The notes under the pieces: generated by a model
The model's database searches: none
Seen by the model: only the letters and a program-made list of their open reading frames with translations
Told to the model about the DNA's origin: nothing
DNA from: Herbidospora sakaeratensis
GTDB lineage: Bacteria; Actinomycetota; Actinomycetes; Streptosporangiales; Streptosporangiaceae
Direction of reading: 5' to 3'
DNA: 64,000 nucleotides
Assembly (NCBI RefSeq): GCF_001570525.1
Contig: NZ_BBXC01000007.1
Span: 1,248,679 to 1,312,678, forward strand
In this document: piece after piece, positions 1 to 64,000 of the stretch
Numbering within the stretch: the stretch's first letter is position 1
Layout of the letters: every line of letters begins with the position of its first letter
Translations under genes and position numbers: made by a program

Positions 1-141
1 GATCAGTGAGTTCCAGCATGGGCCCAGCCTCGCCCGGAGGGGCCGGCGGCCTGTAGTGCCGCCGATCAGCACGACCCGCATGACGGATGTCATACCGCCA
101 GGAACTCGTCGATCCGCCGGTCGGGTGCACCTCTCGTCGGT
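1..141. other. Window edge; possible 5' end of a minus-strand gene
   Basis: No gene can be assigned. On the minus strand an open frame runs from ATG at 93 (or ATG at 81) off the window edge, beginning MTSVMRVVLIGG. The hydrophobic start followed by GG resembles the first strand of a dinucleotide-binding fold, but only about 30 residues are visible and the rest does not continue convincingly in that frame. It would lie 48 nt downstream of the FAH gene in the same direction. Confidence 0.2.
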
Positions 142-1008
142 TCAGAAGCCGGGCATGTTCGCCTTCCCGGCGACGACCGTGCTGGTGAGGGTGCCGACCT
201 CGGAGATCGTGATGGTGATCTCGTCGCCCGCGCGCAGCGTGAACGGCAGCTCGGGGACCAGGCAGGTGCCGGTCGCCAGGATCACCCCGTCGGGGAAGAC
301 GTCCTCGCGGAACAGGTAGCCGACCAGGTCGTCGAGGCGGCGGTGCAGCTGGCCGGTGCTCGCCTCGCCGTGCCACGCCTCCTCGCCGTCGCGGGTGATC
401 GTCAGTTCGATGCCGAGGGTGTACGGGTCGGGCACCTCCCACGACGGCCGGATCGCCGGGCCGGTGGCGCAGCCGCCCAGGTAGATCTTGGCCTGGGGGA
501 GGTAGAGCGGGTTCTCGCCCTCGATGGTGCGCGAGCTCATGTCGTTGACCACGGTGTATCCGGCGATCTCGCCGTGCCGGTTGACCACCAGGCCCAGTTC
601 CGGTTCCGGTACGTCGATCTCCGAGTCGGCCCGCACCGAGACGTGCCCGCCGTGGCCGGTCGCCCGCCAGGCCGCCGACTTGAAGAACAACTCGGGGCGG
701 TCGGCGTCGTAGACGAGGTCGTAGACGTCGGCCGCCTTCTCGCTCTCGACCATGCGGGCCGCCTTGGACCGCTCGTAGGTCACCCCGGCCGCCCACACCT
801 CCATACGCTCGTCGAGCGGGGGAAGGAGGCGGACCGACGACCGGTCGTGGCGGGGGCCGTCGGCGGCGGCGCAGCGGTCGCGCAGCTCCTCCACGGTCAG
901 CCTGAGCAGCTCGCCGATCGTCCCGTCGATCTCCGTGAGGTGGACGCCGTCGTCGAGACCGATCGTGGCCTGGCCGGTGGCCGGGGCGATGAACCGCGCG
1001 ATGTGCAC
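142..1008 (-). CDS. Fumarylacetoacetate hydrolase family protein
   Basis: The 288-residue protein has a FAH-type fold in its C-terminal two thirds. Acidic metal ligands are recognisable in VPEPELGLVV (E135, E137) and VVNDMSSR (D156). Family members hydrolyse C-C bonds of acylpyruvates, or dehydrate or decarboxylate 2-keto acids, using Mg or Mn; the substrate here cannot be named. The start is GTG at 1008, with AAGGAG seven bases upstream. It lies 30 nt downstream of the erythromycin-esterase-like gene on the same strand, so the two are probably co-transcribed. A 2-keto-3-deoxy-aldonate hydrolase role is possible because such FAH enzymes end some oxidative sugar pathways, but the sugar island is 30 kb away. 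Confidence 0.85.
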   Translation of the reverse strand: MHIARFIAPATGQATIGLDDGVHLTEIDGTIGELLRLTVEELRDRCAAADGPRHDRSSVRLLPPLDERMEVWAAGVTYERSKAARMVESEKAADVYDLVYDADRPELFFKSAAWRATGHGGHVSVRADSEIDVPEPELGLVVNRHGEIAGYTVVNDMSSRTIEGENPLYLPQAKIYLGGCATGPAIRPSWEVPDPYTLGIELTITRDGEEAWHGEASTGQLHRRLDDLVGYLFREDVFPDGVILATGTCLVPELPFTLRAGDEITITISEVGTLTSTVVAGKANMPGF

Positions 1009-1038
1009 TATCTGCTCCTTTGGGGTGGTTCTCCGGGG

Positions 1039-2166
1039 CTATCTTCGCAAAGACGTTCCGTCGGCGACGTGCAGGAGGGCGTCGGCCCCGTCGAGGGTGT
1101 CGGCGGCGAGCGGGAAGTAGCCCATCGGCGGCGTGGTGTCGGTGCGGGTGAGGCCCGACGGCATCGTGGTGGTCAGGCCCCACGTGGCGAACCGGCCGCC
1201 CAGGTCGTCCTCGTAGGTGCCCGCCGGCGGGTCGCCCAGGCCGAGGGCCGCGCTGCGGCCCAGGGACGACGCGATGAAGGCGTAGCGGTCCCCCCACAGG
1301 GACGCCACGATCTCCCCGGCGCCGTGCCAGGTCATCGACGTGCCGCGCATCTCCCAGGTGCTCGGGGTCTTCTTCAGGTGGAGGTTGTGCGAGAAGACGA
1401 GGGTGCGGCCCCGGCGGGTCTCGGCGTCGCGGATGGCGAAGAGGTTCTCGGCCATGATGGCGTCGCGGGTGGCCAGCAGCAGGCGGATGCGCGCGCCCTG
1501 GTCGAGCGGGATCGCCGCCTGCCGGTGGTAGCGGAGCAGGGCGATGCCCGCCGTCAGATGGGTCTTGGCCCGCGACCACGCCGCGCGCGGGCTCTCCGGG
1601 GCCCTCTCGTGGAGGCGGGCCAGCAGGTCGTCGGCGATGACCCGCGCCTTCTCGGCCTCCGGGGTCGCGCCGGGCGACCGGGCCGGGTCCATGATGGCGT
1701 CGGTGTGGTGCCAGCGTTCGTCGTCGCCCAGCAGCCCGGCCAGGTCGAGGTCGAGGCCCAGGTGGTCGCGGGCGTGTTCGAGGTAGGCGCGCGGGCTGGG
1801 GGCGGTGGTGTTCTCGGTGGGGGCGTCGAAGCCGTGGAAGGTCAGCCGGTCCTCCGGCGGGCGCGTGGCGTTGTGCTCGCGCAGCCAGGCGACCAGGGCG
1901 CGGTTGGGCGCGAAGCCGCCCCAGCCGTGGGAGAAGCCGTCGCGCATGACGTCGTCGAGCGAGCCGGGCCCGCCCTGGACGTAGTCGTCGACGGCCAGCG
2001 CCGCGACCCGGTCGATCTCCAGGGCGATCGAGCGGAAGCCGAGGCCCGTCAGCCGGTCGAACAGGTCGTTGCGCACCCAGCCGAAGGCGGGTTCGCCGTG
2101 GGTGGGCTCGCCGAGCCCCAGCAGTTCACATGACGGAGGGACGAAGTCGCCGATGTCCTGACTCAT
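1039..2166 (-). CDS. Erythromycin esterase family protein
   Basis: The 375-residue protein resembles the EreA/EreB and succinoglycan-biosynthesis hydrolase family. Near the N terminus is LLGLGEPTHGEPAFG (family GExxHG-like signature), with LTFHGFDAP in the middle and LVFSHNLHLKK towards the end; their His and Glu residues match the positions that form the catalytic centre in Ere enzymes. Most chromosomal actinomycete members have no proven macrolide-esterase activity. The start ATG at 2166 is preferred because MSQDIGDF leads directly into the conserved core; an in-frame ATG at 2184 would run into the dyad region. The gene is divergent from the double-MerR regulator and probably controlled by it. 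Confidence 0.8.
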   Translation of the reverse strand: MSQDIGDFVPPSCELLGLGEPTHGEPAFGWVRNDLFDRLTGLGFRSIALEIDRVAALAVDDYVQGGPGSLDDVMRDGFSHGWGGFAPNRALVAWLREHNATRPPEDRLTFHGFDAPTENTTAPSPRAYLEHARDHLGLDLDLAGLLGDDERWHHTDAIMDPARSPGATPEAEKARVIADDLLARLHERAPESPRAAWSRAKTHLTAGIALLRYHRQAAIPLDQGARIRLLLATRDAIMAENLFAIRDAETRRGRTLVFSHNLHLKKTPSTWEMRGTSMTWHGAGEIVASLWGDRYAFIASSLGRSAALGLGDPPAGTYEDDLGGRFATWGLTTTMPSGLTRTDTTPPMGYFPLAADTLDGADALLHVADGTSLRR

Positions 2167-2194
2167 GTGCCGCAAGCGTAACATTGAGGGCTCC

Positions 2195-2219
2195 GTGGAA
2201 ACTTTTATGGCGTTTCCAC
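2195..2219. promoter_or_regulatory. Candidate operator between ere-like gene and MerR regulator
   Basis: GTGGAAAC, nine bases, then GTTTCCAC form a perfect inverted repeat with 8-bp arms. It lies 29 nt upstream of the ere-like ATG and 27 nt upstream of the regulator's GTG at 2246. Such a dyad between divergent genes, one encoding a MerR protein, is the expected operator layout. An ATG inside the repeat (2207) is in frame with the regulator but would place its start within the operator. Confidence 0.65.
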
Positions 2220-2245
2220 TGGACGAAAGGGCTGAAGTCTCAACC

Positions 2246-3004
2246 GTGCGTCCCACCGACCTCGCCCGCGAGCACGGCATCTCGACCCAGGCGGTGCGCA
2301 ACTACGAACAGGCGGGCTGCCTGCCGCCCGCCGGGCGCACCCCCAGCGGCTACCGCGTCTACACCGAGGTCCACGCGGCGGCGCTGCGCGCCTTCCTGGG
2401 GCTCGTCCCGGCGTACGGGCACGCGACGGCCGTCCAGATCATGAACGCCGTGCACGGCGACCGGCTCGACGACGCGCTGGCCCTCCTCGACGCGGGCCAC
2501 GCCCAGCTGATCCGCGACCGGGAGACCCTCGACGTGGTCCGCGGCGCCGTCCACCACCTGACGGAACGACCGGGCGGGCCCGGGGCCCGCAGCATCGGCG
2601 CGCTCGCGCGCCGGCTCCGGGTCACCCCGGCCACGCTGCGGAAATGGGAGGAGGCCGGGATCCTCGGCCCGGCCCGCGACCCGGCCACCGGATACCGGGT
2701 CTTCCGCGCCGAGGACGTGCGCGACGCCGAGCTCGCCCACCTGCTGCGGCGCGGCGGCTACCCGCTGGCGCGCATCGCGACGGTGGTTCGGCAGGTCCGC
2801 ACGGCGGGCGGCGCCGGGTCGCTCGCCCGCGCCCTCGACGACTGGCGGCGCCGCCTCACCGGCCGGGGGCTGGCCACGCTGCACGCGGCGGCGCGGCTCA
2901 GCTCCTACCTGTCACTTGTGGGTGCGCAGCACCCGCTTCTCGACCAGCCCGAGGAGCGCGTCGCACAGCTTGCCGAGCGTGGCCAGCAGCACGATCGCCA
3001 TTAG
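2246..3004 (+). CDS. MerR-family regulator with two DNA-binding domains (TioE-like)
   Basis: The protein of about 252 residues contains two MerR-type winged-helix segments: RPTDLAREHGISTQAVRNYE near the N terminus and a second around SIGALARRLRVTPATLRKWE (about residue 120). Each is followed by the GYRV wing motif. Tandem MerR domains in one chain are the hallmark of TioE-type regulators. GTG at 2246 is preferred over ATG 2207, which sits inside the dyad. It is divergent from the ere-like gene. The last 93 nt overlap, convergently, the 3' end of the ABC permease, so the tail after SSYLSL may be an unusual extension. No effector-binding cysteines stand out. Confidence 0.8.
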   Translation: MRPTDLAREHGISTQAVRNYEQAGCLPPAGRTPSGYRVYTEVHAAALRAFLGLVPAYGHATAVQIMNAVHGDRLDDALALLDAGHAQLIRDRETLDVVRGAVHHLTERPGGPGARSIGALARRLRVTPATLRKWEEAGILGPARDPATGYRVFRAEDVRDAELAHLLRRGGYPLARIATVVRQVRTAGGAGSLARALDDWRRRLTGRGLATLHAAARLSSYLSLVGAQHPLLDQPEERVAQLAERGQQHDRH

Positions 3005-3718
3005 CAGGATGTCGGTCCGGCCGGTGTTCTGGCTGTCGATGAGCAGGAAGCCCAGCCCCATCGACGAGGCGATCAGCTCGGCGGCGACCAGGAACAACCA
3101 GCCCTGGGCCAGGCCGAGCCGCAGCCCCGAGAAGATCGCCGGGGCGACGCTGGGCAGCATGATGCGGCCCAGCAGCCCGCCGCCCCGCAGCCCGTAGGCG
3201 CGGCCGACCTCGACCAGATGGGCGTCGGCGTGCGCGAGCGCCGCCGAGATCGTGGTGTAGACGGGGAAGAAGCTGCCGATCGCGACCAGCGTGATCTTCG
3301 GACCCTCGCCGATGCCGAGCCAGAGCAGCAGCAGCGGCACCCAGGCCAGCGACGGCACCGCGCGCAGCGCCGCGATGCTCGGCGCGACGACCGCCCGCAC
3401 GCCGGGCGACAGGCCGACGGCGGCCCCCAGGAGGAAGCCGAGCCCGGCCCCGGCGGCGAAGCCGATGAGCACCCGCTGCACGCTGATGGCGATGTGCGTC
3501 CAGAGGGACCCGTCGCCGGCCAGGTCGGCCAGCGCGTCGAGCACCGACAGCGGCGGCGGGAGCTGCGCGGCCGAATAGGCGCCTGACGAGGCGGCGACCT
3601 GCCAGGCCACGATCACCACGACGGGCAGCGACAACGCGGCGGCGACCGGCGTCCACCGCCGCCTCGGCGTCGTCGCCGGGCGCTCCCGCACCTCTTCCGC
3701 GGCGCCGGACAGCGTCAC
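2912..3718 (-). CDS. ABC transporter permease, sulfonate/nitrate type
   Basis: The 268-residue inner-membrane subunit has about six transmembrane segments and the binding-protein-dependent permease signature in the region EVGRAYGLRGGGLLGRIMLP (EAA-loop equivalent). It starts at GTG 3718, overlapping the TGA of the binding-protein gene by 4 nt (GTGA), so translation is coupled. It is the last gene of a three-gene operon (ATPase, binding protein, permease). SsuC-like permeases import alkanesulfonates or related sulfur or nitrogen compounds; substrate choice depends on the binding protein. Its 3' end overlaps the convergent MerR gene by 93 nt. Confidence 0.9.
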   Translation of the reverse strand: MTLSGAAEEVRERPATTPRRRWTPVAAALSLPVVVIVAWQVAASSGAYSAAQLPPPLSVLDALADLAGDGSLWTHIAISVQRVLIGFAAGAGLGFLLGAAVGLSPGVRAVVAPSIAALRAVPSLAWVPLLLLWLGIGEGPKITLVAIGSFFPVYTTISAALAHADAHLVEVGRAYGLRGGGLLGRIMLPSVAPAIFSGLRLGLAQGWLFLVAAELIASSMGLGFLLIDSQNTGRTDILLMAIVLLATLGKLCDALLGLVEKRVLRTHK

Positions 3719-4728
3719 CTCTGGCCCGCCTGTTCGGCGAACTTCGGCTCGAAGAGGGTGTCGAGGGCGGTCCTGGCGTCCTGCTCGGTCTTGACCTGCT
3801 TCTCCTCGACGAGGGTCGGCAGGATGCGCTCCAGCACCGCGCGCTGGTCGGCGCCCGGCGCCGGGCCGACGGTCAGGTTGGTGCGCTCGGTCAGCACCAG
3901 CTTGGCGACCTCGGGCGACACCTTCGACTCCTTCGACAGCAGCGCGACGGCCGCGTCGGGGTTCTTCTGGATCCAGTCGCGGGCCTTCTCGTAGGCGTTG
4001 ACGGTCGCCTGGACGAGATCGGGGTGCTCGGTGATGAACGCCTCGCGGGCGTTGAGGAAGCCGTAGGAGTTGAAGCCCGGGTTGCGGTAGACGAGCTTGG
4101 AGCCCGCGTCGATCTGGCTCTGCGCCATCAGCGGGTCGAGGCCCGCCCACGCGTCGACGTCGCCGCGCTCCAGGGCGGTCTTGCCGTCGGCGTGCTGGAG
4201 GTTGACGACCTCGACGTCGGTGGCCGCCAGGCCCGCCTCGTGCAGCGACTGGAGCAGGAAGAAGTAGGGGTCGGTGCCCTTGGTGGCGGCCACCCGCTTG
4301 CCCTTGAGCCCGGCCACGTCGGTGACGGGGGAGTCCTTCGCCACCACGACGGCCGCCCACTCGGGCTGGCTGAAGATGCCGACGGCCTTGATGGGCGTGC
4401 CGTTCGACCGGGCCTGGAAGGCGGCGGCGCCGGCCGTCGAGCCGAGGTCGATCACGTTGGCGCGCAGGTTCTCGTTGGCCTTGTTGGAGCCCGCCGACAA
4501 CGTCCAGGTGACCTTGACGTTCTTGGCGGCCAGCTCGGTCTCCAGCCACTTCTGCTCGCGGATGACCAGGCTGGAGGGGTTGTAGTAGGCGTAGTCGAGC
4601 CGCAGTTCGGTCTGCTGCCCGCCCGCGTTCTCCGCGGCGGGCTGCCCCGTCGCGTCCTCGCCGCTCACGCAGGCGGTGGCGAGCGTCGCGGCCAGGGCGA
4701 GGGTCAGCGTGATCCGGAGTCTGCTCAT
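3715..4728 (-). CDS. Substrate-binding lipoprotein, aliphatic sulfonate type
   Basis: The 337-residue precursor has a lipoprotein signal peptide ending TLATAC, so it is probably lipid-anchored outside the membrane. The mature part is SsuA/TauA-like: LRLDYAYYNPSSLVIREQKW opens the first lobe, and ATKGTDPYFFLLQSLHEAGL followed by DVDAWAGLDPLMAQ are typical of sulfonate-binding proteins. ATG 4728 overlaps the upstream ATPase stop by 4 nt (ATGA). No FMN-dependent sulfonate monooxygenase (SsuD) or FMN reductase is nearby, so the substrate may be another organosulfur compound or is processed elsewhere. Confidence 0.88.
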   Translation of the reverse strand: MSRLRITLTLALAATLATACVSGEDATGQPAAENAGGQQTELRLDYAYYNPSSLVIREQKWLETELAAKNVKVTWTLSAGSNKANENLRANVIDLGSTAGAAAFQARSNGTPIKAVGIFSQPEWAAVVVAKDSPVTDVAGLKGKRVAATKGTDPYFFLLQSLHEAGLAATDVEVVNLQHADGKTALERGDVDAWAGLDPLMAQSQIDAGSKLVYRNPGFNSYGFLNAREAFITEHPDLVQATVNAYEKARDWIQKNPDAAVALLSKESKVSPEVAKLVLTERTNLTVGPAPGADQRAVLERILPTLVEEKQVKTEQDARTALDTLFEPKFAEQAGQR

Positions 4729-5510
4729 CGTGCGTGGGTCTCTCTTTCCAGGGGGGTACGTCGCGGCACGCCGAGGCCTGCCAGCAGTTCGGACCTCAGC
4801 GCGGCCAGTTCCGGCTGATGATGGTCCCGGGGCCGATCTCCCGGCACGTCCAGGACGACGCTCACTCCGGTGGGAGCGCCGCCCAGGAGCACGACCCGGT
4901 CGGCCAGTTTCAACGCCTCGTCGACGTCGTGGGTGACGAGGACGACGGTCGTGCCCGACCGCCGCTGCACGTCCTCGACGAGGTCCTGCATGCGCAGCCG
5001 CGTCAGCGCGTCGAGCGCCGCGAAGGGCTCGTCGAGCAGCAGCACGCCGGGCCGCCGCGCCAGCGCGCGGGCCAGCGCCGTCCGCTGCGCCATGCCGCCC
5101 GACACCTGCCGGGGCCGGTGGTCGGCGAACCCGTGCAGCTCGACCTCGGCGAGCCACTGGCGGCTGGCGGCGTCCCGCTCGTTGCGGGGCAGCCCGCGCG
5201 GCAGCCCGAGGGCGACGTTGCCGGCGAGGGTGCGCCAGGGCAGCAGCCTCGGCTCCTGGAACACGACGGCGCAGCGGGGGTCGATCCCGGTGACGTCGTG
5301 CCCGTCGACCCGCACGCTCCCCGAGGTGGCGAGGTCGAGCCCGCCGATCATGCGCAGCAGCGTGGACTTGCCGCAGCCGGAGGCGCCGAGCAGGGCGACC
5401 ACTTCGCCGGGGGCGATCTCCAGATCGATGTCGCGCAGCACGACATGGTCGCCGAATGCCCGGCCGACGCCGCGCAGCGAGACACCTGCGGGTGCGGTAG
5501 TGATCGTCAC
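4725..5510 (-). CDS. ABC transporter ATP-binding protein, sulfonate/nitrate type
   Basis: The 261-residue ATPase has Walker A GASGCGKST (about 42-50), signature QVSGGMAQRTALARAL, Walker B VLLLDEPFAALDA and an H-loop VTHDVDEAL; all motifs are intact. The SGGMAQR form is common in SsuB/TauB. It is the first gene of the operon ATPase, binding protein, permease. The start is GTG 5510. No clear Shine-Dalgarno sequence precedes it, while TAGGAT on the minus strand ends about 12 nt before the GTG and could be a -10 element, so the mRNA may be nearly leaderless. Confidence 0.9.
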   Translation of the reverse strand: MTITTAPAGVSLRGVGRAFGDHVVLRDIDLEIAPGEVVALLGASGCGKSTLLRMIGGLDLATSGSVRVDGHDVTGIDPRCAVVFQEPRLLPWRTLAGNVALGLPRGLPRNERDAASRQWLAEVELHGFADHRPRQVSGGMAQRTALARALARRPGVLLLDEPFAALDALTRLRMQDLVEDVQRRSGTTVVLVTHDVDEALKLADRVVLLGGAPTGVSVVLDVPGDRPRDHHQPELAALRSELLAGLGVPRRTPLERETHAR

Positions 5511-5525
5511 GAAACGGACTATATC

Positions 5526-5540
5526 CTACCAAACCGATAG
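5526..5540. promoter_or_regulatory. Candidate operator/promoter of the sulfonate-type ABC operon
   Basis: CTACC-N5-GATAG is an imperfect dyad (CTAyC/GrTAG) 15 nt upstream of the ATPase GTG. It overlaps TAGGAT, a possible -10 box on the minus strand. The position suits repression of the operon, perhaps by a sulfur-responsive regulator. No cognate regulator is adjacent; the HEAT-repeat gene starts on the other side. Confidence 0.35.
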
Positions 5541-5565
5541 ACATAACGGGGTACCCGTGTGAATC

Positions 5566-6030
5566 ATGCGGCCCATGAAGGCGGACCTGACCTCGGCGGA
5601 CCCGCGCGTCCGGGCGAACGCGCTCCGGTGGCTGGCCCGCCCCGGCGACGCGGCGGACGCCGCGGCCCTCGTGGGTGATCCCGGCGAGTTCGATGATCGG
5701 GACGAATGTAGCGACCCCCCGGAGTCGGCCCGGACACCGGTCCGTCTCGTCGCCCTCGAAACACTCGCCGCGCTCACCGGTGGCGGCTATGAAGACGTGT
5801 TCGACGCGGCCCTGGACGACGCCGACCTCCGGGTCCGCGCCGCCGCGACCCTGGGCGCCTCGCCGGGGGCGCTGCTGGCCCGGCTCGCGGTCGAGGAGGA
5901 CCGGGGCGTGCGCTACCGCGTCGCGGTCGCCCTGCACCCGGCCGACGTGGCGATCGCGGTCCTGGCGGAGCTGGCCACGGGAGACGACGTCGCCGCCGTG
6001 GCGGCTCGGGCCGTTCTCGGCACGGCTTGA
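5566..6030 (+). CDS. HEAT-repeat domain protein
   Basis: The 154-residue protein consists of short alternating helices with repeated DxRVRAxAxxxL patterns: SADPRVRANALRWLA, DDADLRVRAAATLGA and DRGVRYRVAVAL. These are HEAT/PBS-lyase-like repeats used for protein-protein contacts. No catalytic residue is visible and there is no signal peptide, so it is probably cytoplasmic. It starts at ATG 5566 (ATG 5575 is an alternative) and is divergent from the sulfonate-type operon. Its stop codon touches the first base of the palindrome preceding tetR. Function unknown. Confidence 0.65.
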   Translation: MRPMKADLTSADPRVRANALRWLARPGDAADAAALVGDPGEFDDRDECSDPPESARTPVRLVALETLAALTGGGYEDVFDAALDDADLRVRAAATLGASPGALLARLAVEEDRGVRYRVAVALHPADVAIAVLAELATGDDVAAVAARAVLGTA

Positions 6031-6056
6031 ACTGTACGAAACGGTTTCGTACAGTT
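6030..6056. promoter_or_regulatory. 27-bp perfect palindrome, probable TetR operator
   Basis: Arms AACTGTACGAAAC and GTTTCGTACAGTT (13 bp each) flank a single G at 6043. The right arm ends five bases before the ATG of the TetR gene at 6062. The length and perfection fit a TetR dimer-pair operator. Its position over the place where a promoter and leader must lie suggests tight autoregulation and a very short or absent 5' leader. Confidence 0.75.
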
Positions 6057-6061
6057 GGGGC

Positions 6062-6652
6062 ATGCCGATGGACTCCCCGCCCCGTTCCCGCATGAAGCCC
6101 GAGCGGCTCGCCGAGCTGTTCGAGGTGGTTCGCGCGTTGCTGCTGGACGCCGGCTACGAACGGCTCACCTTCGACGCCGTGGCGGTCCGGGCCCGGATGA
6201 GCAAGGCGACGTTGTACCGCCATTGGGGAGGGAGCAAGGCCGACCTGGTCATGGCCGCCCTCACCGAGCATCGCCCGGCCCTGCCCGACCACGCCGGGGC
6301 GACCTCGCTCGACCAGGTGTTCGCCGAGATGGCCCCTGCCGACGGCATGCCGACCCGCGACCTGCGCATGGGACTCATGCTGCTGCACGCGGCGGCGGCC
6401 GACCCCGGCTTCGGCGCCGCGCTGCGCGCGGAGATCATCGCGCCGGCCGTGAACACGCTGGCCGGGGTCTTCGAAGCCGCGGCCGACCGGGGCGAGATCG
6501 TGCGCGACTCGCCGCTGTTCCGGCGGCTGGCCCACGTGATCCTCGCCGACCTCGCCCTCTCGCCCCTGATCAGCGGCCGCGAGGAGAACGCGGCGTCCCG
6601 GCGCGAGCTGTTCCGGACGGTCATCCGGCCGGCGCTCACCTTCACGTCATGA
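6062..6652 (+). CDS. TetR/AcrR family regulator
   Basis: The 196-residue protein has an N-terminal helix-turn-helix: LTFDAVAVRARMSKATLYRH followed by W-GGSKADLVMAAL, the canonical TetR layout. The C-terminal half is a helical ligand domain without a recognisable class. ATG 6062 is chosen because MPMDSPPRSRMKPERL leads into the HTH and the palindrome lies directly upstream. Its TGA overlaps the ATG of the following reductase-like gene (ATGA), so it probably controls itself and that gene. Confidence 0.9.
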   Translation: MPMDSPPRSRMKPERLAELFEVVRALLLDAGYERLTFDAVAVRARMSKATLYRHWGGSKADLVMAALTEHRPALPDHAGATSLDQVFAEMAPADGMPTRDLRMGLMLLHAAAADPGFGAALRAEIIAPAVNTLAGVFEAAADRGEIVRDSPLFRRLAHVILADLALSPLISGREENAASRRELFRTVIRPALTFTS

Positions 6653-7520
6653 GGATCCTCGTGTACGGCGCCGGGGTCGTCGGCAGCCAGTACGCCGTCC
6701 GCCTGCACGAGGCCGGGCACGACGTCTCGCTCCTGGCCCGGGGCGAGCGCCTGGCCTCCCTGCGCCGCCACGGGGTGCGGCTCGCCGAAGCCGGCAGCCC
6801 GGCCGTCCGGCGGATACCGGTGCCGGTGGTCGACCACCCGGCCGACGGATACGACCTGACGCCGTGCCGGTCCGCACCCATCAGGTCGACCCCGTGCTGG
6901 CCTCGCTCGCCGACCTCGACGGCGCCGTGCTGTTCCTGCACAACTGGGCGGCCGGGGCGCGGGCGCTGGGCGCGGTGATCGGCCACGAGCGGGTCCTGCT
7001 CGGCTTCCCCGCGGCCGGCGGCACCATGGAGGGCGACGTGGTCCGCTACCGCGCGGCCAACGTCCTGACCCGCCGGGTCGGCATGCCCATCGGCGAACCC
7101 GACGGCCGTGCCACCCCCCGGCTGGAACGGATCGTGACGGCGTTCCGCGCCGCCGGATTCAACGCCAGGGCCGAACCCCGGATGGAGGCCCGGCTCAGGA
7201 CGCACGCCGCGGTCACGGTGCCCCTCGGGCTGGCGGTGCGGGCGGCGGGCGGCCCGGTCGCCCTGGCCGACGACCGGGACGCCGTCCGCGGCATGCTCCA
7301 CCTCGTGCGGCGGAACCTGGCGGCCCTGCCGGCGCGCCCGGTCCCACGCGGCCTCGACGCGCTGCGGACGCTGCCGGAAGGGCTGCTCGTGGCGGTGGTG
7401 CGGCGCTTCCTGCGGAGCCCGACGGCCGTCCACAGCGGACTCAGCAACACCGCGCCCGCCGAGAGGGCCGAACTCGAGCGGCTGGCCGAGCAGATGCGGG
7501 CCGGCGCGAGGGGCCGGTAG
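6649..7520 (+). pseudogene. Ketopantoate reductase-like (ApbA/PanE) gene, frameshifted
   Basis: The N-terminal part, MRILVYGAGVVGSQYAVRLH, is a classic NAD(P)-binding GxGxxG start of the ApbA/PanE family. After GYDL (codon ending 6858) the frame is lost, and the protein resumes one frame away at PVRTHQVDPVLASL, continuing to the stop at 7520 with the expected downstream domain. Inserting one base between 6859 and 6863 restores a continuous chain of about 290 residues. The original function would be reduction of a 2-oxo acid such as ketopantoate, but many paralogues act on other substrates. It is coupled to tetR by ATGA. It may be a real pseudogene or a sequence error. Confidence 0.8.
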
Positions 7521-7571
7521 GCGGCAGGTGGCGGTATCCAAGCGGGGTGCAAGTCGGCGCTGGCATGCTGA

Positions 7572-7587
7572 TCCCGAATTCTCGGGA
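7572..7587. promoter_or_regulatory. Inverted repeat over the ribosome-binding site of the DUF5685 gene
   Basis: TCCCGA-ATTC-TCGGGA forms a 6-bp stem with a 4-base loop. Its right arm contains part of the GGGAAGG Shine-Dalgarno sequence (7584-7590) of the TTG-initiated gene at 7599. In RNA the hairpin could mask ribosome binding; in DNA it could be an operator. Confidence 0.4.
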
Positions 7588-7598
7588 AGGATCATGGT

Positions 7599-8672
7599 TT
7601 GTTCGGGATTGTTCGGCCCTGCAAGCACAACCTGTGCGGCGGCCTGTTCGCCGAGTGGACGGCCCACCTGTGCGGCCTCTGCGTGGCACTCCGCGACGAG
7701 CACGGCCACGCCGCGCGGCTCGTCACCAACTACGACGGCCTGCTGGTCTCGGTGCTGACCGAGGCCCAGTCGAAGGAGACCCGGCACCGCCGCGCCGCCC
7801 CCTGCGCCCTGCGCGGGTTCAAGGGCGCCGACATCAGCGAGGCCGAGGGGGTCCGGCTGGCCGCCGCCGTGTCGCTGATCCTCGCGGCCGGCAAGCTCGC
7901 GGACCACGTCGAGGACGGCGACGGCCCGTTCGCCCGCCGGTTCGTCGCCGCGGGCGGCACCCGGCTGGCCGAGCGGTGGGCGCGGGCGGGCACGGCCACC
8001 GCCGGGGCGCTGGCGTTCGATCCGGGGCCGCTGCTGGCGGCCGTACAGGAACAGACCCGGGTGGAACGGCTGCCGGGCGGCTCCCTGCTCCAGCTGACGG
8101 CCCCGACGGAGGACGCCGTCGCGGCGGCGTTCGGGCACACGGCGGTGCTGGCCGGGAAACCCGGCAACCGGGAGACGCTGGAGGAGATGGGCCGCTACTT
8201 CGGGCGGCTGGCCCACCTGCTCGACGCCGTCGAGGACCTCGACCGCGACCGCGCGCAGGGCGCCTACAACCCGCTCGCCGCCTCCGGCACCGACCTGGCG
8301 ACCGCGCGGCGGCACTGCGACGACGCGGTCGACGGCCTCCGGCTGGCGGTCGCCGACCTCGACCTCGAACGGCGCGGCCTGGTCAGGGCGCTGCTCGTCA
8401 AGGAGACGGGCCGCGCCGTCGGGCGCACCTTCGCCGAGGCGGAGGCCCCCCGCAAGGACCCCCGCCTCAAGCCCGACCCCGGCGGCCTGACCTCGTTGTT
8501 GTGCACGTCGGCCGCCTGCTGCACCTGCGGGCTCTACCGCCCGCCGTGGGACGAGGAGCGGTACAACTCATGCACCGAACGGTGCGATTGCAGCGGCTGC
8601 GACGCGTGCTCCAACTGCTGTAACGGGTGCTCGGGCTGCTGCGAGTGTTGTGACTGCTCCTGCGACTGCTAG
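7599..8672 (+). CDS. DUF5685 family protein with cysteine-crowded C terminus
   Basis: The 357-residue protein begins MFGIVRPCKH, the start I recall for DUF5685 proteins of actinomycetes. It starts at TTG 7599, with GGGAAGG eight bases upstream. The body is helical and contains NYDGLLVSVL, LADHVEDGDGPFA and HLLDAVEDLDRDRAQGAYNP; their Asp-rich helices recall the all-alpha isoprenoid-synthase fold, though this is only a resemblance. The last 60 residues hold 19 cysteines in CC, CxC and CxxC spacings, and N-terminal HLCGLC adds more, suggesting metal binding. No signal peptide. Function unknown. Confidence 0.8.
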   Translation: MFGIVRPCKHNLCGGLFAEWTAHLCGLCVALRDEHGHAARLVTNYDGLLVSVLTEAQSKETRHRRAAPCALRGFKGADISEAEGVRLAAAVSLILAAGKLADHVEDGDGPFARRFVAAGGTRLAERWARAGTATAGALAFDPGPLLAAVQEQTRVERLPGGSLLQLTAPTEDAVAAAFGHTAVLAGKPGNRETLEEMGRYFGRLAHLLDAVEDLDRDRAQGAYNPLAASGTDLATARRHCDDAVDGLRLAVADLDLERRGLVRALLVKETGRAVGRTFAEAEAPRKDPRLKPDPGGLTSLLCTSAACCTCGLYRPPWDEERYNSCTERCDCSGCDACSNCCNGCSGCCECCDCSCDC

Positions 8673-9010
8673 CACTTCGGGGCGACGGCGTCGACCTTGG
8701 CGCCGAAGTCGCGGTCGTCGTACACCTTGCGGAAGTCGCCGCCGCGCACGACGCGGGTCTCCTTCTTCGACGGCACTTCGATCCAGTTGACGAAGCACCC
8801 GTCGGAGGTGGCCCGGAAGGAGCCCACGTTGTCGTGCAGCGCCGGCGGCACGTCGACGTAGCCGTCGCCCGGGTTCCAGCACCACGACGAGCCTTTGTAT
8901 TCGCGGCCGCTGAACATGCAGATGTCGCCGGGCGTCGCCTGGGCGGCGGGCGCCGCGGCGGTCAGGGAGGCGAAGGCGAGCAGGCCGGCGAGGGTGGCGA
9001 TACGGATCAT
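8669..9010 (-). CDS. Secreted peptidase inhibitor family I36-like protein
   Basis: The precursor of about 113 residues has a Sec signal peptide (MIRIATLAGLLAFASLTAAA, cleavage near AQA-TP). The mature part, with GDICMFSGREYKGSSWCWN, DNVGSFRATSDGC and a C-terminal KC, matches the small disulfide-containing beta-gamma-crystallin-like proteins related to the Streptomyces metalloproteinase inhibitor (I36). It would act outside the cell, perhaps against metallopeptidases. An alternative in-frame ATG lies at 9022. It is downstream of, and on the same strand as, the M14 peptidase gene but separated by a strong terminator. Its last 4 nt overlap the end of the convergent DUF5685 gene. Confidence 0.7.
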   Translation of the reverse strand: MIRIATLAGLLAFASLTAAAPAAQATPGDICMFSGREYKGSSWCWNPGDGYVDVPPALHDNVGSFRATSDGCFVNWIEVPSKKETRVVRGGDFRKVYDDRDFGAKVDAVAPKC

Positions 9011-9074
9011 GCTGCCGACCATAACCCCGGGTGATCGGGTGGATCCCGTAGGCGACGTACCGGAAAAGGGAAAA

Positions 9075-9102
9075 GCCCGGCCGGGGTGGCACCCGGCCGG
9101 GC
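9075..9102 (-). terminator. Intrinsic terminator of the M14 peptidase gene
   Basis: GCCCGGCCGGG, a 6-base loop and CCCGGCCGGGC form a perfect 11-bp stem 16 nt after the peptidase stop codon. Read on the minus strand the hairpin is followed by CTTTTCCCTTTTCC, a U-rich tail, so it should end transcription of the peptidase gene. Confidence 0.8.
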
Positions 9103-9117
9103 CTCTTCTCACACGGG

Positions 9118-11913
9118 TCAGCCGACGACCGAGCGGAGCGGGATGCCCGTCGCGTTCAGCTCGTTGACCAGGTCACGCAGGAAGGGGTGCTCGTGGATGT
9201 CGAGGCCCTCCGGGTTCGGGATCGTCAGGTAGGACGACCCGGCCGCGCTGGCGACCGTCGCGGTGCCGGTGTACTTCGCGACCACGGCCTGGGTGCGGGC
9301 GAGGTCGGCGTCGGCCACCTGGATCTGGAACGGACGCCACTCGCCGCCGATCAGCGGGGTCTCCTCCGCCGGGGCGGCGGGGGCGGCGGCCCGGGCCGAG
9401 GCGCGCTTCTGGGCGGCCGGCGTGGCGGCGCCCTCCGGCATCAGCAGGGCGTTGGCGACCAGGTGGATGCCGTTCTCGTTGTACGCCCGGAACAGCGGGT
9501 TGTACGCGAACAGCACCGCGTGCCCGGCCCCGGTCGGCTCGTTGGTCAGCGCCACCGAGCCCTTGAGGGCGTCGGCGCCGTTGGTGGTGCCGTTCACCCA
9601 CCAGGAGCCGTCGGTCGGGTAGGTCAGGACGTTGGTCCCGGTGGTCGACGGGTTGAGGATCGGGTCGCCGTTGTTGAACTGGAAGTCCTCGGCCGGGCGG
9701 CCCAGGGCGACGGCGTCCGACGTCGCGGTGTCGACCCGGAAGTGCGAGCCGATGACCTGGTAGCCGGTCGGCTTGGTCTTCTCGGTGGTGCTGGTCAGGC
9801 CGGCCGCGCGGGCCACGCGGGTGCCCTGGTTGCGCAGGCCGATGTACGTGCCGCCGTTGGCCACCCACGCCTTGAGGTTGGCCTGGCCCTGGGCGGTCAG
9901 GCCGCCGGTGGCGTTGCTGCCGTCGGGCATCAGCAGGACGCCGCGCTCGGTGAAGGCGGCGGTGTTGTTGTTGACGTCGGCGGTGGTGACCGGCTTGAGG
10001 GTCAGGCCCCACTTGGCGCCCAGGACGAAGCGGGCCTCGCCGTAGGAGCCGGAGGTGGTGCTGACGCCGGTGCCGTTGTAGAGGCCGACGTCGGGGGTCT
10101 TCAGGAGCGTGCCCGAGGGGGCCGCGCCGCTGCCAATGACGGTCACGCCGAGGGAGGTGGCGAGCGCGTCGAGGTCGTTGCGGCCGATCTCGCCGGGCGA
10201 GAAGGAGACGACGCCGGTGGAGAGGTCGCGCTGGAGCGCGACGCCCTGGCCGAGGAGCTTGAAGGTCAGCTCCGAGGCGGCGGCGGAGTCGAGCGGGTAG
10301 GAGAAGGAGCCCTTCTTCGACGCGCCCTGGGCGACGCCGCCCTCCATCCTGCGGACCAGCTGGGCCTGCGGCGACACGACGTCACCGCTGTAGACCGTGT
10401 CGACGCCCGCCAGGAGCGGGTTGCTCCAGGAGGAGACGTCGTAGAAGTACGGGAACGGCACGTACGGGTCCTCGCCGAGCGTCGCCTGGATCCAGTGCTT
10501 CTGCGGCTGGGCCATCGGGATGTAGTACGAGCCCTCCGGGATCACCTTGTCCGTCTCGGACCGGCCGCCGAAGATCTTGGCGTTGGGCACCGTGAGCGGC
10601 TTGGTGAGGCGGTAGACCTCGACGTCCATCTGACGCAGGCGCTCGACCAGCTTGCGCACGTCGCCGAGCTGACGGTCGTTCAGCAGGAAGTACGAGCGGA
10701 TCTTGACGTCCGGAACGGGGAACTGAACGGTGTTGGTCGGCTGCACGACCTCGTTCGGCTCCAGCACGCCCTGCTCGCCCTCGGCGAGCGCGGTCTTCCA
10801 GATGTCCCAGTAGCTGCCGAGGATCTCGTGCTTGTTGGCGGCGGCCCAGCCCGTGGTGGCCCACTGGGTGTTGAACTGCTGCTGCACGCGGTCGGGGACG
10901 GCCGAGGAGGAGCCCTTCTCGAACGTCATGCCCGCGGCGCCGAACCCGGTGGCCGGGACGGTGTCGCCGTAGCCCATGTAGAACATGTCGTACGTGGCGT
11001 AGTTGAAGTAGCACTCGACGGTCACCGAGCCGCCGCACGCGCCGTTGAAGCCGAAGCCGGCCTTGTTGGCCTCGCCGATGCGGTTGATCCAGTCGACCGG
11101 CTGGTCGGCGATCTCGTGGTGGATCGGGTCGGCGTTCGGCGGGAAGAAGTACTGCCGCCCGCCCATCTCGTGGGCGTCGATGAAGACCTGCGGCGGGTAC
11201 TTCCGCAGCAGCTCCAGCTTGGCGTCGGTCTCCTTCTGGGTGCGCGCGAACCAGTCGCGGTTCAGGTCGAAGCCGTACTCGTTCTGCCGGCGGCTGGCGT
11301 CGCGGCCGTCGGGGTTCTGCGTCGGCACGATGATCGTGAGCAGGTTGTCGTTGCGGTTCTTGACGTCGCACGACAAGCCCGACGCGAGCTCGTAGAGCGT
11401 CTGCAGCGAGGCGTCGGCGCCGCTCTTCTCGCCGCCGTGCACGTTGCCGGCCACGTAGACGATCGCGGGCACGTCCTGCGCGATCTTGGCGGCCTTGGCG
11501 TCGGTCTGGGTGCGCGGGTCCCGCAGCGACACGATGTCGTCCGCGATCTTCTTCAGCCGCGCGTCGGTGACGTTGGCCGCGTTCGACACGATCGCGTAGG
11601 GCATCTCGGTGCCCAGGACGCTGTCGGTCATGACGCCCAGCCGCACGCGGTCGGAGGCGGCCCCGACGGCGTGGGTGTAGTCGATCAGCTCCTGGCTGGT
11701 CAGGATCCGGGTCTGGCCCGTGCCCAGCGGGAAGCCGAAGAACTGCTGGGGGCTCGGGACCGACGCGATGTGGGCGGGGTCGGTGGAGCAGTCGGCCGCG
11801 GCCGACTGCGCCGAGGCGGTCGGCGTCAGGGTGAGGCCGGCCGCCACCAGCGTCGCGGCGCCCAGTGCCGCGACGTAGGGGGATTTTCTGCGCATGATCG
11901 CGCGAAACCGCAT
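9118..11913 (-). CDS. Secreted M14 family zinc carboxypeptidase with GATase1-like C-terminal region
   Basis: The 931-residue precursor carries a signal peptide ending near ASAQS. The M14 domain (about 70-400) has the zinc motif NVHGGEKSG (H159, E162), the third ligand H247 in FIDAHEMGG, and probable catalytic E331 in GMTFEKGSS. It therefore looks like an active extracellular metallocarboxypeptidase. Later, VLLMPDGSNATGGLTAQG and LKAWVANGGTYIGLRN resemble a glutamine-amidotransferase/ThuA-like flavodoxin fold often appended in these long actinomycete peptidases. GGAGG lies five bases before ATG 11913. It is monocistronic, with its own terminator. Confidence 0.9.
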   Translation of the reverse strand: MRFRAIMRRKSPYVAALGAATLVAAGLTLTPTASAQSAAADCSTDPAHIASVPSPQQFFGFPLGTGQTRILTSQELIDYTHAVGAASDRVRLGVMTDSVLGTEMPYAIVSNAANVTDARLKKIADDIVSLRDPRTQTDAKAAKIAQDVPAIVYVAGNVHGGEKSGADASLQTLYELASGLSCDVKNRNDNLLTIIVPTQNPDGRDASRRQNEYGFDLNRDWFARTQKETDAKLELLRKYPPQVFIDAHEMGGRQYFFPPNADPIHHEIADQPVDWINRIGEANKAGFGFNGACGGSVTVECYFNYATYDMFYMGYGDTVPATGFGAAGMTFEKGSSSAVPDRVQQQFNTQWATTGWAAANKHEILGSYWDIWKTALAEGEQGVLEPNEVVQPTNTVQFPVPDVKIRSYFLLNDRQLGDVRKLVERLRQMDVEVYRLTKPLTVPNAKIFGGRSETDKVIPEGSYYIPMAQPQKHWIQATLGEDPYVPFPYFYDVSSWSNPLLAGVDTVYSGDVVSPQAQLVRRMEGGVAQGASKKGSFSYPLDSAAASELTFKLLGQGVALQRDLSTGVVSFSPGEIGRNDLDALATSLGVTVIGSGAAPSGTLLKTPDVGLYNGTGVSTTSGSYGEARFVLGAKWGLTLKPVTTADVNNNTAAFTERGVLLMPDGSNATGGLTAQGQANLKAWVANGGTYIGLRNQGTRVARAAGLTSTTEKTKPTGYQVIGSHFRVDTATSDAVALGRPAEDFQFNNGDPILNPSTTGTNVLTYPTDGSWWVNGTTNGADALKGSVALTNEPTGAGHAVLFAYNPLFRAYNENGIHLVANALLMPEGAATPAAQKRASARAAAPAAPAEETPLIGGEWRPFQIQVADADLARTQAVVAKYTGTATVASAAGSSYLTIPNPEGLDIHEHPFLRDLVNELNATGIPLRSVVG

Positions 11914-12201
11914 GTCGCCTCCAGGGCGGAGGGGACGGGGGTGCTCGGGAGAGGGAACCCGTCCGAGGGAGTACGAAAGCCACTGCGGACGGTAATGGAA
12001 CGGTAAAAACAGGACAAGGGACAGGAAAACTCAACAAAACACTGTCAAAACCTGTGGTATCTCACATATTACCAGGTCACATAGGTCCCGCTGGTCCCTG
12101 ATGTCCCTTTATAACGCCCGATAACGACTGGGCCTCGTCTTCGCAACCTCGGGAACTGCGGTTTCCCGTCACGGCTCCACCCGACCGAGGCGGGCCACCC
12201 G

Positions 12202-12600
12202 TCAGGACCGGATCTGATCGGCCGGAGGGGCGGTCACGGTCGTGTCGTCCCAGTCGGAGTAGACGATCTCCGTGGCGGTCCTCGCGCTCAGCCGCTGCCG
12301 CACCGGCCGCCCCGGCGCCGTCTCCTCGTCTCCCATCCGCATGTACGCGACGCCGTCGGCCCGGATGAGCCGCCCGCGCAGGCCCCCGCCCAGATCGGCG
12401 AAGACATCCTGGTCGGGGCCCTCGGTGATCATGGTGGCGCGCGCGGTCCCGTTCGTCGCCGCCCGTTCGACGTCCGGGTGCGCCCGCAGGTACGCCTCCA
12501 CGTATGCGCCGATCTCGGCGGCGGTCTTCGTCTCCGGACCGCAACCCGCCACCAGCAGCGCCACCACGGCGATCACCACATATCTGGGCACGCCGGGCAT
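12202..12600 (-). CDS. Putative lipoprotein, unknown function
   Basis: The 132-residue precursor has a signal peptide with lipobox LVAGC (Cys20), so it should be anchored on the outer face of the membrane. The mature part contains AEIGAYVEAYLRAHPDVERAA and a beta-rich region with GGGLRGRLIRADGVAYMRMG. I do not recognise a family; the layout suggests a small beta-barrel or cystatin-like fold. It lies 44 nt downstream of the YdeI-like gene on the same strand. ATG 12600 fits the signal peptide; no strong ribosome-binding site is seen. Confidence 0.65.
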   Translation of the reverse strand: MPGVPRYVVIAVVALLVAGCGPETKTAAEIGAYVEAYLRAHPDVERAATNGTARATMITEGPDQDVFADLGGGLRGRLIRADGVAYMRMGDEETAPGRPVRQRLSARTATEIVYSDWDDTTVTAPPADQIRS

Positions 12601-12644
12601 GCTCGCACGGCCACGTGCAGAAACCTCCGCGCGTGACGTGGAGA

Positions 12645-13211
12645 TCACGTGCAGAAAGGTCGCGGGACGTCCGGCGTCCGCTCGCCCTGGAGGTCGTCGA
12701 GGGCCTTCTTCAGCCGGGCCGCCCGCGCCTCCGGGGTGCGGGCCTTGAGCAGCGGCAGCACCAGCAGGTAGCGGGCAGTGCGATCGAGCCCCTCGAAGGC
12801 CGCCCGTGTGGCGGGGTCGAGCGCCGCCTCCAGGTCGGCGGGCACCGCGAACTCGCTCTGGGCCGCGTAGGCGGCGTCCCAGCGGCCGTCGGCGCGGGCC
12901 CGTTCGACCTCCGCGAGCCCCGGCGGGCGCATCCGCCCCGCCTCGGTGAGGGCCTCGACGCGGCGGACGTTCACCCGCGACCACGGGCTGCCGCGCCGCC
13001 GCCGCGAGAACCGCTGCAGGTAGCTGTGCTCGTCGTGGCCCTTGCGCTGGCTGTCGATCCAGCCGTAGCAGAGCGCCACGTCGAGCGCCTGGCCGATGGT
13101 GATCGACTCCAGCGGCGCGCCCTTCTTGGCGATGCGCAACCACACGCCCTCACCGGCGTGGTTGGCCGACAACCAGGTCTCCCACGCCGCCGCGTCCGGG
13201 AAGTGCATCAT
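12645..13211 (-). CDS. YdeI/OmpD-associated family protein
   Basis: The 188-residue cytoplasmic protein has the family features WETWLSANHAGEGVWLRIAKK, ALDVALCYGWIDSQRKGHD and the RRRGSPWSRVN basic stretch, then a C-terminal LKKALDDLQ region. Members are widespread but functionally obscure; some are linked to cationic-peptide responses. ATG 13211 overlaps the stop of the VOC gene (ATGA), so the two are coupled. The chain ends in PRPFCT. Confidence 0.8.
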   Translation of the reverse strand: MMHFPDAAAWETWLSANHAGEGVWLRIAKKGAPLESITIGQALDVALCYGWIDSQRKGHDEHSYLQRFSRRRRGSPWSRVNVRRVEALTEAGRMRPPGLAEVERARADGRWDAAYAAQSEFAVPADLEAALDPATRAAFEGLDRTARYLLVLPLLKARTPEARAARLKKALDDLQGERTPDVPRPFCT

Positions 13212-13597
13212 CGGCCCAGCATCTCCAGGTAGTGGGGGTTGTACATGACGCCCAGCACGTTCCCGAACGGGTCGGCGACCGCGGCCGTCACGAAGCCCTC
13301 GCCGCGGTCGGTCAGCGGCAGGTGGGGCGTCGCGCCCAGCTTCAGCAGCCGGTCGAGCGCCTCCGCCACGTCGTCGACGTGCCAGTGGGCCACCGCGCCG
13401 CCGGGGCGGGCCGGGGCGCCGTCGGGGGCGTACCGGGAGTCGGCGACGCCCAGTTCCGCCAGGTGGTCGCCGATCCGGAACTCCACGTACCCCGGCACCT
13501 CGAAGTAAGGCGCGACGCCGAGCACCTCGGTGTACCACTCCTTGGCGGCCGTCAGATCGTCGGCCCAGAACGTGATGGTGGCGAGTCCGCGCAACAT
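13208..13597 (-). CDS. VOC family (glyoxalase/bleomycin resistance fold) protein
   Basis: The 129-residue protein has two beta-alpha-beta-beta-beta halves: ATITFWADDLTAAKEWYTEV and VAHWHVDDVAEALDRLLKLG, ending DPFGNVLGVMYNPHY. These are typical of VOC proteins; metal ligands are not conserved clearly enough to name a reaction. It is translationally coupled to the YdeI-like gene. It lies divergent from the WYL regulator across a 25-bp dyad, so that regulator probably controls the VOC-YdeI pair. Confidence 0.85.
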   Translation of the reverse strand: MLRGLATITFWADDLTAAKEWYTEVLGVAPYFEVPGYVEFRIGDHLAELGVADSRYAPDGAPARPGGAVAHWHVDDVAEALDRLLKLGATPHLPLTDRGEGFVTAAVADPFGNVLGVMYNPHYLEMLGR

Positions 13598-13636
13598 GGG
13601 TCACTCCCTTTCGTCTCTCCTCGCACAGTAGGCACG

Positions 13637-13661
13637 ATCGCGGAACGTACGGTTCCGCGAT
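13637..13661. promoter_or_regulatory. Perfect dyad between WYL regulator and VOC gene
   Basis: ATCGCGGAAC, GTACG and GTTCCGCGAT form 10-bp arms around a 5-base centre. The dyad ends 11 nt before the regulator's ATG (13673) and lies 39 nt from the VOC start. It is the obvious operator for the divergent pair. Confidence 0.7.
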
Positions 13662-13672
13662 TGACTGGCACC

Positions 13673-14605
13673 ATGCTGGAAACCTCCGTCAGGCTGCTCC
13701 GCCTGTTGTCCCTCCTCCAGTCGCGCCCCGACTGGGGCGGTCCCGAACTGGCCGCCCGGCTCGGTGTGACCGGCCGGACCGTCCGCAACGACGTCGAGCG
13801 CCTGCGGATCCTCGGGTACGAGATCCGCTCCACCCCGGGCGTGGCGGGCGGCTACCGGCTCGGCGCGGGCGCGGCCCTGCCGCCGCTGCTGCTCGACGAC
13901 GAGGAGGCGGTGGCCGTCGCCGTCAGCCTGCACGCCGCCGCCGGGGGCACCGTCACCGGCATCGAGGAGACCTCGTTGCGGGCGCTGACCAAACTCCAGC
14001 GCATGTTGCCCTCCCGGCTGCGCCACCGCATCGACGCCGTCGGGGTGGCCACGGTCTCCGTCGCCCGGCGCGGCCCGACCGTCGACGCCGCCACCCTCAC
14101 CCACATCGCCGCCGCCGTCCGCGACCGCGAACGCCTGCGCTTCGACTACCGGCTGCGCGACGGCACGCCGGGCGTGCGCGAGGTCGAGCCGCACCGGCTC
14201 GTCTACACCGGCCGCCGCTGGTACCTGCTGGCCTGGGACGTCGCCCGCGCCGACTGGCGCACCTTCCGCGTCGACCGGGTGCGGCCCCGGGCGCCCAACG
14301 GACCGCGCTTCACCCCGAGGGAACCCCCGGCCGACGCCGCCACCCAGGTCATGCGCGGCGTCGGCTCGGCCGCCTACCGGCACCCGGCCCGGGTGCGGCT
14401 GCACGCCCCGATGGAGCGGCTGACCGAACTGCTCACCCCGGCCGCCGGGGTGCTCACCGACGACGGCGTGCTGGAGACCGGCGGCGACTCGCTGGGCGAC
14501 CTGGCGGCCTTCCTCGGCAGTCTCGGCGTCGACTTCACCGTGCTCGACCCGCCCGAACTGAAGGATCACCTCCACCGATTGGCGGGGCGATATGCCCGGG
14601 CCTGA
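13673..14605 (+). CDS. WYL-domain (YafY-type) transcriptional regulator
   Basis: The 310-residue protein has an N-terminal DeoR-like HTH, with LAARLGVTGRTVRNDVERLR at about residues 23-42, then GYRLGAG and a WYL domain containing HRLVYTGRRWYLLAWDV and TFRVDRV. A C-terminal WCX-like segment follows. WYL proteins sense nucleic acid or small ligands and act as repressors or activators. It starts at ATG 13673, eleven bases after the dyad, and is divergent from VOC-YdeI. Close family members often pair with VOC proteins. Confidence 0.88.
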   Translation: MLETSVRLLRLLSLLQSRPDWGGPELAARLGVTGRTVRNDVERLRILGYEIRSTPGVAGGYRLGAGAALPPLLLDDEEAVAVAVSLHAAAGGTVTGIEETSLRALTKLQRMLPSRLRHRIDAVGVATVSVARRGPTVDAATLTHIAAAVRDRERLRFDYRLRDGTPGVREVEPHRLVYTGRRWYLLAWDVARADWRTFRVDRVRPRAPNGPRFTPREPPADAATQVMRGVGSAAYRHPARVRLHAPMERLTELLTPAAGVLTDDGVLETGGDSLGDLAAFLGSLGVDFTVLDPPELKDHLHRLAGRYARA

Positions 14606-14653
14606 CTACACTCGGCACCCGAGTCCGTGATGCCCAGACGGGAGCCGACCGAC

Positions 14654-17600
14654 GTGACCGGGCCAGCCCACCCCGACGGCCGAGGTCCCCTGCGCCTGCG
14701 GATCCTCGGCCCGCTCCGGCTGTGGCGCGACGGCGCCGAACTCGACGCCGGGCCCCGGCAGCAGGCGCAGCTGCTGGCCCTCCTGCTGGCCCGCGCGAAC
14801 CGCCCGGTCACCACCCGCGAGCTGATCGACCTCCTGTGGGGCGACGACGCCCCCGCCAGCGCCCTCAACATCATCCAGAAGTACGTCGGCGCGCTGCGGC
14901 GCCTGCTCGAACCCGCCCTCCCCGCCCGCGCGGCCGGCGCCTACCTGCACCGGCGCGTCGACGCCTACGTCTTCGAGGCCGGGCCCGGCACGCTCGACCT
15001 CCTCGACTTCCGCGACCACCTCGCCGCCGCCCGGACCGCATCGAAGGAGCACGCACCCGACACCGCGCTCGACCACTACGCGGCGGCGCTCGGCCTCTGG
15101 CACGGCCACGCGGGCGACGGCCTGGCCCTCGAACCGGCCGCCGCGCCCGTCCTGACCGCGCTCGACGACGAGTTCCACGCCGCCTGCGTGGCGGCGGCCG
15201 GCCTCGCCGTGGCGGCGCACCGGCCCGAGCGGGTGCTCCGGGCGCTGCGGCTGGCCGCGTCGATGGCGCCGTTCCACGAGCCCGTGCACGCCGCCCTCGT
15301 CACCACCCTGGGCGCGTCCGGACGGCAGGCCGAGGCGCTGTCGGCCTTCCACGCCATCCGCGACCGGCTCGCCGAGGAGCTCGGCATCGACCCCGGCCCG
15401 GCGCTGCGGGCCGCCCAGGAGAGCGTGCTGGCGCCTCACCCGGCGGCCCCCGCCGGGCCCCGGCCCGCGGCCGGGCTGGTCGGCCGGGCCGAGGAGCTCG
15501 CGGTGTTGCGGCGGGCCGTCGAGGCGGCGTTCACCGGCGGCAGCGGGCTCGGCGTCGTCGAGGGCGAACCGGGGGCCGGGAAGACGCGGCTGCTGGAGGA
15601 GACGGCCGCCGCCGCCGTCCGGCGCGGCGCGCTCGTCGTGCGGGCCTCCTGCCTGGAGGGCGACGGCACGCCGTCGATGTGGCCGTGGGAGCAGGCGCTC
15701 ACCGGGCTCCTCGACGCCCTGCCCGCCCCGGCGGGGGAGAAGTGGCGGGCGGGGGAGCTCGGCCGCGTCCTCGACGGCGGCGGCGACCAGGCCGGGCCGC
15801 CGGTCGCCGGGAGCCGGGCCCAGTTCCGGCTGTTCGAGCAGGCGGTCGGCGTCATCGGCCAGGCGGCCGCCGAACGGCCGGTGGTGCTGGTCATGGACGA
15901 CCTCCAGTGGATCGACCCGGCGTCGCTCCAGATGTTCGGCCACGTGGCGGGGCGGCTGCCCGCCGGGGCCGCGATCGTCTGCGCCCTGCGCGACCGCGCC
16001 CCCGCCCCCGGCGCCGCCCTGGCGCAGGCGCTGGCCGCCGCCGGTCGGCTGCCCGGCCACCACCGGATCAGGCTCGGCCCGCTCGGCCTGACCGACGTGG
16101 CCGAACTCGTCCGCCGCGAGACCGGCCGGCCGCCCGCCCCCGACGTCGCCCGCGACATCCACGCCCGCACCGAGGGCAACCCCTTCTTCGTCCGCGAACT
16201 GGCGCGGCTGCTCAGCGACCGGGGCGCGCTGGGCGTGCCGGCGACCGTGCGCGACGTGGTCCGCGACCGGATGGCCGGCCTCGACGACGACGCCCGCGAA
16301 CTGGTGCGCCTCGCGGCGGTCATCGGCCGCGACGTCGACCTCGGGCTGCTGGCCCGGGCCGCCGGGATCGGCGTCGCTGGCTGTCTCGAACGCCTCGAAC
16401 CGCTGCGCGCCCTCGGCCTGCTCGAATCCGACCCGCACGACCCGTTCGCGTGGCGGTTCGCGCACGACCTGGTCCGCGAGTCGGTCACCGAGACGACGGA
16501 ACACTGGCGGGGCGTCCGGCTGCACCTGCGCGTCGCCGACGCGCTGGAGCAGCACGGGGCCGACGACGAGTCCGTCATCGAGCGGCTCGCCTTCCACCTG
16601 TGGGCGGCGCGGGTGCTCGCCGACCCGGTCCGCGTCGTGGAGGCGCTGAAGCGCGCGGGCCGCCGTGCGGCCAACAAGCTCGCGTTCGCCGCCGCCGACC
16701 GCCACCTGGAGTCGGCCGCCGACCTCGCCCGCGGCGCCGGGCTCCCGGAGCTCGAACTGTCGGCCCTGTCGCTGCTGGCCATCGCCCCGCGCCGGCAGGC
16801 CGGGTTCGGCGGCACCACCTTCGACCTGCTGGAGCGCGCCGAGCTGCTGGCCCGCCGGCTCGGCCGCGAGGTCGAGGCGGCCGGGCTGCTGTTCGCCCGC
16901 CTCTTCGGGGCGTACACCTTCATGGAGTGGGACCGCGCCGCGCTGGTCCGCCGCCTCTACGAACAGGGGGAGGCGTCCGCCGATCCCGTCGTCCGCGTCT
17001 ACGGCCGCCAGGCGTGGGGCCTGCACCAGTGGGACGTCGGCGAGATCGGCGAGGCCTACCGGTTCTTCCGCGCCAACGACCCCGCCCTCCTGGAGGGGGT
17101 CGTCTCCGCGCACAGCGACACCCCGATCAGGCGCGACGTGTCGGGCGAGTGGCCCGGCTGGCTGGCCGTCGTGACGGCCATGCACGGCGACGTCGGCGCG
17201 GCGCTCGCCGCGATCGACCGGTGGAACGGCCCCGACGACTCCTACGCGGTCGCGACCTGGGTCTACTACGTCTCCATCATCGCGTCGATGGCCGGCGACG
17301 CCGACGGGGTGATCCGCGCCGTCGACCGGTGGATCGCCGTGGGCACCGGCCGCGCCGCCATCCAGCAGGAGCTCTACATCCGGCTGAACTGGTGCTGGGC
17401 CCGCGCCCTCACCGGCGACGACCCCGCCGGCGTCACCGAGGAGGCCGAACGGCTGATCGCCGGCTTCACGGAGCCCCCGCGCTGGGGCGTCGCCTACCAC
17501 CACGCCCTGATCGCCGAGATGTGGCTGGCCGTCGGCGACGCCGGCCGGGCGGCCGCCGCCCTCGGCCGGGCCGGCCACGCGCTGGAGACCTACGGCCAGC

Positions 17601-17767
17601 GCTACGCCGAGGGGCTCGTGTGGCTCCTGCGGGCCCGCCTGCTGCACGCCGAAGGCGCACCCGCCGACGCGGTGCGGGCCGCCGCGGAGGAGGCCCGCGA
17701 CCGCTCGGCCGCACGCGGGAGTCACCTGTTCGCGGGCCGCGCCGAAAGATTCCTCACCGAGCTCTGA
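14654..17767 (+). CDS. SARP-type regulator with AAA ATPase and TPR-like C terminus (AfsR-like)
   Basis: The chain has about 1037 residues. The N-terminal OmpR-like DNA-binding domain (LRILGPLRLWRDG to LLWGDDAPASALNIIQKYVG) is followed by a bacterial transcriptional activator domain ending EELGIDPGPALR. Next is an ATPase with Walker A GEPGAGKTRL (about residue 300) and Walker B VVLVMDDLQWID, then a long helical repeat region. Such proteins activate secondary-metabolite or physiological genes. GTG 14654 is preferred because GGGAG precedes it by nine bases; GTG 14627 and ATG 14630 are alternatives. The 3' end overlaps the convergent BASS gene by 46 nt. No biosynthetic cluster is adjacent. Confidence 0.88.
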   Translation: MTGPAHPDGRGPLRLRILGPLRLWRDGAELDAGPRQQAQLLALLLARANRPVTTRELIDLLWGDDAPASALNIIQKYVGALRRLLEPALPARAAGAYLHRRVDAYVFEAGPGTLDLLDFRDHLAAARTASKEHAPDTALDHYAAALGLWHGHAGDGLALEPAAAPVLTALDDEFHAACVAAAGLAVAAHRPERVLRALRLAASMAPFHEPVHAALVTTLGASGRQAEALSAFHAIRDRLAEELGIDPGPALRAAQESVLAPHPAAPAGPRPAAGLVGRAEELAVLRRAVEAAFTGGSGLGVVEGEPGAGKTRLLEETAAAAVRRGALVVRASCLEGDGTPSMWPWEQALTGLLDALPAPAGEKWRAGELGRVLDGGGDQAGPPVAGSRAQFRLFEQAVGVIGQAAAERPVVLVMDDLQWIDPASLQMFGHVAGRLPAGAAIVCALRDRAPAPGAALAQALAAAGRLPGHHRIRLGPLGLTDVAELVRRETGRPPAPDVARDIHARTEGNPFFVRELARLLSDRGALGVPATVRDVVRDRMAGLDDDARELVRLAAVIGRDVDLGLLARAAGIGVAGCLERLEPLRALGLLESDPHDPFAWRFAHDLVRESVTETTEHWRGVRLHLRVADALEQHGADDESVIERLAFHLWAARVLADPVRVVEALKRAGRRAANKLAFAAADRHLESAADLARGAGLPELELSALSLLAIAPRRQAGFGGTTFDLLERAELLARRLGREVEAAGLLFARLFGAYTFMEWDRAALVRRLYEQGEASADPVVRVYGRQAWGLHQWDVGEIGEAYRFFRANDPALLEGVVSAHSDTPIRRDVSGEWPGWLAVVTAMHGDVGAALAAIDRWNGPDDSYAVATWVYYVSIIASMAGDADGVIRAVDRWIAVGTGRAAIQQELYIRLNWCWARALTGDDPAGVTEEAERLIAGFTEPPRWGVAYHHALIAEMWLAVGDAGRAAAALGRAGHALETYGQRYAEGLVWLLRARLLHAEGAPADAVRAAAEEARDRSAARGSHLFAGRAERFLTEL

Positions 17768-18618
17768 GCACGGGTGACCGCCCAGCCGAACGCGGCGGCG
17801 GTGAAGAACATGACGATCCCGTAGACCGCGCCCGGAACGGCCATCGCGGCGCTGTCCAGCATCGCCGGGCTCAGCGCGATCGTGATGGCCAGCGCGGTGT
17901 TGTGCACGCCGATCTCGAACCCGGCCGCGACGGCCGCGCCGTGGTCGACCCCGGCCAGGCGCGGCACGCCGTAGCCGACGGCCATGCTCACCACGTTGAA
18001 GGCCAGCGCGGCCAGCCCGACCGCCGCGAAGTAGCCGAGCAGGTTCTCCCGTTCGGCGTACAGGACGGCCGAGACGACCGTCGCCAGGACCACGACCGAC
18101 GACAACCGGACGGGCAGGTCGAGCCGCCGCGCCGCCCGCGGCGCGAAGGCGCGCACCAGCATGCCGAGCGCGACCGGCCCGAGCACCATCACGAAGAGCT
18201 GCTGCAGCTTGCCGGCCTGCAGCCCGAGGGAGGCCCCGCCGGGCAGGAGGTGGGCGGCCGACAGGTTCACCACGACCGGCAGGGTGACCACGACCAGCAC
18301 CGAGTTGACCGCGGTGAGGGTGACGTTCAGCGCGACGTCCCCGCCGAACAGGTGGCTGAACAGGTTGGCGGTGGGGCCGCCGGGCGAGGCCGCGACCACC
18401 ATCAGCCCGACCGCGAGCTCGGGCGGGAGGCCGAAGGCCAGCACGAGGCCGAAGCAGACCACCGGCAGCAGCACGATCTGGCACGACAACGCGACCACGA
18501 CCGCCCTGGGATGGCGGCCCACCCGGCGGAAGTCGTCGACCGTCAGCGCGAGTCCCAGCCCGAACATGACGATCCCGAGCGCGTACGGGAGGCCGGCCAA
18601 GAGGAGGGGCGAATCCAT
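17722..18618 (-). CDS. Bile acid:sodium symporter (BASS) family transporter
   Basis: The 298-residue membrane protein has about nine hydrophobic segments and the BASS hallmarks VVAASPGGPTANLFSHLFGG (sodium-site region) and FEIGVHNTALAITIAL. These proteins import organic anions with Na+, for example keto acids, pantoate or sulfated compounds. The start ATG 18618 is preceded by a good purine-rich site. It is divergent from the MFS exporter, with TGAAC-N5-GTTCA in the shared gap. Confidence 0.88.
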   Translation of the reverse strand: MDSPLLLAGLPYALGIVMFGLGLALTVDDFRRVGRHPRAVVVALSCQIVLLPVVCFGLVLAFGLPPELAVGLMVVAASPGGPTANLFSHLFGGDVALNVTLTAVNSVLVVVTLPVVVNLSAAHLLPGGASLGLQAGKLQQLFVMVLGPVALGMLVRAFAPRAARRLDLPVRLSSVVVLATVVSAVLYAERENLLGYFAAVGLAALAFNVVSMAVGYGVPRLAGVDHGAAVAAGFEIGVHNTALAITIALSPAMLDSAAMAVPGAVYGIVMFFTAAAFGWAVTRAQSSVRNLSARPANR

Positions 18619-18652
18619 GCCCCAGTGTCGGCGGGCCGGTCTGGACGGGGAG

Positions 18653-18667
18653 TGAACCGCCCGTTCA
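18653..18667. promoter_or_regulatory. Short dyad between BASS and MFS genes
   Basis: TGAAC-CGCCC-GTTCA is a perfect 5+5 dyad in the 116-nt gap between the divergent transporters. The size is minimal for an operator and no regulator is adjacent, so it is only a candidate. Confidence 0.3.
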
Positions 18668-18734
18668 GTGGGCGTCCAGTGCCGGGGGACACGATCGATC
18701 CCATGACCACGAACCGCCGATCGGGGCCGTCCCG

Positions 18735-19973
18735 GTGACCGTGCACGTCCGCGCCTACGAAGCCCAGTGCGCCGCGGAGGAGTCCCGGCACGCGCCCGCC
18801 GGGAGGGGCGCCGCGCGCCCGGGGCTCGCCCTGTTCGCGCTGGCGCTGGGCACCTTCGCCATCGGCGCCGGCGAGTTCGGCAGCAACGGCGTCATCCAGC
18901 TGTTCGCCGCCGACCTGGGGGTGTCGATCCCGGTCGCCACCCACGCGATCACCGCCTACGCCCTCGGGGTGGTGGTCGGCTCGCCGCTGATCACGCTGCT
19001 CGCCGCCCGCGTCAACCGGCGCACGCTGCTGCTCGGCCTGGCGGTGCTGTTCCTCGTGGGCAACGGGCTGTCGGCCCTGGCGCCGGACATCGCGCTGCTC
19101 GTCGTCTTCCGCTTCGTGGCGGGCAGCGTCCAAGGGGCGTTCTTCGGCGCCGGGGCCGTCGTGGCCGCCTACGTCTACGGGCCGGGCCGGGGCGGCAAGG
19201 CGTTCGCCACCGTCATGGGCGGGCTCACCCTCGCCACCGTCGCGGGCTCGCCGCTCGCGACGTTCATCGGGCAGCAGGCCGGGTGGCGGGTCATGTACGG
19301 GGCCGTCGTCGCCGTCGGCCTGCTGGCCGGGCTGGCGCTGGTGGCGTGGTTGCCCCGGACCGCCGACCTGCACGGCGGCCCGATCAGGAGCGAGCTGAAC
19401 GGCCTGCGCCGGCGCGGCGTCTGGGTGATGGTCGCCGTGCCCTCGCTCGGCATCTCCAGCATCTTCGCCGTCTACACGTTCATCGGCCCGTTCGTCACCG
19501 ACGCGGCGCGCAAGGACCCCGCGCTCATCCCGGTGGCGCTGGCCGTGTTCGGCCTCGGCATGGCGGCCGGCAACCACTTCGGCGGCCGGGCCGCCGACCG
19601 GTGGGAGCACCGCGGCCTGACCTGGGGGTACGGCGGGGTGCTCGGGCTGCTGGCGCTGATCGGGGTGGCCGGGAACGAGTGGCCCGTGCTGCTGGCGTGC
19701 CTGTTCGGCGTCGGCGCGACCATGATGTTCGCGATCCCCACCATCCAGGTCAGGCTGACCTCCTTCGCGCCCGACGCCCCGACGCTGATGGGCGCGCTCA
19801 ACCTGGCCGCCCTCAACCTGGCCAACTCCTTCGGCGCGATCGGCGGCGCGATCACCCTGGCGGCCGGCTGGGGCACGCTGTCGACGGTGTGGGCCGGCTT
19901 CCTGCTCACCTCGGCGGGCCTGGCGCTCTATCTGAGCACGGTGACCGGAACCCTGCACCGGTCTCGCGGGTAG
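18735..19973 (+). CDS. MFS transporter (drug/arabinose exporter type)
   Basis: The 412-residue protein has 12 predicted transmembrane segments and the DHA1 pattern: FGSNGVIQLFAADLGVSIPV in helix 1, GSPLITLLAARVNRR (motif A region) and FRFVAGSVQGAFFGAGAVVA. It resembles Cmx/AraJ-type proton-driven exporters. GTG 18735 is used as start. Just upstream, ATG 18703 opens an 11-codon frame (MTTNRRSGPSR) whose TGA overlaps the GTG, which could be a coupled leader or simply a misplaced start. No adjacent regulator indicates its substrate. Confidence 0.85.
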   Translation: MTVHVRAYEAQCAAEESRHAPAGRGAARPGLALFALALGTFAIGAGEFGSNGVIQLFAADLGVSIPVATHAITAYALGVVVGSPLITLLAARVNRRTLLLGLAVLFLVGNGLSALAPDIALLVVFRFVAGSVQGAFFGAGAVVAAYVYGPGRGGKAFATVMGGLTLATVAGSPLATFIGQQAGWRVMYGAVVAVGLLAGLALVAWLPRTADLHGGPIRSELNGLRRRGVWVMVAVPSLGISSIFAVYTFIGPFVTDAARKDPALIPVALAVFGLGMAAGNHFGGRAADRWEHRGLTWGYGGVLGLLALIGVAGNEWPVLLACLFGVGATMMFAIPTIQVRLTSFAPDAPTLMGALNLAALNLANSFGAIGGAITLAAGWGTLSTVWAGFLLTSAGLALYLSTVTGTLHRSRG

Positions 19974-20004
19974 CCGCTGACGTCACAGGGAAGCGCGTTT
20001 CCGG

Positions 20005-20394
20005 TCACGGCGCCAGGGTGCGCAGGACGCAGAACTCGTTGCCCTCGGGGTCGGCCATGACCACCCAGCTCCGGTCGGGGCCCTGGCCCAGATCTCTTCT
20101 GACGGCGCCGAGGCCGAGCAGCCTGGTCACCTCGTCGTCGGTGCCGCCGTCGATCGGGCTGACGTCGAGGTGGAGCCGGTTCTTCCCGGTCTTGCCCTCG
20201 GGCACCCGGATGAACTGCAGGGTGGGTGGCATCTGGCCGGCCAGGACCTGCTCGACGGTCGGCACCCAGGAGCCGATCTCGACCTTGCCTTCGGTGCGGT
20301 CGATCACCGTGAAGTCCAGGACCTCGCACCAGAAGGCCGCGAGTCTCTCCGGATCACGGCAGTCGACGGTCACCTCGGTGAGCCTACTTGTCAT
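20005..20394 (-). CDS. VOC family protein (glyoxalase_6-like)
   Basis: The 129-residue single-chain VOC protein contains LTEVTVDCRDPERLAAFWCEVL, NRLHLDVSP and DPEGNEFCVL, the usual start and end of actinomycete glyoxalase_6 proteins, many of unknown substrate. The start at 20394 overlaps the FAD monooxygenase stop (20384) by 11 nt, so the two are co-translated. Confidence 0.85.
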   Translation of the reverse strand: MTSRLTEVTVDCRDPERLAAFWCEVLDFTVIDRTEGKVEIGSWVPTVEQVLAGQMPPTLQFIRVPEGKTGKNRLHLDVSPIDGGTDDEVTRLLGLGAVRRDLGQGPDRSWVVMADPEGNEFCVLRTLAP

Positions 20395-21946
20395 GTCTCT
20401 TCCTGATGTTCGAGGGCGTACCGAACCATGCGGAGAGCGCCTCCCGCAGCGAGGGAGTGGCGCTGTCCGCGGCTTCGTCGATTCCGGCCGCCCAGGCGAC
20501 GTGGCCGTCCGGGCGGATCAGCAGGGCGTCGGCCGGTCGGTCGTCGGTCTTGGCGGTGTGGACGTCGACCTGATGCTGCCAGTTCCGGGAGGTCTGGCGT
20601 AGTTCGGGGCGGTCGGCCAGGTCGAGCAGGACGGGCCGGGCGGGGTGCATGAGTTCGGCGACGCCGGTGACGCCCTGGCCGGTGTGCAGGGTGAGGTCGG
20701 GGGCGAAGGCGCCGGCCAGCGGGTGATGTCCGGCCCCGGGCATCGGATAGCGGATGTCGGCGCCGCCGACGAGTGCTCCCATGCGGCGCAGCGGCTGCTC
20801 GTCGGCGAGCAGTTCGGTGAAGACCTCCCGCAGCGCTTCGGCGGCCGCGTCGTGCCCGCGCCGCAGGGCCACCTGCGCCCGGGTGTGCAGCAGTGTGCGG
20901 GCGCCGGCCAGGTGGCGTTCGGTGTGGTAGGTGTCCAGCAGGCCGGCCGGGGCCGTGCCGTGGAGGTCGGCGGCCAGCTTCCAGGCCAGGTTGACCGCGT
21001 CCAGCAGGCCGGCGTTGAGCGCCACTCCGGTGGCCGGGAACAGGTGCGCCGCGTCACCGGCCAGCAGGATCCGCCCCTCGCGGTAGCGTTCGGCCTGGCG
21101 GGCCCTGAAGGTGAAGCGCGACAGCCGGGTCGCCCCGGCCAGGGGCAGGTGGGCGCCCAGCACACGGTGGACGCTGTCCTGCAGTTCGGTGAGCGTCATC
21201 GGGACGTCGTCGTCGTATTCGGTGGTCTCGTCCTCGACGGTGTAGAGGGAGACGGACCGGGCGCCGGGTGAGGAGCCGACGCCGAGCAGACCCCGGTCGG
21301 TGCGGGTGAACCCGGCGCGGACGACGCCGAAGCCGGGGACGTCGAGATCGCCGTCGCCGAGAACGGTGACCGCGTCGGGCAGGGTGACCTGGGCCAGCCG
21401 GTTGACCTCCGGATAGTCGGTGCCGGGGAACGGGATGCCGGCCCGGTCACGGACGCGGCTGCGGGCGCCGTCGCATCCCACGAGGTAGCGGGCGCTCACC
21501 CGGTAGGGGCCGTCCGGGCCGCGCACGTCGACGGTGACCGCGTCGCCGTCCTGGTTCACCCCGGTCACCTCGTGTCCGCGGCGGAGGTCGGCGCCGAGTT
21601 CGCCGGCGCGTTCGCCGAGCAGCCGCTCCAGCACGTGCTGCGGCAGCGGCAGGGCGTGCATCGGGGGGTCCGCCATCCGGGTGAAGTCCAGGTGCACCCC
21701 GCCGAACGGGAACCGGGGAGCGGGCGTCGGTCCGGTGCAGGCGGCTTGGAGACGTTCCAGCAGGCCGCGGTGGCGCAGCAGGTCCAGGATCCGGCCCCCC
21801 AGGCCGCCGGCCTTGGGGGTGTCGCGGGGCCGCGGCCGCCGTTCCAGCACCAGCGGCCGCACTCCGGCCAGGCGCAGTTCGGCGGCCAGCATGAGACCGG
21901 TCGGGCCGGCGCCCACGATGATCACGTCGGCTTCGTGCTTCGTCAT
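20384..21946 (-). CDS. FAD-dependent aromatic monooxygenase (PheA/TfdB, rifampicin-monooxygenase type)
   Basis: The 520-residue class A flavoprotein has the FAD-binding VGAGPTGLMLAAEL (11-24), an ERRPRPRDTPKAGGL stretch, the DG motif in YLVGCDGARSRVR, and the second FAD motif GRILLAGDAAHLFPATG. The C-terminal thioredoxin-like domain (about 400-520) is present. Enzymes of this type hydroxylate phenols or polyketides, and some inactivate rifampicin. GAAAGG precedes ATG 21946. It is divergent from a LysR regulator across 661 nt and co-translated with the VOC protein. Confidence 0.9.
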   Translation of the reverse strand: MTKHEADVIIVGAGPTGLMLAAELRLAGVRPLVLERRPRPRDTPKAGGLGGRILDLLRHRGLLERLQAACTGPTPAPRFPFGGVHLDFTRMADPPMHALPLPQHVLERLLGERAGELGADLRRGHEVTGVNQDGDAVTVDVRGPDGPYRVSARYLVGCDGARSRVRDRAGIPFPGTDYPEVNRLAQVTLPDAVTVLGDGDLDVPGFGVVRAGFTRTDRGLLGVGSSPGARSVSLYTVEDETTEYDDDVPMTLTELQDSVHRVLGAHLPLAGATRLSRFTFRARQAERYREGRILLAGDAAHLFPATGVALNAGLLDAVNLAWKLAADLHGTAPAGLLDTYHTERHLAGARTLLHTRAQVALRRGHDAAAEALREVFTELLADEQPLRRMGALVGGADIRYPMPGAGHHPLAGAFAPDLTLHTGQGVTGVAELMHPARPVLLDLADRPELRQTSRNWQHQVDVHTAKTDDRPADALLIRPDGHVAWAAGIDEAADSATPSLREALSAWFGTPSNIRKRHDK

Positions 21947-22607
21947 CGATGACCTTTCGGGCCAGGTGGCTGAGGTGTTCTGGGGGCCGGGTCGACGGAC
22001 GGGCTGCCGGAGGGACCGGCCGGCTTCGAGAGGATGCGGCGGCCTGGGCGCCGCCGATGAGCCGCTTCCTGGGAGACCAGCACGCCGACCAGGGCCGCCG
22101 GCCCCGGAATCCTCCCGGAGCCGACCTGCCGTGCCGGCACCTCACGCAGCCTGCGCGGCCCTCCCTCGGAGAAGCCGTTTCCGCCCATCGCCGTGATCCC
22201 CGTCTGCTCGTCGTCAGGATTGATCCGGTGTTCGTGCGTTCACCCTCGCGAAGGGACCTGACATCGGCGCCGTCGCGTCTCCCGCTCGTGGGCGGCGAAC
22301 GCCCGCGTGTGACCAGCGGTCCATCTCGACCTGGCGTCGGCCTCGACGAAGAGGTCCTCCGCCTCCGCCAACCGCTCGGCCACGATGCGTCCGCGGCGCC
22401 GGGCGTCGTCCCGGTCGTCCACCAGCGGCCCGGAGGCGAAGCGCGGCGCCGCAGACCAGGACGTCCGTCACCATGTTCCCTCGACATCGATGTGCTCCCG
22501 TGATCAGGCGAATCCGTACGCTCCGAGGATCAAGTACGGTGAACAGCCGGAACAACGACGAACTCCGGAAGATCACCTTCAGTGGGAGTGAACGGGGCAG
22601 GTCAGGC
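21947..22607. other. Long intergenic region between monooxygenase and lysR
   Basis: This is 661 nt without a convincing gene, unusually long for this window. On the minus strand the frame 22240-22422 (GTG start, about 60 residues, containing RRRGRIVAERLAEAEDLFVE) has GC-rich third positions and an amphipathic helix. It may be the remnant of a decayed gene, but there is no ribosome-binding site and no family match known to me. Promoters for the divergent monooxygenase and lysR must lie here; no clear -35/-10 pair or LysR box was identified. Confidence 0.4.
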
Positions 22608-23507
22608 GTGGAACTGCGGGACATCGAGATCTTCCTGACCCTCGCCGAGGAGTTGCATTTCGGCCGCACCGCCACCCGGCTGTGCCTGTCGCCGGCCCGC
22701 GTCACCCAGGTGATCCAGAAGCAGGAGCGTCAGGTCGGCGCTCCGCTGTTCGAGCGCAACAACCGCTCGGTCCGCCTGACCCCGGTCGGGCGGCAGCTCC
22801 GGGACGAGCTCCGGCCGCTTTACGCGGGGCTGCGGGAGACCGTGGCACGCGCCCAGCTCGCCGGTAAGGGCATCACCGGCACACTGCGTGTCGGCATGCT
22901 GCCGCTCAACGCCCACGACCTGCGCCCCTACTGGGACGTCTTCCGCCTCCGCCACCCACGGTGGAAACTGCGCATCCACAGCGCCCAGGTCGGCGACGCC
23001 TTTCCCGCGCTGCGCCGCGGAGACATCGACGTCTTGGTGAGCTGGCTCCCCGTCGACGAACCCGACCTCACCGTGGGGCCGGTCGTGTTCGCCGAGCAGC
23101 GCGTGCTGGCCGTCGCCACCGACCACCGGCTCGCCCCCCGCGCGTCGGTCTCGCTGGAGATGGTCTCCGACTTCCAGCACCCGCACACCGACACCGGGCC
23201 CGGCTACTGGTACGACGCCTACGCCCCGCGCTTCACCCGGCGCGGACGTCGAATCGAGCGCGGCCCCGTGATCCGGGACGCGGAAGAGGCCATGACCCTC
23301 GCCAGCATGGACGGGCTCGTCGTGCTCTTCCCCGCCCACGTCGCCCGCTACTGGGCCCGGCCGGACATCGCCTACCTGCCGGTCACCGACATGGAGCCGC
23401 TGCCGTACGCGCTGGTGTGGCGGAGCGAGGCGGAGAACGGGCCCATCCGGGCCCTGGCCGGGATCGTCCGCGACCTGGGCCCTCTCCCGGCGGCGCTCTC
23501 CCCGTGA
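22608..23507 (+). CDS. LysR family transcriptional regulator
   Basis: The 299-residue protein has an N-terminal winged HTH (LRDIEIFLTLAEELHFGRTA, then LCLSPARVTQVIQKQERQVG, LFERNNRSVRLTPVG) and a LysR substrate-binding domain from about residue 90. The start GTG 22608 aligns with the usual family start. It is divergent from the FAD monooxygenase, which it probably controls. It ends 57 nt from the convergent response-regulator gene. Confidence 0.9.
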   Translation: MELRDIEIFLTLAEELHFGRTATRLCLSPARVTQVIQKQERQVGAPLFERNNRSVRLTPVGRQLRDELRPLYAGLRETVARAQLAGKGITGTLRVGMLPLNAHDLRPYWDVFRLRHPRWKLRIHSAQVGDAFPALRRGDIDVLVSWLPVDEPDLTVGPVVFAEQRVLAVATDHRLAPRASVSLEMVSDFQHPHTDTGPGYWYDAYAPRFTRRGRRIERGPVIRDAEEAMTLASMDGLVVLFPAHVARYWARPDIAYLPVTDMEPLPYALVWRSEAENGPIRALAGIVRDLGPLPAALSP

Positions 23508-23564
23508 GGTGGCCTCGACAGACCTGGCGTTCGCCCTGATGGTGGGGGCGGTCCGTGCCGCGGG

Positions 23565-24170
23565 TCAGATCCAGCCTTCCTCCCAGGCGCGGTGAGCGGC
23601 GGCGTGGCGGGAGCCGACGCCCAGTTTGGCCATGGCCGCCGACAGGTAGTTGCGCACCGTGCCGGGCGCGAGGTGCACCTGGGCGGCGATCTCCGCGATC
23701 GACGCCCCGGCACGGCAGGCACGCAGCACCTCCAGTTCCCGGGCGCTGAGCGGGCAGGGGCCTTCGGTCAGGGCGGATGCGGCGATGTCGGCGTCGATGT
23801 ACCGCCGGCCCGCGGCGACGTCACGGATGATCTCGGCGAGCCGGGACGCCGGAGTGGTCTTCGGCACGAACCCGCTGACGCCGGCCGCCAGGGCGCGGCG
23901 CAGCACCCCCGGCCGCGCGTGCCTGGTGACCAGGACGACCCGGGCGCCGGGCAGCCCGGCCATGATCTGCGCGGCGGCGTGCAACCCGTCGGCGGGCGGC
24001 ATCTCCAGGTCGAGCACCGCGATGTCGGGGCGGTGCTCGAGGGCCAGCCGTACCGCGTCGGTGGAGGTGGCGGCCTCGGCCACCACGGTGAGGTCGGGCT
24101 CCAGCACGAGCAGCGCGGCCAGGGCGCTGCACAGCAGTTCCTCGTCGTCGGCGATCAGCAGCCGGATCAT
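23565..24170 (-). CDS. NarL/LuxR-type response regulator
   Basis: The 201-residue protein has a receiver domain with acidic pocket IADDEE, phosphoacceptor D54 in VLDLEMPP, the threonine switch VTRHAR and K in FVPKTTP. Its LuxR-type HTH contains PLSARELEVLRACRAGASIA and LAPGTVRNYLSAAMAKLG. ATG 24170 overlaps the kinase stop (ATGA). It probably binds the TTCATGACA dyad beyond the kinase gene. Confidence 0.92.
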   Translation of the reverse strand: MIRLLIADDEELLCSALAALLVLEPDLTVVAEAATSTDAVRLALEHRPDIAVLDLEMPPADGLHAAAQIMAGLPGARVVLVTRHARPGVLRRALAAGVSGFVPKTTPASRLAEIIRDVAAGRRYIDADIAASALTEGPCPLSARELEVLRACRAGASIAEIAAQVHLAPGTVRNYLSAAMAKLGVGSRHAAAHRAWEEGWI

Positions 24171-25348
24171 CGTGCCTCCGCGTTCGCGCCGACCGGCAGG
24201 CAGGCGGTCACGACGAAGCTTCCGTGTCCGTGCTCCCAGGTCAGCTCGCCTCCGGCGGCCCGCAGCCGGTCGGCCAGGGTGCGCAGCCCGGTGCCCGACC
24301 CCGGGCCGGGCGGGCCGGTCGTGCCGTCGTTGCGCACCCGTAGCCGGGCCACTCCGTCCGTGAGGTGGTAGTCGATCTCGGCGGCGCGGGCCCGGCTGTG
24401 GCGCAGCACGTTGGTGGTGGCCTCGCGCACGACCAGCCCGAGCAGGTGCCGGTCGGCGTCGGGGAGCGGCCCGGCGGGCTCGACGTTCATCCTGACCTGG
24501 ATGTCGGCCGCGGCGAGCACCCGGCCCGCGTTGGCCAGCTCCGCGTCCAGCGTCGTACGGCGGTATCCCTGCACGACGGCCCGCGTGTCCGAGAGCGCCT
24601 CGGTGGCCAGCCGCCGCACCTCCGACATCTCCGCGCTCGCGCGGGCCGGGTCGGCCGCCGCCAGCCGCGCGGCCAGTTCGCTCTTGCGCGCGATCACCTG
24701 GAGGTGGTGGCCCTGGATGTCGTGCAGGTCGGCGGCGAAGCGCAGCCGTTCCCGGGCGACCGCCAGCTCCCCGACCAGGCGGCGCGCCGTGTTCAGCCGT
24801 TCCGCGACGTCCCACGCCCACAACGAGCCGAGCGTGACCCAGGCGCTGAACGCGACCAGTCCCGGCGGGAACAACACCGCGCGCACCGGATCGTCGCCTC
24901 CCGCGACCGCGCCCGGCACGGCCGCGGCGGCCGTCGCCACGGCGATCAGCGCCCACCGGCGCGGCGACGGCAGGAACGTCGCGGCGACCGACACCGTCAT
25001 CGCCGGGGCCAGCGCCCACAGCGAGTCGTCCCGTACGGCCAGCAGGACGCCGCCGAGCACGGCCGCACCGGCGGCACTCGCGGCCAGCCACGCCACGGGC
25101 GGGCGGCCGGGGCGCTCGCCGGGGTCGGACGCCAGCCGGTGGTGCAGCAGCACCGCGCAGCACCCGGCTGTCACGACGAGCGCGAGTGCGCCCGCACTCC
25201 TGGCCCAGACCGGTAGGCCCGGGGCCAGCAGGCCCGCGCCGACCACGGCGAGCAGGAAGAACGTGATGCCGCCCGTGAGGCTCCACCAGGTGTGGCGGTG
25301 GAAACTCCGGAGTGCCGCCGTCTCGCCGTCGGGCTCATGGTCGCGCAC
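24167..25348 (-). CDS. Sensor histidine kinase, DesK/NarX type
   Basis: The 393-residue membrane kinase has about five N-terminal membrane helices with very short loops, then a HisKA_3 dimerisation helix with phosphorylated H209 in RFAADLHDIQGHHLQV. The ATPase has N-box REATTNVLRHS and G-box GSGTGLRTLADRL. The intramembrane sensor suggests detection of membrane-acting agents or lipid state. The start is GTG 25348. It is co-translated with the response regulator and divergent from the small membrane protein. Confidence 0.92.
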   Translation of the reverse strand: MRDHEPDGETAALRSFHRHTWWSLTGGITFFLLAVVGAGLLAPGLPVWARSAGALALVVTAGCCAVLLHHRLASDPGERPGRPPVAWLAASAAGAAVLGGVLLAVRDDSLWALAPAMTVSVAATFLPSPRRWALIAVATAAAAVPGAVAGGDDPVRAVLFPPGLVAFSAWVTLGSLWAWDVAERLNTARRLVGELAVARERLRFAADLHDIQGHHLQVIARKSELAARLAAADPARASAEMSEVRRLATEALSDTRAVVQGYRRTTLDAELANAGRVLAAADIQVRMNVEPAGPLPDADRHLLGLVVREATTNVLRHSRARAAEIDYHLTDGVARLRVRNDGTTGPPGPGSGTGLRTLADRLRAAGGELTWEHGHGSFVVTACLPVGANAEAR

Positions 25349-25384
25349 CCGGTCATTGTGGCAGCACGCCGCGTCGCGGGCCGG

Positions 25385-25404
25385 TTCATGACAGTTGTCA
25401 TGAA
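25385..25404. promoter_or_regulatory. 20-bp dyad, probable response-regulator binding site
   Basis: TTCATGACA-GT-TGTCATGAA has perfect 9-bp arms around a 2-base centre. It sits 36 nt upstream of the kinase GTG and 77 nt upstream of the membrane protein ATG (25482). TGACA/TGTCA dyads are typical of NarL-family response-regulator sites next to kinase-regulator operons. Confidence 0.75.
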
Positions 25405-25481
25405 ATCGAGTGACAAAGCCACGCGCACACCTGCGGTTCCGGCACTACTGGCGGCCGCCCCCCAGCGGCCAGGCTGAGCCC

Positions 25482-26051
25482 ATGGAGAGCGTGTCTCATG
25501 AACGCGGGCACCGGTTCCGCCGGTTGCTCGACCGCTGGCCCACCGCGCTGGCGCTGGCGCTTTCGGCGGCGACCTTCGGCGGCACCGAGTCGGCCGAGGG
25601 GGTGGCGTCGTTCGCGTCGATCCTCGTGCTCCTGCCGCTGTTGTATCTGGTGGTCGCCAAGCTGGAGGCGCGCCGGGCGACATGGCCGCTGCTCCTGGCC
25701 GGGATCGCCGGCGTCCTCGTGCTGCGCGGGCTGGACCTGGTCGAACCGGCCGCCGTGTTCTCCGCCCTCGCGCTGATCGTCCTGCTCTGGAGCGTCGTGG
25801 ACGGGCACCTGTTCCGGTCCGGGACGCTCCGGGTGCAGGCGCTGGGCATGCTCGCCTTCGGCGCGCTCGGGCTGATCGGGCTGGCCGTGCATCCGGATCT
25901 GGCCCGCTACCTGGTGGCGGCCGGCTGGTTCTTCCACGGTGTCTGGGACTTCGTCCACCTCCGGCGGGACACAGTGGTGGCCCGGTCCTTCGCCGAATGG
26001 TGCGGCGTCATCGATGTCGTGATCGCCATCGAGTTGATCTTCAAGTGGTAG
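25482..26051 (+). CDS. Membrane protein of unknown function, likely target of the adjacent two-component system
   Basis: The 189-residue protein has about six hydrophobic helices (ALALALSAATFGG, FASILVLLPLLYLVV, LLLAGIAGVLVL, VFSALALIVLLWSVV, LGMLAFGALGLIGLAV, VIAIELIF). The WFFHGVWDFVHLRRD motif near the C terminus is shared with other small actinobacterial membrane proteins of unknown role. It is divergent from the kinase-regulator pair across the 20-bp dyad, so it is probably its main output. ATG 25482 is chosen; an upstream in-frame start at 25410 would overlap the regulatory region. Confidence 0.7.
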   Translation: MESVSHERGHRFRRLLDRWPTALALALSAATFGGTESAEGVASFASILVLLPLLYLVVAKLEARRATWPLLLAGIAGVLVLRGLDLVEPAAVFSALALIVLLWSVVDGHLFRSGTLRVQALGMLAFGALGLIGLAVHPDLARYLVAAGWFFHGVWDFVHLRRDTVVARSFAEWCGVIDVVIAIELIFKW

Positions 26052-26186
26052 GCCGCCCTTCCGGCCGTCCATGACGGTCCAGCCTCGCACGGACCGGCGG
26101 CGGCGCGGAATCCACCGATCGGCTGATCCGGATTCCCGACCGCCGGTCGGTGCCGGGAGGGGGCCCCGCCCGAGCACTCTTGGGCC

Positions 26187-27089
26187 ATGCCACCAGTGAT
26201 CGAGGTCACCGACCTCCACAAGCGCTACGGCGACAAGGTCGCCGTCGCCGACGTCTCCTTCACCGTCGAACAGGGCGAGATCTTCGGCATCCTCGGCCCG
26301 AACGGCGCCGGGAAGACCACCACGGTCGAGTGCGTCGAGGGCCTGCGCGCCCCCGACGGCGGGACCGTCTCCGTCCTGGGCCTCGACCCGCAGCGGGACC
26401 ACCTCGAGCTGACCCGCCGGCTCGGCGTCCAGTTGCAGGCCGGGATGTTGCCCGACAGCCTGCGGGTGGGGGAGGCCCTGGAGCTGTACGGCTCCTTCTA
26501 CCCGGACCCCGCCGACTGGCGTGTCCTGCTCGACGACCTCGGCCTGCCCGCCAAGACCAGGTACGCCGCCCTCTCCGGCGGCCAGAAGCAGCGGTTGTCG
26601 ATCGCGCTGGCCCTGATCGGCAACCCCGACATCGCCGTCCTGGACGAGCTGACCACCGGCCTCGACCCGCAGGCGCGGCGCGACACGTGGGCGCTGATCG
26701 AGGGCGTGCGGGCGCGCGGGGTGACGATCGTGCTCGTCACCCACTTCATGGAGGAGGCCGAACGCCTCTGCGACCGGGTGGCCCTGATCGACGCGGGCCG
26801 GGTCGTCCTCATCGACACCCCCGCCGGGCTGGCCGGCCGGGCCCAGGGCGAGCAGCGCCTCCAGTTCCGCCCCTCCCGCGAGCTCGACACCGCCCTGCTC
26901 ACCGGCCTGCCGGGGGTCACCGGCGTCACCCGCCGCGGCGAGCTCGTCGTGGTGACCGGCGACGACACCGTGGTGAACGCCGTCATGGCCGTGCTGGCCA
27001 GGAACCAGATCACGGCCGAGCGGCTCCGCGTCGAACAGGCCGGCCTCGAAGAGGCCTTCGTCCAGCTGACCAGGAAGGACGCCAAATGA
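26187..27089 (+). CDS. ABC-2 exporter ATP-binding protein (DrrA/LnrL type)
   Basis: The 300-residue ATPase has Walker A GPNGAGKTTT, Q-loop QLQAGMLPDSL, signature ALSGGQKQRLSIAL, Walker B IAVLDELTTGLDP and switch His VTHFMEEAE. The C-terminal extension (about 220-300) is the accessory domain of DrrA/CcmA-type exporters. It is the first gene of an operon ATPase, permease, kinase, response regulator. Such exporters commonly confer resistance to amphipathic antibiotics sensed by the co-encoded kinase. Confidence 0.92.
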   Translation: MPPVIEVTDLHKRYGDKVAVADVSFTVEQGEIFGILGPNGAGKTTTVECVEGLRAPDGGTVSVLGLDPQRDHLELTRRLGVQLQAGMLPDSLRVGEALELYGSFYPDPADWRVLLDDLGLPAKTRYAALSGGQKQRLSIALALIGNPDIAVLDELTTGLDPQARRDTWALIEGVRARGVTIVLVTHFMEEAERLCDRVALIDAGRVVLIDTPAGLAGRAQGEQRLQFRPSRELDTALLTGLPGVTGVTRRGELVVVTGDDTVVNAVMAVLARNQITAERLRVEQAGLEEAFVQLTRKDAK

Positions 27090-27823
27090 ACGGCGCGACG
27101 TGGCGGCTCATCGCCGTCGAGGGCAAGCTCAGCCTCCGCGACAAGGTCGCCCCCGTCTGGGGGGTGGCGTGCCCGCTGGTGGTGCTCGTCATCCTGGGCA
27201 GCATCCCGGCGCTGCGCGAGCCCATCACCGCCGACCTGACCATCTTCGACGTGTACGTCCCGGTGCTCATCCTGTTCAACATCGCGATCCTGGCGATGAC
27301 CGCGCTGCCCACCACCCTGGCGGGCTACCGGGAGAACGGCGTGCTGCGGCGGATGCGCACCACCCCCGTCGGGCCGGTGCGGGTCCTGGCCGCGCAGCTC
27401 GCCGCCAACTTCGTGATCGCGCTGGTCGCGATGGTGCTCTTCCTCCTGGTGGCCGGGCTGGGGTTCGGGGTCGACCCGCCGCGCCACCCGCTCGGGTTCG
27501 CGGTCGCCTGGTCGCTGGCCACCGCCGCGCTGCTCGCGATCGGGCTGCTGGTCACCGCGCTGGTGCCCTCGCGCGCGGCGGCCACGGCGATCGGCACGCT
27601 GCTGTTCTTCCCGATGATGTTCTTCGCCGGCCTGTGGGTGCCGATCGCGCAGATGCCGCCGCTGCTCCAGGACATCAGCGCCTACACGCCGCTCGGCGCG
27701 GGCATGGGCGCCTTCCAGGACGCCTACCTGGGCGGCTTTCCCTCGTGGCCGCCGCTGGTGATCCTGGTGGCCTACGCGGTGGTGTGCGCGGCCGTCGCGG
27801 TCCGCTGGTTCCGCTGGGAGTAG
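27086..27823 (+). CDS. ABC-2 type exporter permease
   Basis: The 245-residue protein has six transmembrane helices and the ABC-2 signature region LPTTLAGYRENGVLRRMRTT before helix 3, followed by LLFFPMMFFAGLWVPIAQMP. ATG 27086 overlaps the ATPase TGA (ATGA). It forms the exporter with the preceding ATPase, probably as dimers. The substrate is unknown. Confidence 0.92.
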   Translation: MNGATWRLIAVEGKLSLRDKVAPVWGVACPLVVLVILGSIPALREPITADLTIFDVYVPVLILFNIAILAMTALPTTLAGYRENGVLRRMRTTPVGPVRVLAAQLAANFVIALVAMVLFLLVAGLGFGVDPPRHPLGFAVAWSLATAALLAIGLLVTALVPSRAAATAIGTLLFFPMMFFAGLWVPIAQMPPLLQDISAYTPLGAGMGAFQDAYLGGFPSWPPLVILVAYAVVCAAVAVRWFRWE

Positions 27824-27825
27824 GG

Positions 27826-28944
27826 TTGCCGTTCTTACTGGTCACCGTCGTCCCCTACACGCTGCTCGCCGGGCTCGCCGTCCTGGTCGTGGCCGCCGGA
27901 TTCCCGGTGACGGAGCTGCTCCCGGCGGCGGTGTGGATGGTCGCCCTCTACCGGTGGCGCGAGACGCCCGTGTTCTTCGCCGGGCTGCTCGTGATCACCG
28001 CCGTGATGGTGCTGCAGAACCCGCTGTACGGCCTGTTCACCCCCGTCCCCTACCTCTACGCCTTCACCGTGCTGCCCTGGCCGTGGCGGCTGGCCGGGGT
28101 GGGCCTCACGGCGGTGGTCGCCGGGGCGGCGCAGGCGTCGGCCGCGTCCGGGATGGTGGTGCTCCAGGGGGTCGTCATCGTGGTCAACGTCGTGATGATG
28201 GTGACCACCGCCTGGGTGCTGCACACCGCCGACGTCGAACGGGAGCAGCGCGTGGCCGCCATGGCGAAACTGGAGGCGGCGCTGGAGGAGAACGCCGGGC
28301 TGCACGCCCAGCTGCTCGTCCAGGCCCGCGAGGCCGGCGTGCTCGACGAACGCCAGCGCATGGCCCGCGAGATCCACGACACCCTCGCCCAGGGCCTGAT
28401 CGGCATCATCACCCAGCTCCAGGCCGCCGAGCAGCGGCACGAGGTGCCCGCCGCGTGGCGGCGGCCGTTCGACGCGGTGATGGGGCTGGCCCGGGAGAGC
28501 CTGGCCGAGGCCCGCCGCTCGGTCGAGGCGCTGCGCCCCGCCGACCTGGAGACCGCCCGGCTCGGCGAGGCCCTGGAGACCGTCTCCGGGAAGTGGTCGG
28601 CGCTGCACGGGGTCCCGGTCCGGTTCACCGCCACGGGGACCGCCCGGCCGCTCGCCCCCGCCATCGAGGTCGCGCTGCTGCGCACGGCCCAGGAGGCGCT
28701 GGCCAACGTGGCCAAGCACGCCGGGGCCACCCGGGTCGGGGTGACGCTCTCCTACTTGGCGGACGAGGTGGCCCTGGACGTACGGGACGATGGGAGGGGT
28801 TTCGATCTCTCCGGCCGGAGTGAGGGTTTCGGGTTGGCCATCATGCGGCAGCGCGTCGAGGGGCTCTCGGGGAGCCTGCGCGTCGAGTCGGAACCCGGCG
28901 GCGGCACCGGCGTCTCCGCCTGCGTCCCCTGGAGGTCCGCGTGA
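27826..28944 (+). CDS. Sensor histidine kinase, NarL-system type
   Basis: The 372-residue kinase has four or five membrane helices without an extracellular domain (to about residue 130), a coiled linker, HisKA_3 with H184 in RMAREIHDTLAQGLIGI, and an ATPase with AQEALANVAKHA and DDGRGFD. TTG 27826 is the likely start: GGGAG lies five bases before it and the permease stop two bases before. It is analogous to kinases of antibiotic-detoxification modules that sense the exported compound. Its TGA overlaps the GTG of the response regulator. Confidence 0.9.
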   Translation: MPFLLVTVVPYTLLAGLAVLVVAAGFPVTELLPAAVWMVALYRWRETPVFFAGLLVITAVMVLQNPLYGLFTPVPYLYAFTVLPWPWRLAGVGLTAVVAGAAQASAASGMVVLQGVVIVVNVVMMVTTAWVLHTADVEREQRVAAMAKLEAALEENAGLHAQLLVQAREAGVLDERQRMAREIHDTLAQGLIGIITQLQAAEQRHEVPAAWRRPFDAVMGLARESLAEARRSVEALRPADLETARLGEALETVSGKWSALHGVPVRFTATGTARPLAPAIEVALLRTAQEALANVAKHAGATRVGVTLSYLADEVALDVRDDGRGFDLSGRSEGFGLAIMRQRVEGLSGSLRVESEPGGGTGVSACVPWRSA

Positions 28945-29564
28945 TCCGGCTGCTGGTCGCCGACGACCACCCCATCGTCAGAGACGGACTGTGCGCCATG
29001 TTCGCGGCGGCCCCCGGCTTCGAGGTGGTCGGCGAGGCCGCAGACGGCGCCGAGGCGGTGCGGCTCGCCGTCGGCCTGCGGCCCGACGTGATCCTGCTCG
29101 ACCTGCGCATGCCGGAGCTCGACGGGCTGGGCGCGATCACCGAGCTGGCGCGGCTGGGCGTGCCGTCGAGGATCCTGGTGCTGACGACGTACGACACCGA
29201 CTCCCACGTGCTGCCGGCCATCGAGGCGGGCGCGACCGGCTACCTGCTGAAGGACTCGCCCCGCGAGGAGCTGCTGCGCGGCGCGCGGGCCGCCGCCCGA
29301 GGGGAGAGCGTGTTGTCGCCGTCGGTGGCGGCCCGGCTGCTGACCCGGGTGCGCACACCCCCGCCGCCGCTCAGCCCCCGGGAGCTGGAGGTGCTCGAAC
29401 TCATCGCGGCCGGCAACTCCAACCGCGAGACGGCGGCCCGGTTGTTCATCACCGAGGCCACGGTCAAGAGCCACCTGCTGAACATCTACGCCAAGCTCGG
29501 CGTCAACGACCGTGCCGCGGCCGTCGCCGAGGCCTTCAACCGGGGCCTGCTGGTGCCCCGTTAG
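28941..29564 (+). CDS. NarL/LuxR-type response regulator
   Basis: The 207-residue protein has a receiver (VADDHP, D54 in LLDLRMPELDG, TTYD, K in LLKDSPREE) and a LuxR HTH (PLSPRELEVLELIAAGNSN, then FITEATVKSHLLNIYAKLG). GTG 28941 overlaps the kinase stop (GTGA). It is the last gene of the exporter operon and presumably activates it. No clear dyad was found in 26052-26186. It ends 4 nt into the convergent TetR gene. Confidence 0.93.
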   Translation: MIRLLVADDHPIVRDGLCAMFAAAPGFEVVGEAADGAEAVRLAVGLRPDVILLDLRMPELDGLGAITELARLGVPSRILVLTTYDTDSHVLPAIEAGATGYLLKDSPREELLRGARAAARGESVLSPSVAARLLTRVRTPPPPLSPRELEVLELIAAGNSNRETAARLFITEATVKSHLLNIYAKLGVNDRAAAVAEAFNRGLLVPR

Positions 29565-30181
29565 GCCCGCGACAGCGGCAGCCTGACGGGCGGCGGCAGC
29601 GGCGCGGCGACCGGCTCGGCCATGAACGACTGGATCATCAGCGCCGCGAACCGCCGCGAGGCGGCCACCCGCGTCGCGGGCGACTCGGCCCGGATGCCCT
29701 CGTTGGCCATCAGCGCCAGGCTGAGATCCTCGACGACGAAGTCGCGGCGCAGCGGGCCCGCCTTCTTCGCCCGGCCGACGAGGTCGAGCAGCATGCGCAG
29801 CGTGCGGTCGCGGTCGGCGGCGAAGACCGCCTCGGGCAGCCGCGAGGTGAACACGCGGGCGAACCCCCGGTCGAGGGCGTGCAACTCCATCAGCCGCTCG
29901 ACCACCAGCCGGAACCCCTGCCACGGATCGGCCGCCGCCAGCCCCTCGGCCACGATCGCCGAACACGTCTCCATCTGCTCGGCGAACGCCTCGGCCAGCA
30001 GCGCGTCCTTGGTCGGGAAGTGGCGGTAGAGGGTCGCCGGGCCGACCTCGGCGCGGCGGGCGATCTCGCGGATCGGCACGTCGACGCCCTCGGTGGCGAA
30101 CGCGAGCCGGGCCACCGCCAGGATGCGCTCACGGTTGTCGCGGGCGTCGGACCGCAGTTTCGGTCCCACTTCTGCCGTCAT
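29561..30181 (-). CDS. TetR/AcrR family regulator
   Basis: The 206-residue protein has the HTH VPIREIARRAEVGPATLYRH followed by FPTKDALLAEAF, and a C-terminal ligand domain of the SbtR-like type. The start ATG 30181 is preferred over the upstream in-frame TTG at 30199. It is divergent from the quinone-oxidoreductase-like gene and probably represses it, a common pairing. The 50-nt gap shows no obvious perfect dyad. Confidence 0.9.
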   Translation of the reverse strand: MTAEVGPKLRSDARDNRERILAVARLAFATEGVDVPIREIARRAEVGPATLYRHFPTKDALLAEAFAEQMETCSAIVAEGLAAADPWQGFRLVVERLMELHALDRGFARVFTSRLPEAVFAADRDRTLRMLLDLVGRAKKAGPLRRDFVVEDLSLALMANEGIRAESPATRVAASRRFAALMIQSFMAEPVAAPLPPPVRLPLSRA

Positions 30182-30231
30182 CGCTCTCACTTTAGACAAC
30201 CGGACGGGGTGTTCCGTTACGGTCCCCGGAC

Positions 30232-31134
30232 ATGAGAACAGTGCAGTTCACCGCATACGGCCCGCCGTCCGTCGTGCACGTCGCCGAGGTCCCGGAACCG
30301 CACGCCGGGCCGGGGGAGATCCGCGTCGCCGTGCGCGCGTCGGGGGTGGCCGCCGGCGAGATCGCCATCCGCTCCGGGCGGCTGCGCGACCTGGTGCCGG
30401 TCGCCTTCCCGTTCCGGACCGGCTTCGACGCCGCGGGCGTGGTCGACGAGGTGGGCGACGGCGTCACCGGCGTCCGGGCCGGCGACGCGGTGTTCGGCGC
30501 GGCCGGTTTCACCCGGCGCGGGGCCAACGCCGACCACGCCGTGCTGACCGCGTGGGCGGCCAAACCGGCCGCGTGGAGCTGGGAGGAGGCGGGCGGCGCG
30601 GCGGGCGCCGCCGAGACGGCGACCCGGGTGCTCGACCGGCTCGCCGTCGCCGCCGGGCAGACGGTGCTCGTCAACGGGGCCGCCGGGGGCACGGGCGCGG
30701 TCGTCGTCCAGTTCGCGGTCGCGCGCGGGGCCACGGTCATCGGCACGGCGAGCGGGCACAACCACGGCTTCCTGCGCTCGCTGGGGGCGACGCCGACGAC
30801 GTACGGGCCGGGGTTGCCCGGCCGGGTCCCGGCCGGGGTCGACGCCGTCGTCGACTGCGCCGGCGGCGCGCTCCCCGACCTGGTCGCCATCGCCGGCGAC
30901 CCGGCGCGTGTGGTGACGATCGCCGACTTCGCCGCGCGGGAGCACGGCGTGCACCTGTCCTCCGGCGCGACCGACCCCCTGGCCTGGCACGGGCTCGCGG
31001 TCGCGGCCGCCCTCGCGGACGAGGGGCGGCTACGGGTGCCGGTCGCGGCGGCGTTCCCGCTGGACGAGGTCGCGGCCGCGCACGAACTCGGCGAGACCCG
31101 GCACGCCCGGGGGAAGATCGTGCTGGTGCCCTGA
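30232..31134 (+). CDS. NADPH-dependent oxidoreductase, zinc-less MDR/quinone reductase type
   Basis: The 300-residue medium-chain reductase has an N-terminal GroES-like part (MRTVQFTAYGPPSVVHVAEV, FRTGFDAAGVVDEVG) and a Rossmann part (TVLVNGAAGGTGAVVVQFAV). The catalytic-zinc cysteine/histidine set of alcohol dehydrogenases is absent, so it belongs with NADPH:quinone reductases. It is divergent from a TetR regulator. The substrate is unknown; a role in electrophile or antibiotic stress is plausible. Confidence 0.9.
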   Translation: MRTVQFTAYGPPSVVHVAEVPEPHAGPGEIRVAVRASGVAAGEIAIRSGRLRDLVPVAFPFRTGFDAAGVVDEVGDGVTGVRAGDAVFGAAGFTRRGANADHAVLTAWAAKPAAWSWEEAGGAAGAAETATRVLDRLAVAAGQTVLVNGAAGGTGAVVVQFAVARGATVIGTASGHNHGFLRSLGATPTTYGPGLPGRVPAGVDAVVDCAGGALPDLVAIAGDPARVVTIADFAAREHGVHLSSGATDPLAWHGLAVAAALADEGRLRVPVAAAFPLDEVAAAHELGETRHARGKIVLVP

Positions 31135-31140
31135 CGGAAA

Positions 31141-31172
31141 GTTTCGGTCCCGTGGCGGCGTTGTTCCGAAAC
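31141..31172. promoter_or_regulatory. Widely spaced GTTTCGG/CCGAAAC half-sites upstream of operon A
   Basis: GTTTCGG (31141-31147) and its complement CCGAAAC (31166-31172) are separated by 18 nt. They match the half-sites of the operon B dyad at 42480-42502. They could form an auxiliary operator for the LacI proteins, for example for looping with the palindrome at 31242. Confidence 0.4.
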
Positions 31173-31241
31173 CGCGCCCCGGCCGATCGTCGCAGCTGAG
31201 ACCGGCTCACCCCGGCTGATCGGCGAGGTAGCGAGGGTGAA

Positions 31242-31283
31242 AGTTTCGAAACTATTGACCCCTTCGTTCGTTACATCTACGTT
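31242..31283 (+). promoter_or_regulatory. Promoter and LacI-type operator of sugar operon A
   Basis: AGTTTCGAAACT (31242-31253) is a perfect 12-bp palindrome with a central CG, the classic LacI-family form. It is followed one base later by TTGACC (31255-31260) and, after 17 bases, TACGTT (31278-31283), a good -35/-10 pair. The ADH start is 39 nt further on. Binding at the palindrome would block RNA polymerase at the -35 box. Confidence 0.7.
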
Positions 31284-31321
31284 TGCTGCGATCGAGTACG
31301 GCAGACGGAGGGACGGGTCAC

Positions 31322-32416
31322 ATGAGAGCTGCGCTGCTGGAACGGGTCGGAGCGCCTCTCGTGGTGCGCGACCTCGACCTCGCCCCACCGGGCCCCGAAG
31401 AGGTGCTCGTCCGGATCGAGGCGGCCGGGGTCTGCCACAGCGACCAGCACTATTTGGCGGGCGACCTCACCTGCCCCCTCCCGGTGGTCCCCGGCCACGA
31501 GGGCACCGGCGTGGTCGAGGCCGTCGGCCCGGGGGTGACCCGCCACCGGCCGGGCGACCGCGTCTGCCTCATGTGGCGGCCGAGGTGCGGCCAGTGCCGC
31601 AACTGCCTCGTGGGCCGCCCGGCCCTGTGCGAGGCGGCGGGCATCATGGTCGGCTCCGGCGGGCTGCTCGACGGCACCACCCGGCTCAGCGCCGACGGCG
31701 AGAAGGTGCACCACCTGCTCGGCGTCTCCTGCTTCGCCGAATACGCCGTGGTCTCCGAGCGCGCGGTCGTGCCGGTCCCCGGCGGGGTGCCGCCGGAGAT
31801 CGCCGCCATCGCCGGGTGCGCCGTCATCACCGGCGTCGGCGCGGTGCTCAACGCCATCGGCGAGTGCGCCGGCGACGGCATAGTGATCTTCGGCGCGGGC
31901 GGGGTCGGCCTGTCGGCCGTCCTCGGGGCCGTGCTCGCCGGCGCCAACCCGATCGTCGTCGTGGACGTCGTCGCCGAACGCCTGGAGACCGCCGAGCGCC
32001 TCGGCGCCACCCATGTGGTCGACGCCTCGGCCGGCGACGTCGCCGAGGCCCTGCGCGAGATCCGCCCCGGCGGCATGGAATGGGCCATCGAGGCCATCGG
32101 CCGCCCCGAGACCCTGGAGACCGCCTTCGAGGTGCTGCGCCCCGGCGGCGCCCTGGTCGCCGTCGGCCTCGGCAGGGTCGGCCAGACCTTCAACGTGCCG
32201 GTCAACCTGCTCGTCCAGCGCGAGAAGCGGGTGATCGGCAGCCTCTACGGCTCCGCCAACCCCCTGATCGACCTGCCCAAGATCTTCGAGCTCTACCTCG
32301 CCGGACGCCTGCCCCTCGACCTCCTCATCGGCAGGCGCTACCGGCTCGACCAGATCAACGAGGCGTTCGCCGACCTCACCGGGGGCGCCGTCGGCCGTGG
32401 AGTGATCGTGCCATGA
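31322..32416 (+). CDS. Zinc-dependent alcohol/sugar dehydrogenase (MDR family)
   Basis: The 364-residue enzyme keeps both zinc sites: catalytic C38 (GVCHSDQH) with H59-E60 (PGHEG), and structural C89, C92, C95, C103 (RCGQCRNC, ALC). The NAD-binding motif is FGAGGVGLS, with a downstream acidic residue (VVVDVVAERL) favouring NAD. It opens operon A and probably oxidises a sugar, aldose or deoxy-sugar alcohol. GGAGGG precedes ATG 31322. Its TGA overlaps the SDR start (ATGA). Class III-like dehydrogenases with other alcohol substrates are an alternative. Confidence 0.9.
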   Translation: MRAALLERVGAPLVVRDLDLAPPGPEEVLVRIEAAGVCHSDQHYLAGDLTCPLPVVPGHEGTGVVEAVGPGVTRHRPGDRVCLMWRPRCGQCRNCLVGRPALCEAAGIMVGSGGLLDGTTRLSADGEKVHHLLGVSCFAEYAVVSERAVVPVPGGVPPEIAAIAGCAVITGVGAVLNAIGECAGDGIVIFGAGGVGLSAVLGAVLAGANPIVVVDVVAERLETAERLGATHVVDASAGDVAEALREIRPGGMEWAIEAIGRPETLETAFEVLRPGGALVAVGLGRVGQTFNVPVNLLVQREKRVIGSLYGSANPLIDLPKIFELYLAGRLPLDLLIGRRYRLDQINEAFADLTGGAVGRGVIVP

Positions 32417-33159
32417 GCGAGTACGCCACCTATCCCAGCCTGCGCGGCAGGGTCGCCCTGGTCACCGGCGGCGCGACCGGCCTGGGCGCCGAGTTCGTCG
32501 CCCAGCTCGCCGCCCAGGGCGCCAAGGTCGCCTTCGTCGACGTCGACGACGCGGGCGCGCAGAAGCTCACCGACCGGGCCCTCTACATCCATGCCGACGT
32601 CACCGACGTCGACGCCCTGCGCGGCGCGATCGTCATGGTCGAACAGGCCCTCGGCCCCGTCTCGATCCTGGTCAACAACGCCGCCAACGACACTCGCACC
32701 GGCATCGAGACCCTCGAACCCGCCGAATGGGACCAGGGCATCGCCGTCAACCTCCGCCACCAGTTCTTCGCCGCCCAGGCCGTCCTGGCCGGCATGCGCA
32801 CGCTCGGCGGCGGCTCGATCATCAACCTCGGCTCGGTCAGCCCCCACGTCGGCCTGCTCGGCCTGCCCGCCTACGTCTCCTCGAAGTCGGCCATCGAGGG
32901 CCTGACCAAGATGATGGCCCGCGAGCTCGGCGGCGACCACATCCGCGTCAACTGCGTCATCCCCGGCTGGGTCTTCACCGAGCGGCAGCTGACCCATTGG
33001 GTCACACCCGAGGTTCGCGAGAAACTCGCGGAGGTGCAGTGCCTGCCCGACAACCTCGCGCCGTCCGACGTGGCGCGCCTGGTGCTCTGGCTGGCCGCCG
33101 ACGACAGTGCCATGTGCACCGGACAGAACTGGATCGTGGACGCCGGATGGATGATGTGA
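32413..33159 (+). CDS. Short-chain dehydrogenase/reductase, sugar dehydrogenase-like
   Basis: The 248-residue classical SDR has TGGATGLG (18-25), NNAAND for the NAG motif, and the catalytic S141, Y154, K158 (PAYVSSK). D43 and D45 in FVDVDD suggest NAD preference. It resembles dehydrogenases acting on L-rhamnose, L-fucose, arabinose or 2-keto-3-deoxy-aldonates. It is coupled to the ADH by ATGA and its stop overlaps the GTG of the dehydratase. The C terminus GQNWIVDAGWMM is typical. Confidence 0.9.
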   Translation: MSEYATYPSLRGRVALVTGGATGLGAEFVAQLAAQGAKVAFVDVDDAGAQKLTDRALYIHADVTDVDALRGAIVMVEQALGPVSILVNNAANDTRTGIETLEPAEWDQGIAVNLRHQFFAAQAVLAGMRTLGGGSIINLGSVSPHVGLLGLPAYVSSKSAIEGLTKMMARELGGDHIRVNCVIPGWVFTERQLTHWVTPEVREKLAEVQCLPDNLAPSDVARLVLWLAADDSAMCTGQNWIVDAGWMM

Positions 33160-34886
33160 GCGAGAACGTGACGCGACGCAGTCAGCACTGGTTCGGGGCC
33201 GAAGGGCGCTCCGGCATGCTCTACCGCTCCTGGATGCGCAACCAGGGGTTCGGGCCGGAGGTGTTCGACGGACGGCCCGTCATCGGCATCGCCAGCACCT
33301 GGTCGGAGCTGGCCCCCTGCAACGCCCATCTCGACCGGGTCGCCGACGCGGTCAAGCGGGGCGTCTGGATGGCGGGCGGGTTCCCGCTGGTGTTCCCGGT
33401 GATGTCGACCGGTGAGACGCTGCTGCGGCCGACCGCGATGCTCTACCGCAACATGCTCGCCATGCAGGCCGAGGAGCTGATCCGGGCCAACCCGCTCGAC
33501 GGCGTGGTGCTGCTGTCGGGGTGTGACAAGACCACGCCGGGCCTGCTCATGGGCGCGGCCAGCGTCGACCTGCCCGCCGTCATGGTGACCGGCGGGCCGA
33601 TGCTGAACGGCAAGTTCCGGGGCCAGGACGTCGGCTCGGGCACCCACGTGTGGAAGTTCGAGGCCGAGATCAAGGCCGGCCGCATGTCGGTCGAGGACGG
33701 CTACGTCGCCGAGGGCTGCATGGCCCGCTCGAACGGCCACTGCATGACGATGGGCACCGCCTCGACGATGGCGTGCCTGGCCGAGGCGCTCGGCATGCAG
33801 CTGCCCGGTTCGGCCACCTGGCCGGCCGTCGACTCGCGCCGCTACGAGGTCGCGCAGGAGGCGGGCAAGCGGATCGTGGCGATGGTCGAGGAGGACCTGA
33901 AGCCGAGCCAGATCATGACCCGCGCCGCGTTCGAGAACGCGATCCGCGCCAACGCCGCGATCGGCGGGTCGACCAACGCGATCGTCCACCTGACCGCGCT
34001 GGCCGGGCGGCTGGGCGTCGACCTGCCGCTCGACGACTTCGACGCGCTGGCCCGCGACGTGCCGACCATCGTCGACCTGATGCCGTCGGGCCGGTTCCTG
34101 ATGGAGGACTTCTGCTACGCGGGCGGCCTGCCCGTCGTGCTGAACCAGCTCGACGAGGCCGGGCTGGTCAACCCCGACGCGCTCACGGTGACCGGGCGCA
34201 CGCTCCGCGAGAACGTGCGGACGGCGGTCAACTGGAACACCGAGGTGATCCGGCCGATGGCCGCGCCGCTCCAGCCCGCCGGGACCGGCACCGCGATCCT
34301 GCGCGGCAACCTCGCGCCGAACGGCGCGGTCATCAAGCAGTCGGCGGCCTCGCCCGCGCTGATGACCCACACCGGCCGCGCGCTGGTGTTCGACTCGCCC
34401 GAGGCCTACCACGCGGTCTGCGACGACGACGACCTCGACGTCACGCCCGACGACATCCTGATCATCCGGGGCGCGGGGCCGAAGGGCTACCCGGGCATGC
34501 CCGAGGTGGCCAACGTGCCGCTGCCCGCCAAGCTGCTGCGCGCCGGGGTGACCGACATGGTGCGGATCAGCGACGGCCGGATGAGCGGCACCGGCTTCGG
34601 CACGGTCGTGCTGCACGTCTCGCCCGAGGCGGCCGTGGGCGGCCCGCTGGCTCTCGTCCAGACCGGTGACCTGGTCGAACTCGACGTGCCCAAGCGGAGT
34701 CTGACCCTGCTCGTACCGGACGACGAGCTCGCCCGCAGAAGGGCCGAGTGGACGCCCGCGGTCCATGAGGACCTGGGCGGCTACCGGTGGCTCTACCGGG
34801 AGCACGTGCTGGGGGCCGACGGCGGCGCCGACTTCGGGTTCCTGCGGGGTGGACGTGGCAGCGACGTGCCGCGCGACTCCCACTGA
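33156..34886 (+). CDS. IlvD/Edd family aldonate dehydratase
   Basis: The protein of about 576 residues contains CDKTTPGLLMGAASVDLPAV and GSGTHVWKF, close to L-arabonate and D-xylonate dehydratases rather than to branched-chain IlvD. Cysteines C55, C123 and C196 match the three ligands of the [2Fe-2S] cluster of that group. It would dehydrate an aldonate to a 2-keto-3-deoxy-aldonate, the step expected after lactone hydrolysis. GTG 33156 overlaps the SDR stop; ATG 33147 is an alternative three codons earlier. lacI follows 18 nt downstream. Confidence 0.9.
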   Translation: MSENVTRRSQHWFGAEGRSGMLYRSWMRNQGFGPEVFDGRPVIGIASTWSELAPCNAHLDRVADAVKRGVWMAGGFPLVFPVMSTGETLLRPTAMLYRNMLAMQAEELIRANPLDGVVLLSGCDKTTPGLLMGAASVDLPAVMVTGGPMLNGKFRGQDVGSGTHVWKFEAEIKAGRMSVEDGYVAEGCMARSNGHCMTMGTASTMACLAEALGMQLPGSATWPAVDSRRYEVAQEAGKRIVAMVEEDLKPSQIMTRAAFENAIRANAAIGGSTNAIVHLTALAGRLGVDLPLDDFDALARDVPTIVDLMPSGRFLMEDFCYAGGLPVVLNQLDEAGLVNPDALTVTGRTLRENVRTAVNWNTEVIRPMAAPLQPAGTGTAILRGNLAPNGAVIKQSAASPALMTHTGRALVFDSPEAYHAVCDDDDLDVTPDDILIIRGAGPKGYPGMPEVANVPLPAKLLRAGVTDMVRISDGRMSGTGFGTVVLHVSPEAAVGGPLALVQTGDLVELDVPKRSLTLLVPDDELARRRAEWTPAVHEDLGGYRWLYREHVLGADGGADFGFLRGGRGSDVPRDSH

Positions 34887-34904
34887 CCTCGGTACGATCG
34901 GTTG

Positions 34905-35960
34905 ATGTCCGACTCGTTAGTTTCTCGCGTGACCGTGGCCGACATCGCCGCTGAGGCCGGGGTGTCCCGCGCGACGGTCTCGAAGGTGCTCAACGGCCGG
35001 TCGGACGTGGCGCCCGCCACCCGGTCGCAGATCGAGACCCTGCTGGCCCGGCGCGGCTACGTGCCCACCAAACGCACCAAACGGCCGCTGCCGCTCGCCC
35101 TGCCCCGGGCCTCGTCCCGGCGGGGCGGGCTGCTGGAGCTGGTGGTGAGCGACGTGAACTCGCCGTGGGCGGCCGAGGTGATCCGGGGCGCCGAGCAGGA
35201 GGCGCGGTCGGCCCGGGTCGGCGTCGTGGTGTCGGTGTTCGACAACACGCCGGGGCACGGGCAGCAGTGGCTGGAGGACATCGCCGACCGGGCCCCGGGC
35301 GGCATCATCCTCGCCCTGTCGGAGCTGACCCCGGCCGACCTGGCGCTCATCGCCAAACTGGGCTTGCCGGCCGTGCTGGTCGACCCGGTCGGCGACGCCG
35401 ACGGCACGATCCCGTCGATCGGCGCGGGCAACTGGGGCGGCGGCCTGGCCGCCGCCAAGCACCTGCTCGACCTGGGTCACCGCCGCATCGGCGTGCTCAC
35501 CGGGCCGATGCGGCTGCTGTGCAGCCAGGCGCGGCTGGCCGGGTGCCGCGCGGCGGTCGAGCGGGCCGGGATCACGCTCGACGACGACCTGGTCCAGCAC
35601 GGCGACTTCCACTACCACAGCGGGTTCTCGCTGACCCAGGCCCTGCTCGACCGGCCCGAACCGCCGACGGCGATCTTCGCGGGCAACGACGAGCAGGCCC
35701 TCGGCGTCTACGCCGCCATCCAGGAGCGGGGCCTGCGGGTGCCCGCCGACGTGAGCGTCGTCGGGTTCGACGACGTGCCGATGGCGCAGTGGATGGCCCC
35801 GCCCCTGACGACGGTCCGGCAGCCGATCGCGAAGATGGCGGCGCTGGCGGTCCGGTCGCTGCTCGGTCACCAAGAGGGCGCGGAGATGACCGAGGGCCGG
35901 GTCGAGTTGTCGACCAAGCTGGTGGTCCGGGCCAGCACCGCCTCCTATTCGCCGGGGTAA
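34905..35960 (+). CDS. LacI family regulator (sugar island, LacI-1)
   Basis: The 351-residue protein has an N-terminal HTH (VTVADIAAEAGVSRATVSKV), a hinge and a periplasmic-binding-like sugar domain (VVSDVNSPWAAEVIRGAEQE, HRRIGVLTG, VSVVGFDDVPMAQWMAPPLT). It lies 18 nt after the dehydratase, so it belongs to operon A and is probably autoregulated through AGTTTCGAAACT. It is a close paralogue in layout of LacI-2 (42544-43590). Its end overlaps the convergent Gfo gene by 16 nt. Confidence 0.92.
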   Translation: MSDSLVSRVTVADIAAEAGVSRATVSKVLNGRSDVAPATRSQIETLLARRGYVPTKRTKRPLPLALPRASSRRGGLLELVVSDVNSPWAAEVIRGAEQEARSARVGVVVSVFDNTPGHGQQWLEDIADRAPGGIILALSELTPADLALIAKLGLPAVLVDPVGDADGTIPSIGAGNWGGGLAAAKHLLDLGHRRIGVLTGPMRLLCSQARLAGCRAAVERAGITLDDDLVQHGDFHYHSGFSLTQALLDRPEPPTAIFAGNDEQALGVYAAIQERGLRVPADVSVVGFDDVPMAQWMAPPLTTVRQPIAKMAALAVRSLLGHQEGAEMTEGRVELSTKLVVRASTASYSPG

Positions 35961-36934
35961 CGCAGTCCGGCCTGGGCGCGCACCTCGTCCATGGTGCCCA
36001 TGATCTGGCACGACTCGTCGAGAGTGAGGACCGGGCTCTCCAGCAGGCCCGCGCGCACGCAGCGGGCGACCTCCTCGGCCTGGAAGCGCAGGCCGTTGCC
36101 GGGCACGTCGAAGGTGTAACGCTCGGCCGCGCCGGCGCGCGTGGTGAGGGTGAACGACGTGGGCCGGTACCACCAGGGGTCGATGTCGACGCGCGCGTCG
36201 GTGCCGGCGATCGAGGCCCGGTTGGGCAGGAACGCCTCCATGCTGCTGGTCGCCACGCCCTGCCGGCCGCCCTCGTACTTCGTCAGCACGGCCGTCTGGC
36301 CGTCGACGCCGGTGTCGCCGAACTGCGTCGAGGCGGTCACCGAGACCGGCGTGCCGAAGACCATCGACAGGAACGAGACCGGGTAGACGCCCAGGTCGAG
36401 CAGCGCGCCGCCGCCGAGGGCGGGGTCGAACATGCGGTGGACGGGGTCATGGCGGAACCAGACGCCGTGCTCGGCCACCGCGAGGCGCACGTCGCCGAGC
36501 CGCCCTTCGGCGAGCAGCTCGCGGATGCGGACCATGTGCGGCAGGAACCGGGTCCACATGGCCTCCATCAGGAACACCCCGCGGGCGCGGGCCGCCGCGA
36601 CCAGCTCCTCGGCCTCGCGCCGGTTGATGGTGAACGGCTTCTCGACCAGGACGGCCTTGCCCGCCTCGATCGCGGCCAGGGCGCCGGCGTGGTGGGCGGG
36701 GTGGGGGGTGGCGACGTACACGGCGTCGACGTCGTCGGCCGCGAGCATCGCGGCCTGGTCGGCGTAGGCGCGGGGCGCGCCCGTCTCGGCGGCGAACGCC
36801 TCGGCGCGGGCCTGCGTCCGCGAGCCGACCGCCACCAGCTCGGCGGCCTCCGTCAGGCGCAAATCGTCGGCGAACTGGCGGGCGATGCCGCCGGTGCCGA
36901 TGATCGCCCAGCGCAGGGGAGGGGAAGAGGTCAT
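35945..36934 (-). CDS. Gfo/Idh/MocA family oxidoreductase
   Basis: The 329-residue protein has the Rossmann motif IIGTGGIARQFADDL near the N terminus and the family Lys in AVLVEKPFTINRREAEEL, with a C-terminal alpha/beta domain containing GGGALLDLGVYPVSFLSMVFG. These enzymes oxidise or epimerise sugars and polyols with NAD(P); some act on trans-dihydrodiols or 1,5-anhydro sugars. It is the last gene of operon B but is separated from the GH3 gene by an intrinsic terminator, so its expression probably depends on read-through. Confidence 0.92.
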   Translation of the reverse strand: MTSSPPLRWAIIGTGGIARQFADDLRLTEAAELVAVGSRTQARAEAFAAETGAPRAYADQAAMLAADDVDAVYVATPHPAHHAGALAAIEAGKAVLVEKPFTINRREAEELVAAARARGVFLMEAMWTRFLPHMVRIRELLAEGRLGDVRLAVAEHGVWFRHDPVHRMFDPALGGGALLDLGVYPVSFLSMVFGTPVSVTASTQFGDTGVDGQTAVLTKYEGGRQGVATSSMEAFLPNRASIAGTDARVDIDPWWYRPTSFTLTTRAGAAERYTFDVPGNGLRFQAEEVARCVRAGLLESPVLTLDESCQIMGTMDEVRAQAGLRYPGE

Positions 36935-36956
36935 GACAACTCCTGGGAGAGAGAAA

Positions 36957-36983
36957 GGGGCGGCCCGGCCGACGGGCCGCCCC
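36957..36983 (-). terminator. Intrinsic terminator between GH3 and Gfo genes
   Basis: GGGGCGGCCCG, a 5-base loop and CGGGCCGCCCC form a perfect 11-bp stem in the 57-nt gap. On the minus strand it is followed by TTTCTCTCTCCC. It starts 9 nt after the GH3 stop and should terminate, or attenuate, transcription before the Gfo gene. Confidence 0.75.
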
Positions 36984-36991
36984 CGGATCCG

Positions 36992-39298
36992 TCAGAGGAC
37001 GGATGCTTCCATGACTCGGTCGAATCCGACAAAACGCCGGGGGCCGGTCATCGTCACGGCGAGCACGGCGCGGACGTCGGCGCTGGACGCGCCCACCCGC
37101 AGCTCGACGTCGCCGGGGTCGACCTGCCGCCGCCACGACGCCCCGGTGTAGGAGGTCTGGTCGGCGTGCAGGGTGAGGGTGAGCTGGCGGCTCTCGCCGG
37201 GGGCCAGGTCGACGCGGTGCGCCGCGATGAGCGCCTGCACCGGCCGGGCGACCTCGGCGACCGGGTCGTGCAGGTAGACCTGGACGACCTCGGAGGACTC
37301 CCGCTCGGTCTCGTTCCGCAGCGTCACGGTCACGTCGAAGGTGCCGTCGGTGGTCCAGGCATCCGGGCCGGTGACCTCGCCCCAGGTGACCGGGGCGTAC
37401 GACAGGCCGTGGCCGAAGGCGAACAGCGCGCTCGGGTCGACGTTGCTGACCTCGCTCTTCTGGGCCAGCGGCGCGCCGAGGTAGGTGGCCGGCTGGTTGC
37501 CGCCGTCGCGCGGGAAGCTCACCGGCAGGCGCCCGGCCGGGTTCGCCCGGCCCGACAACACGTCGGCCAGCGCCGCCGCGCCCTCCTCGCCGGGGAAGAA
37601 CCCGCACACCACGGCGGCCAGGCGGTCGATCTGCCGGCCGAGCTCGTAGGGGCGGCCGACCAGCAGGACCAGCACGACCGGCTTGCCGGTGTCCAGCAGC
37701 GCCTCCAGCAGCTCCTCCTGCCGGCCGGGCAGCGCCAGGCCGGGGGCGTCGCAGCCCTCGCCGGAGGTGCCGCGCCCGAACAGGCCGGCCTGGTCGCCGA
37801 GCACGGCCACGATCACGTCGGCGTCGGCGGTGGCCGCGACGGCCGCCGCGATGCCCGCGTCGTCGCCGCCGGTCACCGGCACGCCCTGCGCGTGGGTGAC
37901 GGCGTACTCGCTCTTCAGCGCGTCGAGCAGGGTGGGGATCTCCACGCCCATGCCCGTCTCCGGGTGGTGCACGCCGACGTGCATCGGGAAGGAGTAGCAG
38001 CCCATCATGGCCTGCGCGGTGTCGGCGCGCGGGCCCACCACGGCCAGCTTCGCGCCGGGGGCCAGCGGCAGCGTCGCGTCCCGGTTGTGCAGCAGCACGA
38101 TGGAGCGGCGGGCCAGCCGGCCGGCCAGCTCGCGCACCTCGGGCCCGTCGAGCACCGGGTCGGTCTCGTGCAGGATGGGCGGCTCGGGATCCCAGTCGGC
38201 GTCGAGCAGGCCGAGCTCGGCCTTCTGGACCAGCACCCGGCGCAGCGCGCGGTCGATCAGCGCGAGGTCGACCTCGCCCCGCTCCACCGCCTCGACCAGC
38301 GCGGGCCCGAAGGTGTTCACGGTCGGCAGCTCGACGTCGATCCCGGCGGTCAGCGCCAGCCGGGCCGCGTCGGTGGGGGAGGCGGCGACATGGTGCAGGG
38401 TCTGCAGGAACGCCACCGAGAAGTAGTCGGCCACGACCGTGCCGGTGAAGCCGTAGGTGTCGCGCAGCAGGTCGGTCAGCAGGGTCGCGTCGGCCGCGAC
38501 GGGGGTGCCGTCGATGTCGGCGTAGGAGTTCATCACCGACCCCGCGCCCGCGCGCAGGGCCATCTCGAACGGCGGCAGCAGCACGTCGGCGACCTCGCGG
38601 CGGCCCGCCGACACCGGGGCGAGGTTGCGGCCGCCCTTGGACGCCGAGTAGCCCACGAAGTGCTTGAGGGTGGCGACGACGCCCTGCGACTGCACGCCCC
38701 TGATGTAGGCGCTCCCGATCAGGCCCACCAGGTGCGGATCCTCGCCGATGGTCTCCTCGACCCGGCCCCAGCGCAGGTCGCGGGCGACGTCCAGGACCGG
38801 GGCCAGCCCCTGCTGGACGCCGAGGCGGCGCATGGTCGCGCCGATCTGGGCGCCCATCCGCTCGACCAGTTCGGGGTCGAACGTGGCGCCCCAGCACAGC
38901 GGGTTGGGGTAGACGCCCGCCTGCCAGGCGGCCACGCCGGTGAGGATCTCCTCGTGCACGAGGGCGGGCACGCCCCAGCGCCCGGCCGTCATGAGGGAAC
39001 GCTGCGCGGCCGCCAGCGTCGTGGCGCCCTTGACCGGGTCGACCGGCGTGGTGCCGAACGGCCGGGTGAGCTGGCCGATGCCGTCCTTGACCAGGTCGTC
39101 CCACGGGATCGGCAGCGCGGTGAACTCGTGCTGGTGGGGGGCCATCTCGCCGTCGGTGTTGTCGATGCCGACCCACACCCCGTACAGCTGGGCGATCTTC
39201 TCCGGCAGGCTCATCCGCGCCATCAGCGCCTCGGCCCGCTCCTCGGGGGACCGTCCCGCGTCCTTCCAGGGGGCGGCGGGGGTGTCCACGATGGTCAT
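36992..39298 (-). CDS. GH3 family beta-glycosidase, cytoplasmic
   Basis: The 768-residue protein has the GH3 barrel with nucleophile D291 in GTVVADYFSV and the K212-H213 pair in LKHFVGYSAS. The second sandwich domain (KLAVVGPRAD onwards) and a C-terminal fibronectin-III-like domain follow. No signal peptide: the chain starts MTIVDTPAAPW, so it cleaves imported oligosaccharides. Activity is probably beta-glucosidase or beta-xylosidase. ATG 39298 overlaps the aldo/keto reductase stop (ATGA). A perfect terminator hairpin lies directly downstream. Confidence 0.92.
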   Translation of the reverse strand: MTIVDTPAAPWKDAGRSPEERAEALMARMSLPEKIAQLYGVWVGIDNTDGEMAPHQHEFTALPIPWDDLVKDGIGQLTRPFGTTPVDPVKGATTLAAAQRSLMTAGRWGVPALVHEEILTGVAAWQAGVYPNPLCWGATFDPELVERMGAQIGATMRRLGVQQGLAPVLDVARDLRWGRVEETIGEDPHLVGLIGSAYIRGVQSQGVVATLKHFVGYSASKGGRNLAPVSAGRREVADVLLPPFEMALRAGAGSVMNSYADIDGTPVAADATLLTDLLRDTYGFTGTVVADYFSVAFLQTLHHVAASPTDAARLALTAGIDVELPTVNTFGPALVEAVERGEVDLALIDRALRRVLVQKAELGLLDADWDPEPPILHETDPVLDGPEVRELAGRLARRSIVLLHNRDATLPLAPGAKLAVVGPRADTAQAMMGCYSFPMHVGVHHPETGMGVEIPTLLDALKSEYAVTHAQGVPVTGGDDAGIAAAVAATADADVIVAVLGDQAGLFGRGTSGEGCDAPGLALPGRQEELLEALLDTGKPVVLVLLVGRPYELGRQIDRLAAVVCGFFPGEEGAAALADVLSGRANPAGRLPVSFPRDGGNQPATYLGAPLAQKSEVSNVDPSALFAFGHGLSYAPVTWGEVTGPDAWTTDGTFDVTVTLRNETERESSEVVQVYLHDPVAEVARPVQALIAAHRVDLAPGESRQLTLTLHADQTSYTGASWRRQVDPGDVELRVGASSADVRAVLAVTMTGPRRFVGFDRVMEASVL

Positions 39299-40221
39299 GT
39301 GTCTCTCCGGTTGATGCGGTCGAGTTCGTCCCACAACTCGGCGGGGATCGGGATGGACGCGAGCTCCAGCGTCGCCGCGACGCGTCCGGGTTCGGAGACG
39401 CCGACGATGGTGGAGGTCACGCGGGGGTCGCGCAGCGAGAACTGGAGCGCCGCCGCGGGCAGGGGCACGCCGTGGGCGGCGCACGCCGCGGCCATGGCCC
39501 TGACCGCCTCGCGGACCGACTCGGCGGTCTCCCGGTAGGCGTAGCGGGGCTGGACGTCGGGGCCCTTGACGAGCATGCCGCCGCCGTAGGGGGCGCCGTT
39601 GACGAAGGCGACGTCCTTCGCGTGGGCGTCGTCCATGAGCGGAGCGGCGGAGCGGTCGACCAGCGTCCAGCGGTTGTGGTTGATCACGGCGTCGAAGACG
39701 TCGGTGGCGACGAACCGGCGCATCAGGTCGACCGGGCCGCCCGCGATGCCGAGGTGGCCGACGACGCCCTCCTCGCGCAGCGCGACCAGCGCCTCCACGG
39801 CGCCGCCGGGGGCCATCGCCTCCTCGAAGGTGACGTGGTACTCGGGGTCGTGCAGGTACATGACCGGCACGTGGTCGACGCCGAGGCGCTCCAGGCTCTC
39901 CTCGACCGAGCGGCGCACCCGCTCGCCGGAGAAGTCGCCGGTGTCGGGGTCGGCGTCGGCCTTGGTGGCCAGCACGAAGCCCTCCGGCAGGCCGCGGCGG
40001 CGGATGACCGCGCCGATGCGGCGTTCGGCGCTGCCGGCGCCGTAGTTGTTGGAGGTGTCGAGGAAGTTGACCGGGCCGTCGAACACGTCGTCGATCGTCG
40101 CCTCGGCGCGGGCGTCGTCGACGGCGTAGCCGTACAGGTCGGGCATGCTCGCCAGCGGGCTGGTGCCGACGCAGATGGGCGTCACGCGCAGGCCCGTCCG
40201 GCCGAAGGGCCGTTCGTCCAT
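39295..40221 (-). CDS. Aldo/keto reductase, aldose dehydrogenase-like
   Basis: The 308-residue (beta/alpha)8 AKR has catalytic D55, Y60 (FLDTSNNYGAGSAERRIG), K87 (LATKADAD) and the HDPE segment in place of the usual active-site His region. It resembles D-threo-aldose/L-fucose 1-dehydrogenases, which oxidise sugars to lactones. The next upstream gene encodes an SMP-30 lactonase, which fits that reaction. It starts one base after the SMP-30 stop and its own stop overlaps the GH3 start. Confidence 0.88.
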   Translation of the reverse strand: MDERPFGRTGLRVTPICVGTSPLASMPDLYGYAVDDARAEATIDDVFDGPVNFLDTSNNYGAGSAERRIGAVIRRRGLPEGFVLATKADADPDTGDFSGERVRRSVEESLERLGVDHVPVMYLHDPEYHVTFEEAMAPGGAVEALVALREEGVVGHLGIAGGPVDLMRRFVATDVFDAVINHNRWTLVDRSAAPLMDDAHAKDVAFVNGAPYGGGMLVKGPDVQPRYAYRETAESVREAVRAMAAACAAHGVPLPAAALQFSLRDPRVTSTIVGVSEPGRVAATLELASIPIPAELWDELDRINRRDT

Positions 40222-40222
40222 C

Positions 40223-41068
40223 TCAGATCACGAACCTGTTCGCGGGTCGGCCGCGGTGGCCGGGCTCGGCCCGGAAGATCGCACCGGCGGCGGGCTGGTC
40301 GCGGAGCTGCGCGGGGGAGAGCTCCTCGGTGGAGGTGGAGATGTAGAGCAGGCCGAGGTCCGGCCCGCCGAACGCGCACGAGGTGACCTGGGTGACGGGC
40401 AACTCGACGACCACGTCGGGCTCGCCCTCCCAGTAGCGCACCACCCGGCCGCCGCCCCAGAAGGCCACCCACACCCCGCCCTCGGCGTCGACGGTCAGGC
40501 CGTCGGGCATGCCGGGCTGGTCGGAGGTGTCGGCGTAGGTCCGGCGGCCGGTCATGTCGGCGTCGAAGACGTCGATCCGCCGGGTGGGGGTGTCGACGTA
40601 GTAGCAGCGGGTGCCGTCAGGCGACCAGTCGATCCCGTTGCTGCACGTCACGCCGGTCAGCACGGTGTGCAGGGACCGGTCGGCGTCGAGCCGGTAGAGG
40701 GCGGCCGCGCCGGTGGTGAAGGCGTAGGCCATGCTCCCGGCCAGGTAGCGCCCGGCCGGGTCGACGTTGCCGTCGTTCATCCGGATCTCCGGCCGGCCGG
40801 CCAGCGGCGCGGCGAGCCGTTCGGTGACCACGCCGCCCGAGGTCAGGGCCATGCCGTCGCCGTCGGCGATCAGCAGGGTGCCGGGGTCGGTGGTCATGTG
40901 CACGGCCGTGACCGGCGCGGGCAGGTCGACCCAGTGGACGTCGCCCTCCGGCCCCGCGTCGAAGACCCGGCCCCGGGGGATGTCCACGAACCGCAGGCGG
41001 CCCGCGACGTCGTCCCAGGTCACTCCCTCCAGGTGGACGCCCCCGACGTCCAGCCAGACGTCCGCCAT
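40223..41068 (-). CDS. SMP-30/gluconolactonase family lactonase
   Basis: The 281-residue six-bladed propeller has the metal-site motifs LEGVTWDD (Glu), RMNDGNVDPAGRYLAGSM (Asn) and CSNGIDWSPDGTRCYYVDT (Asn and Asp), the usual SMP-30 ligand set. It should hydrolyse a sugar lactone to the aldonate that the IlvD/Edd enzyme dehydrates. ATG 41068 shares one base with the epimerase stop (TGATG), so translation is coupled. Confidence 0.92.
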   Translation of the reverse strand: MADVWLDVGGVHLEGVTWDDVAGRLRFVDIPRGRVFDAGPEGDVHWVDLPAPVTAVHMTTDPGTLLIADGDGMALTSGGVVTERLAAPLAGRPEIRMNDGNVDPAGRYLAGSMAYAFTTGAAALYRLDADRSLHTVLTGVTCSNGIDWSPDGTRCYYVDTPTRRIDVFDADMTGRRTYADTSDQPGMPDGLTVDAEGGVWVAFWGGGRVVRYWEGEPDVVVELPVTQVTSCAFGGPDLGLLYISTSTEELSPAQLRDQPAAGAIFRAEPGHRGRPANRFVI

Positions 41069-42083
41069 CAGCGGGCCGGCGGGGTGATCGCCGCCAGGGC
41101 GGCGTGGTGGGCGGCGACGAGCCGGCCGAGCACCTCGTCGGTGGCCGCGTCGGGACGGGTCTGCCCGGGGTTGGCCGACCGCCAGGCGTGCAGCCGCCGG
41201 GCGCCCTCCGACCACGTCGTGGTCGGGTTGAAGGCCGGCACGAACCGCTTGATCTTGCTGTTGTCGAAGACCGCCGTGTGGGCGAGGTCGCCGAGGATCA
41301 GCGTCGACCAGAACCAGTCGGGCGCGACCGTCGGCAGGAACTCCGAGGGCAGGTGCACCAGCCGGGGCTCGACGTGCTCGGTCCTGGCGATGATGCCGTA
41401 GATCTCGTCCCAGGTCAGCGACTCGTCGGAGGTGATGTGGAAGTCCTCGCCGATCGCCTGCCAGTTGCCGATCAGGCCCGCCAGGCCGACGGCGAGGTCG
41501 CGGGCGTGGGTGAGCGTCCACAGGCTGGTGCCGTCGCCGGGCACGACCAGTTCGTCGCCGCGCGCGATGCGGTCCCAGGCGGTCCAGTCGCCGGGCAGCG
41601 GCGGGTTGGCGTCGTCGTAGGTGTGCGACGGGCGCACGATCGTGACCGGGAACGCGCGCTCCTCGTAGGCGCGGTGCAGCACGTCCTCGGCGGCGATCTT
41701 GTCGCGGGCGTAGGCCAGGTAGGGGTTGCGCCGGGTGGTCGACTCGGTGACCGGCCACTGCCGCACCGGCTTGTGGTAGATCGAGGCGGAGCTGATGTGG
41801 ACGTACTGGCCGACGCGGCCGTCGAGCAGGTCCACCATGGCGGCGGCGTCGCCGGCGCCGAAGCTGAGGAAGTTGACCACGCTGTCGAACGCGGCGCCCT
41901 CGAACACCTCGGCGAGGGACGCCGGGTCCTGCACGTCGCCCGTGATGGGCGTGACCCCGTCGGGAGGGGGCGCTTGCTGGTCTTGCCGCGGTTGAGGACG
42001 TACACGTCCTGTCCCTGGCGGACCGACTCGGCCACGCACGACGAGCTGATCGTGCCGGTGCCGCCGATGTAGAGAACCTTCAT
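41068..42083 (-). pseudogene. NAD-dependent epimerase/dehydratase, frameshifted
   Basis: The N terminus MKVLYIGGTGTISSSCVAES begins at ATG 42083 with the Rossmann GGTGTIS motif and reads to VLNRGKTSKRPLP. The frame is then lost. The rest, DGVTPITGDVQDPASLAEVF to the stop at 41068, lies one frame away and includes SSASIYHKP and YLAYARDKIAAEDVL (the YxxxK region). One missing base in the run GGGAGGGGG at 41962-41970 explains it. Repaired, it is a protein of about 338 residues of the extended-SDR type. Both parts keep conserved motifs, so the lesion is recent or a sequencing error. Confidence 0.8.
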
Positions 42084-42094
42084 CGTGAAATCTC

Positions 42095-42460
42095 CTAGTT
42101 GCGGGACTTGCCGGCGTACCAGTCCTCGAAGCCGTTCTCCACGACGCTGATCAGCAGGTCGTCGTTGCGGATGCCGAGGTCGGCCAGGTTCTTCGCGATC
42201 AGGTCGAAGGTCGCCCACTTGGTGGTCACGTCGTACATGTGGACCATCTGGATCTGGATGCTGATCAGGTCGCGGCGGTCGACGCCGTTGTACCCGGGGT
42301 CGGCGACCAGCTCGCCGGGGGCGTGCGTGCGGAAGATCTGGAACTTGTCGGTCGGGTCCATCCCGAGCCCGTCCACCAGAGCCTGGTGGACGCCTTCGCT
42401 GATCTGTGGGCCCAGCCGTTCGGCGAGGGAACGGTCGAGGTCGATCTGCACGAGAGGCAC
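42095..42460 (-). CDS. Tautomerase superfamily protein (MSAD/CaaD-like)
   Basis: The 121-residue protein begins at GTG 42460, so the chain reads (M)PLVQIDLDRSL. Removal of Met would expose Pro1, the catalytic base of the tautomerase superfamily. AAGGAG precedes the GTG by eight bases; the upstream in-frame ATG at 42475 would bury the proline and is rejected. The family includes malonate semialdehyde decarboxylase and keto-enol tautomerases. It is the first gene of operon B, 11 nt before the epimerase start, behind a strong promoter with GTTTCGG dyads. Confidence 0.85.
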   Translation of the reverse strand: MPLVQIDLDRSLAERLGPQISEGVHQALVDGLGMDPTDKFQIFRTHAPGELVADPGYNGVDRRDLISIQIQMVHMYDVTTKWATFDLIAKNLADLGIRNDDLLISVVENGFEDWYAGKSRN

Positions 42461-42479
42461 CGGGGACTCCTTCAAAGAA

Positions 42480-42502
42480 AGTTTCGGGAATTATCCGAAA
42501 CT
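42480..42502. promoter_or_regulatory. LacI-type operator of sugar operon B
   Basis: AGTTTCGG-N7-CCGAAACT has perfect 8-bp arms. A second dyad, CTCCGA-N4-TCGGAG, follows at 42501-42516. Both lie between the predicted transcription start (near 42512) and the tautomerase gene, so a bound repressor would act as a roadblock. Confidence 0.65.
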
Positions 42503-42518
42503 CCGAGCATTCGGAGAC

Positions 42519-42547
42519 ACCGTAGGGCTGACTTTTCCGGACGTCAA
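42519..42547 (-). promoter_or_regulatory. Promoter of sugar operon B
   Basis: On the minus strand TTGACG (42547-42542), a 17-base spacer and TACGGT (42524-42519) form a near-consensus vegetative promoter. The -35 box overlaps the stop codon of the upstream lacI-2 gene. Confidence 0.65.
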
Positions 42548-43590
42548 GACTGTTTCGAGGAAGTTTCGGACGGCGCGGCGGTGCTGTCCCTGATCACCAG
42601 GCTGGTCGAGAGCTCCAGCCGCAGCGGCTCCTCCGCCGGGTGCTCCGACTCCAGCACGTTGCGCACGGCCAGCATCGCCATCTGCGCCAGGGGCTGCCGG
42701 ATCGTGGTCAGTTTCGGGGTCGTCCACTCGCAGACCTCGGTGTCGTCGAAACCCACGACGCTGAGGTCGTCGGGCACCCGCAGGCCCCGGGCGTGCACCT
42801 CCTCGTAGACGCCGGCGGCCTGCTGGTCGGAGGCGGCGAACACGGCGGTCGGAGGTTCGGGCAGGTCAAGCAGGTCGGCCGCGCCGAGGCGGCCGCTCTC
42901 GGGGTAGAAGTCGCCCGGCCGGATGAGGCGCTCGTCGACCGGCAGCCCGGCCCGGCGCAGCGCGGCGCGGTAGCCGTCGAGGCGCTCCATGCTGCACGGC
43001 ACGCCGTCGGGCCCGGTGATCATGCCGATGCGGCGATGGCCCAGGTCGATGAGGTGCTCGGTGGCCGCGAACCCGCCGGCCCAGTTGGTCGCCCCGATGG
43101 TCGGGATGTCCTTGTCGAAGCCGCCGACCTGGTCGACGACCACGAACGGGGCGTCGATCGTGCGCAGCCGGGCCGCCCCCAGGTGCTGGGTGCCCGACCC
43201 GACCAGGACCACACCGTCGGTCGGCCGGGAGGCGATGGCGGCCAGCCACTCGCGGGGGTTGGCCTGCCGGTCGTGGGTGACGGTGAGCACCAGCCGGGCC
43301 CCCAGCCGGTAGGCCTCCTGCTCGGCGCCGCGCAGCAACTCGCTCGCCCAGGCGGTGTCGAGCTCGGTGATCACGAAGTCGACCAGACCCACTTTGCGTG
43401 GCTCTGACCTGGCCCTTCGCTGGTAGCCTGTGGCCTCCAGCGCATCCTGCACGCGTCTCCGGGTCTCCGGGCCCACGGCGTCACGGCCGTTGAGCACCTT
43501 GCTCACGGTCGGCACGGATACCCCCGCCGCCGTGGCGACCATCGCGATGGTCACCCGGTCGGCGCGCCTGGTTGTGACCCGCTTCGGCAC
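42544..43590 (-). CDS. LacI family regulator (sugar island, LacI-2)
   Basis: The 348-residue protein has the HTH VTIAMVATAAGVSVPTVSKV and the C-terminal sugar-sensing domain (VDFVITELDTAWASELLRGA, HRRIGMITG, LSVVGFDDTEVCEWTTPKLT). GTG 43590 is preceded by GAGG. It is divergent from the sugar-importer operon and upstream of operon B, so it probably represses both. It shares organisation and binding-domain motifs with LacI-1, and the two may recognise the same GTTTCG half-site. Confidence 0.92.
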   Translation of the reverse strand: MPKRVTTRRADRVTIAMVATAAGVSVPTVSKVLNGRDAVGPETRRRVQDALEATGYQRRARSEPRKVGLVDFVITELDTAWASELLRGAEQEAYRLGARLVLTVTHDRQANPREWLAAIASRPTDGVVLVGSGTQHLGAARLRTIDAPFVVVDQVGGFDKDIPTIGATNWAGGFAATEHLIDLGHRRIGMITGPDGVPCSMERLDGYRAALRRAGLPVDERLIRPGDFYPESGRLGAADLLDLPEPPTAVFAASDQQAAGVYEEVHARGLRVPDDLSVVGFDDTEVCEWTTPKLTTIRQPLAQMAMLAVRNVLESEHPAEEPLRLELSTSLVIRDSTAAPSETSSKQS

Positions 43591-43749
43591 GACACCTCAT
43601 CATGCGTAGATTCGATCTGTCGAAACTTTCCATCACCGTAGCACCGGCCGGGTCGGTGCCGTCCAGAGCGCTCGTGAACTGGGCTTATTCGGATCTATGC
43701 CCGAGACGGCGCTCCGGATGGCCGGTGGCAGCGCAGGTGACAAGATCCA

Positions 43750-43763
43750 GAGTTTCGAAACTC
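43750..43763. promoter_or_regulatory. Palindromic LacI-type operator upstream of the importer operon
   Basis: GAGTTTCGAAACTC is a perfect 14-bp palindrome; its inner 12 bases are identical to the operator of operon A (31242-31253). It lies 25 nt upstream of the TTGACA at 43789. Confidence 0.75.
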
Positions 43764-43788
43764 GACGGAAACAATTTAGCCCAAATTC

Positions 43789-43839
43789 TTGACACTGCCG
43801 AGAGCTCGGTGTTTCTCTCTTTCGAGACCGCTTTCGAAA
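43789..43839 (+). promoter_or_regulatory. Probable promoter and second operator of the importer operon
   Basis: TTGACA (43789-43794) is a consensus -35 box; no good -10 hexamer follows at 16-18 bases (TTTCTC at 17 is the best). The 8-bp palindrome TTTCGAAA at 43832-43839, within CTTTCGAAAC, lies downstream and could serve as a second operator. Confidence 0.45.
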
Positions 43840-43946
43840 CTTTCGGAGTTTTCGGAAGCCTTGCCTGATCCGGCTCTCGACTTTTCTCACGGGGCGGAAC
43901 GGCGTCAGTACCACGGTGCGTGCCTATCACGCGCAAGGAGAGACAC

Positions 43947-45338
43947 ATGCTGGGATCTTCGCGAATCTGGAAGCGTCGTCCCCTCGGGTTCGCCGCCGCG
44001 ATCATGAGCGGCGCGCTGGTGCTCGCCGGTTGCGCCGGCGGCGGGGCGCCGGCGGGGGGCGCCGCCCAGAACGCGGATCAGGGATCCGCCGACTCGGGCG
44101 AGATCACCTGGTGGGGCTGGACCCCCGACGCGGCGCCTGCCGAGGCATACATCAAGGCCTTCAACAAGGCCTACCCCAACATCAAGGTCACCTTCAAGAA
44201 GCTCACCATCGACGGCTACGACGCGGCGATCCGGCCCGCGCTCGCCTCGTCGGTCGGCCCCGACGTCTTCGACGTCGCCCCGGGCGCGGCCAACGGGTCC
44301 GTCGACATCTACGGCGTCAACGCCATCGACCTGAAGCCCGCCGTGGAGAAGGCGCTCGGCGCCGACTGGGAGTCGAAGCTGGCCCCGATCGGGGTCTCCA
44401 GCCTCAAGAACGGCGACAAGCTCGCCGCCCTGTCGGTCGGCTCGGTGTTCTCCGGCACGGTCTGGATCAACAAGGACCTGTTCGACAAGTACAACCTGCA
44501 GCCCCCCACCAACTACGACGAGTGGAAGAAGGTCTGCGCGACCTTCAAGGCCAACGGCGTCGGCTGCTTCGTGCAGGGCGCGGCCCAGACCGCGTTCAAC
44601 GAGGACACCCTCCAGGCGATCTCCAACAACGTCCAGCCGGGCGTGTGGGAGAAGGCCCTCAAGAAGGAGGTGCCCTGGACCGACCCGACGATCGTCAAGG
44701 CGCTCACTCTCTGGAAGGGCCTGTTCGACGACGGGATCATGCAGGAGGGCGCCCTCGGCACCCAGCAGTACCCCGACGCCAACAACGGCTTCATGTCCGG
44801 CAAGTACGCCATGGTCATGATGGGCAGCTGGTACATGCAGTACTCCACGGTCGAGGGCATGACGGCCGCCATCTCCGGCGCCGGCGTCGCCGACCCCAAG
44901 CCGTTCACCCAGCTCCCGATCGCCTTCCCCGACATCGCGGGCACCGGCAACGTCGGCTCCCTCTACGGTGACGCCGACTTCGGCCTGGCCGTGAACCAGA
45001 AGTCGAAGAACATCGCCGCCGCCACCACCTTCGCGACCTGGCTCGGCACCTCCGCCGAGGGCCAGCAGGCGGTGGCCGACATCCTCAACGACATCCCCGC
45101 CCTGGTCAGCGCCCAGCCCAACTGGGACACCGTCAAGCTGGTCAACCCCGAGGCGCAGCAGCCCGCGCTGGAGAAGCTGATCGCCGACGCCGGCAAGTCG
45201 GACGAGCCCCGTCTGGCCACGGTCGTCGCCGACCTGCAGACCGCGATCGGCGTCGCGTCCACCACGGTGGCGGCCGGCGAGGCCACCCCCGAGGAGGCCG
45301 CGGCCACGCTGCAGGACACCGCTTCGAAGATCAAGTAA
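43947..45338 (+). CDS. Sugar ABC transporter substrate-binding lipoprotein (CUT1 type)
   Basis: The 463-residue precursor has a lipobox LVLAGC near residue 29. The mature protein has the extracellular solute-binding family 1 layout: GEITWWGWTPDAAPAEAYIK, VFDVAPGAANG, GTVWINKDLFDKYNLQPP and KYAMVMMGSWYM. It would capture an oligosaccharide for the two permeases that follow. AAGGAG precedes ATG 43947 by six bases. The ATPase of the complex is not encoded here; CUT1 systems in actinomycetes often share an MsiK-type ATPase encoded elsewhere. Confidence 0.92.
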   Translation: MLGSSRIWKRRPLGFAAAIMSGALVLAGCAGGGAPAGGAAQNADQGSADSGEITWWGWTPDAAPAEAYIKAFNKAYPNIKVTFKKLTIDGYDAAIRPALASSVGPDVFDVAPGAANGSVDIYGVNAIDLKPAVEKALGADWESKLAPIGVSSLKNGDKLAALSVGSVFSGTVWINKDLFDKYNLQPPTNYDEWKKVCATFKANGVGCFVQGAAQTAFNEDTLQAISNNVQPGVWEKALKKEVPWTDPTIVKALTLWKGLFDDGIMQEGALGTQQYPDANNGFMSGKYAMVMMGSWYMQYSTVEGMTAAISGAGVADPKPFTQLPIAFPDIAGTGNVGSLYGDADFGLAVNQKSKNIAAATTFATWLGTSAEGQQAVADILNDIPALVSAQPNWDTVKLVNPEAQQPALEKLIADAGKSDEPRLATVVADLQTAIGVASTTVAAGEATPEEAAATLQDTASKIK

Positions 45339-45356
45339 CCCCCGAGGACGGAACCC

Positions 45357-46310
45357 TTGACCTCCACGACCACATCGAAGACCGGGGCACGCCGTCCTTC
45401 CGGATCCTCCGCTCCGGGACCCGGTTCCCGGAGCGGGGCGATCCGCCCCTCCGGCCTTCCCTGGATCCTGCCCGCGTTCGTCTTCGTGGTCGGCATCCTC
45501 TACTACTGCATCGGCGAGACGGGCTACCTGTCGACCCTCGACTGGGACGGCACCAGCCCCACCCCCACCTCGGTGGGCCTGCAGAACTACCAGGACATCC
45601 TGGTCGACCCGATCTTCTGGCAGGCCATCTGGCACACGGTGATCTTCTTCCTGGTGACCTTCACCGCGCAGACCGCGATCGGCTTCGTGTTCGCGGCGCT
45701 GCTGCACTCGAAGGTGAAGCTGGCCACCGTCTACAAGGTGATCGTGTTCACGCCGGTCGTCATCGCGCCGGCCACGATGGCGCCGGTGTTCCGGCAGATG
45801 TTCGCCGCCGACGGCCAGCTCAACTGGTTCCTCGACCACGTCGGCCTGGGCTTCCTCTCTCAGCCCTGGCTGGCCCAGTCGAGCACGGCCATGCCGGTGA
45901 TCATGTTCATCACCGTCTGGAACTTCACCGGCCTGACCTTCGTGCTCTACTACGCCGCGATGGGCCAGATCGACCCCGAGGTGCTGGAGGCCGCGCGCAC
46001 CGACGGCGCCAGCAACCTGCGCACCCTCGTCAGCATCGTGTGGCCCGGCGTGCGCAGCACCACGGTCGCGCTCGCCATGCTCAGCGTGATCGGCGCGCTG
46101 AAGACCTTCGACATCCCCTACCTGGTGACGATCGGCGGCCCCAACTACGCCACCGAGTTCCTCGGCACCTACATCTACCGGATCAGCATCCCCAGTGCCC
46201 ACGTCGGCTACGGGGCCGCGCTGTCGATCATGCTCCTCGTGCTGGCCCTGCTCGGCGCCATCGCCGTCGCCGCCCGCTCCAACCGGAAGGACGGTGAGAG
46301 CGGTGTTTGA
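45357..46310 (+). CDS. Sugar ABC transporter permease (MalF type)
   Basis: The 317-residue protein has a basic, Ser-rich N-terminal tail (about 32 residues), then six transmembrane helices and the EAA loop DPEVLEAARTDGASNLRTLV. TTG 45357 is the apparent start, with GAGGA eight bases upstream. It pairs with the next permease, whose start lies inside its last codons. Confidence 0.9.
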   Translation: MTSTTTSKTGARRPSGSSAPGPGSRSGAIRPSGLPWILPAFVFVVGILYYCIGETGYLSTLDWDGTSPTPTSVGLQNYQDILVDPIFWQAIWHTVIFFLVTFTAQTAIGFVFAALLHSKVKLATVYKVIVFTPVVIAPATMAPVFRQMFAADGQLNWFLDHVGLGFLSQPWLAQSSTAMPVIMFITVWNFTGLTFVLYYAAMGQIDPEVLEAARTDGASNLRTLVSIVWPGVRSTTVALAMLSVIGALKTFDIPYLVTIGGPNYATEFLGTYIYRISIPSAHVGYGAALSIMLLVLALLGAIAVAARSNRKDGESGV

Positions 46311-47091
46311 GGCCCGCCGCCCGTCGGCCAGGCTGCTGCTGCAGATCCTGGTCACCGCGATGGTCATCCCCTACCTGTTCCCGCTGGTCGTGATGGTCCA
46401 GGGGTCGCTGGCGGGGGAGGGCTGGGGCAACTACCGCGCCGTCTTCGAGGTCGGCACGATCGGCACCTTCTTCAAGAGCAGCGTCATCATCTCGGTCTCG
46501 ACGATCATCATCGTGTACGTCCTGACGATGCTCGCCGCGTTCGGCTTCTCCAAGCTGCGCGTGCGCCGCAAGGAGGTCTACTTCTGGATGATCCTGGCGG
46601 CGCTGACGCTGCCCGAGGTCGTCCTGCTCACCCCGTTGTTCGCCACCACGCTGGCGCTCGGCGTCTACGACACCTACTGGGCGGTCGTGCTGCCGCTGGC
46701 CGCGCTGCAGATCCCCTTCACCGTGCTGATCGCCCGCCGGTTCGTCGACGGCGTGCCCGACGCGCTGTTCGACGCCGCCCGCATCGACGGCGCGAGCACG
46801 TTCACCTCCTTCCGCTACATCATCATCCCCATGACGCGGCCGATCGCCGCCGCGATCGTGGTGCTGACCCTGATCGGCTCGTGGAACGCCTACCTGCTGC
46901 CGCTGGTCCTCATCCAGGACCCGGCCCAGCAGACGGTGACGCTGCTGCCGCAGTTCTTCGTCAGCCAGTTCAGCAACGACCAGACCAAGGTCCTGGCCAG
47001 CGCGGTGATCACCGCGATCCCCGAGATCGTCGCCTACCTCTGCCTCCAGGGCCTGTTCGAACGCGGCCTGTCGGCCGGTGCCATCAAGTAA
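46294..47091 (+). CDS. Sugar ABC transporter permease (MalG type)
   Basis: The 265-residue protein has six transmembrane helices, an N-terminal LLLQILVTAMVIPYLFPLVV segment and the EAA loop PDALFDAARIDGASTFTSFR. The start is GTG 46294 or GTG 46303, both inside the end of the previous permease gene; spacing to GGAAGG does not decide between them. It completes the heterodimeric channel. The GH5 gene follows 13 nt downstream. Confidence 0.9.
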   Translation: MRAVFEARRPSARLLLQILVTAMVIPYLFPLVVMVQGSLAGEGWGNYRAVFEVGTIGTFFKSSVIISVSTIIIVYVLTMLAAFGFSKLRVRRKEVYFWMILAALTLPEVVLLTPLFATTLALGVYDTYWAVVLPLAALQIPFTVLIARRFVDGVPDALFDAARIDGASTFTSFRYIIIPMTRPIAAAIVVLTLIGSWNAYLLPLVLIQDPAQQTVTLLPQFFVSQFSNDQTKVLASAVITAIPEIVAYLCLQGLFERGLSAGAIK

Positions 47092-47104
47092 AGGAACCCC
47101 TCAC

Positions 47105-48475
47105 ATGACCTTCCTCCGGGTCGAAGGACGCCAGATCGTCGACGAGTCGGGCGCCCCCGTCCGCCTGCGCGGCGTCGCGGTCGGCGGCTGGCTGAACATG
47201 GAGAACTTCATCACCGGCTACGCGGCCAACGAGGCGCTGATGCGCAGCACGGTGCGCGAGGTCCTCGGCGACGAGAAATACGAGTTGTTCTTCGACCGCC
47301 TGCTGACCGCCTTCTTCAACGAGGACGACGCGAAGCTGCTGGCCGAGATGGGCATGAACTGCGTCCGCCTCCCGGTCAACTACCGCCACTTCGAGGACGA
47401 CGAGCGGCCCTTCGAGTTCAAGACCGAGGGCTTCAGGCACCTCGACCGGGCCGTGGAGGCGTGCGCGAAGCACGGCATCTACACCGTCATCGACCTGCAC
47501 GCCCTGCCCGGCTCGCAGAACCACCACTGGCACTCCGACAACATCACCCACCGCCCCCTGTTCTGGGACCACCCCCACTTCCAGGACCGCGTGGTCAAGA
47601 TGTGGGAGCACATCGCCGAGCACTACAAGGACAACCCCTGGGTGGCCGGCTACAACCCGATCAACGAGCCCGCCGACGAGTCGCGCAAGGTGGTCGGCCC
47701 CGTCTACACCCGCCTGGTCAACGCCATCCGGGCCATCGACGACCGGCACATCCTGTTCCTCGACGGCAACACCTACTCCACCGAGTTCGACGTCTTCGAC
47801 GAGCCGTGGGCCAACACGGTGTACGCCGCCCACGACTACGCCGCCCCCGGCCTGGGCGGCGGCGGCCCCTACCCGGGCGAGACCGCAGGGAAGCACTGGG
47901 ACAGGTCCACCCTCGAGGAGAAGTACGCCGAGCGCACCGAGTACAGCAACCGCACCGGCACCCCGGTGTGGGTCGGCGAGTTCGGCCCCATCTACACCGG
48001 CTCCGAACCCCGCGACGCCGAGCTCCGGCAGCTGCTGGCCGACCAGCTCGACATCTTCAGGCGCGACGACGCCGGGTGGTCGATCTGGATGTACAAGGAC
48101 CTGGGCCGCCAGGGCCTGGTCACGGTGCGCCCCGACTCCCCGTACCTGAAGCGGTTCGGCGACTTCGTCGCCAAGAAGGTGCGCCTGGGCGCCGACCAGT
48201 GGGGCAGCGACGGCACGGGCGTGGCCGAGGTGACCGGCCCGTTCTACCAGATGATCGCCGACGAGTTCCCCGGCTTCGACCCCTACCCCTGGGGCCAGTA
48301 CGACTGGGTGCGCACCCTGCTGCTGAACCTCACGGTCGCCCAGCCGCTCGCCTACGAGTACGCGGAGTTGTTCCGCGGCCTGACCGACGACGAGCTGATC
48401 GCCCTGGCCGACTCGTTCGCGCTGGCCAACTGCGACGTCCGCACCACCCTGCGCGACCAGATGATGGCCGGTTAG
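47105..48475 (+). CDS. GH5 family beta-glycosidase, cytoplasmic
   Basis: The 456-residue enzyme has the GH5 acid/base E188 in GYNPINEPAD and nucleophile E292 in PVWVGEFGPI, with RLPVNYRHF and VIDLHALPGSQN as further clan-A motifs. It has no signal peptide and is the last gene of the importer operon, so it acts on sugars after uptake. A C-terminal helical region of about 70 residues (to RTTLRDQMMAG) extends beyond the barrel. Exo-acting beta-glucosidase or beta-1,3/1,6-glucanase subfamilies are the likeliest relatives. Its stop overlaps the convergent NmrA gene. Confidence 0.92.
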   Translation: MTFLRVEGRQIVDESGAPVRLRGVAVGGWLNMENFITGYAANEALMRSTVREVLGDEKYELFFDRLLTAFFNEDDAKLLAEMGMNCVRLPVNYRHFEDDERPFEFKTEGFRHLDRAVEACAKHGIYTVIDLHALPGSQNHHWHSDNITHRPLFWDHPHFQDRVVKMWEHIAEHYKDNPWVAGYNPINEPADESRKVVGPVYTRLVNAIRAIDDRHILFLDGNTYSTEFDVFDEPWANTVYAAHDYAAPGLGGGGPYPGETAGKHWDRSTLEEKYAERTEYSNRTGTPVWVGEFGPIYTGSEPRDAELRQLLADQLDIFRRDDAGWSIWMYKDLGRQGLVTVRPDSPYLKRFGDFVAKKVRLGADQWGSDGTGVAEVTGPFYQMIADEFPGFDPYPWGQYDWVRTLLLNLTVAQPLAYEYAELFRGLTDDELIALADSFALANCDVRTTLRDQMMAG

Positions 48476-49359
48476 AGGTACTGGCGCGTCCACTCCTCGA
48501 AGGTGGTCAGCGGGATGCCGAGCGCCCGCGCGTACTCCGGACGCGCGGGCTGCCCGACCGCCCCGGTCCGTTCGTGCGAGATCCCCGCCCAGACGGGCAT
48601 GCCCAGGGCGAGCGCCTCCTCCTCGGTCAGGTCGGGCGCGGTCAGCTCGGCGCCGAGGGCCTTCGACATGACCGCCGCGATCTCCGTCATCGTCAGGAGC
48701 TCGCTCGCCAGCTCCAGCTCGACCCCGTGGAACCGCTCGGGGTCGAGCACGGCCGCCGCGGCGGCCCGCCCGATGTCGTCGACCGCGACGAGCGAGAGCC
48801 GGGTCTGCGGCTTCAGCACCGTGACCAGGCCGCCCTGGACCCCGCGCGGCAGCAGGTAGGCGGCCGAGGGCAGGAAGTTCTCCATGAACCAGCCGGGGTT
48901 GAGCAGCGTCCAGTGACGGAACCCGGCCTCCCTGACCCGGTCCTGGATGCCGGACTTGGTGGTGTAGTAGGGCTGCAGCGCCGCCCACCGCTCTCTGGTG
49001 ATCTTCTGCGCGGCCCCCGACACGGCGGTGTGCACGAACTGCGGCACCCCCGCGGCCAGCGCCGCCTCGATCAGGTTCTCCGCCTGGACGCGTTCGCCGT
49101 CGAAGTCGATGGCGTCGTCCTGCATCGGCGGCATCTGCACCGAGAACACGGCCCGCACCCCGTCCACGGCCGCGTCCAGCGAGCCGCGGTCGGTGAGATC
49201 GCCCGTGACCAGATGGGCCCCGAGCGCCTCGACCGCCTTGGCCTTGGCCGTCGAAGGATCCCTGACCAGGGCTCTGACGGGCACCCCCGCCGCGATCAGG
49301 GCGCGGGCGGTCGCGCCTCCCTGTTGTCCGGTGGCGCCGGTGACCAGTACCTGGGACAT
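48472..49359 (-). CDS. NmrA-like NAD(P)-binding protein
   Basis: The 295-residue atypical SDR has VLVTGATGQQGGATARALIA at the N terminus, PVRALVRDPS, and HTAVSGAAQ without the YxxxK catalytic pair, typical of NmrA/HSCARG redox-sensing proteins or NAD(P)H:quinone reductases. ATG 49359 is preceded by GAGGAG. It is divergent from a TetR regulator across a strong dyad. It is convergent with, and overlaps by 4 nt, the GH5 gene, marking the edge of the sugar island. Confidence 0.9.
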   Translation of the reverse strand: MSQVLVTGATGQQGGATARALIAAGVPVRALVRDPSTAKAKAVEALGAHLVTGDLTDRGSLDAAVDGVRAVFSVQMPPMQDDAIDFDGERVQAENLIEAALAAGVPQFVHTAVSGAAQKITRERWAALQPYYTTKSGIQDRVREAGFRHWTLLNPGWFMENFLPSAAYLLPRGVQGGLVTVLKPQTRLSLVAVDDIGRAAAAAVLDPERFHGVELELASELLTMTEIAAVMSKALGAELTAPDLTEEEALALGMPVWAGISHERTGAVGQPARPEYARALGIPLTTFEEWTRQYL

Positions 49360-49379
49360 GGCACTCCTCTTCCGATCAT

Positions 49380-49434
49380 AAACGGCGGGGTCCGCCGTTT
49401 CTGTTTCGGTACGATACGGAGACCCCCGCCGTTT
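49380..49434. promoter_or_regulatory. TetR operator dyads between nmrA-like and tetR genes
   Basis: AAACGGCGG-GGT-CCGCCGTTT (49380-49400) has perfect 9-bp arms. A third copy of the half-site, CCGCCGTTT, occurs at 49426-49434 in GACCCCCGCCGTTT. The first dyad lies 20 nt before the nmrA-like start and the last half-site 22 nt before the tetR ATG, so one repressor could block both genes. Confidence 0.7.
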
Positions 49435-49456
49435 AGCAATCCCCGAGGTGAGGCCC

Positions 49457-50002
49457 ATGCGCGCCGACGCCCAGCGCAACTACGCGCGGCTGCTCGCCGT
49501 CGCCGAGGAGGAGATCGCGCTCAACGGCGCCGACGCGTCACTGGAACAGATCGCCCGCGTCGCGGGCGTGGGATCGGGCACGGTCCGCCGCCACTTCCCC
49601 AACCGGCACGCCCTGCTGGCCGCCGTCTTCCGCGACCACGTCGAGACCCTGTGCGCGCACGCCCGCGACCGCGTCGGCCGCCCCGACCCGAGGGCGGCCC
49701 TGCTGGAATGGCTCAACGCGGTGACGACGTCGGCCGCGACGATCCGCGGCCTGGCCATGGCCCTCAACCGCGACCAGGTCACCGGCGACGAGCACGAACA
49801 CTGCGCCACCGGACAGCTCACGGAGGCGGGCGAACCCCTGGTCCGTCAGGCCGCGGCCGTGCTGGCCCCCGGCGTCACCATCGCCGACCTGCTCGCCCTG
49901 ATCACCGGCATCGCCCTGGCCACCGAACACCACCCCGACCCGGCCGCCGAGGCCAACCGCCTGCTCTCCCTGGCGGTGACGGGCCTCAGCCCGGCGCCCT
50001 GA
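49457..50002 (+). CDS. TetR/AcrR family regulator
   Basis: The 181-residue protein has the HTH ASLEQIARVAGVGSGTVRRH followed by FPNRHALLAAVF; the rare R in place of Y before RHF is seen in a subset of the family. The C-terminal domain resembles SbtR-like regulators. ATG 49457 is preferred over the upstream GTG 49448 on spacing to GAGG. It is divergent from the NmrA-like gene, a recurrent pairing in actinomycetes. Confidence 0.9.
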   Translation: MRADAQRNYARLLAVAEEEIALNGADASLEQIARVAGVGSGTVRRHFPNRHALLAAVFRDHVETLCAHARDRVGRPDPRAALLEWLNAVTTSAATIRGLAMALNRDQVTGDEHEHCATGQLTEAGEPLVRQAAAVLAPGVTIADLLALITGIALATEHHPDPAAEANRLLSLAVTGLSPAP

Positions 50003-50023
50003 GCGGCCGGCCGGCGGCGCGGG

Positions 50024-51238
50024 TCAGGCGGCCTGGCTGCGCGCGGTGAGGGCGCCGAGGGCGGTCAGCAGGCGGTCGACGTGTTCCTCGGTGCTGCCGA
50101 GGCCGATCGAGGCGCGGACCGCGCCGCCGATCTCGTCGCAGCCGCCCCGCCCCACGCCGAGCAGGTGCCGCACGAACGGGTGGGCGCAGAACTTGCCGTC
50201 GCGGACGCCGATGCCGTGCTCGGCCGACAGCCGTTCGGCCACCTCGCGGGCGGTGTGCCCGTCGACGACGAACGAGACGATGCCCACCCGGGGGTGGTCG
50301 GCGGGCCACAACGCCAGCTCGTGCACGCCGTCGATGGCGGCGAGGCCGGTCCGCAGCCGGGTGAGCAGGCGGTCCTCCTCCTCGACGAGGCCGGCCCAGC
50401 CGGTCTGGTTCAGGTGGTCGCAGGCCGCGGCCAGGGCGATGGCGCCCAGCACGTTGGGGGTGCCGGCCTCGTGCCGGGCCTCCACGTCGGCCTGCCACTC
50501 GGTCTGGTCGCCGACGGCGACCGTCGCGCCGCCGCCCTTCAGGTAGGGCTCGGCCCGCTCCAGCCAGTCACGGCGGCCGATCAGCACGCCCGCGCCGAAG
50601 GGGGCGTACAGCTTGTGGCCGGAGAAGGCGACGTAGTCGAGGTCGAGGGCGGCGACGTTCAGGGGGCGGTGGGGGGCCAGCTGGGCGGCGTCGACCGCGA
50701 TGCGGGCGCCGTGCCGGTGGGCGATGTGGGCCAGGCCGGCGATCGGCCACAGTTCCCCGGTGACGTTCGAGGCGGCCGTGACGACCAGCAGCGCGGGACC
50801 GTCGATCGCGGCGAGCGCCTCGTCGGCGGCGCGGACGGCCTCACCGGGCAGCGCGGGCGGCGCGAGGCGCACGGGGGCCGGCCAGGGGAGGAGGGTCGCG
50901 TGGTGCTCGGTGTCGAAGACGACCACCGTGGTGCCCTCGGGCAGGCTCCGGGCCAGCAGGTTCATCGCGTCGGTGGTGTTGCGGACGAACACGAGCGCGT
51001 CGTCGGGCCGGGCGCGGGCGAACGCCTTGATGGTGTGCCGGGCCTGCTCGTAGCGGGCGGTGGTCAGCTGGGAGGCGTGGCCGGCGCCCCGGTGGACGCT
51101 GGAGTAGGCGGGCAGCGCGTCGGCGACGGCCTGGCTGACCGCCTGGAGACAGGGGGCGCTGGCGGCGTAGTCGAGATTGGCGTAGGGGACCAGGGCGCCG
51201 TCGCGAACGGGCACGTCAAGGGAGAAGACAGGGGACAT
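50024..51238 (-). CDS. Aminotransferase class V, cysteine-desulfurase-like
   Basis: The 404-residue PLP enzyme has NLDYAASAPC at the N terminus, D183 in IAVDAAQLAPH, Schiff-base K209 in VAFSGHKLYAPFG, and a C-terminal RDGKFCAHP. This last cysteine corresponds to the persulfide-carrying loop of SufS/CsdA enzymes. It could mobilise sulfur from cysteine or perform a related beta-elimination. GGAGG precedes ATG 51238. It lies 163 nt downstream of gntR on the same strand, after the trpB-trpA-gntR genes. A motif shared with the region upstream of the hemerythrin fusion gene lies near its upstream edge. Confidence 0.88.
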   Translation of the reverse strand: MSPVFSLDVPVRDGALVPYANLDYAASAPCLQAVSQAVADALPAYSSVHRGAGHASQLTTARYEQARHTIKAFARARPDDALVFVRNTTDAMNLLARSLPEGTTVVVFDTEHHATLLPWPAPVRLAPPALPGEAVRAADEALAAIDGPALLVVTAASNVTGELWPIAGLAHIAHRHGARIAVDAAQLAPHRPLNVAALDLDYVAFSGHKLYAPFGAGVLIGRRDWLERAEPYLKGGGATVAVGDQTEWQADVEARHEAGTPNVLGAIALAAACDHLNQTGWAGLVEEEDRLLTRLRTGLAAIDGVHELALWPADHPRVGIVSFVVDGHTAREVAERLSAEHGIGVRDGKFCAHPFVRHLLGVGRGGCDEIGGAVRASIGLGSTEEHVDRLLTALGALTARSQAA

Positions 51239-51398
51239 GACGCCTCCAGGCGAGTCACGCGCTTGCCCGCCGCACCCCGCGACGGACCAGGTCTTCACCC
51301 GGGGCACCCCGCCGCGGACGCGAGGGTTGCCGGCCAGCAAGCCGGGGCTGTGCGCTGGCACTCATGACCTTCGCGAGGACTATAACATCCCGTTTCGG

Positions 51399-51413
51399 AT
51401 CTACTTTGTAAAG
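51399..51413. promoter_or_regulatory. Shared motif, copy 1
   Basis: ATCTACTTTGTAAAG matches copy 2 (55202-55216) at 14 of 15 positions, in the same orientation. It overlaps the last codons of gntR and lies 161 nt upstream of the aminotransferase ATG. TATAGT (minus strand, about 51377-51382) nearby could be a -10 box for the aminotransferase. Confidence 0.4.
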
Positions 51414-52153
51414 GCACCGGTCCAGTGCAACGACAGGTCGGTCGCCTTGCGCTCGGCCCGGATCTCCATCCACTCGCCGAGGATCGTGGCGTGGTCGACG
51501 ACGATCGGCGTGCCCCGGTCGTCGTAGGTGACACGCTCGCTGACGAACACCGGGCCGCCCGCCGGGCGGCGCAGCCGCGCCGCCACGGGGGCGGTGAGCA
51601 GGGCGGGCCTGATGCGCTCGGTGGCCCGGTGGATGCGCGCGCCGGCGTCGGCGAGGGCGGTGTAGAGGGGGACCTCGGTGAAGTCGGCCGCCCTGACGGC
51701 CGAGGCGTGCGGCTCGGCGACCCACGAGATCTGGTGGACGACGGGCCGGTCGCCCAGGTGGCGCACCCGGACCAGCCGGAGGGCCCGCAGTCCGGCCGGC
51801 GCGTCGCCGAGCAGCCGGGTGAGGGAGCGCGGGGCCGGTCGCAGCGCGGCCGAGACCACTTCGGTGCGCAGCGGATGCCCCTGCCTGCGCAGGTCGTCGC
51901 CGAGGCTGCGCAGGGTGTCGAGCGGGTATTCGGCGCCCGGCCGCGTCACGTAGGTGCCCCGGCCGGCCCGCTGCTCGATCAGGCCCTCGCCGCTGAGGAC
52001 CTGCAACGCCTGCCGCAGCGTCATCATCGTCACGCCGTAGGAGGCGCTGAGCTCACGCTGCGCGGGCAGGGCCTCGCCCGCGCGGTAGTGACCCGACCTG
52101 ATCTTGTCGCTCAGGTCGTCGGCGATGACGCGGTAGCGGGGCGTGCTGCTCAT
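51401..52153 (-). CDS. GntR family regulator with UTRA domain (HutC subfamily)
   Basis: The 250-residue protein has a winged HTH (YRVIADDLSDKIRSGHYRAG, LPAQRELSASYGVTMMTLRQ, GLIEQRAGRGTYV) and a C-terminal UTRA ligand domain (about 90-245). HutC-type regulators bind dyads such as the DasR box ACTGGTCTAGACCAGT; the palindromes before trpB closely resemble it. The gene starts 8 nt after trpA, so it belongs to the trpBA transcript and is probably autoregulated. The ligand might be an indole, anthranilate or amino-acid derivative. Confidence 0.92.
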   Translation of the reverse strand: MSSTPRYRVIADDLSDKIRSGHYRAGEALPAQRELSASYGVTMMTLRQALQVLSGEGLIEQRAGRGTYVTRPGAEYPLDTLRSLGDDLRRQGHPLRTEVVSAALRPAPRSLTRLLGDAPAGLRALRLVRVRHLGDRPVVHQISWVAEPHASAVRAADFTEVPLYTALADAGARIHRATERIRPALLTAPVAARLRRPAGGPVFVSERVTYDDRGTPIVVDHATILGEWMEIRAERKATDLSLHWTGAFTK

Positions 52154-52161
52154 CGGGCTCC

Positions 52162-52932
52162 CTAGTCGAGTGCGCGGCGCATGCTCGCCACATACTCTCC
52201 CAGTTCACGCGGCCGGGCGCCGTCGAGAAGGCGGCGCATCAGGGCCGAGGCGACCACGACGCCGTCGGCGTGCCGGGCGAGCTCGGCGGCCTGGCGCGGG
52301 CTGGAGACGCCGAAGCCGAACAGGACCGGCCGGTCGGTGAGCTCCTTGAGCTCGCGGCCGAGCCGGGCGGCCTGCTCGGGCACCTCGTCGCGTTCGCCGG
52401 TGGTGCCCATGCGGGTCAGCGCGTAGACGAAGCCCCGGCTGCGCGCGGCGATCTCGCCCAGCCGGGCGCGGGGGGTCGACGGCGCGGCCAGCAGCACGAG
52501 GTCGAGGCCCTCCTTCACGGCGGCGTCGGCCAGCTCGCCGGCCTCCTCCAGCGGCACGTCGGGCACGATGAGCCCGCGCAGCCCGCTCATGGCCAGCGCC
52601 GCGCAGAACTTCGCGCCGCTCCGCTGGAAGACCAGGTTTCCGTACGTCATCGCGACCAGCGGCACCCCGACGTCGAGCGCCGTGACCTCGTCGAGGATGC
52701 CGGTGACCGTGGTCCCGGCGGCGATGGCCCGGTCGGAGGCCTCCTGGATGGTGACGCCGTCGAGCATGGGGTCGGAGAAGGGGAAGCCGATCTCGACGGC
52801 GTCGGCCCCGGCGTCGGCGTAGGCGCGGACGACGTCGGTCCATCCGGGGGCGGCCCCGGCGGTGACGTAGGGCACCAGCAGGCGCCCGGTGGCGCGGCGG
52901 GCGAGCAGGAACGTTTCCAGGGACGTGGTCAC
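52162..52932 (-). CDS. trpA: Tryptophan synthase alpha chain
   Basis: The 256-residue TIM barrel has the catalytic Glu in DAVEIGFPFSDPMLDG and the catalytic Asp in PMLDGVTIQEAS; the phosphate-binding loop FGFGVSS is intact. It cleaves indole-3-glycerol phosphate to indole, which is channelled to TrpB. GTG 52932 overlaps the trpB stop (GTGA). No trpC, trpD or trpE gene is adjacent, unlike a standard biosynthetic trp cluster, so this may be a second or specially regulated copy. Confidence 0.92.
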   Translation of the reverse strand: MTTSLETFLLARRATGRLLVPYVTAGAAPGWTDVVRAYADAGADAVEIGFPFSDPMLDGVTIQEASDRAIAAGTTVTGILDEVTALDVGVPLVAMTYGNLVFQRSGAKFCAALAMSGLRGLIVPDVPLEEAGELADAAVKEGLDLVLLAAPSTPRARLGEIAARSRGFVYALTRMGTTGERDEVPEQAARLGRELKELTDRPVLFGFGVSSPRQAAELARHADGVVVASALMRRLLDGARPRELGEYVASMRRALD

Positions 52933-54098
52933 AGCAGCTCCTTGATGGACGCGATGTCCTTGTCTCCCCGGCCCGACAGCGTCAGCATCACGGACGACCC
53001 CGGCGCGATCCGGCCGGATCCGGCGGCCCTGATCACCCAGGCCAGGGCGTGGCACGACTCCAGCGCGGCGACGATGCCCTCGGTGCGGGCCAGGCGCACG
53101 AGCGCCCGGACGACCTCCTCGTCGGTGACGGTCGCGTAGCGGGCCCGGCCGCCGTCGCGCAGGTGGGCGTGCTCGGGCCCGATGCCCGGGTAGTCGAGCC
53201 CGGCCGCGACCGAGTGGGCCTCGGTGACCTGGCCGTGTTCGTCCTGGAGCACGAGCGAGCGGAAGCCGTGCAGGACCCCGGCCCGGCCGGAGGTGGCCGC
53301 CGCGCCGCCTTCGGCCTCGACCCCGACGAGCCGGGCGGTGGTGCCGACGAACCCGGCGAACGTGCCGGCGGCGTTCGACCCGCCGCCGACGCACGCGACC
53401 ACGTAGTCGGGCACCGCGGCGGGCAGTTCGGCGGCGCACTGGGCGCGGGCCTCCTCGCCGATGACACGCTGGAACTCGCGCACCATCCACGGGTAGGGGT
53501 GCGGGCCCAGCACCGAGCCGAGGCAGTAGTAGGAGTCGTCGGTGGACGCCACCCAGTGGCGCATCGCCTCGTTGCAGGCGTCCTTGAGGGTCCGGCTGCC
53601 GGTGGTGACGGGCACGACCTCCGCGCCGAGCACGTTCATGCGCAGCACGTTGAGCTCCTGGCGCTCGATGTCGCGCTCGCCCATGAACACGGTCGCCCGG
53701 AGCCCGAGGAGCGCGGCGGCGGTGGCGGTGGCGACGCCGTGCTGCCCCGCGCCGGTCTCGGCCAGCAGCCGCCGCCTGCCCATGCGCTGGGCGAGCAGCG
53801 CCTGGCCGACCACGTTGTTGATCTTGTGGGAGCCGGTGTGGGTGAGGTCTTCCCGCTTCAGCAGCAGCGTGACGCCGAGCTCCTCGGACAGCCGCCGGGC
53901 GGGGGTCAGCGGGGTGGGGCGGCCGGCGTACACGGTGAGCAGGGTGGTCAGCCGGTCGCGGAACCCGGGGTCGGCCCAGGCGTCGCGGAACGCGGCCTCG
54001 ATCTCCTGGCAGGCCGGGATCAGCGACTCCGGCACGTATCGCCCGCCGTAGTCGCCGAACCGGCCGGTGGTCCCCGGGTCGCTCATCAGGGTGGTCAT
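52929..54098 (-). CDS. trpB: Tryptophan synthase beta chain
   Basis: The 389-residue PLP enzyme has K92 in HTGSHKINN, AETGAGQHGVATATAAAL, the PLP-phosphate loop CVGGGSNAAG and GLDYPGIGPEHAHL, typical of TrpB1-type subunits that partner TrpA. It condenses indole with serine. GGAGGA precedes ATG 54098. Two tandem palindromes, 17-47 nt upstream of the ATG, overlap the place where the promoter must lie, so transcription is probably blocked by the GntR protein encoded two genes downstream. Confidence 0.93.
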   Translation of the reverse strand: MTTLMSDPGTTGRFGDYGGRYVPESLIPACQEIEAAFRDAWADPGFRDRLTTLLTVYAGRPTPLTPARRLSEELGVTLLLKREDLTHTGSHKINNVVGQALLAQRMGRRRLLAETGAGQHGVATATAAALLGLRATVFMGERDIERQELNVLRMNVLGAEVVPVTTGSRTLKDACNEAMRHWVASTDDSYYCLGSVLGPHPYPWMVREFQRVIGEEARAQCAAELPAAVPDYVVACVGGGSNAAGTFAGFVGTTARLVGVEAEGGAAATSGRAGVLHGFRSLVLQDEHGQVTEAHSVAAGLDYPGIGPEHAHLRDGGRARYATVTDEEVVRALVRLARTEGIVAALESCHALAWVIRAAGSGRIAPGSSVMLTLSGRGDKDIASIKELL

Positions 54099-54114
54099 GG
54101 ACGTCGTCCTCCGA

Positions 54115-54145
54115 CTGTTCTAGAACAGCATCTGTTCTAGAACAG
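54115..54145. promoter_or_regulatory. Tandem palindromic operators before trpB
   Basis: CTGTTCTAGAACAG occurs twice (54115-54128 and 54132-54145), each a perfect 14-bp palindrome, separated by CAT, giving a 17-bp repeat period. The GTTCTAGAAC core resembles the GGTCTAGACC core of HutC/DasR-type sites. They lie in the 59-nt gap between the hemerythrin-fusion gene and trpB. Confidence 0.85.
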
Positions 54146-54157
54146 TACCTCACGGAG

Positions 54158-55009
54158 TCACGGACGCGCCGGAGGCCACGGGATCTCCGCCAGGAGGGGA
54201 AGCAGCACCTCCTCCTCGTAGTCGAGGTGCGCGGTCAGCTCCGCCGCCATGCGGTCGAGTTCGGCCCGGAACCGCCGGGGGTCCGCGCCGCCGATGTCGG
54301 CGAGCAGGGAGGCCAGGTCGCCCTGGATGCGCGCGACGGTCCGGTGTTCGGCGGCGAGCCGCTCGAAGACGCCGGCCAGGTGGGGGTGGTGCGGGGCCAT
54401 GCCGGGGAACAGGTGGCCGTCCTCGCTGGTGTGGTGGAACTCCAGCGCCTGGCAGAACGCCAGGCAGCGCTGCCGGATCTGCAGGCCGAGGCTCGGGGGT
54501 TCGCCCGGCTGGGCGGCGAAGTGGGCGTCCACCTCCGCGCGCACGTGGCGCAACTGCCCGCGCAGCCAGGTGTGGACCTCGACGAGCTTGTCGGCGAGAT
54601 TGGCGATCACGCGCGGTTCGCCGGGATCGGCGCGCTCCAGGACCACGACCGGGGGCGTGCCGGTGGTCTGGGCGCGGTGGTCGTGGTGGCCGGGGGAAGC
54701 GCGCACGACCTGCTCGAACAGCTCGTCGTGGCCGGCGGGTGTCGCGGGGGCGTTCAGGGCCTCGAACAGTTCGTCGCGCCGGGTTCCTTCGGCGGGCACC
54801 GCGAGGGCGTCGAAGGTCTCGCCGCCCAGTTCGACGCGGACGGCGGGATGGGCGAGCAGGTCGTCGTACCAGCCGGGGGAATCGTCCGGGCCGGAGCCGA
54901 CGACCAGCAGCAGGTCGCCGTGGCGGACATAGGGCAGGGGAGTGGTGGTCGGCTCGCCGGACGTCGCGCCGGTGGTGGTGAGCAGCAACAGGTCTGATGG
55001 CGTGGGCAT
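54158..55009 (-). CDS. Deazaflavin (F420)-type nitroreductase fused to a hemerythrin domain
   Basis: The 283-residue protein has two parts. Residues 1-120 (LLLTTTGATSGEPTTTPLPYV, GDLLLVVGS, WYDDLLAHPAVRVEL) match the F420-dependent nitroreductase/Ddn split-barrel family. Residues about 130-275 form a four-helix hemerythrin domain with iron-ligand candidates in LVEVHTWLR, EFHHTSEDGHLFPG, AAEHRTV and AHLDYEEEVLLP. It may reduce quinones or nitro compounds while sensing or binding O2 or NO through a di-iron site. It starts at ATG 55009 and ends 59 nt before trpB. Confidence 0.85.
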   Translation of the reverse strand: MPTPSDLLLLTTTGATSGEPTTTPLPYVRHGDLLLVVGSGPDDSPGWYDDLLAHPAVRVELGGETFDALAVPAEGTRRDELFEALNAPATPAGHDELFEQVVRASPGHHDHRAQTTGTPPVVVLERADPGEPRVIANLADKLVEVHTWLRGQLRHVRAEVDAHFAAQPGEPPSLGLQIRQRCLAFCQALEFHHTSEDGHLFPGMAPHHPHLAGVFERLAAEHRTVARIQGDLASLLADIGGADPRRFRAELDRMAAELTAHLDYEEEVLLPLLAEIPWPPARP

Positions 55010-55420
55010 GCGGATGTGTCTCCGGAAGACAGGGGAAAACGCGGCAGGTCAGAAAGAGGGGGAGTGTGCACTCATTGGAGAGACCCCTCGAAGTCGGGAT
55101 GCTCGCCCGATCACCGGCCGGCCCACTGCTCTTTGGCCGGAGTCACGCGACATCGGGGCTCATTAGACCGGCCGTCCGCCGTCCCGTCAACGCAGTTGGA
55201 AATCTACTTAGTAAAGACGCTGGGTTGTGGCAGTAATCTTCAGCTTGCAGACGACAACCCTCCACGAAGGGAGAGCGCGGCGCTCCGAAGCGGCGTGACC
55301 AGGGCTGACAGGGCGCCGCTGTGATCGTCATGGGTGCCTTCGTGCAGAAGGCCGACGGGTCAGGTGAGGGTTCGGTGCAGGCGGTTGTCGGGGCGAACGG
55401 GGCCGGTCGACGATGGCGTC
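55010..55420. other. Intergenic region between hemerythrin fusion and cis-prenyl transferase
   Basis: This is 411 nt with no credible gene. It holds the promoter regions of two divergent genes and the shared motif copy 2. On the minus strand ATG 55075 opens a short frame (MSAHSPSF, stop) of doubtful meaning. Confidence 0.4.
55202..55216. promoter_or_regulatory. Shared motif, copy 2
   Basis: ATCTACTTAGTAAAG contains the small palindrome TACTTAGTA and matches copy 1 at 51399 in 14 of 15 bases. It lies 193 nt upstream of the hemerythrin-fusion ATG and 205 nt upstream of the cis-prenyl transferase. Confidence 0.4.
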
Positions 55421-56206
55421 ATGGTGGGGATGCGACGGCGGGTGCGGGGGATCCTCGACCGGATCTACGTGCGGAGGCTGGCGGGCCGGCTGCCCCGGGA
55501 GCTGATGCCGCGTCATATCGGGATCATGGTCGACGGCAACCGGCGGTGGGCGCGGTCGGCGGGTTTGCGTGATCCGGCCGACGGCCATCGGGCGGGTGGG
55601 GCGAAGATCCCGACGTTCCTGCGCTGGTGTGACGCGTACGGGATCGAGCAGGTGACGATCTATCTGCTCTCGGACGACAACCTGGGTCGCGGGGAGGCGG
55701 AGGTCGCGGCGCTCCTGGAGATCATCGAAGGGGTGGTCGAGGAGCTGGCGGCGCCGGGCCTGCGGTGGGAGGTGACGCCGATCGGGAGCCTTGACCTGCT
55801 GCCGGACGCGACGGCGCGGGCGATCAAGGGGGCGGCGGCGCGGACGGCGGGCCGGCGGGGCGGCGTCAGGGTGAACGTGGCGATCGGTTACGGGGGTCAG
55901 CGGGAGATCGCGGACGCGGTGCGGTCGGCGATCGGTGAGCGGCTGGCGGCCGGGGTCGCGTTGGAGGAGATCCTGGACGGGTTCGACGCGGCGGTGATCT
56001 CGCGGCATGTGTACACGGCGGCGCAGGCGCCGCTCGACATGATCGTGCGGACCAGCGGCGAGCAGCGCCTGTCGGGTTTCATGTTGTGGCAGTCGGCGTA
56101 CGCGGAGATGCATTTCTGCGAGTGTTACTGGCCGGACTTCCGGGAGATCGACTTTCTGCGGGCGCTTCGTTCGTATGCGGGCCGGGGCCGGCGGTTCGGC
56201 CGGTGA
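55421..56206 (+). CDS. Isoprenyl transferase (cis-prenyl transferase, UppS family)
   Basis: The protein of about 261 residues has catalytic D38 in HIGIMVDGNRRWARSAG, then GHRAGGAKIPTFLRW, VTIYLLSDDNLGR, and the C-terminal DMIVRTSGEQRLSGFMLWQSAYAE region, all canonical. The spacing resembles short-chain Z-isoprenyl synthases of actinomycetes (Z,E-farnesyl type) as well as UppS. It extends allylic diphosphates for cell-wall lipid carriers or hopanoid/terpenoid use. The start is ATG 55421 or ATG 55430; no good ribosome-binding site decides. Confidence 0.9.
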   Translation: MVGMRRRVRGILDRIYVRRLAGRLPRELMPRHIGIMVDGNRRWARSAGLRDPADGHRAGGAKIPTFLRWCDAYGIEQVTIYLLSDDNLGRGEAEVAALLEIIEGVVEELAAPGLRWEVTPIGSLDLLPDATARAIKGAAARTAGRRGGVRVNVAIGYGGQREIADAVRSAIGERLAAGVALEEILDGFDAAVISRHVYTAAQAPLDMIVRTSGEQRLSGFMLWQSAYAEMHFCECYWPDFREIDFLRALRSYAGRGRRFGR

Positions 56207-56210
56207 GCGG

Positions 56211-56702
56211 TTATTCGTGGCTGCCGGTGAACTCGTCGATGGTGGCGGTGGTCTGGGTGACGCCGGTGAGGACGCAGTTGGCGCCGAGGTCCAGGAGGCT
56301 GGTGGTGGTGCGTCCGGTGAGGTGGGCGGCGCCGCTGTCGAGGGTGTAGGCGGTGAGGTCGCCTCGGTGGCTGGCCTGGTTGGCGGTGGTGGTGGTGCCG
56401 TCGTTCCAGGTGATGGTGAGGCGGGTGTAGCCGGGGCCGATGGGGCCGGGGCACTGGGTGGTGAGGTTGCCCTCGATGTGGATCCTTCCGCCGGTGATGG
56501 CCGGGTGCCGGGGCGAGCCGCAGACGCCGAGGTCGCCGTTGGCGGTCATCCAGGTGGTGTTCTTCCGGTAGGTGATCGGGGGCGTGTAGTGGAGGCTGAT
56601 GCTGCCGCCGTGGCAGGTGATGTCGCCGGTGTCGGCGGCGGCGGCCGACGGGAGGGGGGTGAGGGTGAGGGCGAGCGCGGCGGCGTACAGCAGGTGGCGC
56701 AT
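56211..56702 (-). CDS. Secreted protein of unknown function
   Basis: The 163-residue precursor has a Sec signal peptide (MRHLLYAAALALTLTPLPSA, cleavage near AAA-DT) and a mature part rich in Thr and Gly with four cysteines (DITCHGG, VCGSPRH, TQCPGPIG, ANCVLTG) that could make two disulfides. A beta-sandwich is likely (TRLTITWNDGTTTTANQ). I know no named family. AAGGGA precedes ATG 56702. Its end meets the convergent cis-prenyl transferase. Confidence 0.7.
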   Translation of the reverse strand: MRHLLYAAALALTLTPLPSAAAADTGDITCHGGSISLHYTPPITYRKNTTWMTANGDLGVCGSPRHPAITGGRIHIEGNLTTQCPGPIGPGYTRLTITWNDGTTTTANQASHRGDLTAYTLDSGAAHLTGRTTTSLLDLGANCVLTGVTQTTATIDEFTGSHE

Positions 56703-56797
56703 TGGGATGTCCCTTCTGTGGAAGGGCTCCATGATGTTCATGGGTGGGTGGTGCGGGAGCTTGTCGACGTGCCAGGGTTTGCCGGAATTTGGCCTGG

Positions 56798-57652
56798 TCA
56801 GCGGGCGAGGAGTTCGCGGAGCCGCCCGGTGATCTCGGCGGGGGCCTCTTCGGCCATGAAGTGGCCGGCGGTGGTGGTGTGGTGGTGGAGGCCGGGGGCC
56901 CAGGCGCGCCAGAGGGCGGCGGCGTCGTAGCCGAGGGCGGCGCCCCAGTCCTGCTGGACGACGGTGACGGGCATGGTGAGGCGGTTGCCGGCGGCGCGGT
57001 CGGCGGCGTCGTGGTGGACGTCGACGCCGGCGGAGGCGCGGTAGTCGGCCACGATCGACGGGATCGCCTGCCGTGAGGCGGTGAGGTAGGCGTCGCGGAC
57101 GTCGTGGAGCGCGGCGGGGTCGCGCACCCACGCGTCGAGGAAGTGGCCGAAGAAGGTGTCCGGGTCGGCGGCGATGAGGGTCTCCGGCAGGCCGGGCGGC
57201 TGGGCCATGAGGTAGAGGTGCCAGGCGACGGCGGCGGAAGCGCCGTGCAGGACGTCCCACATGTCGAGGGTGGGCAGGACGTCGAGGCAGGCCAGGTGGG
57301 TGACGGCGGCGGGGTGGTCGAGGCCGGCGCGAAAGGCGACGAGGGCTCCCCGGTCGTGGCCGGCCAGCGCGAACCGTTCGTGGCCGAGGGAGCGGGCGAG
57401 GGCGACGACGTCGGCGGCCATCTCGCGTTTGGAGTATCCGGTGGCGGGTTTGTCGCTGTCGCCGTATCCGCGCAGGTCGGGGCAGATGACGGTGTGGGTG
57501 GCGGCGAGGTCGGCGGCGACGTGCCGCCACATGAGGTGGGTCTGCGGGAAGCCGTGCAGCAGGACGACGGCGGGCCCGTCGCCGCCCACGGCGGCGTTGA
57601 GGGTGACGTCGTCGGCGACGGGGACGCGGTGGTAGGTGAAGTTCTCGATCAC
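56798..57652 (-). CDS. Alpha/beta hydrolase with Asp nucleophile (haloacetate dehalogenase/epoxide hydrolase-like)
   Basis: The 284-residue hydrolase has the oxyanion motif LLHGFPQTHLMW, PDLRGYGDSDKP, and the nucleophile elbow LAGHDRGALV with D100. Asp instead of Ser marks the haloalkane/fluoroacetate dehalogenase and epoxide hydrolase branch. The His is in TTAGHFMAEEAP near the C terminus. GTG 57652 is preferred; GTG 57694 would add 14 residues (LIGCSSAPG) and crowd the promoter of the divergent SARP gene. Confidence 0.88.
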   Translation of the reverse strand: MIENFTYHRVPVADDVTLNAAVGGDGPAVVLLHGFPQTHLMWRHVAADLAATHTVICPDLRGYGDSDKPATGYSKREMAADVVALARSLGHERFALAGHDRGALVAFRAGLDHPAAVTHLACLDVLPTLDMWDVLHGASAAVAWHLYLMAQPPGLPETLIAADPDTFFGHFLDAWVRDPAALHDVRDAYLTASRQAIPSIVADYRASAGVDVHHDAADRAAGNRLTMPVTVVQQDWGAALGYDAAALWRAWAPGLHHHTTTAGHFMAEEAPAEITGRLRELLAR

Positions 57653-57706
57653 GGGGTCGAGGTTGCCGGGTGCGGATGAGCAACCGATGAGCACTAGCGT
57701 GGTGGG

Positions 57707-59590
57707 GTGTCCGTTGTGGTGGGGGTCCTCGGGCCGGTGGAGGCGTGGGACGCGGCGGGGGCGGCGATCGCGTTGCGGGGGCCGCGGCACCGTGAGGTGC
57801 TGGCGCGGCTGGTCGCGGCCGGCGGCCGGGTGGTGCCGGTCGAGGTGCTGGCGGCCGATCTGTGGGACGACCCGCCCGAGGGCGCGGTGGCGGCGATCCG
57901 GACGTTCGTGGCGGCGTTGCGGCGGGCGCTGGAGCCCGGCCGGCCGCCGCGCACGCCGCCGAAGGTGATCGTGACGGCGGGTCCGGGGTACGCGTTGCGC
58001 GCCGAGGCCGACGTGTGGCGGTTCGAGGAGGCGGCCCGGTTCGCCGGACCGCCGGCGGCGGTGCTGACCCGGCTGGATCAGGCGCTGGGATTGTGGCGGG
58101 GCCCGGCGTACGCGGGGCTGGCGTGGGCCGAGGGGGAGCGGGCGCGGCTGGCCGAGGTGCGGTTGCGGGTGGTGGAGCGGCGGGCGCGGGCGCTGGTGGA
58201 CCTGGGCCGGGCGGATGAGGCGGTGCCGGATCTCGACGCGCACGTGCGGGCTCATCCGTGGCGGGAGGAGATGTGGCGGCTGCTGGCGCTGGCGCTCTAC
58301 CGGTCGGGGCGGCAGGCCGACGCGCTGGCGGTGCTGCGGGGCGCGCGGGCGGAGCTGGCGGGGCGGCTGGGGCTCGATCCGGGGCCGGGGTTGCGGGACC
58401 TGGAGGCGGCGATCCTGCGGCAGGACGACGGGCTGGCCTTCGGTGACGCGGCGGCGCGGGTGTGGGCGGGCGCGGCGGCGGCGCATGACCGGGTGGCGGC
58501 GGGGGCGGGGCCGAGGCTGGAGGCGGCGGTCGGGCTGATGCGGGGGCTGGCGGTGACCGGGGGCGAGGGGCTGGTGGCGGCGCGGGAGCATCGTGCGGCG
58601 GCGGTGGAGGCGGCCGAGGAGCTCGGTGACGCCGATCTGGTGGCTCGGGTGATCGGCGCTTATGACGTACCGGCGATCTGGACCCGTTCCGATGATCCGG
58701 CGCAGGCGGGGCGGGTGGTCGGGGCGGCGGCGCGGACGCTGGACCGGATCGGGGCCGGGGCCGGGCCGGCGACGCGGGCGCGGCTGCTGGCGACGATCGC
58801 GGTGGAGTCGCGGGGCGGCGGGTCCGCGCGGGCGGGCGCGGCGGCGGCCGAGGCGGTGGAGATCGCGCGCGGGCTGGCCGACCCGGTGCTGCTGGTGTTC
58901 GCGCTGAACGGGGCTTACATGCAGGCGTTCGGGCGCACCGGCCTGTCGGGGCGGCGGGCCCGGATCGGGGCGGAGATCCTGGCGGTGTCGGCACGGCACG
59001 GCCTGGCGAACTACGAGATCCTGGGTCGTCTGATCGGGCTGCAGTCGGCCTGCGCGGTCGGCGACTTCGGCACGGGTGACGGGCACGCCGCCCGCCTCGA
59101 CGCGCTGGCCTCGCGGCACGACCGGCCGCTGACGTCGGTGTTCACGGCGTGGTACCGGGCGCTGCGGCTGGCCGAGGATCCGGCGGCGGCGTTCGCCGGC
59201 CAGGAGGCGGCCTACCGCGAGGGGGCCGGGTTGCTGGAGGGGGCCGGGATGCCGGGGCTGAGCGAGGGGCTGCCGGCGTTGGCGTCGTTGTGCCTGCGGC
59301 TGCGCCACGGCCGGCCGCCGGAGCCGGTCGATCCGGGGGTGTACGGCCCGTTCGAGCCGTGGGCGGGTGCGGTGCTGCGGCCGGACGCCGATCTCGGCGC
59401 GGTCCCCGATCCGCCGCGAGACCTGCTGGCCGAGGCGATGTGGGCGCTGCTGGCGCGGGCCGCGCGGGTGCGGGGCGACGGCGCGGCGTTCGGGCGGGCG
59501 CGGGCGGCGTTGCGGCCGGCGGCGGGGGAGCTGGCCGGGGCGGCGAGCGGCCTGGTGAGTCTCGGGTGGGTGCGAGACGTCATCGGCTGA
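57707..59590 (+). CDS. SARP/BTAD-type transcriptional regulator
   Basis: The 627-residue protein has an N-terminal OmpR-like DNA-binding domain (VGVLGPVEAWDAAG, LAADLWDDPPEGAVAAIRTF) and a BTAD ending GRLGLDPGPGLRDLE. It has no NTPase motif; the rest is a TPR-like helical region. It starts at GTG 57707, divergent from the alpha/beta hydrolase with only 54 nt between starts, so it probably controls that gene. It ends 43 nt before the TPP riboswitch. Confidence 0.88.
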   Translation: MSVVVGVLGPVEAWDAAGAAIALRGPRHREVLARLVAAGGRVVPVEVLAADLWDDPPEGAVAAIRTFVAALRRALEPGRPPRTPPKVIVTAGPGYALRAEADVWRFEEAARFAGPPAAVLTRLDQALGLWRGPAYAGLAWAEGERARLAEVRLRVVERRARALVDLGRADEAVPDLDAHVRAHPWREEMWRLLALALYRSGRQADALAVLRGARAELAGRLGLDPGPGLRDLEAAILRQDDGLAFGDAAARVWAGAAAAHDRVAAGAGPRLEAAVGLMRGLAVTGGEGLVAAREHRAAAVEAAEELGDADLVARVIGAYDVPAIWTRSDDPAQAGRVVGAAARTLDRIGAGAGPATRARLLATIAVESRGGGSARAGAAAAEAVEIARGLADPVLLVFALNGAYMQAFGRTGLSGRRARIGAEILAVSARHGLANYEILGRLIGLQSACAVGDFGTGDGHAARLDALASRHDRPLTSVFTAWYRALRLAEDPAAAFAGQEAAYREGAGLLEGAGMPGLSEGLPALASLCLRLRHGRPPEPVDPGVYGPFEPWAGAVLRPDADLGAVPDPPRDLLAEAMWALLARAARVRGDGAAFGRARAALRPAAGELAGAASGLVSLGWVRDVIG

Positions 59591-59618
59591 CCCCCTTTCC
59601 GGCGGGCGGCGCGTCGGT

Positions 59619-59624
59619 TAGGTT
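59619..59624 (+). promoter_or_regulatory. Possible -10 box for the TPP riboswitch transcript
   Basis: TAGGTT lies about 10 nt before the riboswitch. A weak TTTCCG is 17 bases upstream. A transcript starting near 59631 would place the aptamer at the very 5' end of the mRNA. Confidence 0.3.
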
Positions 59625-59633
59625 GATCATGAC

Positions 59634-59726
59634 ATCGCGGGAGCCCGGCGTACCGGGCTGAGAGTGCGGCTGGAACGGCCGCAGACCGCTTGAACCTGAC
59701 CGGGTCATGCCGGCGTAGGGAGAAGG
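59634..59726 (+). ncRNA. TPP riboswitch (THI element)
   Basis: The conserved core is unmistakable: CTGAGA (59658-59663), ACCTGA (59694-59699) and CATGCCGGCGTAGGGAG (59706-59722), with the P2 stem GCCCGG/CCGGGC and a short P3 arm GCGGC/GCCGC. Thiamine diphosphate binding would hide the GGGAGAAGG ribosome-binding site that ends the aptamer, so control is probably at translation initiation. It precedes tenA. Confidence 0.95.
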
Positions 59727-59733
59727 TCTCATC

Positions 59734-60399
59734 ATCAGCACGTTCAGCGACGGGTTGTGGGACGCCGCGGCCCCCATCTATCAGGCGATCCTCCGTCATC
59801 CGTTCATCACCGGGCTCGTCGACGGCACGCTGCCCCGGGAGGCGTTCCGGCACTTCGTCGTCCAGGACTCCCACTATCTGCGCGACTACGCCCGCGCGCT
59901 GGCGGTGTGCGCGGCCAGGGCGCCCGACGAGGACGTCACCCGCGCGTTCGCCGGTGACGCGGTGGGGGCGATCGCGGCCGAGCGGGAGATGCACGCCGCG
60001 TTCATGGCCGACCTGGGCGGGTCGGCCGAGGAGGCGGCGGCGCAGCCGGTGGGGCCGACGACGCGGGCGTACACGAGTTACGTGCTGGCCACGGTGTACG
60101 GCGGTTCGTTCCTCGACGGGCTGGCGGCGGTGTTGCCGTGTTACTGGATCTACGCGCGGGTGGGGGCCGACCTGCTGGCGCGGTCGTCGCCCGATCCGCT
60201 CTATCGGCGGTGGATCGCGGCGTACGGGAACGAGGAATTCCAGGAGACGGTCCGCCGGGTGGTGGCGCTGGCCGACCGGCTGGGCGGGGAGGCGACGGAG
60301 ATGCAGCGGGCGCGGGCGGTGGAGCACTTCACGGCGACGGCCCGTTACGAGTGGATGTTCTGGGACGCGGCCTGGCGGCGGGAGTCCTGGCCTCTGTGA
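59734..60399 (+). CDS. tenA: TenA family aminopyrimidine aminohydrolase (thiaminase II)
   Basis: The 221-residue enzyme has VQDSHYLRDYARAL (conserved Asp), active-site Cys in AVLPCYWIYARVG and a C-terminal Glu in TARYEWMFWDAAW. It salvages thiamine pyrimidine breakdown products. A TPP riboswitch precedes it. The GGGAGAAGG site lies 7-8 bases before ATC 59734, which would give (M)STFSDGLWDAAAP, the expected TenA N terminus. The first standard in-frame start, TTG 59755, is 28 bases from that site and truncates the protein. So either ATC initiates or an ATG was mutated or misread. It overlaps DUF6010 by 55 nt. Confidence 0.88.
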   Translation: MSTFSDGLWDAAAPIYQAILRHPFITGLVDGTLPREAFRHFVVQDSHYLRDYARALAVCAARAPDEDVTRAFAGDAVGAIAAEREMHAAFMADLGGSAEEAAAQPVGPTTRAYTSYVLATVYGGSFLDGLAAVLPCYWIYARVGADLLARSSPDPLYRRWIAAYGNEEFQETVRRVVALADRLGGEATEMQRARAVEHFTATARYEWMFWDAAWRRESWPL

Positions 60400-60776
60400 C
60401 GCCGGAGGCGGGTGAGCGACGGCCCGCCCGCGAAGCACCACAACGCGATGACCGGGTCGCACAGGGCGCAGCCGAAGCTGGAGTCCTCGGCGAAGGGGAT
60501 GATCGGCGCGCCCTGGAGGTGGTGGACGACGTCCCAGGCGGTGTGCAGCAACCAGCCGACGCCGATCCAGTTCCAGTTCGTCAGGCCCCGGTAGGCGACG
60601 TAGGTCATGACGACGGGCAGCACGAACTCCCCGTAGCCGAGGCCGCCGCCGCCGAGGTAGGCGGCGCCCGCGCCGGCGACGAGCACGGCGTTCACCGGGC
60701 GGCGATGCGGCTCGGGGATGAGCGACAGCAGGGCGACGCAGATCAGCCCGATGACGATCGGCAGGACGACGGCCAT
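60345..60776 (-). CDS. DUF6010 family membrane protein
   Basis: The 143-residue protein has four hydrophobic helices (VVLPIVIGLICVALLSLI, AVLVAGAGAAYLGGG, FVLPVVMTYVAYRGL, VIALWCFAGG), with the family-like WIGVGWLLHTAWDVVHHLQG and CALCDPVIALWCF motifs. The HTAWDVVHH histidines in the membrane could bind metal. It is divergent from a GlxA-type regulator, which probably controls it. Its 3' end runs 55 nt into tenA on the opposite strand. Function unknown. Confidence 0.8.
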   Translation of the reverse strand: MAVVLPIVIGLICVALLSLIPEPHRRPVNAVLVAGAGAAYLGGGGLGYGEFVLPVVMTYVAYRGLTNWNWIGVGWLLHTAWDVVHHLQGAPIIPFAEDSSFGCALCDPVIALWCFAGGPSLTRLRRHRGQDSRRQAASQNIHS

Positions 60777-60893
60777 GTGGTTCCGTTTCTCGATGGGTGC
60801 GGGGTGGCAGCGCCACGGTAGGACGGCCGGGCCGCGCCGCCCCATGGGGTGAACGGACAATCTCCGCCGGGTTTCCGCCAGTAGCGTGGCGCT

Positions 60894-61853
60894 GTGCACA
60901 CGGTGGCGGTCCTGGCGCTGGACCAGGTGGTGGCGGCCGATCTGGCGACGCCGGTGGAGGTGTTCGGGCGGGCCCGGCTGGCCGACGGGAGCCGCCCCTA
61001 CAGGGTGGTGGTCTGCGCCCCGGCGCCGCGGGTGACGGGTGCGGCTTTCACCCTCATCGCGCCCTACGACCTGTCGGTGCTGGGGGAGGCGGGCACGGTC
61101 GTCGTCCCGGGATGCTCCGAAGGGTCGCCCCCGCCGCCGGTCGCGGTCCTCGACGCGTTGCGCGCGGCGGCGGCCCGGGGCACCCGGATGGTGTCCATCT
61201 GCGCGGGCGCCTTCACCCTGGCGGCCGCCGGGCTGCTCGACGGGCTGCGCGCGACCACCCACTGGGCCGCCGCCGACCTGCTGGCCCGGTCGTATCCGCG
61301 CGTGACGGTGGAACCCGACGTCCTGTACGTCGACAACGGGCGCATCCTGACCTCGGCCGGGGCCGCCGCCGGGCTGGACCTGTGCCTGCACGTGATCCGG
61401 CGCGACTTCGGATCGGCGGTGGCGGCCGAGTCGGCCCGGTTGTCGGTGGTGCCGCTGGAACGGGAGGGCGGGCAGGCGCAGTTCGTCCCGCACACCCCGC
61501 CGCCCGTTCCGCGCGGGTCGCTGCTGGAGCCGGTGCTGGCGTGGATCGAGGAGAACCTCGACGGGGAGGTGACGGCGGCGCGGATGGCCCGGCGGGCCGG
61601 CATGGGCGAGCGGACCTTCGCCCGCCGCTTCCGCGAGCAGACGGGGACGACGCCGCTGCAGTGGCTGCTGCGGGCGCGGGTACGGCGGGCCCAACTGCTG
61701 CTGGAGAGCACCGACGAGGGGGTGGAGCGGGTGGCGGCGCGGGCCGGGTTCGGGTCGGCGGCGGCCTTCCGCGACCGGTTCAAACGTGTGGTCGGGGTGA
61801 CGCCGACGGCCTACCGCGCGGCCTTCAGGGATTGTCGGTCGGGTTCGACATGA
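60894..61853 (+). CDS. GlxA family AraC-type regulator (DJ-1/PfpI plus AraC domains)
   Basis: The 319-residue protein has an N-terminal class I amidotransferase-like domain ([20 protein letters not shown], nucleophile-elbow [17 protein letters not shown]) and a C-terminal AraC double HTH ([20 protein letters not shown] and [20 protein letters not shown]). It starts at GTG 60894. It is divergent from DUF6010, a recurring arrangement that suggests direct control. ligA follows 7 nt downstream. Confidence 0.92.
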
Positions 61854-61860
61854 TGAGGGC

Positions 61861-63939
61861 ATGACCGAGACACCCCCCATGACGGCGATCGCCGATGAGA
61901 CCGCGTACGCCGAGGCCGTCCAGCTGGCCGTCGACGCGTCGGCAGCCTATTACGCCGACGGCACCTCCACGCTCGACGACGACGCCTACGACCGGCTGGT
62001 GCGGGGCATCGAGGCGTATGAGGCCGCCCATCCGGAGCAGGTGCTGCCGGCCTCGCCGACCGGCAAGGTGGCGGGTGGCGCGGTGGTGGGCGACGTGCCG
62101 CACACGGTGCCGATGCTGAGCCTGGACAACGTGTTCGGGCCCGATCAGCTGGTGGCGTGGGCGGCGTCGCTGGAGCGGCGGCTCGACCGTCCGGTGACGG
62201 CGTGGAGCGTGGAGGCCAAGCTCGACGGGCTGGCGGTGTCGGCGCGTTACCGGCGGGGGCGGCTGGTGCAGCTGGTGACGCGCGGTGACGGCCTGGCGGG
62301 GGAGGACGTGTCGCATTCGATCGGCACGATCGTGGGGTTGCCGGAGCGGCTGGCCGAGGCGGTGACGGTGGAGCTGCGCGGTGAGGTGATGATGACGACG
62401 GCGCAGTTCGAAGACGCGTGCGCCAAGCGCCAGGCCCACGACGGCACCACGTTCGCCAATCCGCGCAGCGCGGCGGCGGGCACGTTGCGGACGAAGGACC
62501 GTCCGTATGTGTGTGAGCTGACGTTCTTCGGTTACGGCGCGTTGCCGTTGCCGCCGGGTGACGACTCGGAGCTGGCGGTGCGGCTGCGGGAGTGGCCGCA
62601 CAGTCAGATCATGGAATGGGTGGCGGGCCAGGGGGTGCGGACGACGGCGGTGACGCCGGTGGCGGGGGTGCTGGTCGCCGATCTGGCGGCGGTGCAGGCG
62701 CGGGTGGAGGAGATCGCGGCGGCGCGGGCCGGGCTGGAGTTCGGCATCGACGGCATCGTGGTCAAGTGCGACCTGGCGGCCGACCAGGCGGCGGCGGGGT
62801 TCAGCTCGCGCGCCCCGAGGTGGGCGGTGGCCTACAAGCTGCCGGCCACCGAGAAGATCACCAAGCTGGTGGGCGTGGAGTGGAACACCGGCCGGACCGG
62901 CATCATCGCGCCGCGTGCGGTGCTGGAGCCGGTGGAGCTCGACGGGTCGATCGTCACCTACGCGACCCTGCACAACGCGGCCGACATCGCGCGGCGCGGC
63001 CTGATGATCGGCGACTCGGTGACCGTCTACAAGGCGGGCGACGTGATCCCGCGCGTGGAGGCCCCGGTCGTCCACCTGCGCACCGGCGACGAGACGCCGA
63101 TCGACATCCCGCAGGTGTGCCCGTCGTGCGGCGACGCGATCGACGCGAGCCAGGAGCGGTGGCGGTGCGTGCGGGGCCGCGCGTGCCGGGCCATCGCCTC
63201 GATCGAGTACGCGGTGGGCCGTGACCAGCTCGACATCGAGGGTTTGGCGGTCAACCGGATCCAGCAGATGCTCGACGCCGGTCTCATCGCCGACTTCGCC
63301 GACCTGTTCTTCCTGACGCGTGAGCAGCTGCTCGGGCTGGAGCGTATGGGCGAGACCAGCACCGACAACCTGCTGGCCGCCCTCGAACGCGCCAAGGCGC
63401 AGCCGTTGAGCCGGGTGTTCTGCGCGCTGGGCGTGCGCGGCACGGGCCGCAGCATGTCGCGCCGCATCGCCGCCCATTTCGGCACCATGGACGCCATCCG
63501 CGCCGCCGACGCGGCCGCGATCCAGGAGGTCGACGGCATCGGCCCGGAGAAGGCCCCCGTGGTGGTCGCCGAGCTGCTGGAACTCGACGCCCTGATCGAC
63601 AAGCTGATCAAGGCGGGCGTGAACATGACCCAGCCCGGCGTGGTGCCGAACCGGGCCGACGTCGCCGAGGCGGCGGGCGAGCCGGTCGAGCTGCCGCTGG
63701 CGGGCATGTCGGTGGTGGTGACCGGCACGATGACGGGCCCGCTGGCGGCGTTGTCGCGCAACGAGATGAACGAGCTGGTGGAGCGGGCGGGCGGCAAGGC
63801 GTCGTCGTCGGTGTCGGCCAAGACGTCGCTGGTGGTCGCGGGCGACAAGGCGGGCTCGAAGCGGGCCAAGGCCGAGAGCCTGGGGGTCCGGGTGGCGAGC
63901 CCGGAGGAGTTCGCCGACCTGGTCGCGGCGTTCCTATGA
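61861..63939 (+). CDS. ligA: NAD-dependent DNA ligase
   Basis: The 692-residue ligase has the Ia/adenylation region, nucleophile K120 in [12 protein letters not shown], the OB fold, a four-Cys zinc finger starting VCPSCGD, helix-hairpin-helix repeats ([32 protein letters not shown]) and a C-terminal BRCT domain ([15 protein letters not shown]). All domains are present. The zinc-finger exit reads [13 protein letters not shown] where housekeeping LigA usually has CPAQ, and the neighbours are not the usual gat genes, so it may be a second ligase. ATG 61861 follows the GlxA stop by 7 nt. Confidence 0.93.
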
Positions 63940-64000
63940 GGTCGGCGCGTCGCCGTCGTCGTCATCCGGTGGTGGCCGTCGAGCTCGGTCAAGCGACCGC
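63940..64000. other. Window edge after ligA
   Basis: Sixty-one bases remain. No gene, hairpin or promoter can be supported. Confidence 0.6.

Follow-up and report, generated by a model that had tools for sequence, protein, structure and literature searches.

A second tryptophan synthase operon with its own GntR/UTRA regulator in Herbidospora sakaeratensis: a possible mobile module relieved by indole-3-glycerol phosphate

The stretch of 64,000 nucleotides analysed here (the window, positions 1248679-1312678 of contig C7) carries a second tryptophan synthase, encoded by contiguous trpB, trpA and gntR genes behind two identical palindromes, in a genome that also has a canonical trpC-trpB-trpA. 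We propose that operator, trpB, trpA and gntR form a self-contained unit that has apparently moved between genera, in which the GntR/UTRA protein would bind the palindromes before trpB and repress the operon, its own gene included, until a small phosphorylated ligand releases it. This ligand should have a less polar head and would most likely be indole-3-glycerol phosphate (IGP), on which the encoded enzyme itself acts. With a repressor released by IGP, this extra and complete tryptophan synthase would be made only when IGP from the single TrpC outruns the housekeeping TrpBA. As a whole, the proposal of a mobile, autoregulated and IGP-relieved module seems to us about equally apt to prove right or wrong; from the comparisons below, relief of repression by some pathway intermediate is rather probable, and the narrower claim that IGP is the ligand of the GntR/UTRA protein falls slightly short of an even chance. 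If right, the module would make a clean system of regulator, operator and ligand, in effect an IGP sensor whose ligand is predicted to be a phosphorylated indole. It would also raise the question of what makes it worthwhile to carry a portable duplicate of the final step in a housekeeping pathway. The features concerned are these:

51401-52153, minus strand: gntR, regulator with GntR winged helix-turn-helix and UTRA domains (250 aa; PF00392 + PF07702); NagR/YvoA is its best solved relative
52162-52932, minus strand: trpA, module copy (256 aa; PF00290, TIGR00262), with a GTG start at 52932
52929-54098, minus strand: trpB, module copy (389 aa; PF00291, TIGR00263), without the 8-residue block of housekeeping TrpB
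54115-54128, no strand: palindrome CTGTTCTAGAACAG, putative operator copy nearer trpB, with equivalents 5' of trpB in other loci
54132-54145, no strand: palindrome CTGTTCTAGAACAG, exact second copy of the putative operator, 17 bp further upstream
C7:62958-63713, strand not given: sole IGP synthase (TrpC) of the genome, from the genome search
C7:63839-65810, strand not given: housekeeping trpBA, from the genome search

The layout given in a preliminary description of this DNA, two identical palindromes 17 bp apart directly before trpB and a contiguous trpB-trpA-gntR with 4-nt and 8-nt junctions, is borne out: the trpB stop and the trpA start share a GTGA overlap of 4 nt, and 8 nt separate trpA from gntR. 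Both palindromes are perfect over 14 bp and occupy the interval 17-47 bp upstream of the start codon of trpB, between that codon and the 3' end of a gene (54158-55009, minus strand) encoding a fusion of an F420H2-dependent reductase domain with a hemerythrin domain; in four Herbidospora species, as in the window, this fusion gene immediately precedes the module. A GGAGGA between the palindromes and trpB is a likely ribosome-binding site, and a simple scan for a promoter or terminator at the module recognised none. Shuffles predict 0.01 copies of the sequence TTCTAGAA in the 64 kb window, which has two, and the two copies of the 14-mer are the only exact ones in the 8.6 Mb genome. A chance origin of the palindrome was rejected on the strength of these shuffles, the genome-wide count and conservation across the named loci. 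The same description had suggested a hunt for more operator sites, but none exists in the genome at zero or one mismatch to the 14-mer, and a wide regulon was rejected accordingly; allowing as many as three mismatches yields 254 places, fewer than the 379 found with a reversed control, and these are therefore noise.

The housekeeping trpC-trpB-trpA lies on the same contig, about 1.24 Mb from the module, and its TrpB is 56% identical to that of the module. Given this separate operon and a single trpC, the module is an extra tryptophan synthase that shares one IGP pool. The two sets of genes have the same two subunits in the same order, but the housekeeping copy differs in having trpC alongside, in retaining the 8-residue block in TrpB, and in lacking an operator copy at zero or one mismatch. 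None of the six chorismate-binding enzymes of the genome is encoded within the window, nor does the window hold a member, besides the module trpBA, of the trp families searched genome-wide (trpA, trpB, IGP synthase and chorismate-binding enzymes). For those families the earlier statement that no other trp genes lie nearby is upheld; the genome search for a second trpBA, also proposed there, found the canonical operon, so the single trpBA that would have spoken against a dedicated pair is not the situation here. A trpBA set aside with an operator and a GntR/UTRA regulator of its own is thus supported.

Within the family, presence of the module is patchy, with 43 of 150 sampled genomes positive for its GntR protein, and all 43 have two or more trpA matches; among the 107 GntR-negative genomes, 90 have one trpA match, 14 have two and 3 have none. 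In view of those 14, the idea that every extra trpA represents the module was rejected. Four of them were inspected: the extra copy is a canonical-like trpBA in G070 and G097, in G119 the trpA is canonical-like and trpB is represented by no more than a fragmentary match, and G076 has a trp precursor cluster. The housekeeping trpB is retained in 22 of 22 module-bearing family genomes checked, at 68% or more to that of the window genome, and stands at 62% in the module-bearing genome G685.

The trio itself is strongly conserved. Its order and strand are kept in all 40 fetched loci (L079 being partial) and in all 80 named loci (L141 and L145 partial), two sets that overlap, on which ground an accidental neighbourhood of gntR and trpBA was rejected; two remote modules, whose GntR proteins are only 34-36% identical, keep both as well. 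No further neighbour is conserved, since the other frames of 22 representative loci matched at most 13 other loci, at scattered positions. Weak relatives (L176, L178-L181) have no trpB or trpA match within the 3.6-3.7 kb examined. The record of Nonomuraea gerenzanensis has no annotation at the locus. Sphaerisporangium album (L079 / L141) has a decayed module, in which the operator and gntR are kept while most of trpB and part of trpA are missing, so that the module can evidently be dispensed with.

Conservation extends to the operator. Read by eye, the upstream regions of the 40 loci contain TCTAGA- or TATAGA-centred sites, and the pattern GTT[AC]TA[GT]AAC derived from them occurs exactly upstream of trpB in 79 of the 80 named loci, with which the 40 overlap; the one miss is a truncated bin (L145). 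With up to two mismatches to this pattern, two or more sites are present in 71 of the 80, against a background of 0.077 sites per 280 bp. The commonest spacing is 20 bp (55 spacings), and 17 or 18 bp in the closest Herbidospora loci. Outside the set that supplied the pattern, the remote modules have TGTTCTAGAACG and CTTCTAGAACT just 5' of trpB. Against this conservation, the site in L093 and L094 reads CTTCTAGAAG. The exact double palindrome of the window is rare, being found in 2 of 394 genomes of the class, its own and one of its genus; G033 and L095-L098 have a double site.

The regulator belongs to the HutC (UTRA) subfamily of the GntR superfamily, with 73.8 bits to PF00392 and 86.1 bits to PF07702, both above cut-off, but at 100.1 bits against a cut-off of 220 it falls outside the HutC equivalog, the histidine utilization repressor (TIGR02018). 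The palindrome of the NagR type is TGGTCTAGACCA. In the NagR structural work, Arg38 reads G-5 and Arg48 reads G-4, the half-sites are six nucleotides apart and the wing is anchored by Gly69 (PMC4333415). On residue equivalences from a profile alignment to 2wv0, R33 corresponds to Arg38 and is arginine in 80 of 81 sequences, and M43 corresponds to Arg48 and is L, M or I in all 81. In the window palindrome, with halves CTGTTCT and AGAACAG, position -5 is G and position -4 is T; loss of the Arg48 equivalent coincides with loss of G-4, and the Arg38 equivalent and G-5 are both kept. A repressor of the NagR/DasR type would have both arginines, with GG in the site, and here the Arg48 equivalent and G-4 are missing. 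Counting against a simple fit, L093 and L094 retain R33 despite a C at operator position -5, and no residue cleanly explains C or A at -2: when the base is C, position 43 can be either M or L, and when it is A, the residue is L. That the GntR/UTRA protein binds this operator is very likely from the comparative data, namely the conserved trio, the conserved operator and the remote modules. The resemblance to NagR (YvoA) and DasR, GntR/HutC repressors and the best solved relatives of the module regulator, covers domain layout, a palindromic site centred on TCTAGA and the phosphate-site arginines (PMC4333415, PMC4918961). The module regulator departs from them in lacking the Arg48 equivalent and G-4 and in having its amino-sugar contacts replaced, and its predicted control is local where theirs is a wide regulon.

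The effector pocket bears on the nature of the ligand. According to the same work (PMC4333415), NagR contacts phosphate through Thr90, Ser165-Ile166-Tyr167, Arg133 and Arg135, the sugar through Phe89, Glu145, Tyr228, Ser88, Arg211, Glu222 and Ala224, and the acetyl group through Ile209 and Ser226. The equivalents of Arg133, Arg135, Ile166 and Tyr167 are R129, R131, L163 and Y164, invariant in 81 of 81 sequences, and R207 and S83 are each kept in 80; the Thr90 and Ser165 positions vary, their commonest letters reaching 38 and 62 of 81, and pocket position L84 is kept in 73. The sugar contacts are replaced by Q141, S205, D220 and A222 (81/81), V218 (80/81) and I224 (79/81). Of 15 pocket positions, 12 are at least 97% conserved, as are 24 of the 151 positions in the rest of the effector domain (Fisher p 6e-7, a value made too favourable by the relatedness of the sequences). 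When the phosphate site is conserved and the head less polar, IGP fits, as a lead rather than proof; the Arg-X-Arg phosphate motif, being widespread among HutC proteins (PMC4918961), points only weakly to IGP. For both NagR and DasR, effector binding is reported to lower operator binding (PMC4333415, PMC4918961).

As regards the enzymes, the module TrpB is a true TrpB (TIGR00263, 533.5 bits against a cut-off of 392.45) and lies outside the TIGR01415 group, often called TrpB2 (168.1 against 518.85). Equivalents of K87, E109, H115, D305, E350 and S377, in Salmonella numbering, are present in all 81 module sequences, Q114 in 78 and N236 in 80. There are fixed differences from housekeeping TrpB, among them the absence of an 8-residue block (the G-x-E-T-G-x-H segment) in 81 of 81 module sequences and in none of 31 housekeeping rows; the same gap appears against ancestral and Thermus TrpB structures and, by eye, in both remote modules. 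We take the deleted block to be approximately residues 260-267 of Salmonella TrpB, adjoining Gly268 of the monovalent-cation site, and with this placement cation dependence or alpha-beta signalling may differ in the module enzyme. Such a natural TrpB variant would be useful for the study of alpha-beta allostery. The module TrpA scores 203 bits to TIGR00262 (cut-off 102.35) and retains its two catalytic acids, Glu and Asp, in all 79 sequences, which argues for action on IGP and against pure scavenging of indole.

In accounting for the spread of the module, we consider three observations together. A quick tree (81 rows, 880 columns, LG+G4, SH-aLRT only) was built from the concatenated module proteins, and its genus labels require 37 changes against a minimum of 23; the starred branches force at least two changes each for Herbidospora, Streptosporangium, Acrocarpospora, Sphaerisporangium and Microtetraspora, at least three for Planotetraspora and at least four for Nonomuraea, and a branch with support of 100 unites Nonomuraea pusilla and Planotetraspora thailandica. 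The trio is also present (L218; NZ_CP121764.1, 180838-189557) on a 431-kb Prescottella equi plasmid, so annotated, where a divergent histidinol-phosphate transaminase gene lies upstream and a gene of the PLP-dependent aminotransferase family downstream. The mixed genera of the tree, together with the shifting neighbourhoods and the copy on a plasmid, suggest horizontal transfer between genera; labels alone are no proof, and old paralogy with loss is a possible alternative.

Other roles for the module can be set against these observations. The GntR protein might sense tryptophan as a co-repressor, or another end-product signal, making the module a booster in tryptophan limitation. Where TrpR controls trpBA, repression as a rule depends on tryptophan, Chlamydia trpRBA included (PMC7755916); however, tryptophan would not need the residues that hold phosphate in NagR, which are invariant here, and a co-repressor would act in the opposite sense to the effectors of NagR and DasR, so that we think feedback control of this kind unlikely. 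The preliminary description had offered indole scavenging as one purpose of the pair, external indole and serine being converted to tryptophan as in Chlamydia (PMC7755916), and TrpB can indeed use free indole. Yet trpA is part of the module in every locus examined, a pure indole salvager would have no need of its intact catalytic acids, and the genome makes IGP through its TrpC; the suggestion therefore finds no support, and we consider it very improbable.

A tryptophan-derived product was the other purpose put forward there; the module would then supply precursor, and a related genome (L212) does have a second trpBA in a trp precursor cluster. That copy, however, is of another type, retaining the 8-residue block and having no match to the module GntR within the stretch; around the module itself no further neighbour is conserved, which leaves the proposal unsupported, and the next downstream gene in the window has its own riboswitch. 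We would give precursor supply a marginally slimmer chance even than scavenging. A different kind of role, which we regard as decidedly unlikely, is that of a mobile target-bypass unit with a remodelled beta subunit: an inducible synthase insensitive to a natural TrpAB inhibitor would have spread by transfer among soil actinobacteria and would keep tryptophan synthesis going under a competitor's inhibitor, triggered by the inhibitor itself or by the IGP that builds up once the housekeeping enzyme is blocked. The patchy presence, changing neighbourhoods, genus mixing and plasmid copy would all be in keeping with this, as would the fixed differences in TrpB with their deletion, but the inhibitor is hypothetical, and the module has no biosynthetic or resistance gene as a conserved neighbour. 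This reading, if true, would imply that natural TrpAB inhibitors await discovery and would likewise provide an IGP-sensing UTRA protein.

Pseudomonas and Chlamydia already offer examples of trpBA pairs that have a transcription factor to themselves, and we found no description of GntR/UTRA control of trpBA, or of such a second trpBA module, among the open-access titles and abstracts searched; in the text consulted of PMC13055916, Herbidospora appears once, in the reference list. The precedent for IGP control of trpBA is Pseudomonas TrpI (PMC9105386), where trpBA stands apart from the other trp genes, a dedicated regulator gene adjoins it and IGP, the ligand proposed for the module, is the inducer. 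TrpI is LysR-type, unlike the GntR/UTRA regulator of the module, which is probably a repressor; trpI is divergent, whereas the module gntR is last in its operon, and the module trpBA is a second copy. The trpRBA operon of Chlamydia trachomatis similarly unites trpB-trpA and a regulator gene, but its TrpR is tryptophan-dependent, unrelated to the module GntR and first in the operon, and the organism salvages indole without de novo tryptophan synthesis, unlike the module host (PMC7755916 for Chlamydia).

Some features around the module are of separate interest. A SAM-IV riboswitch (51254-51369, minus strand, 100.5 bits) lies between gntR and a class V PLP gene, which is cysteine-desulfurase-like; it overlaps the mechanical frame start at 51361, so the real start of this gene is probably near 51238. 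Membership of either the class V or the F420/hemerythrin gene in the operon was rejected because, outside the window, four Herbidospora species are the only ones in which they adjoin the trio; with the riboswitch separating it from gntR, the class V gene is probably outside the trp operon. A TPP riboswitch (59627-59738, plus strand, 67.6 bits) is found just 5' of a frame at 59755-60399 that is TenA-like by eye. In L212, at about 6000-14800, the second trpBA, of another type, sits, on our own reading, amid trpE-, trpG-, trpD-, trpB-, trpA- and DAHP-synthase-like frames, a cluster that possibly serves a tryptophan-derived product.
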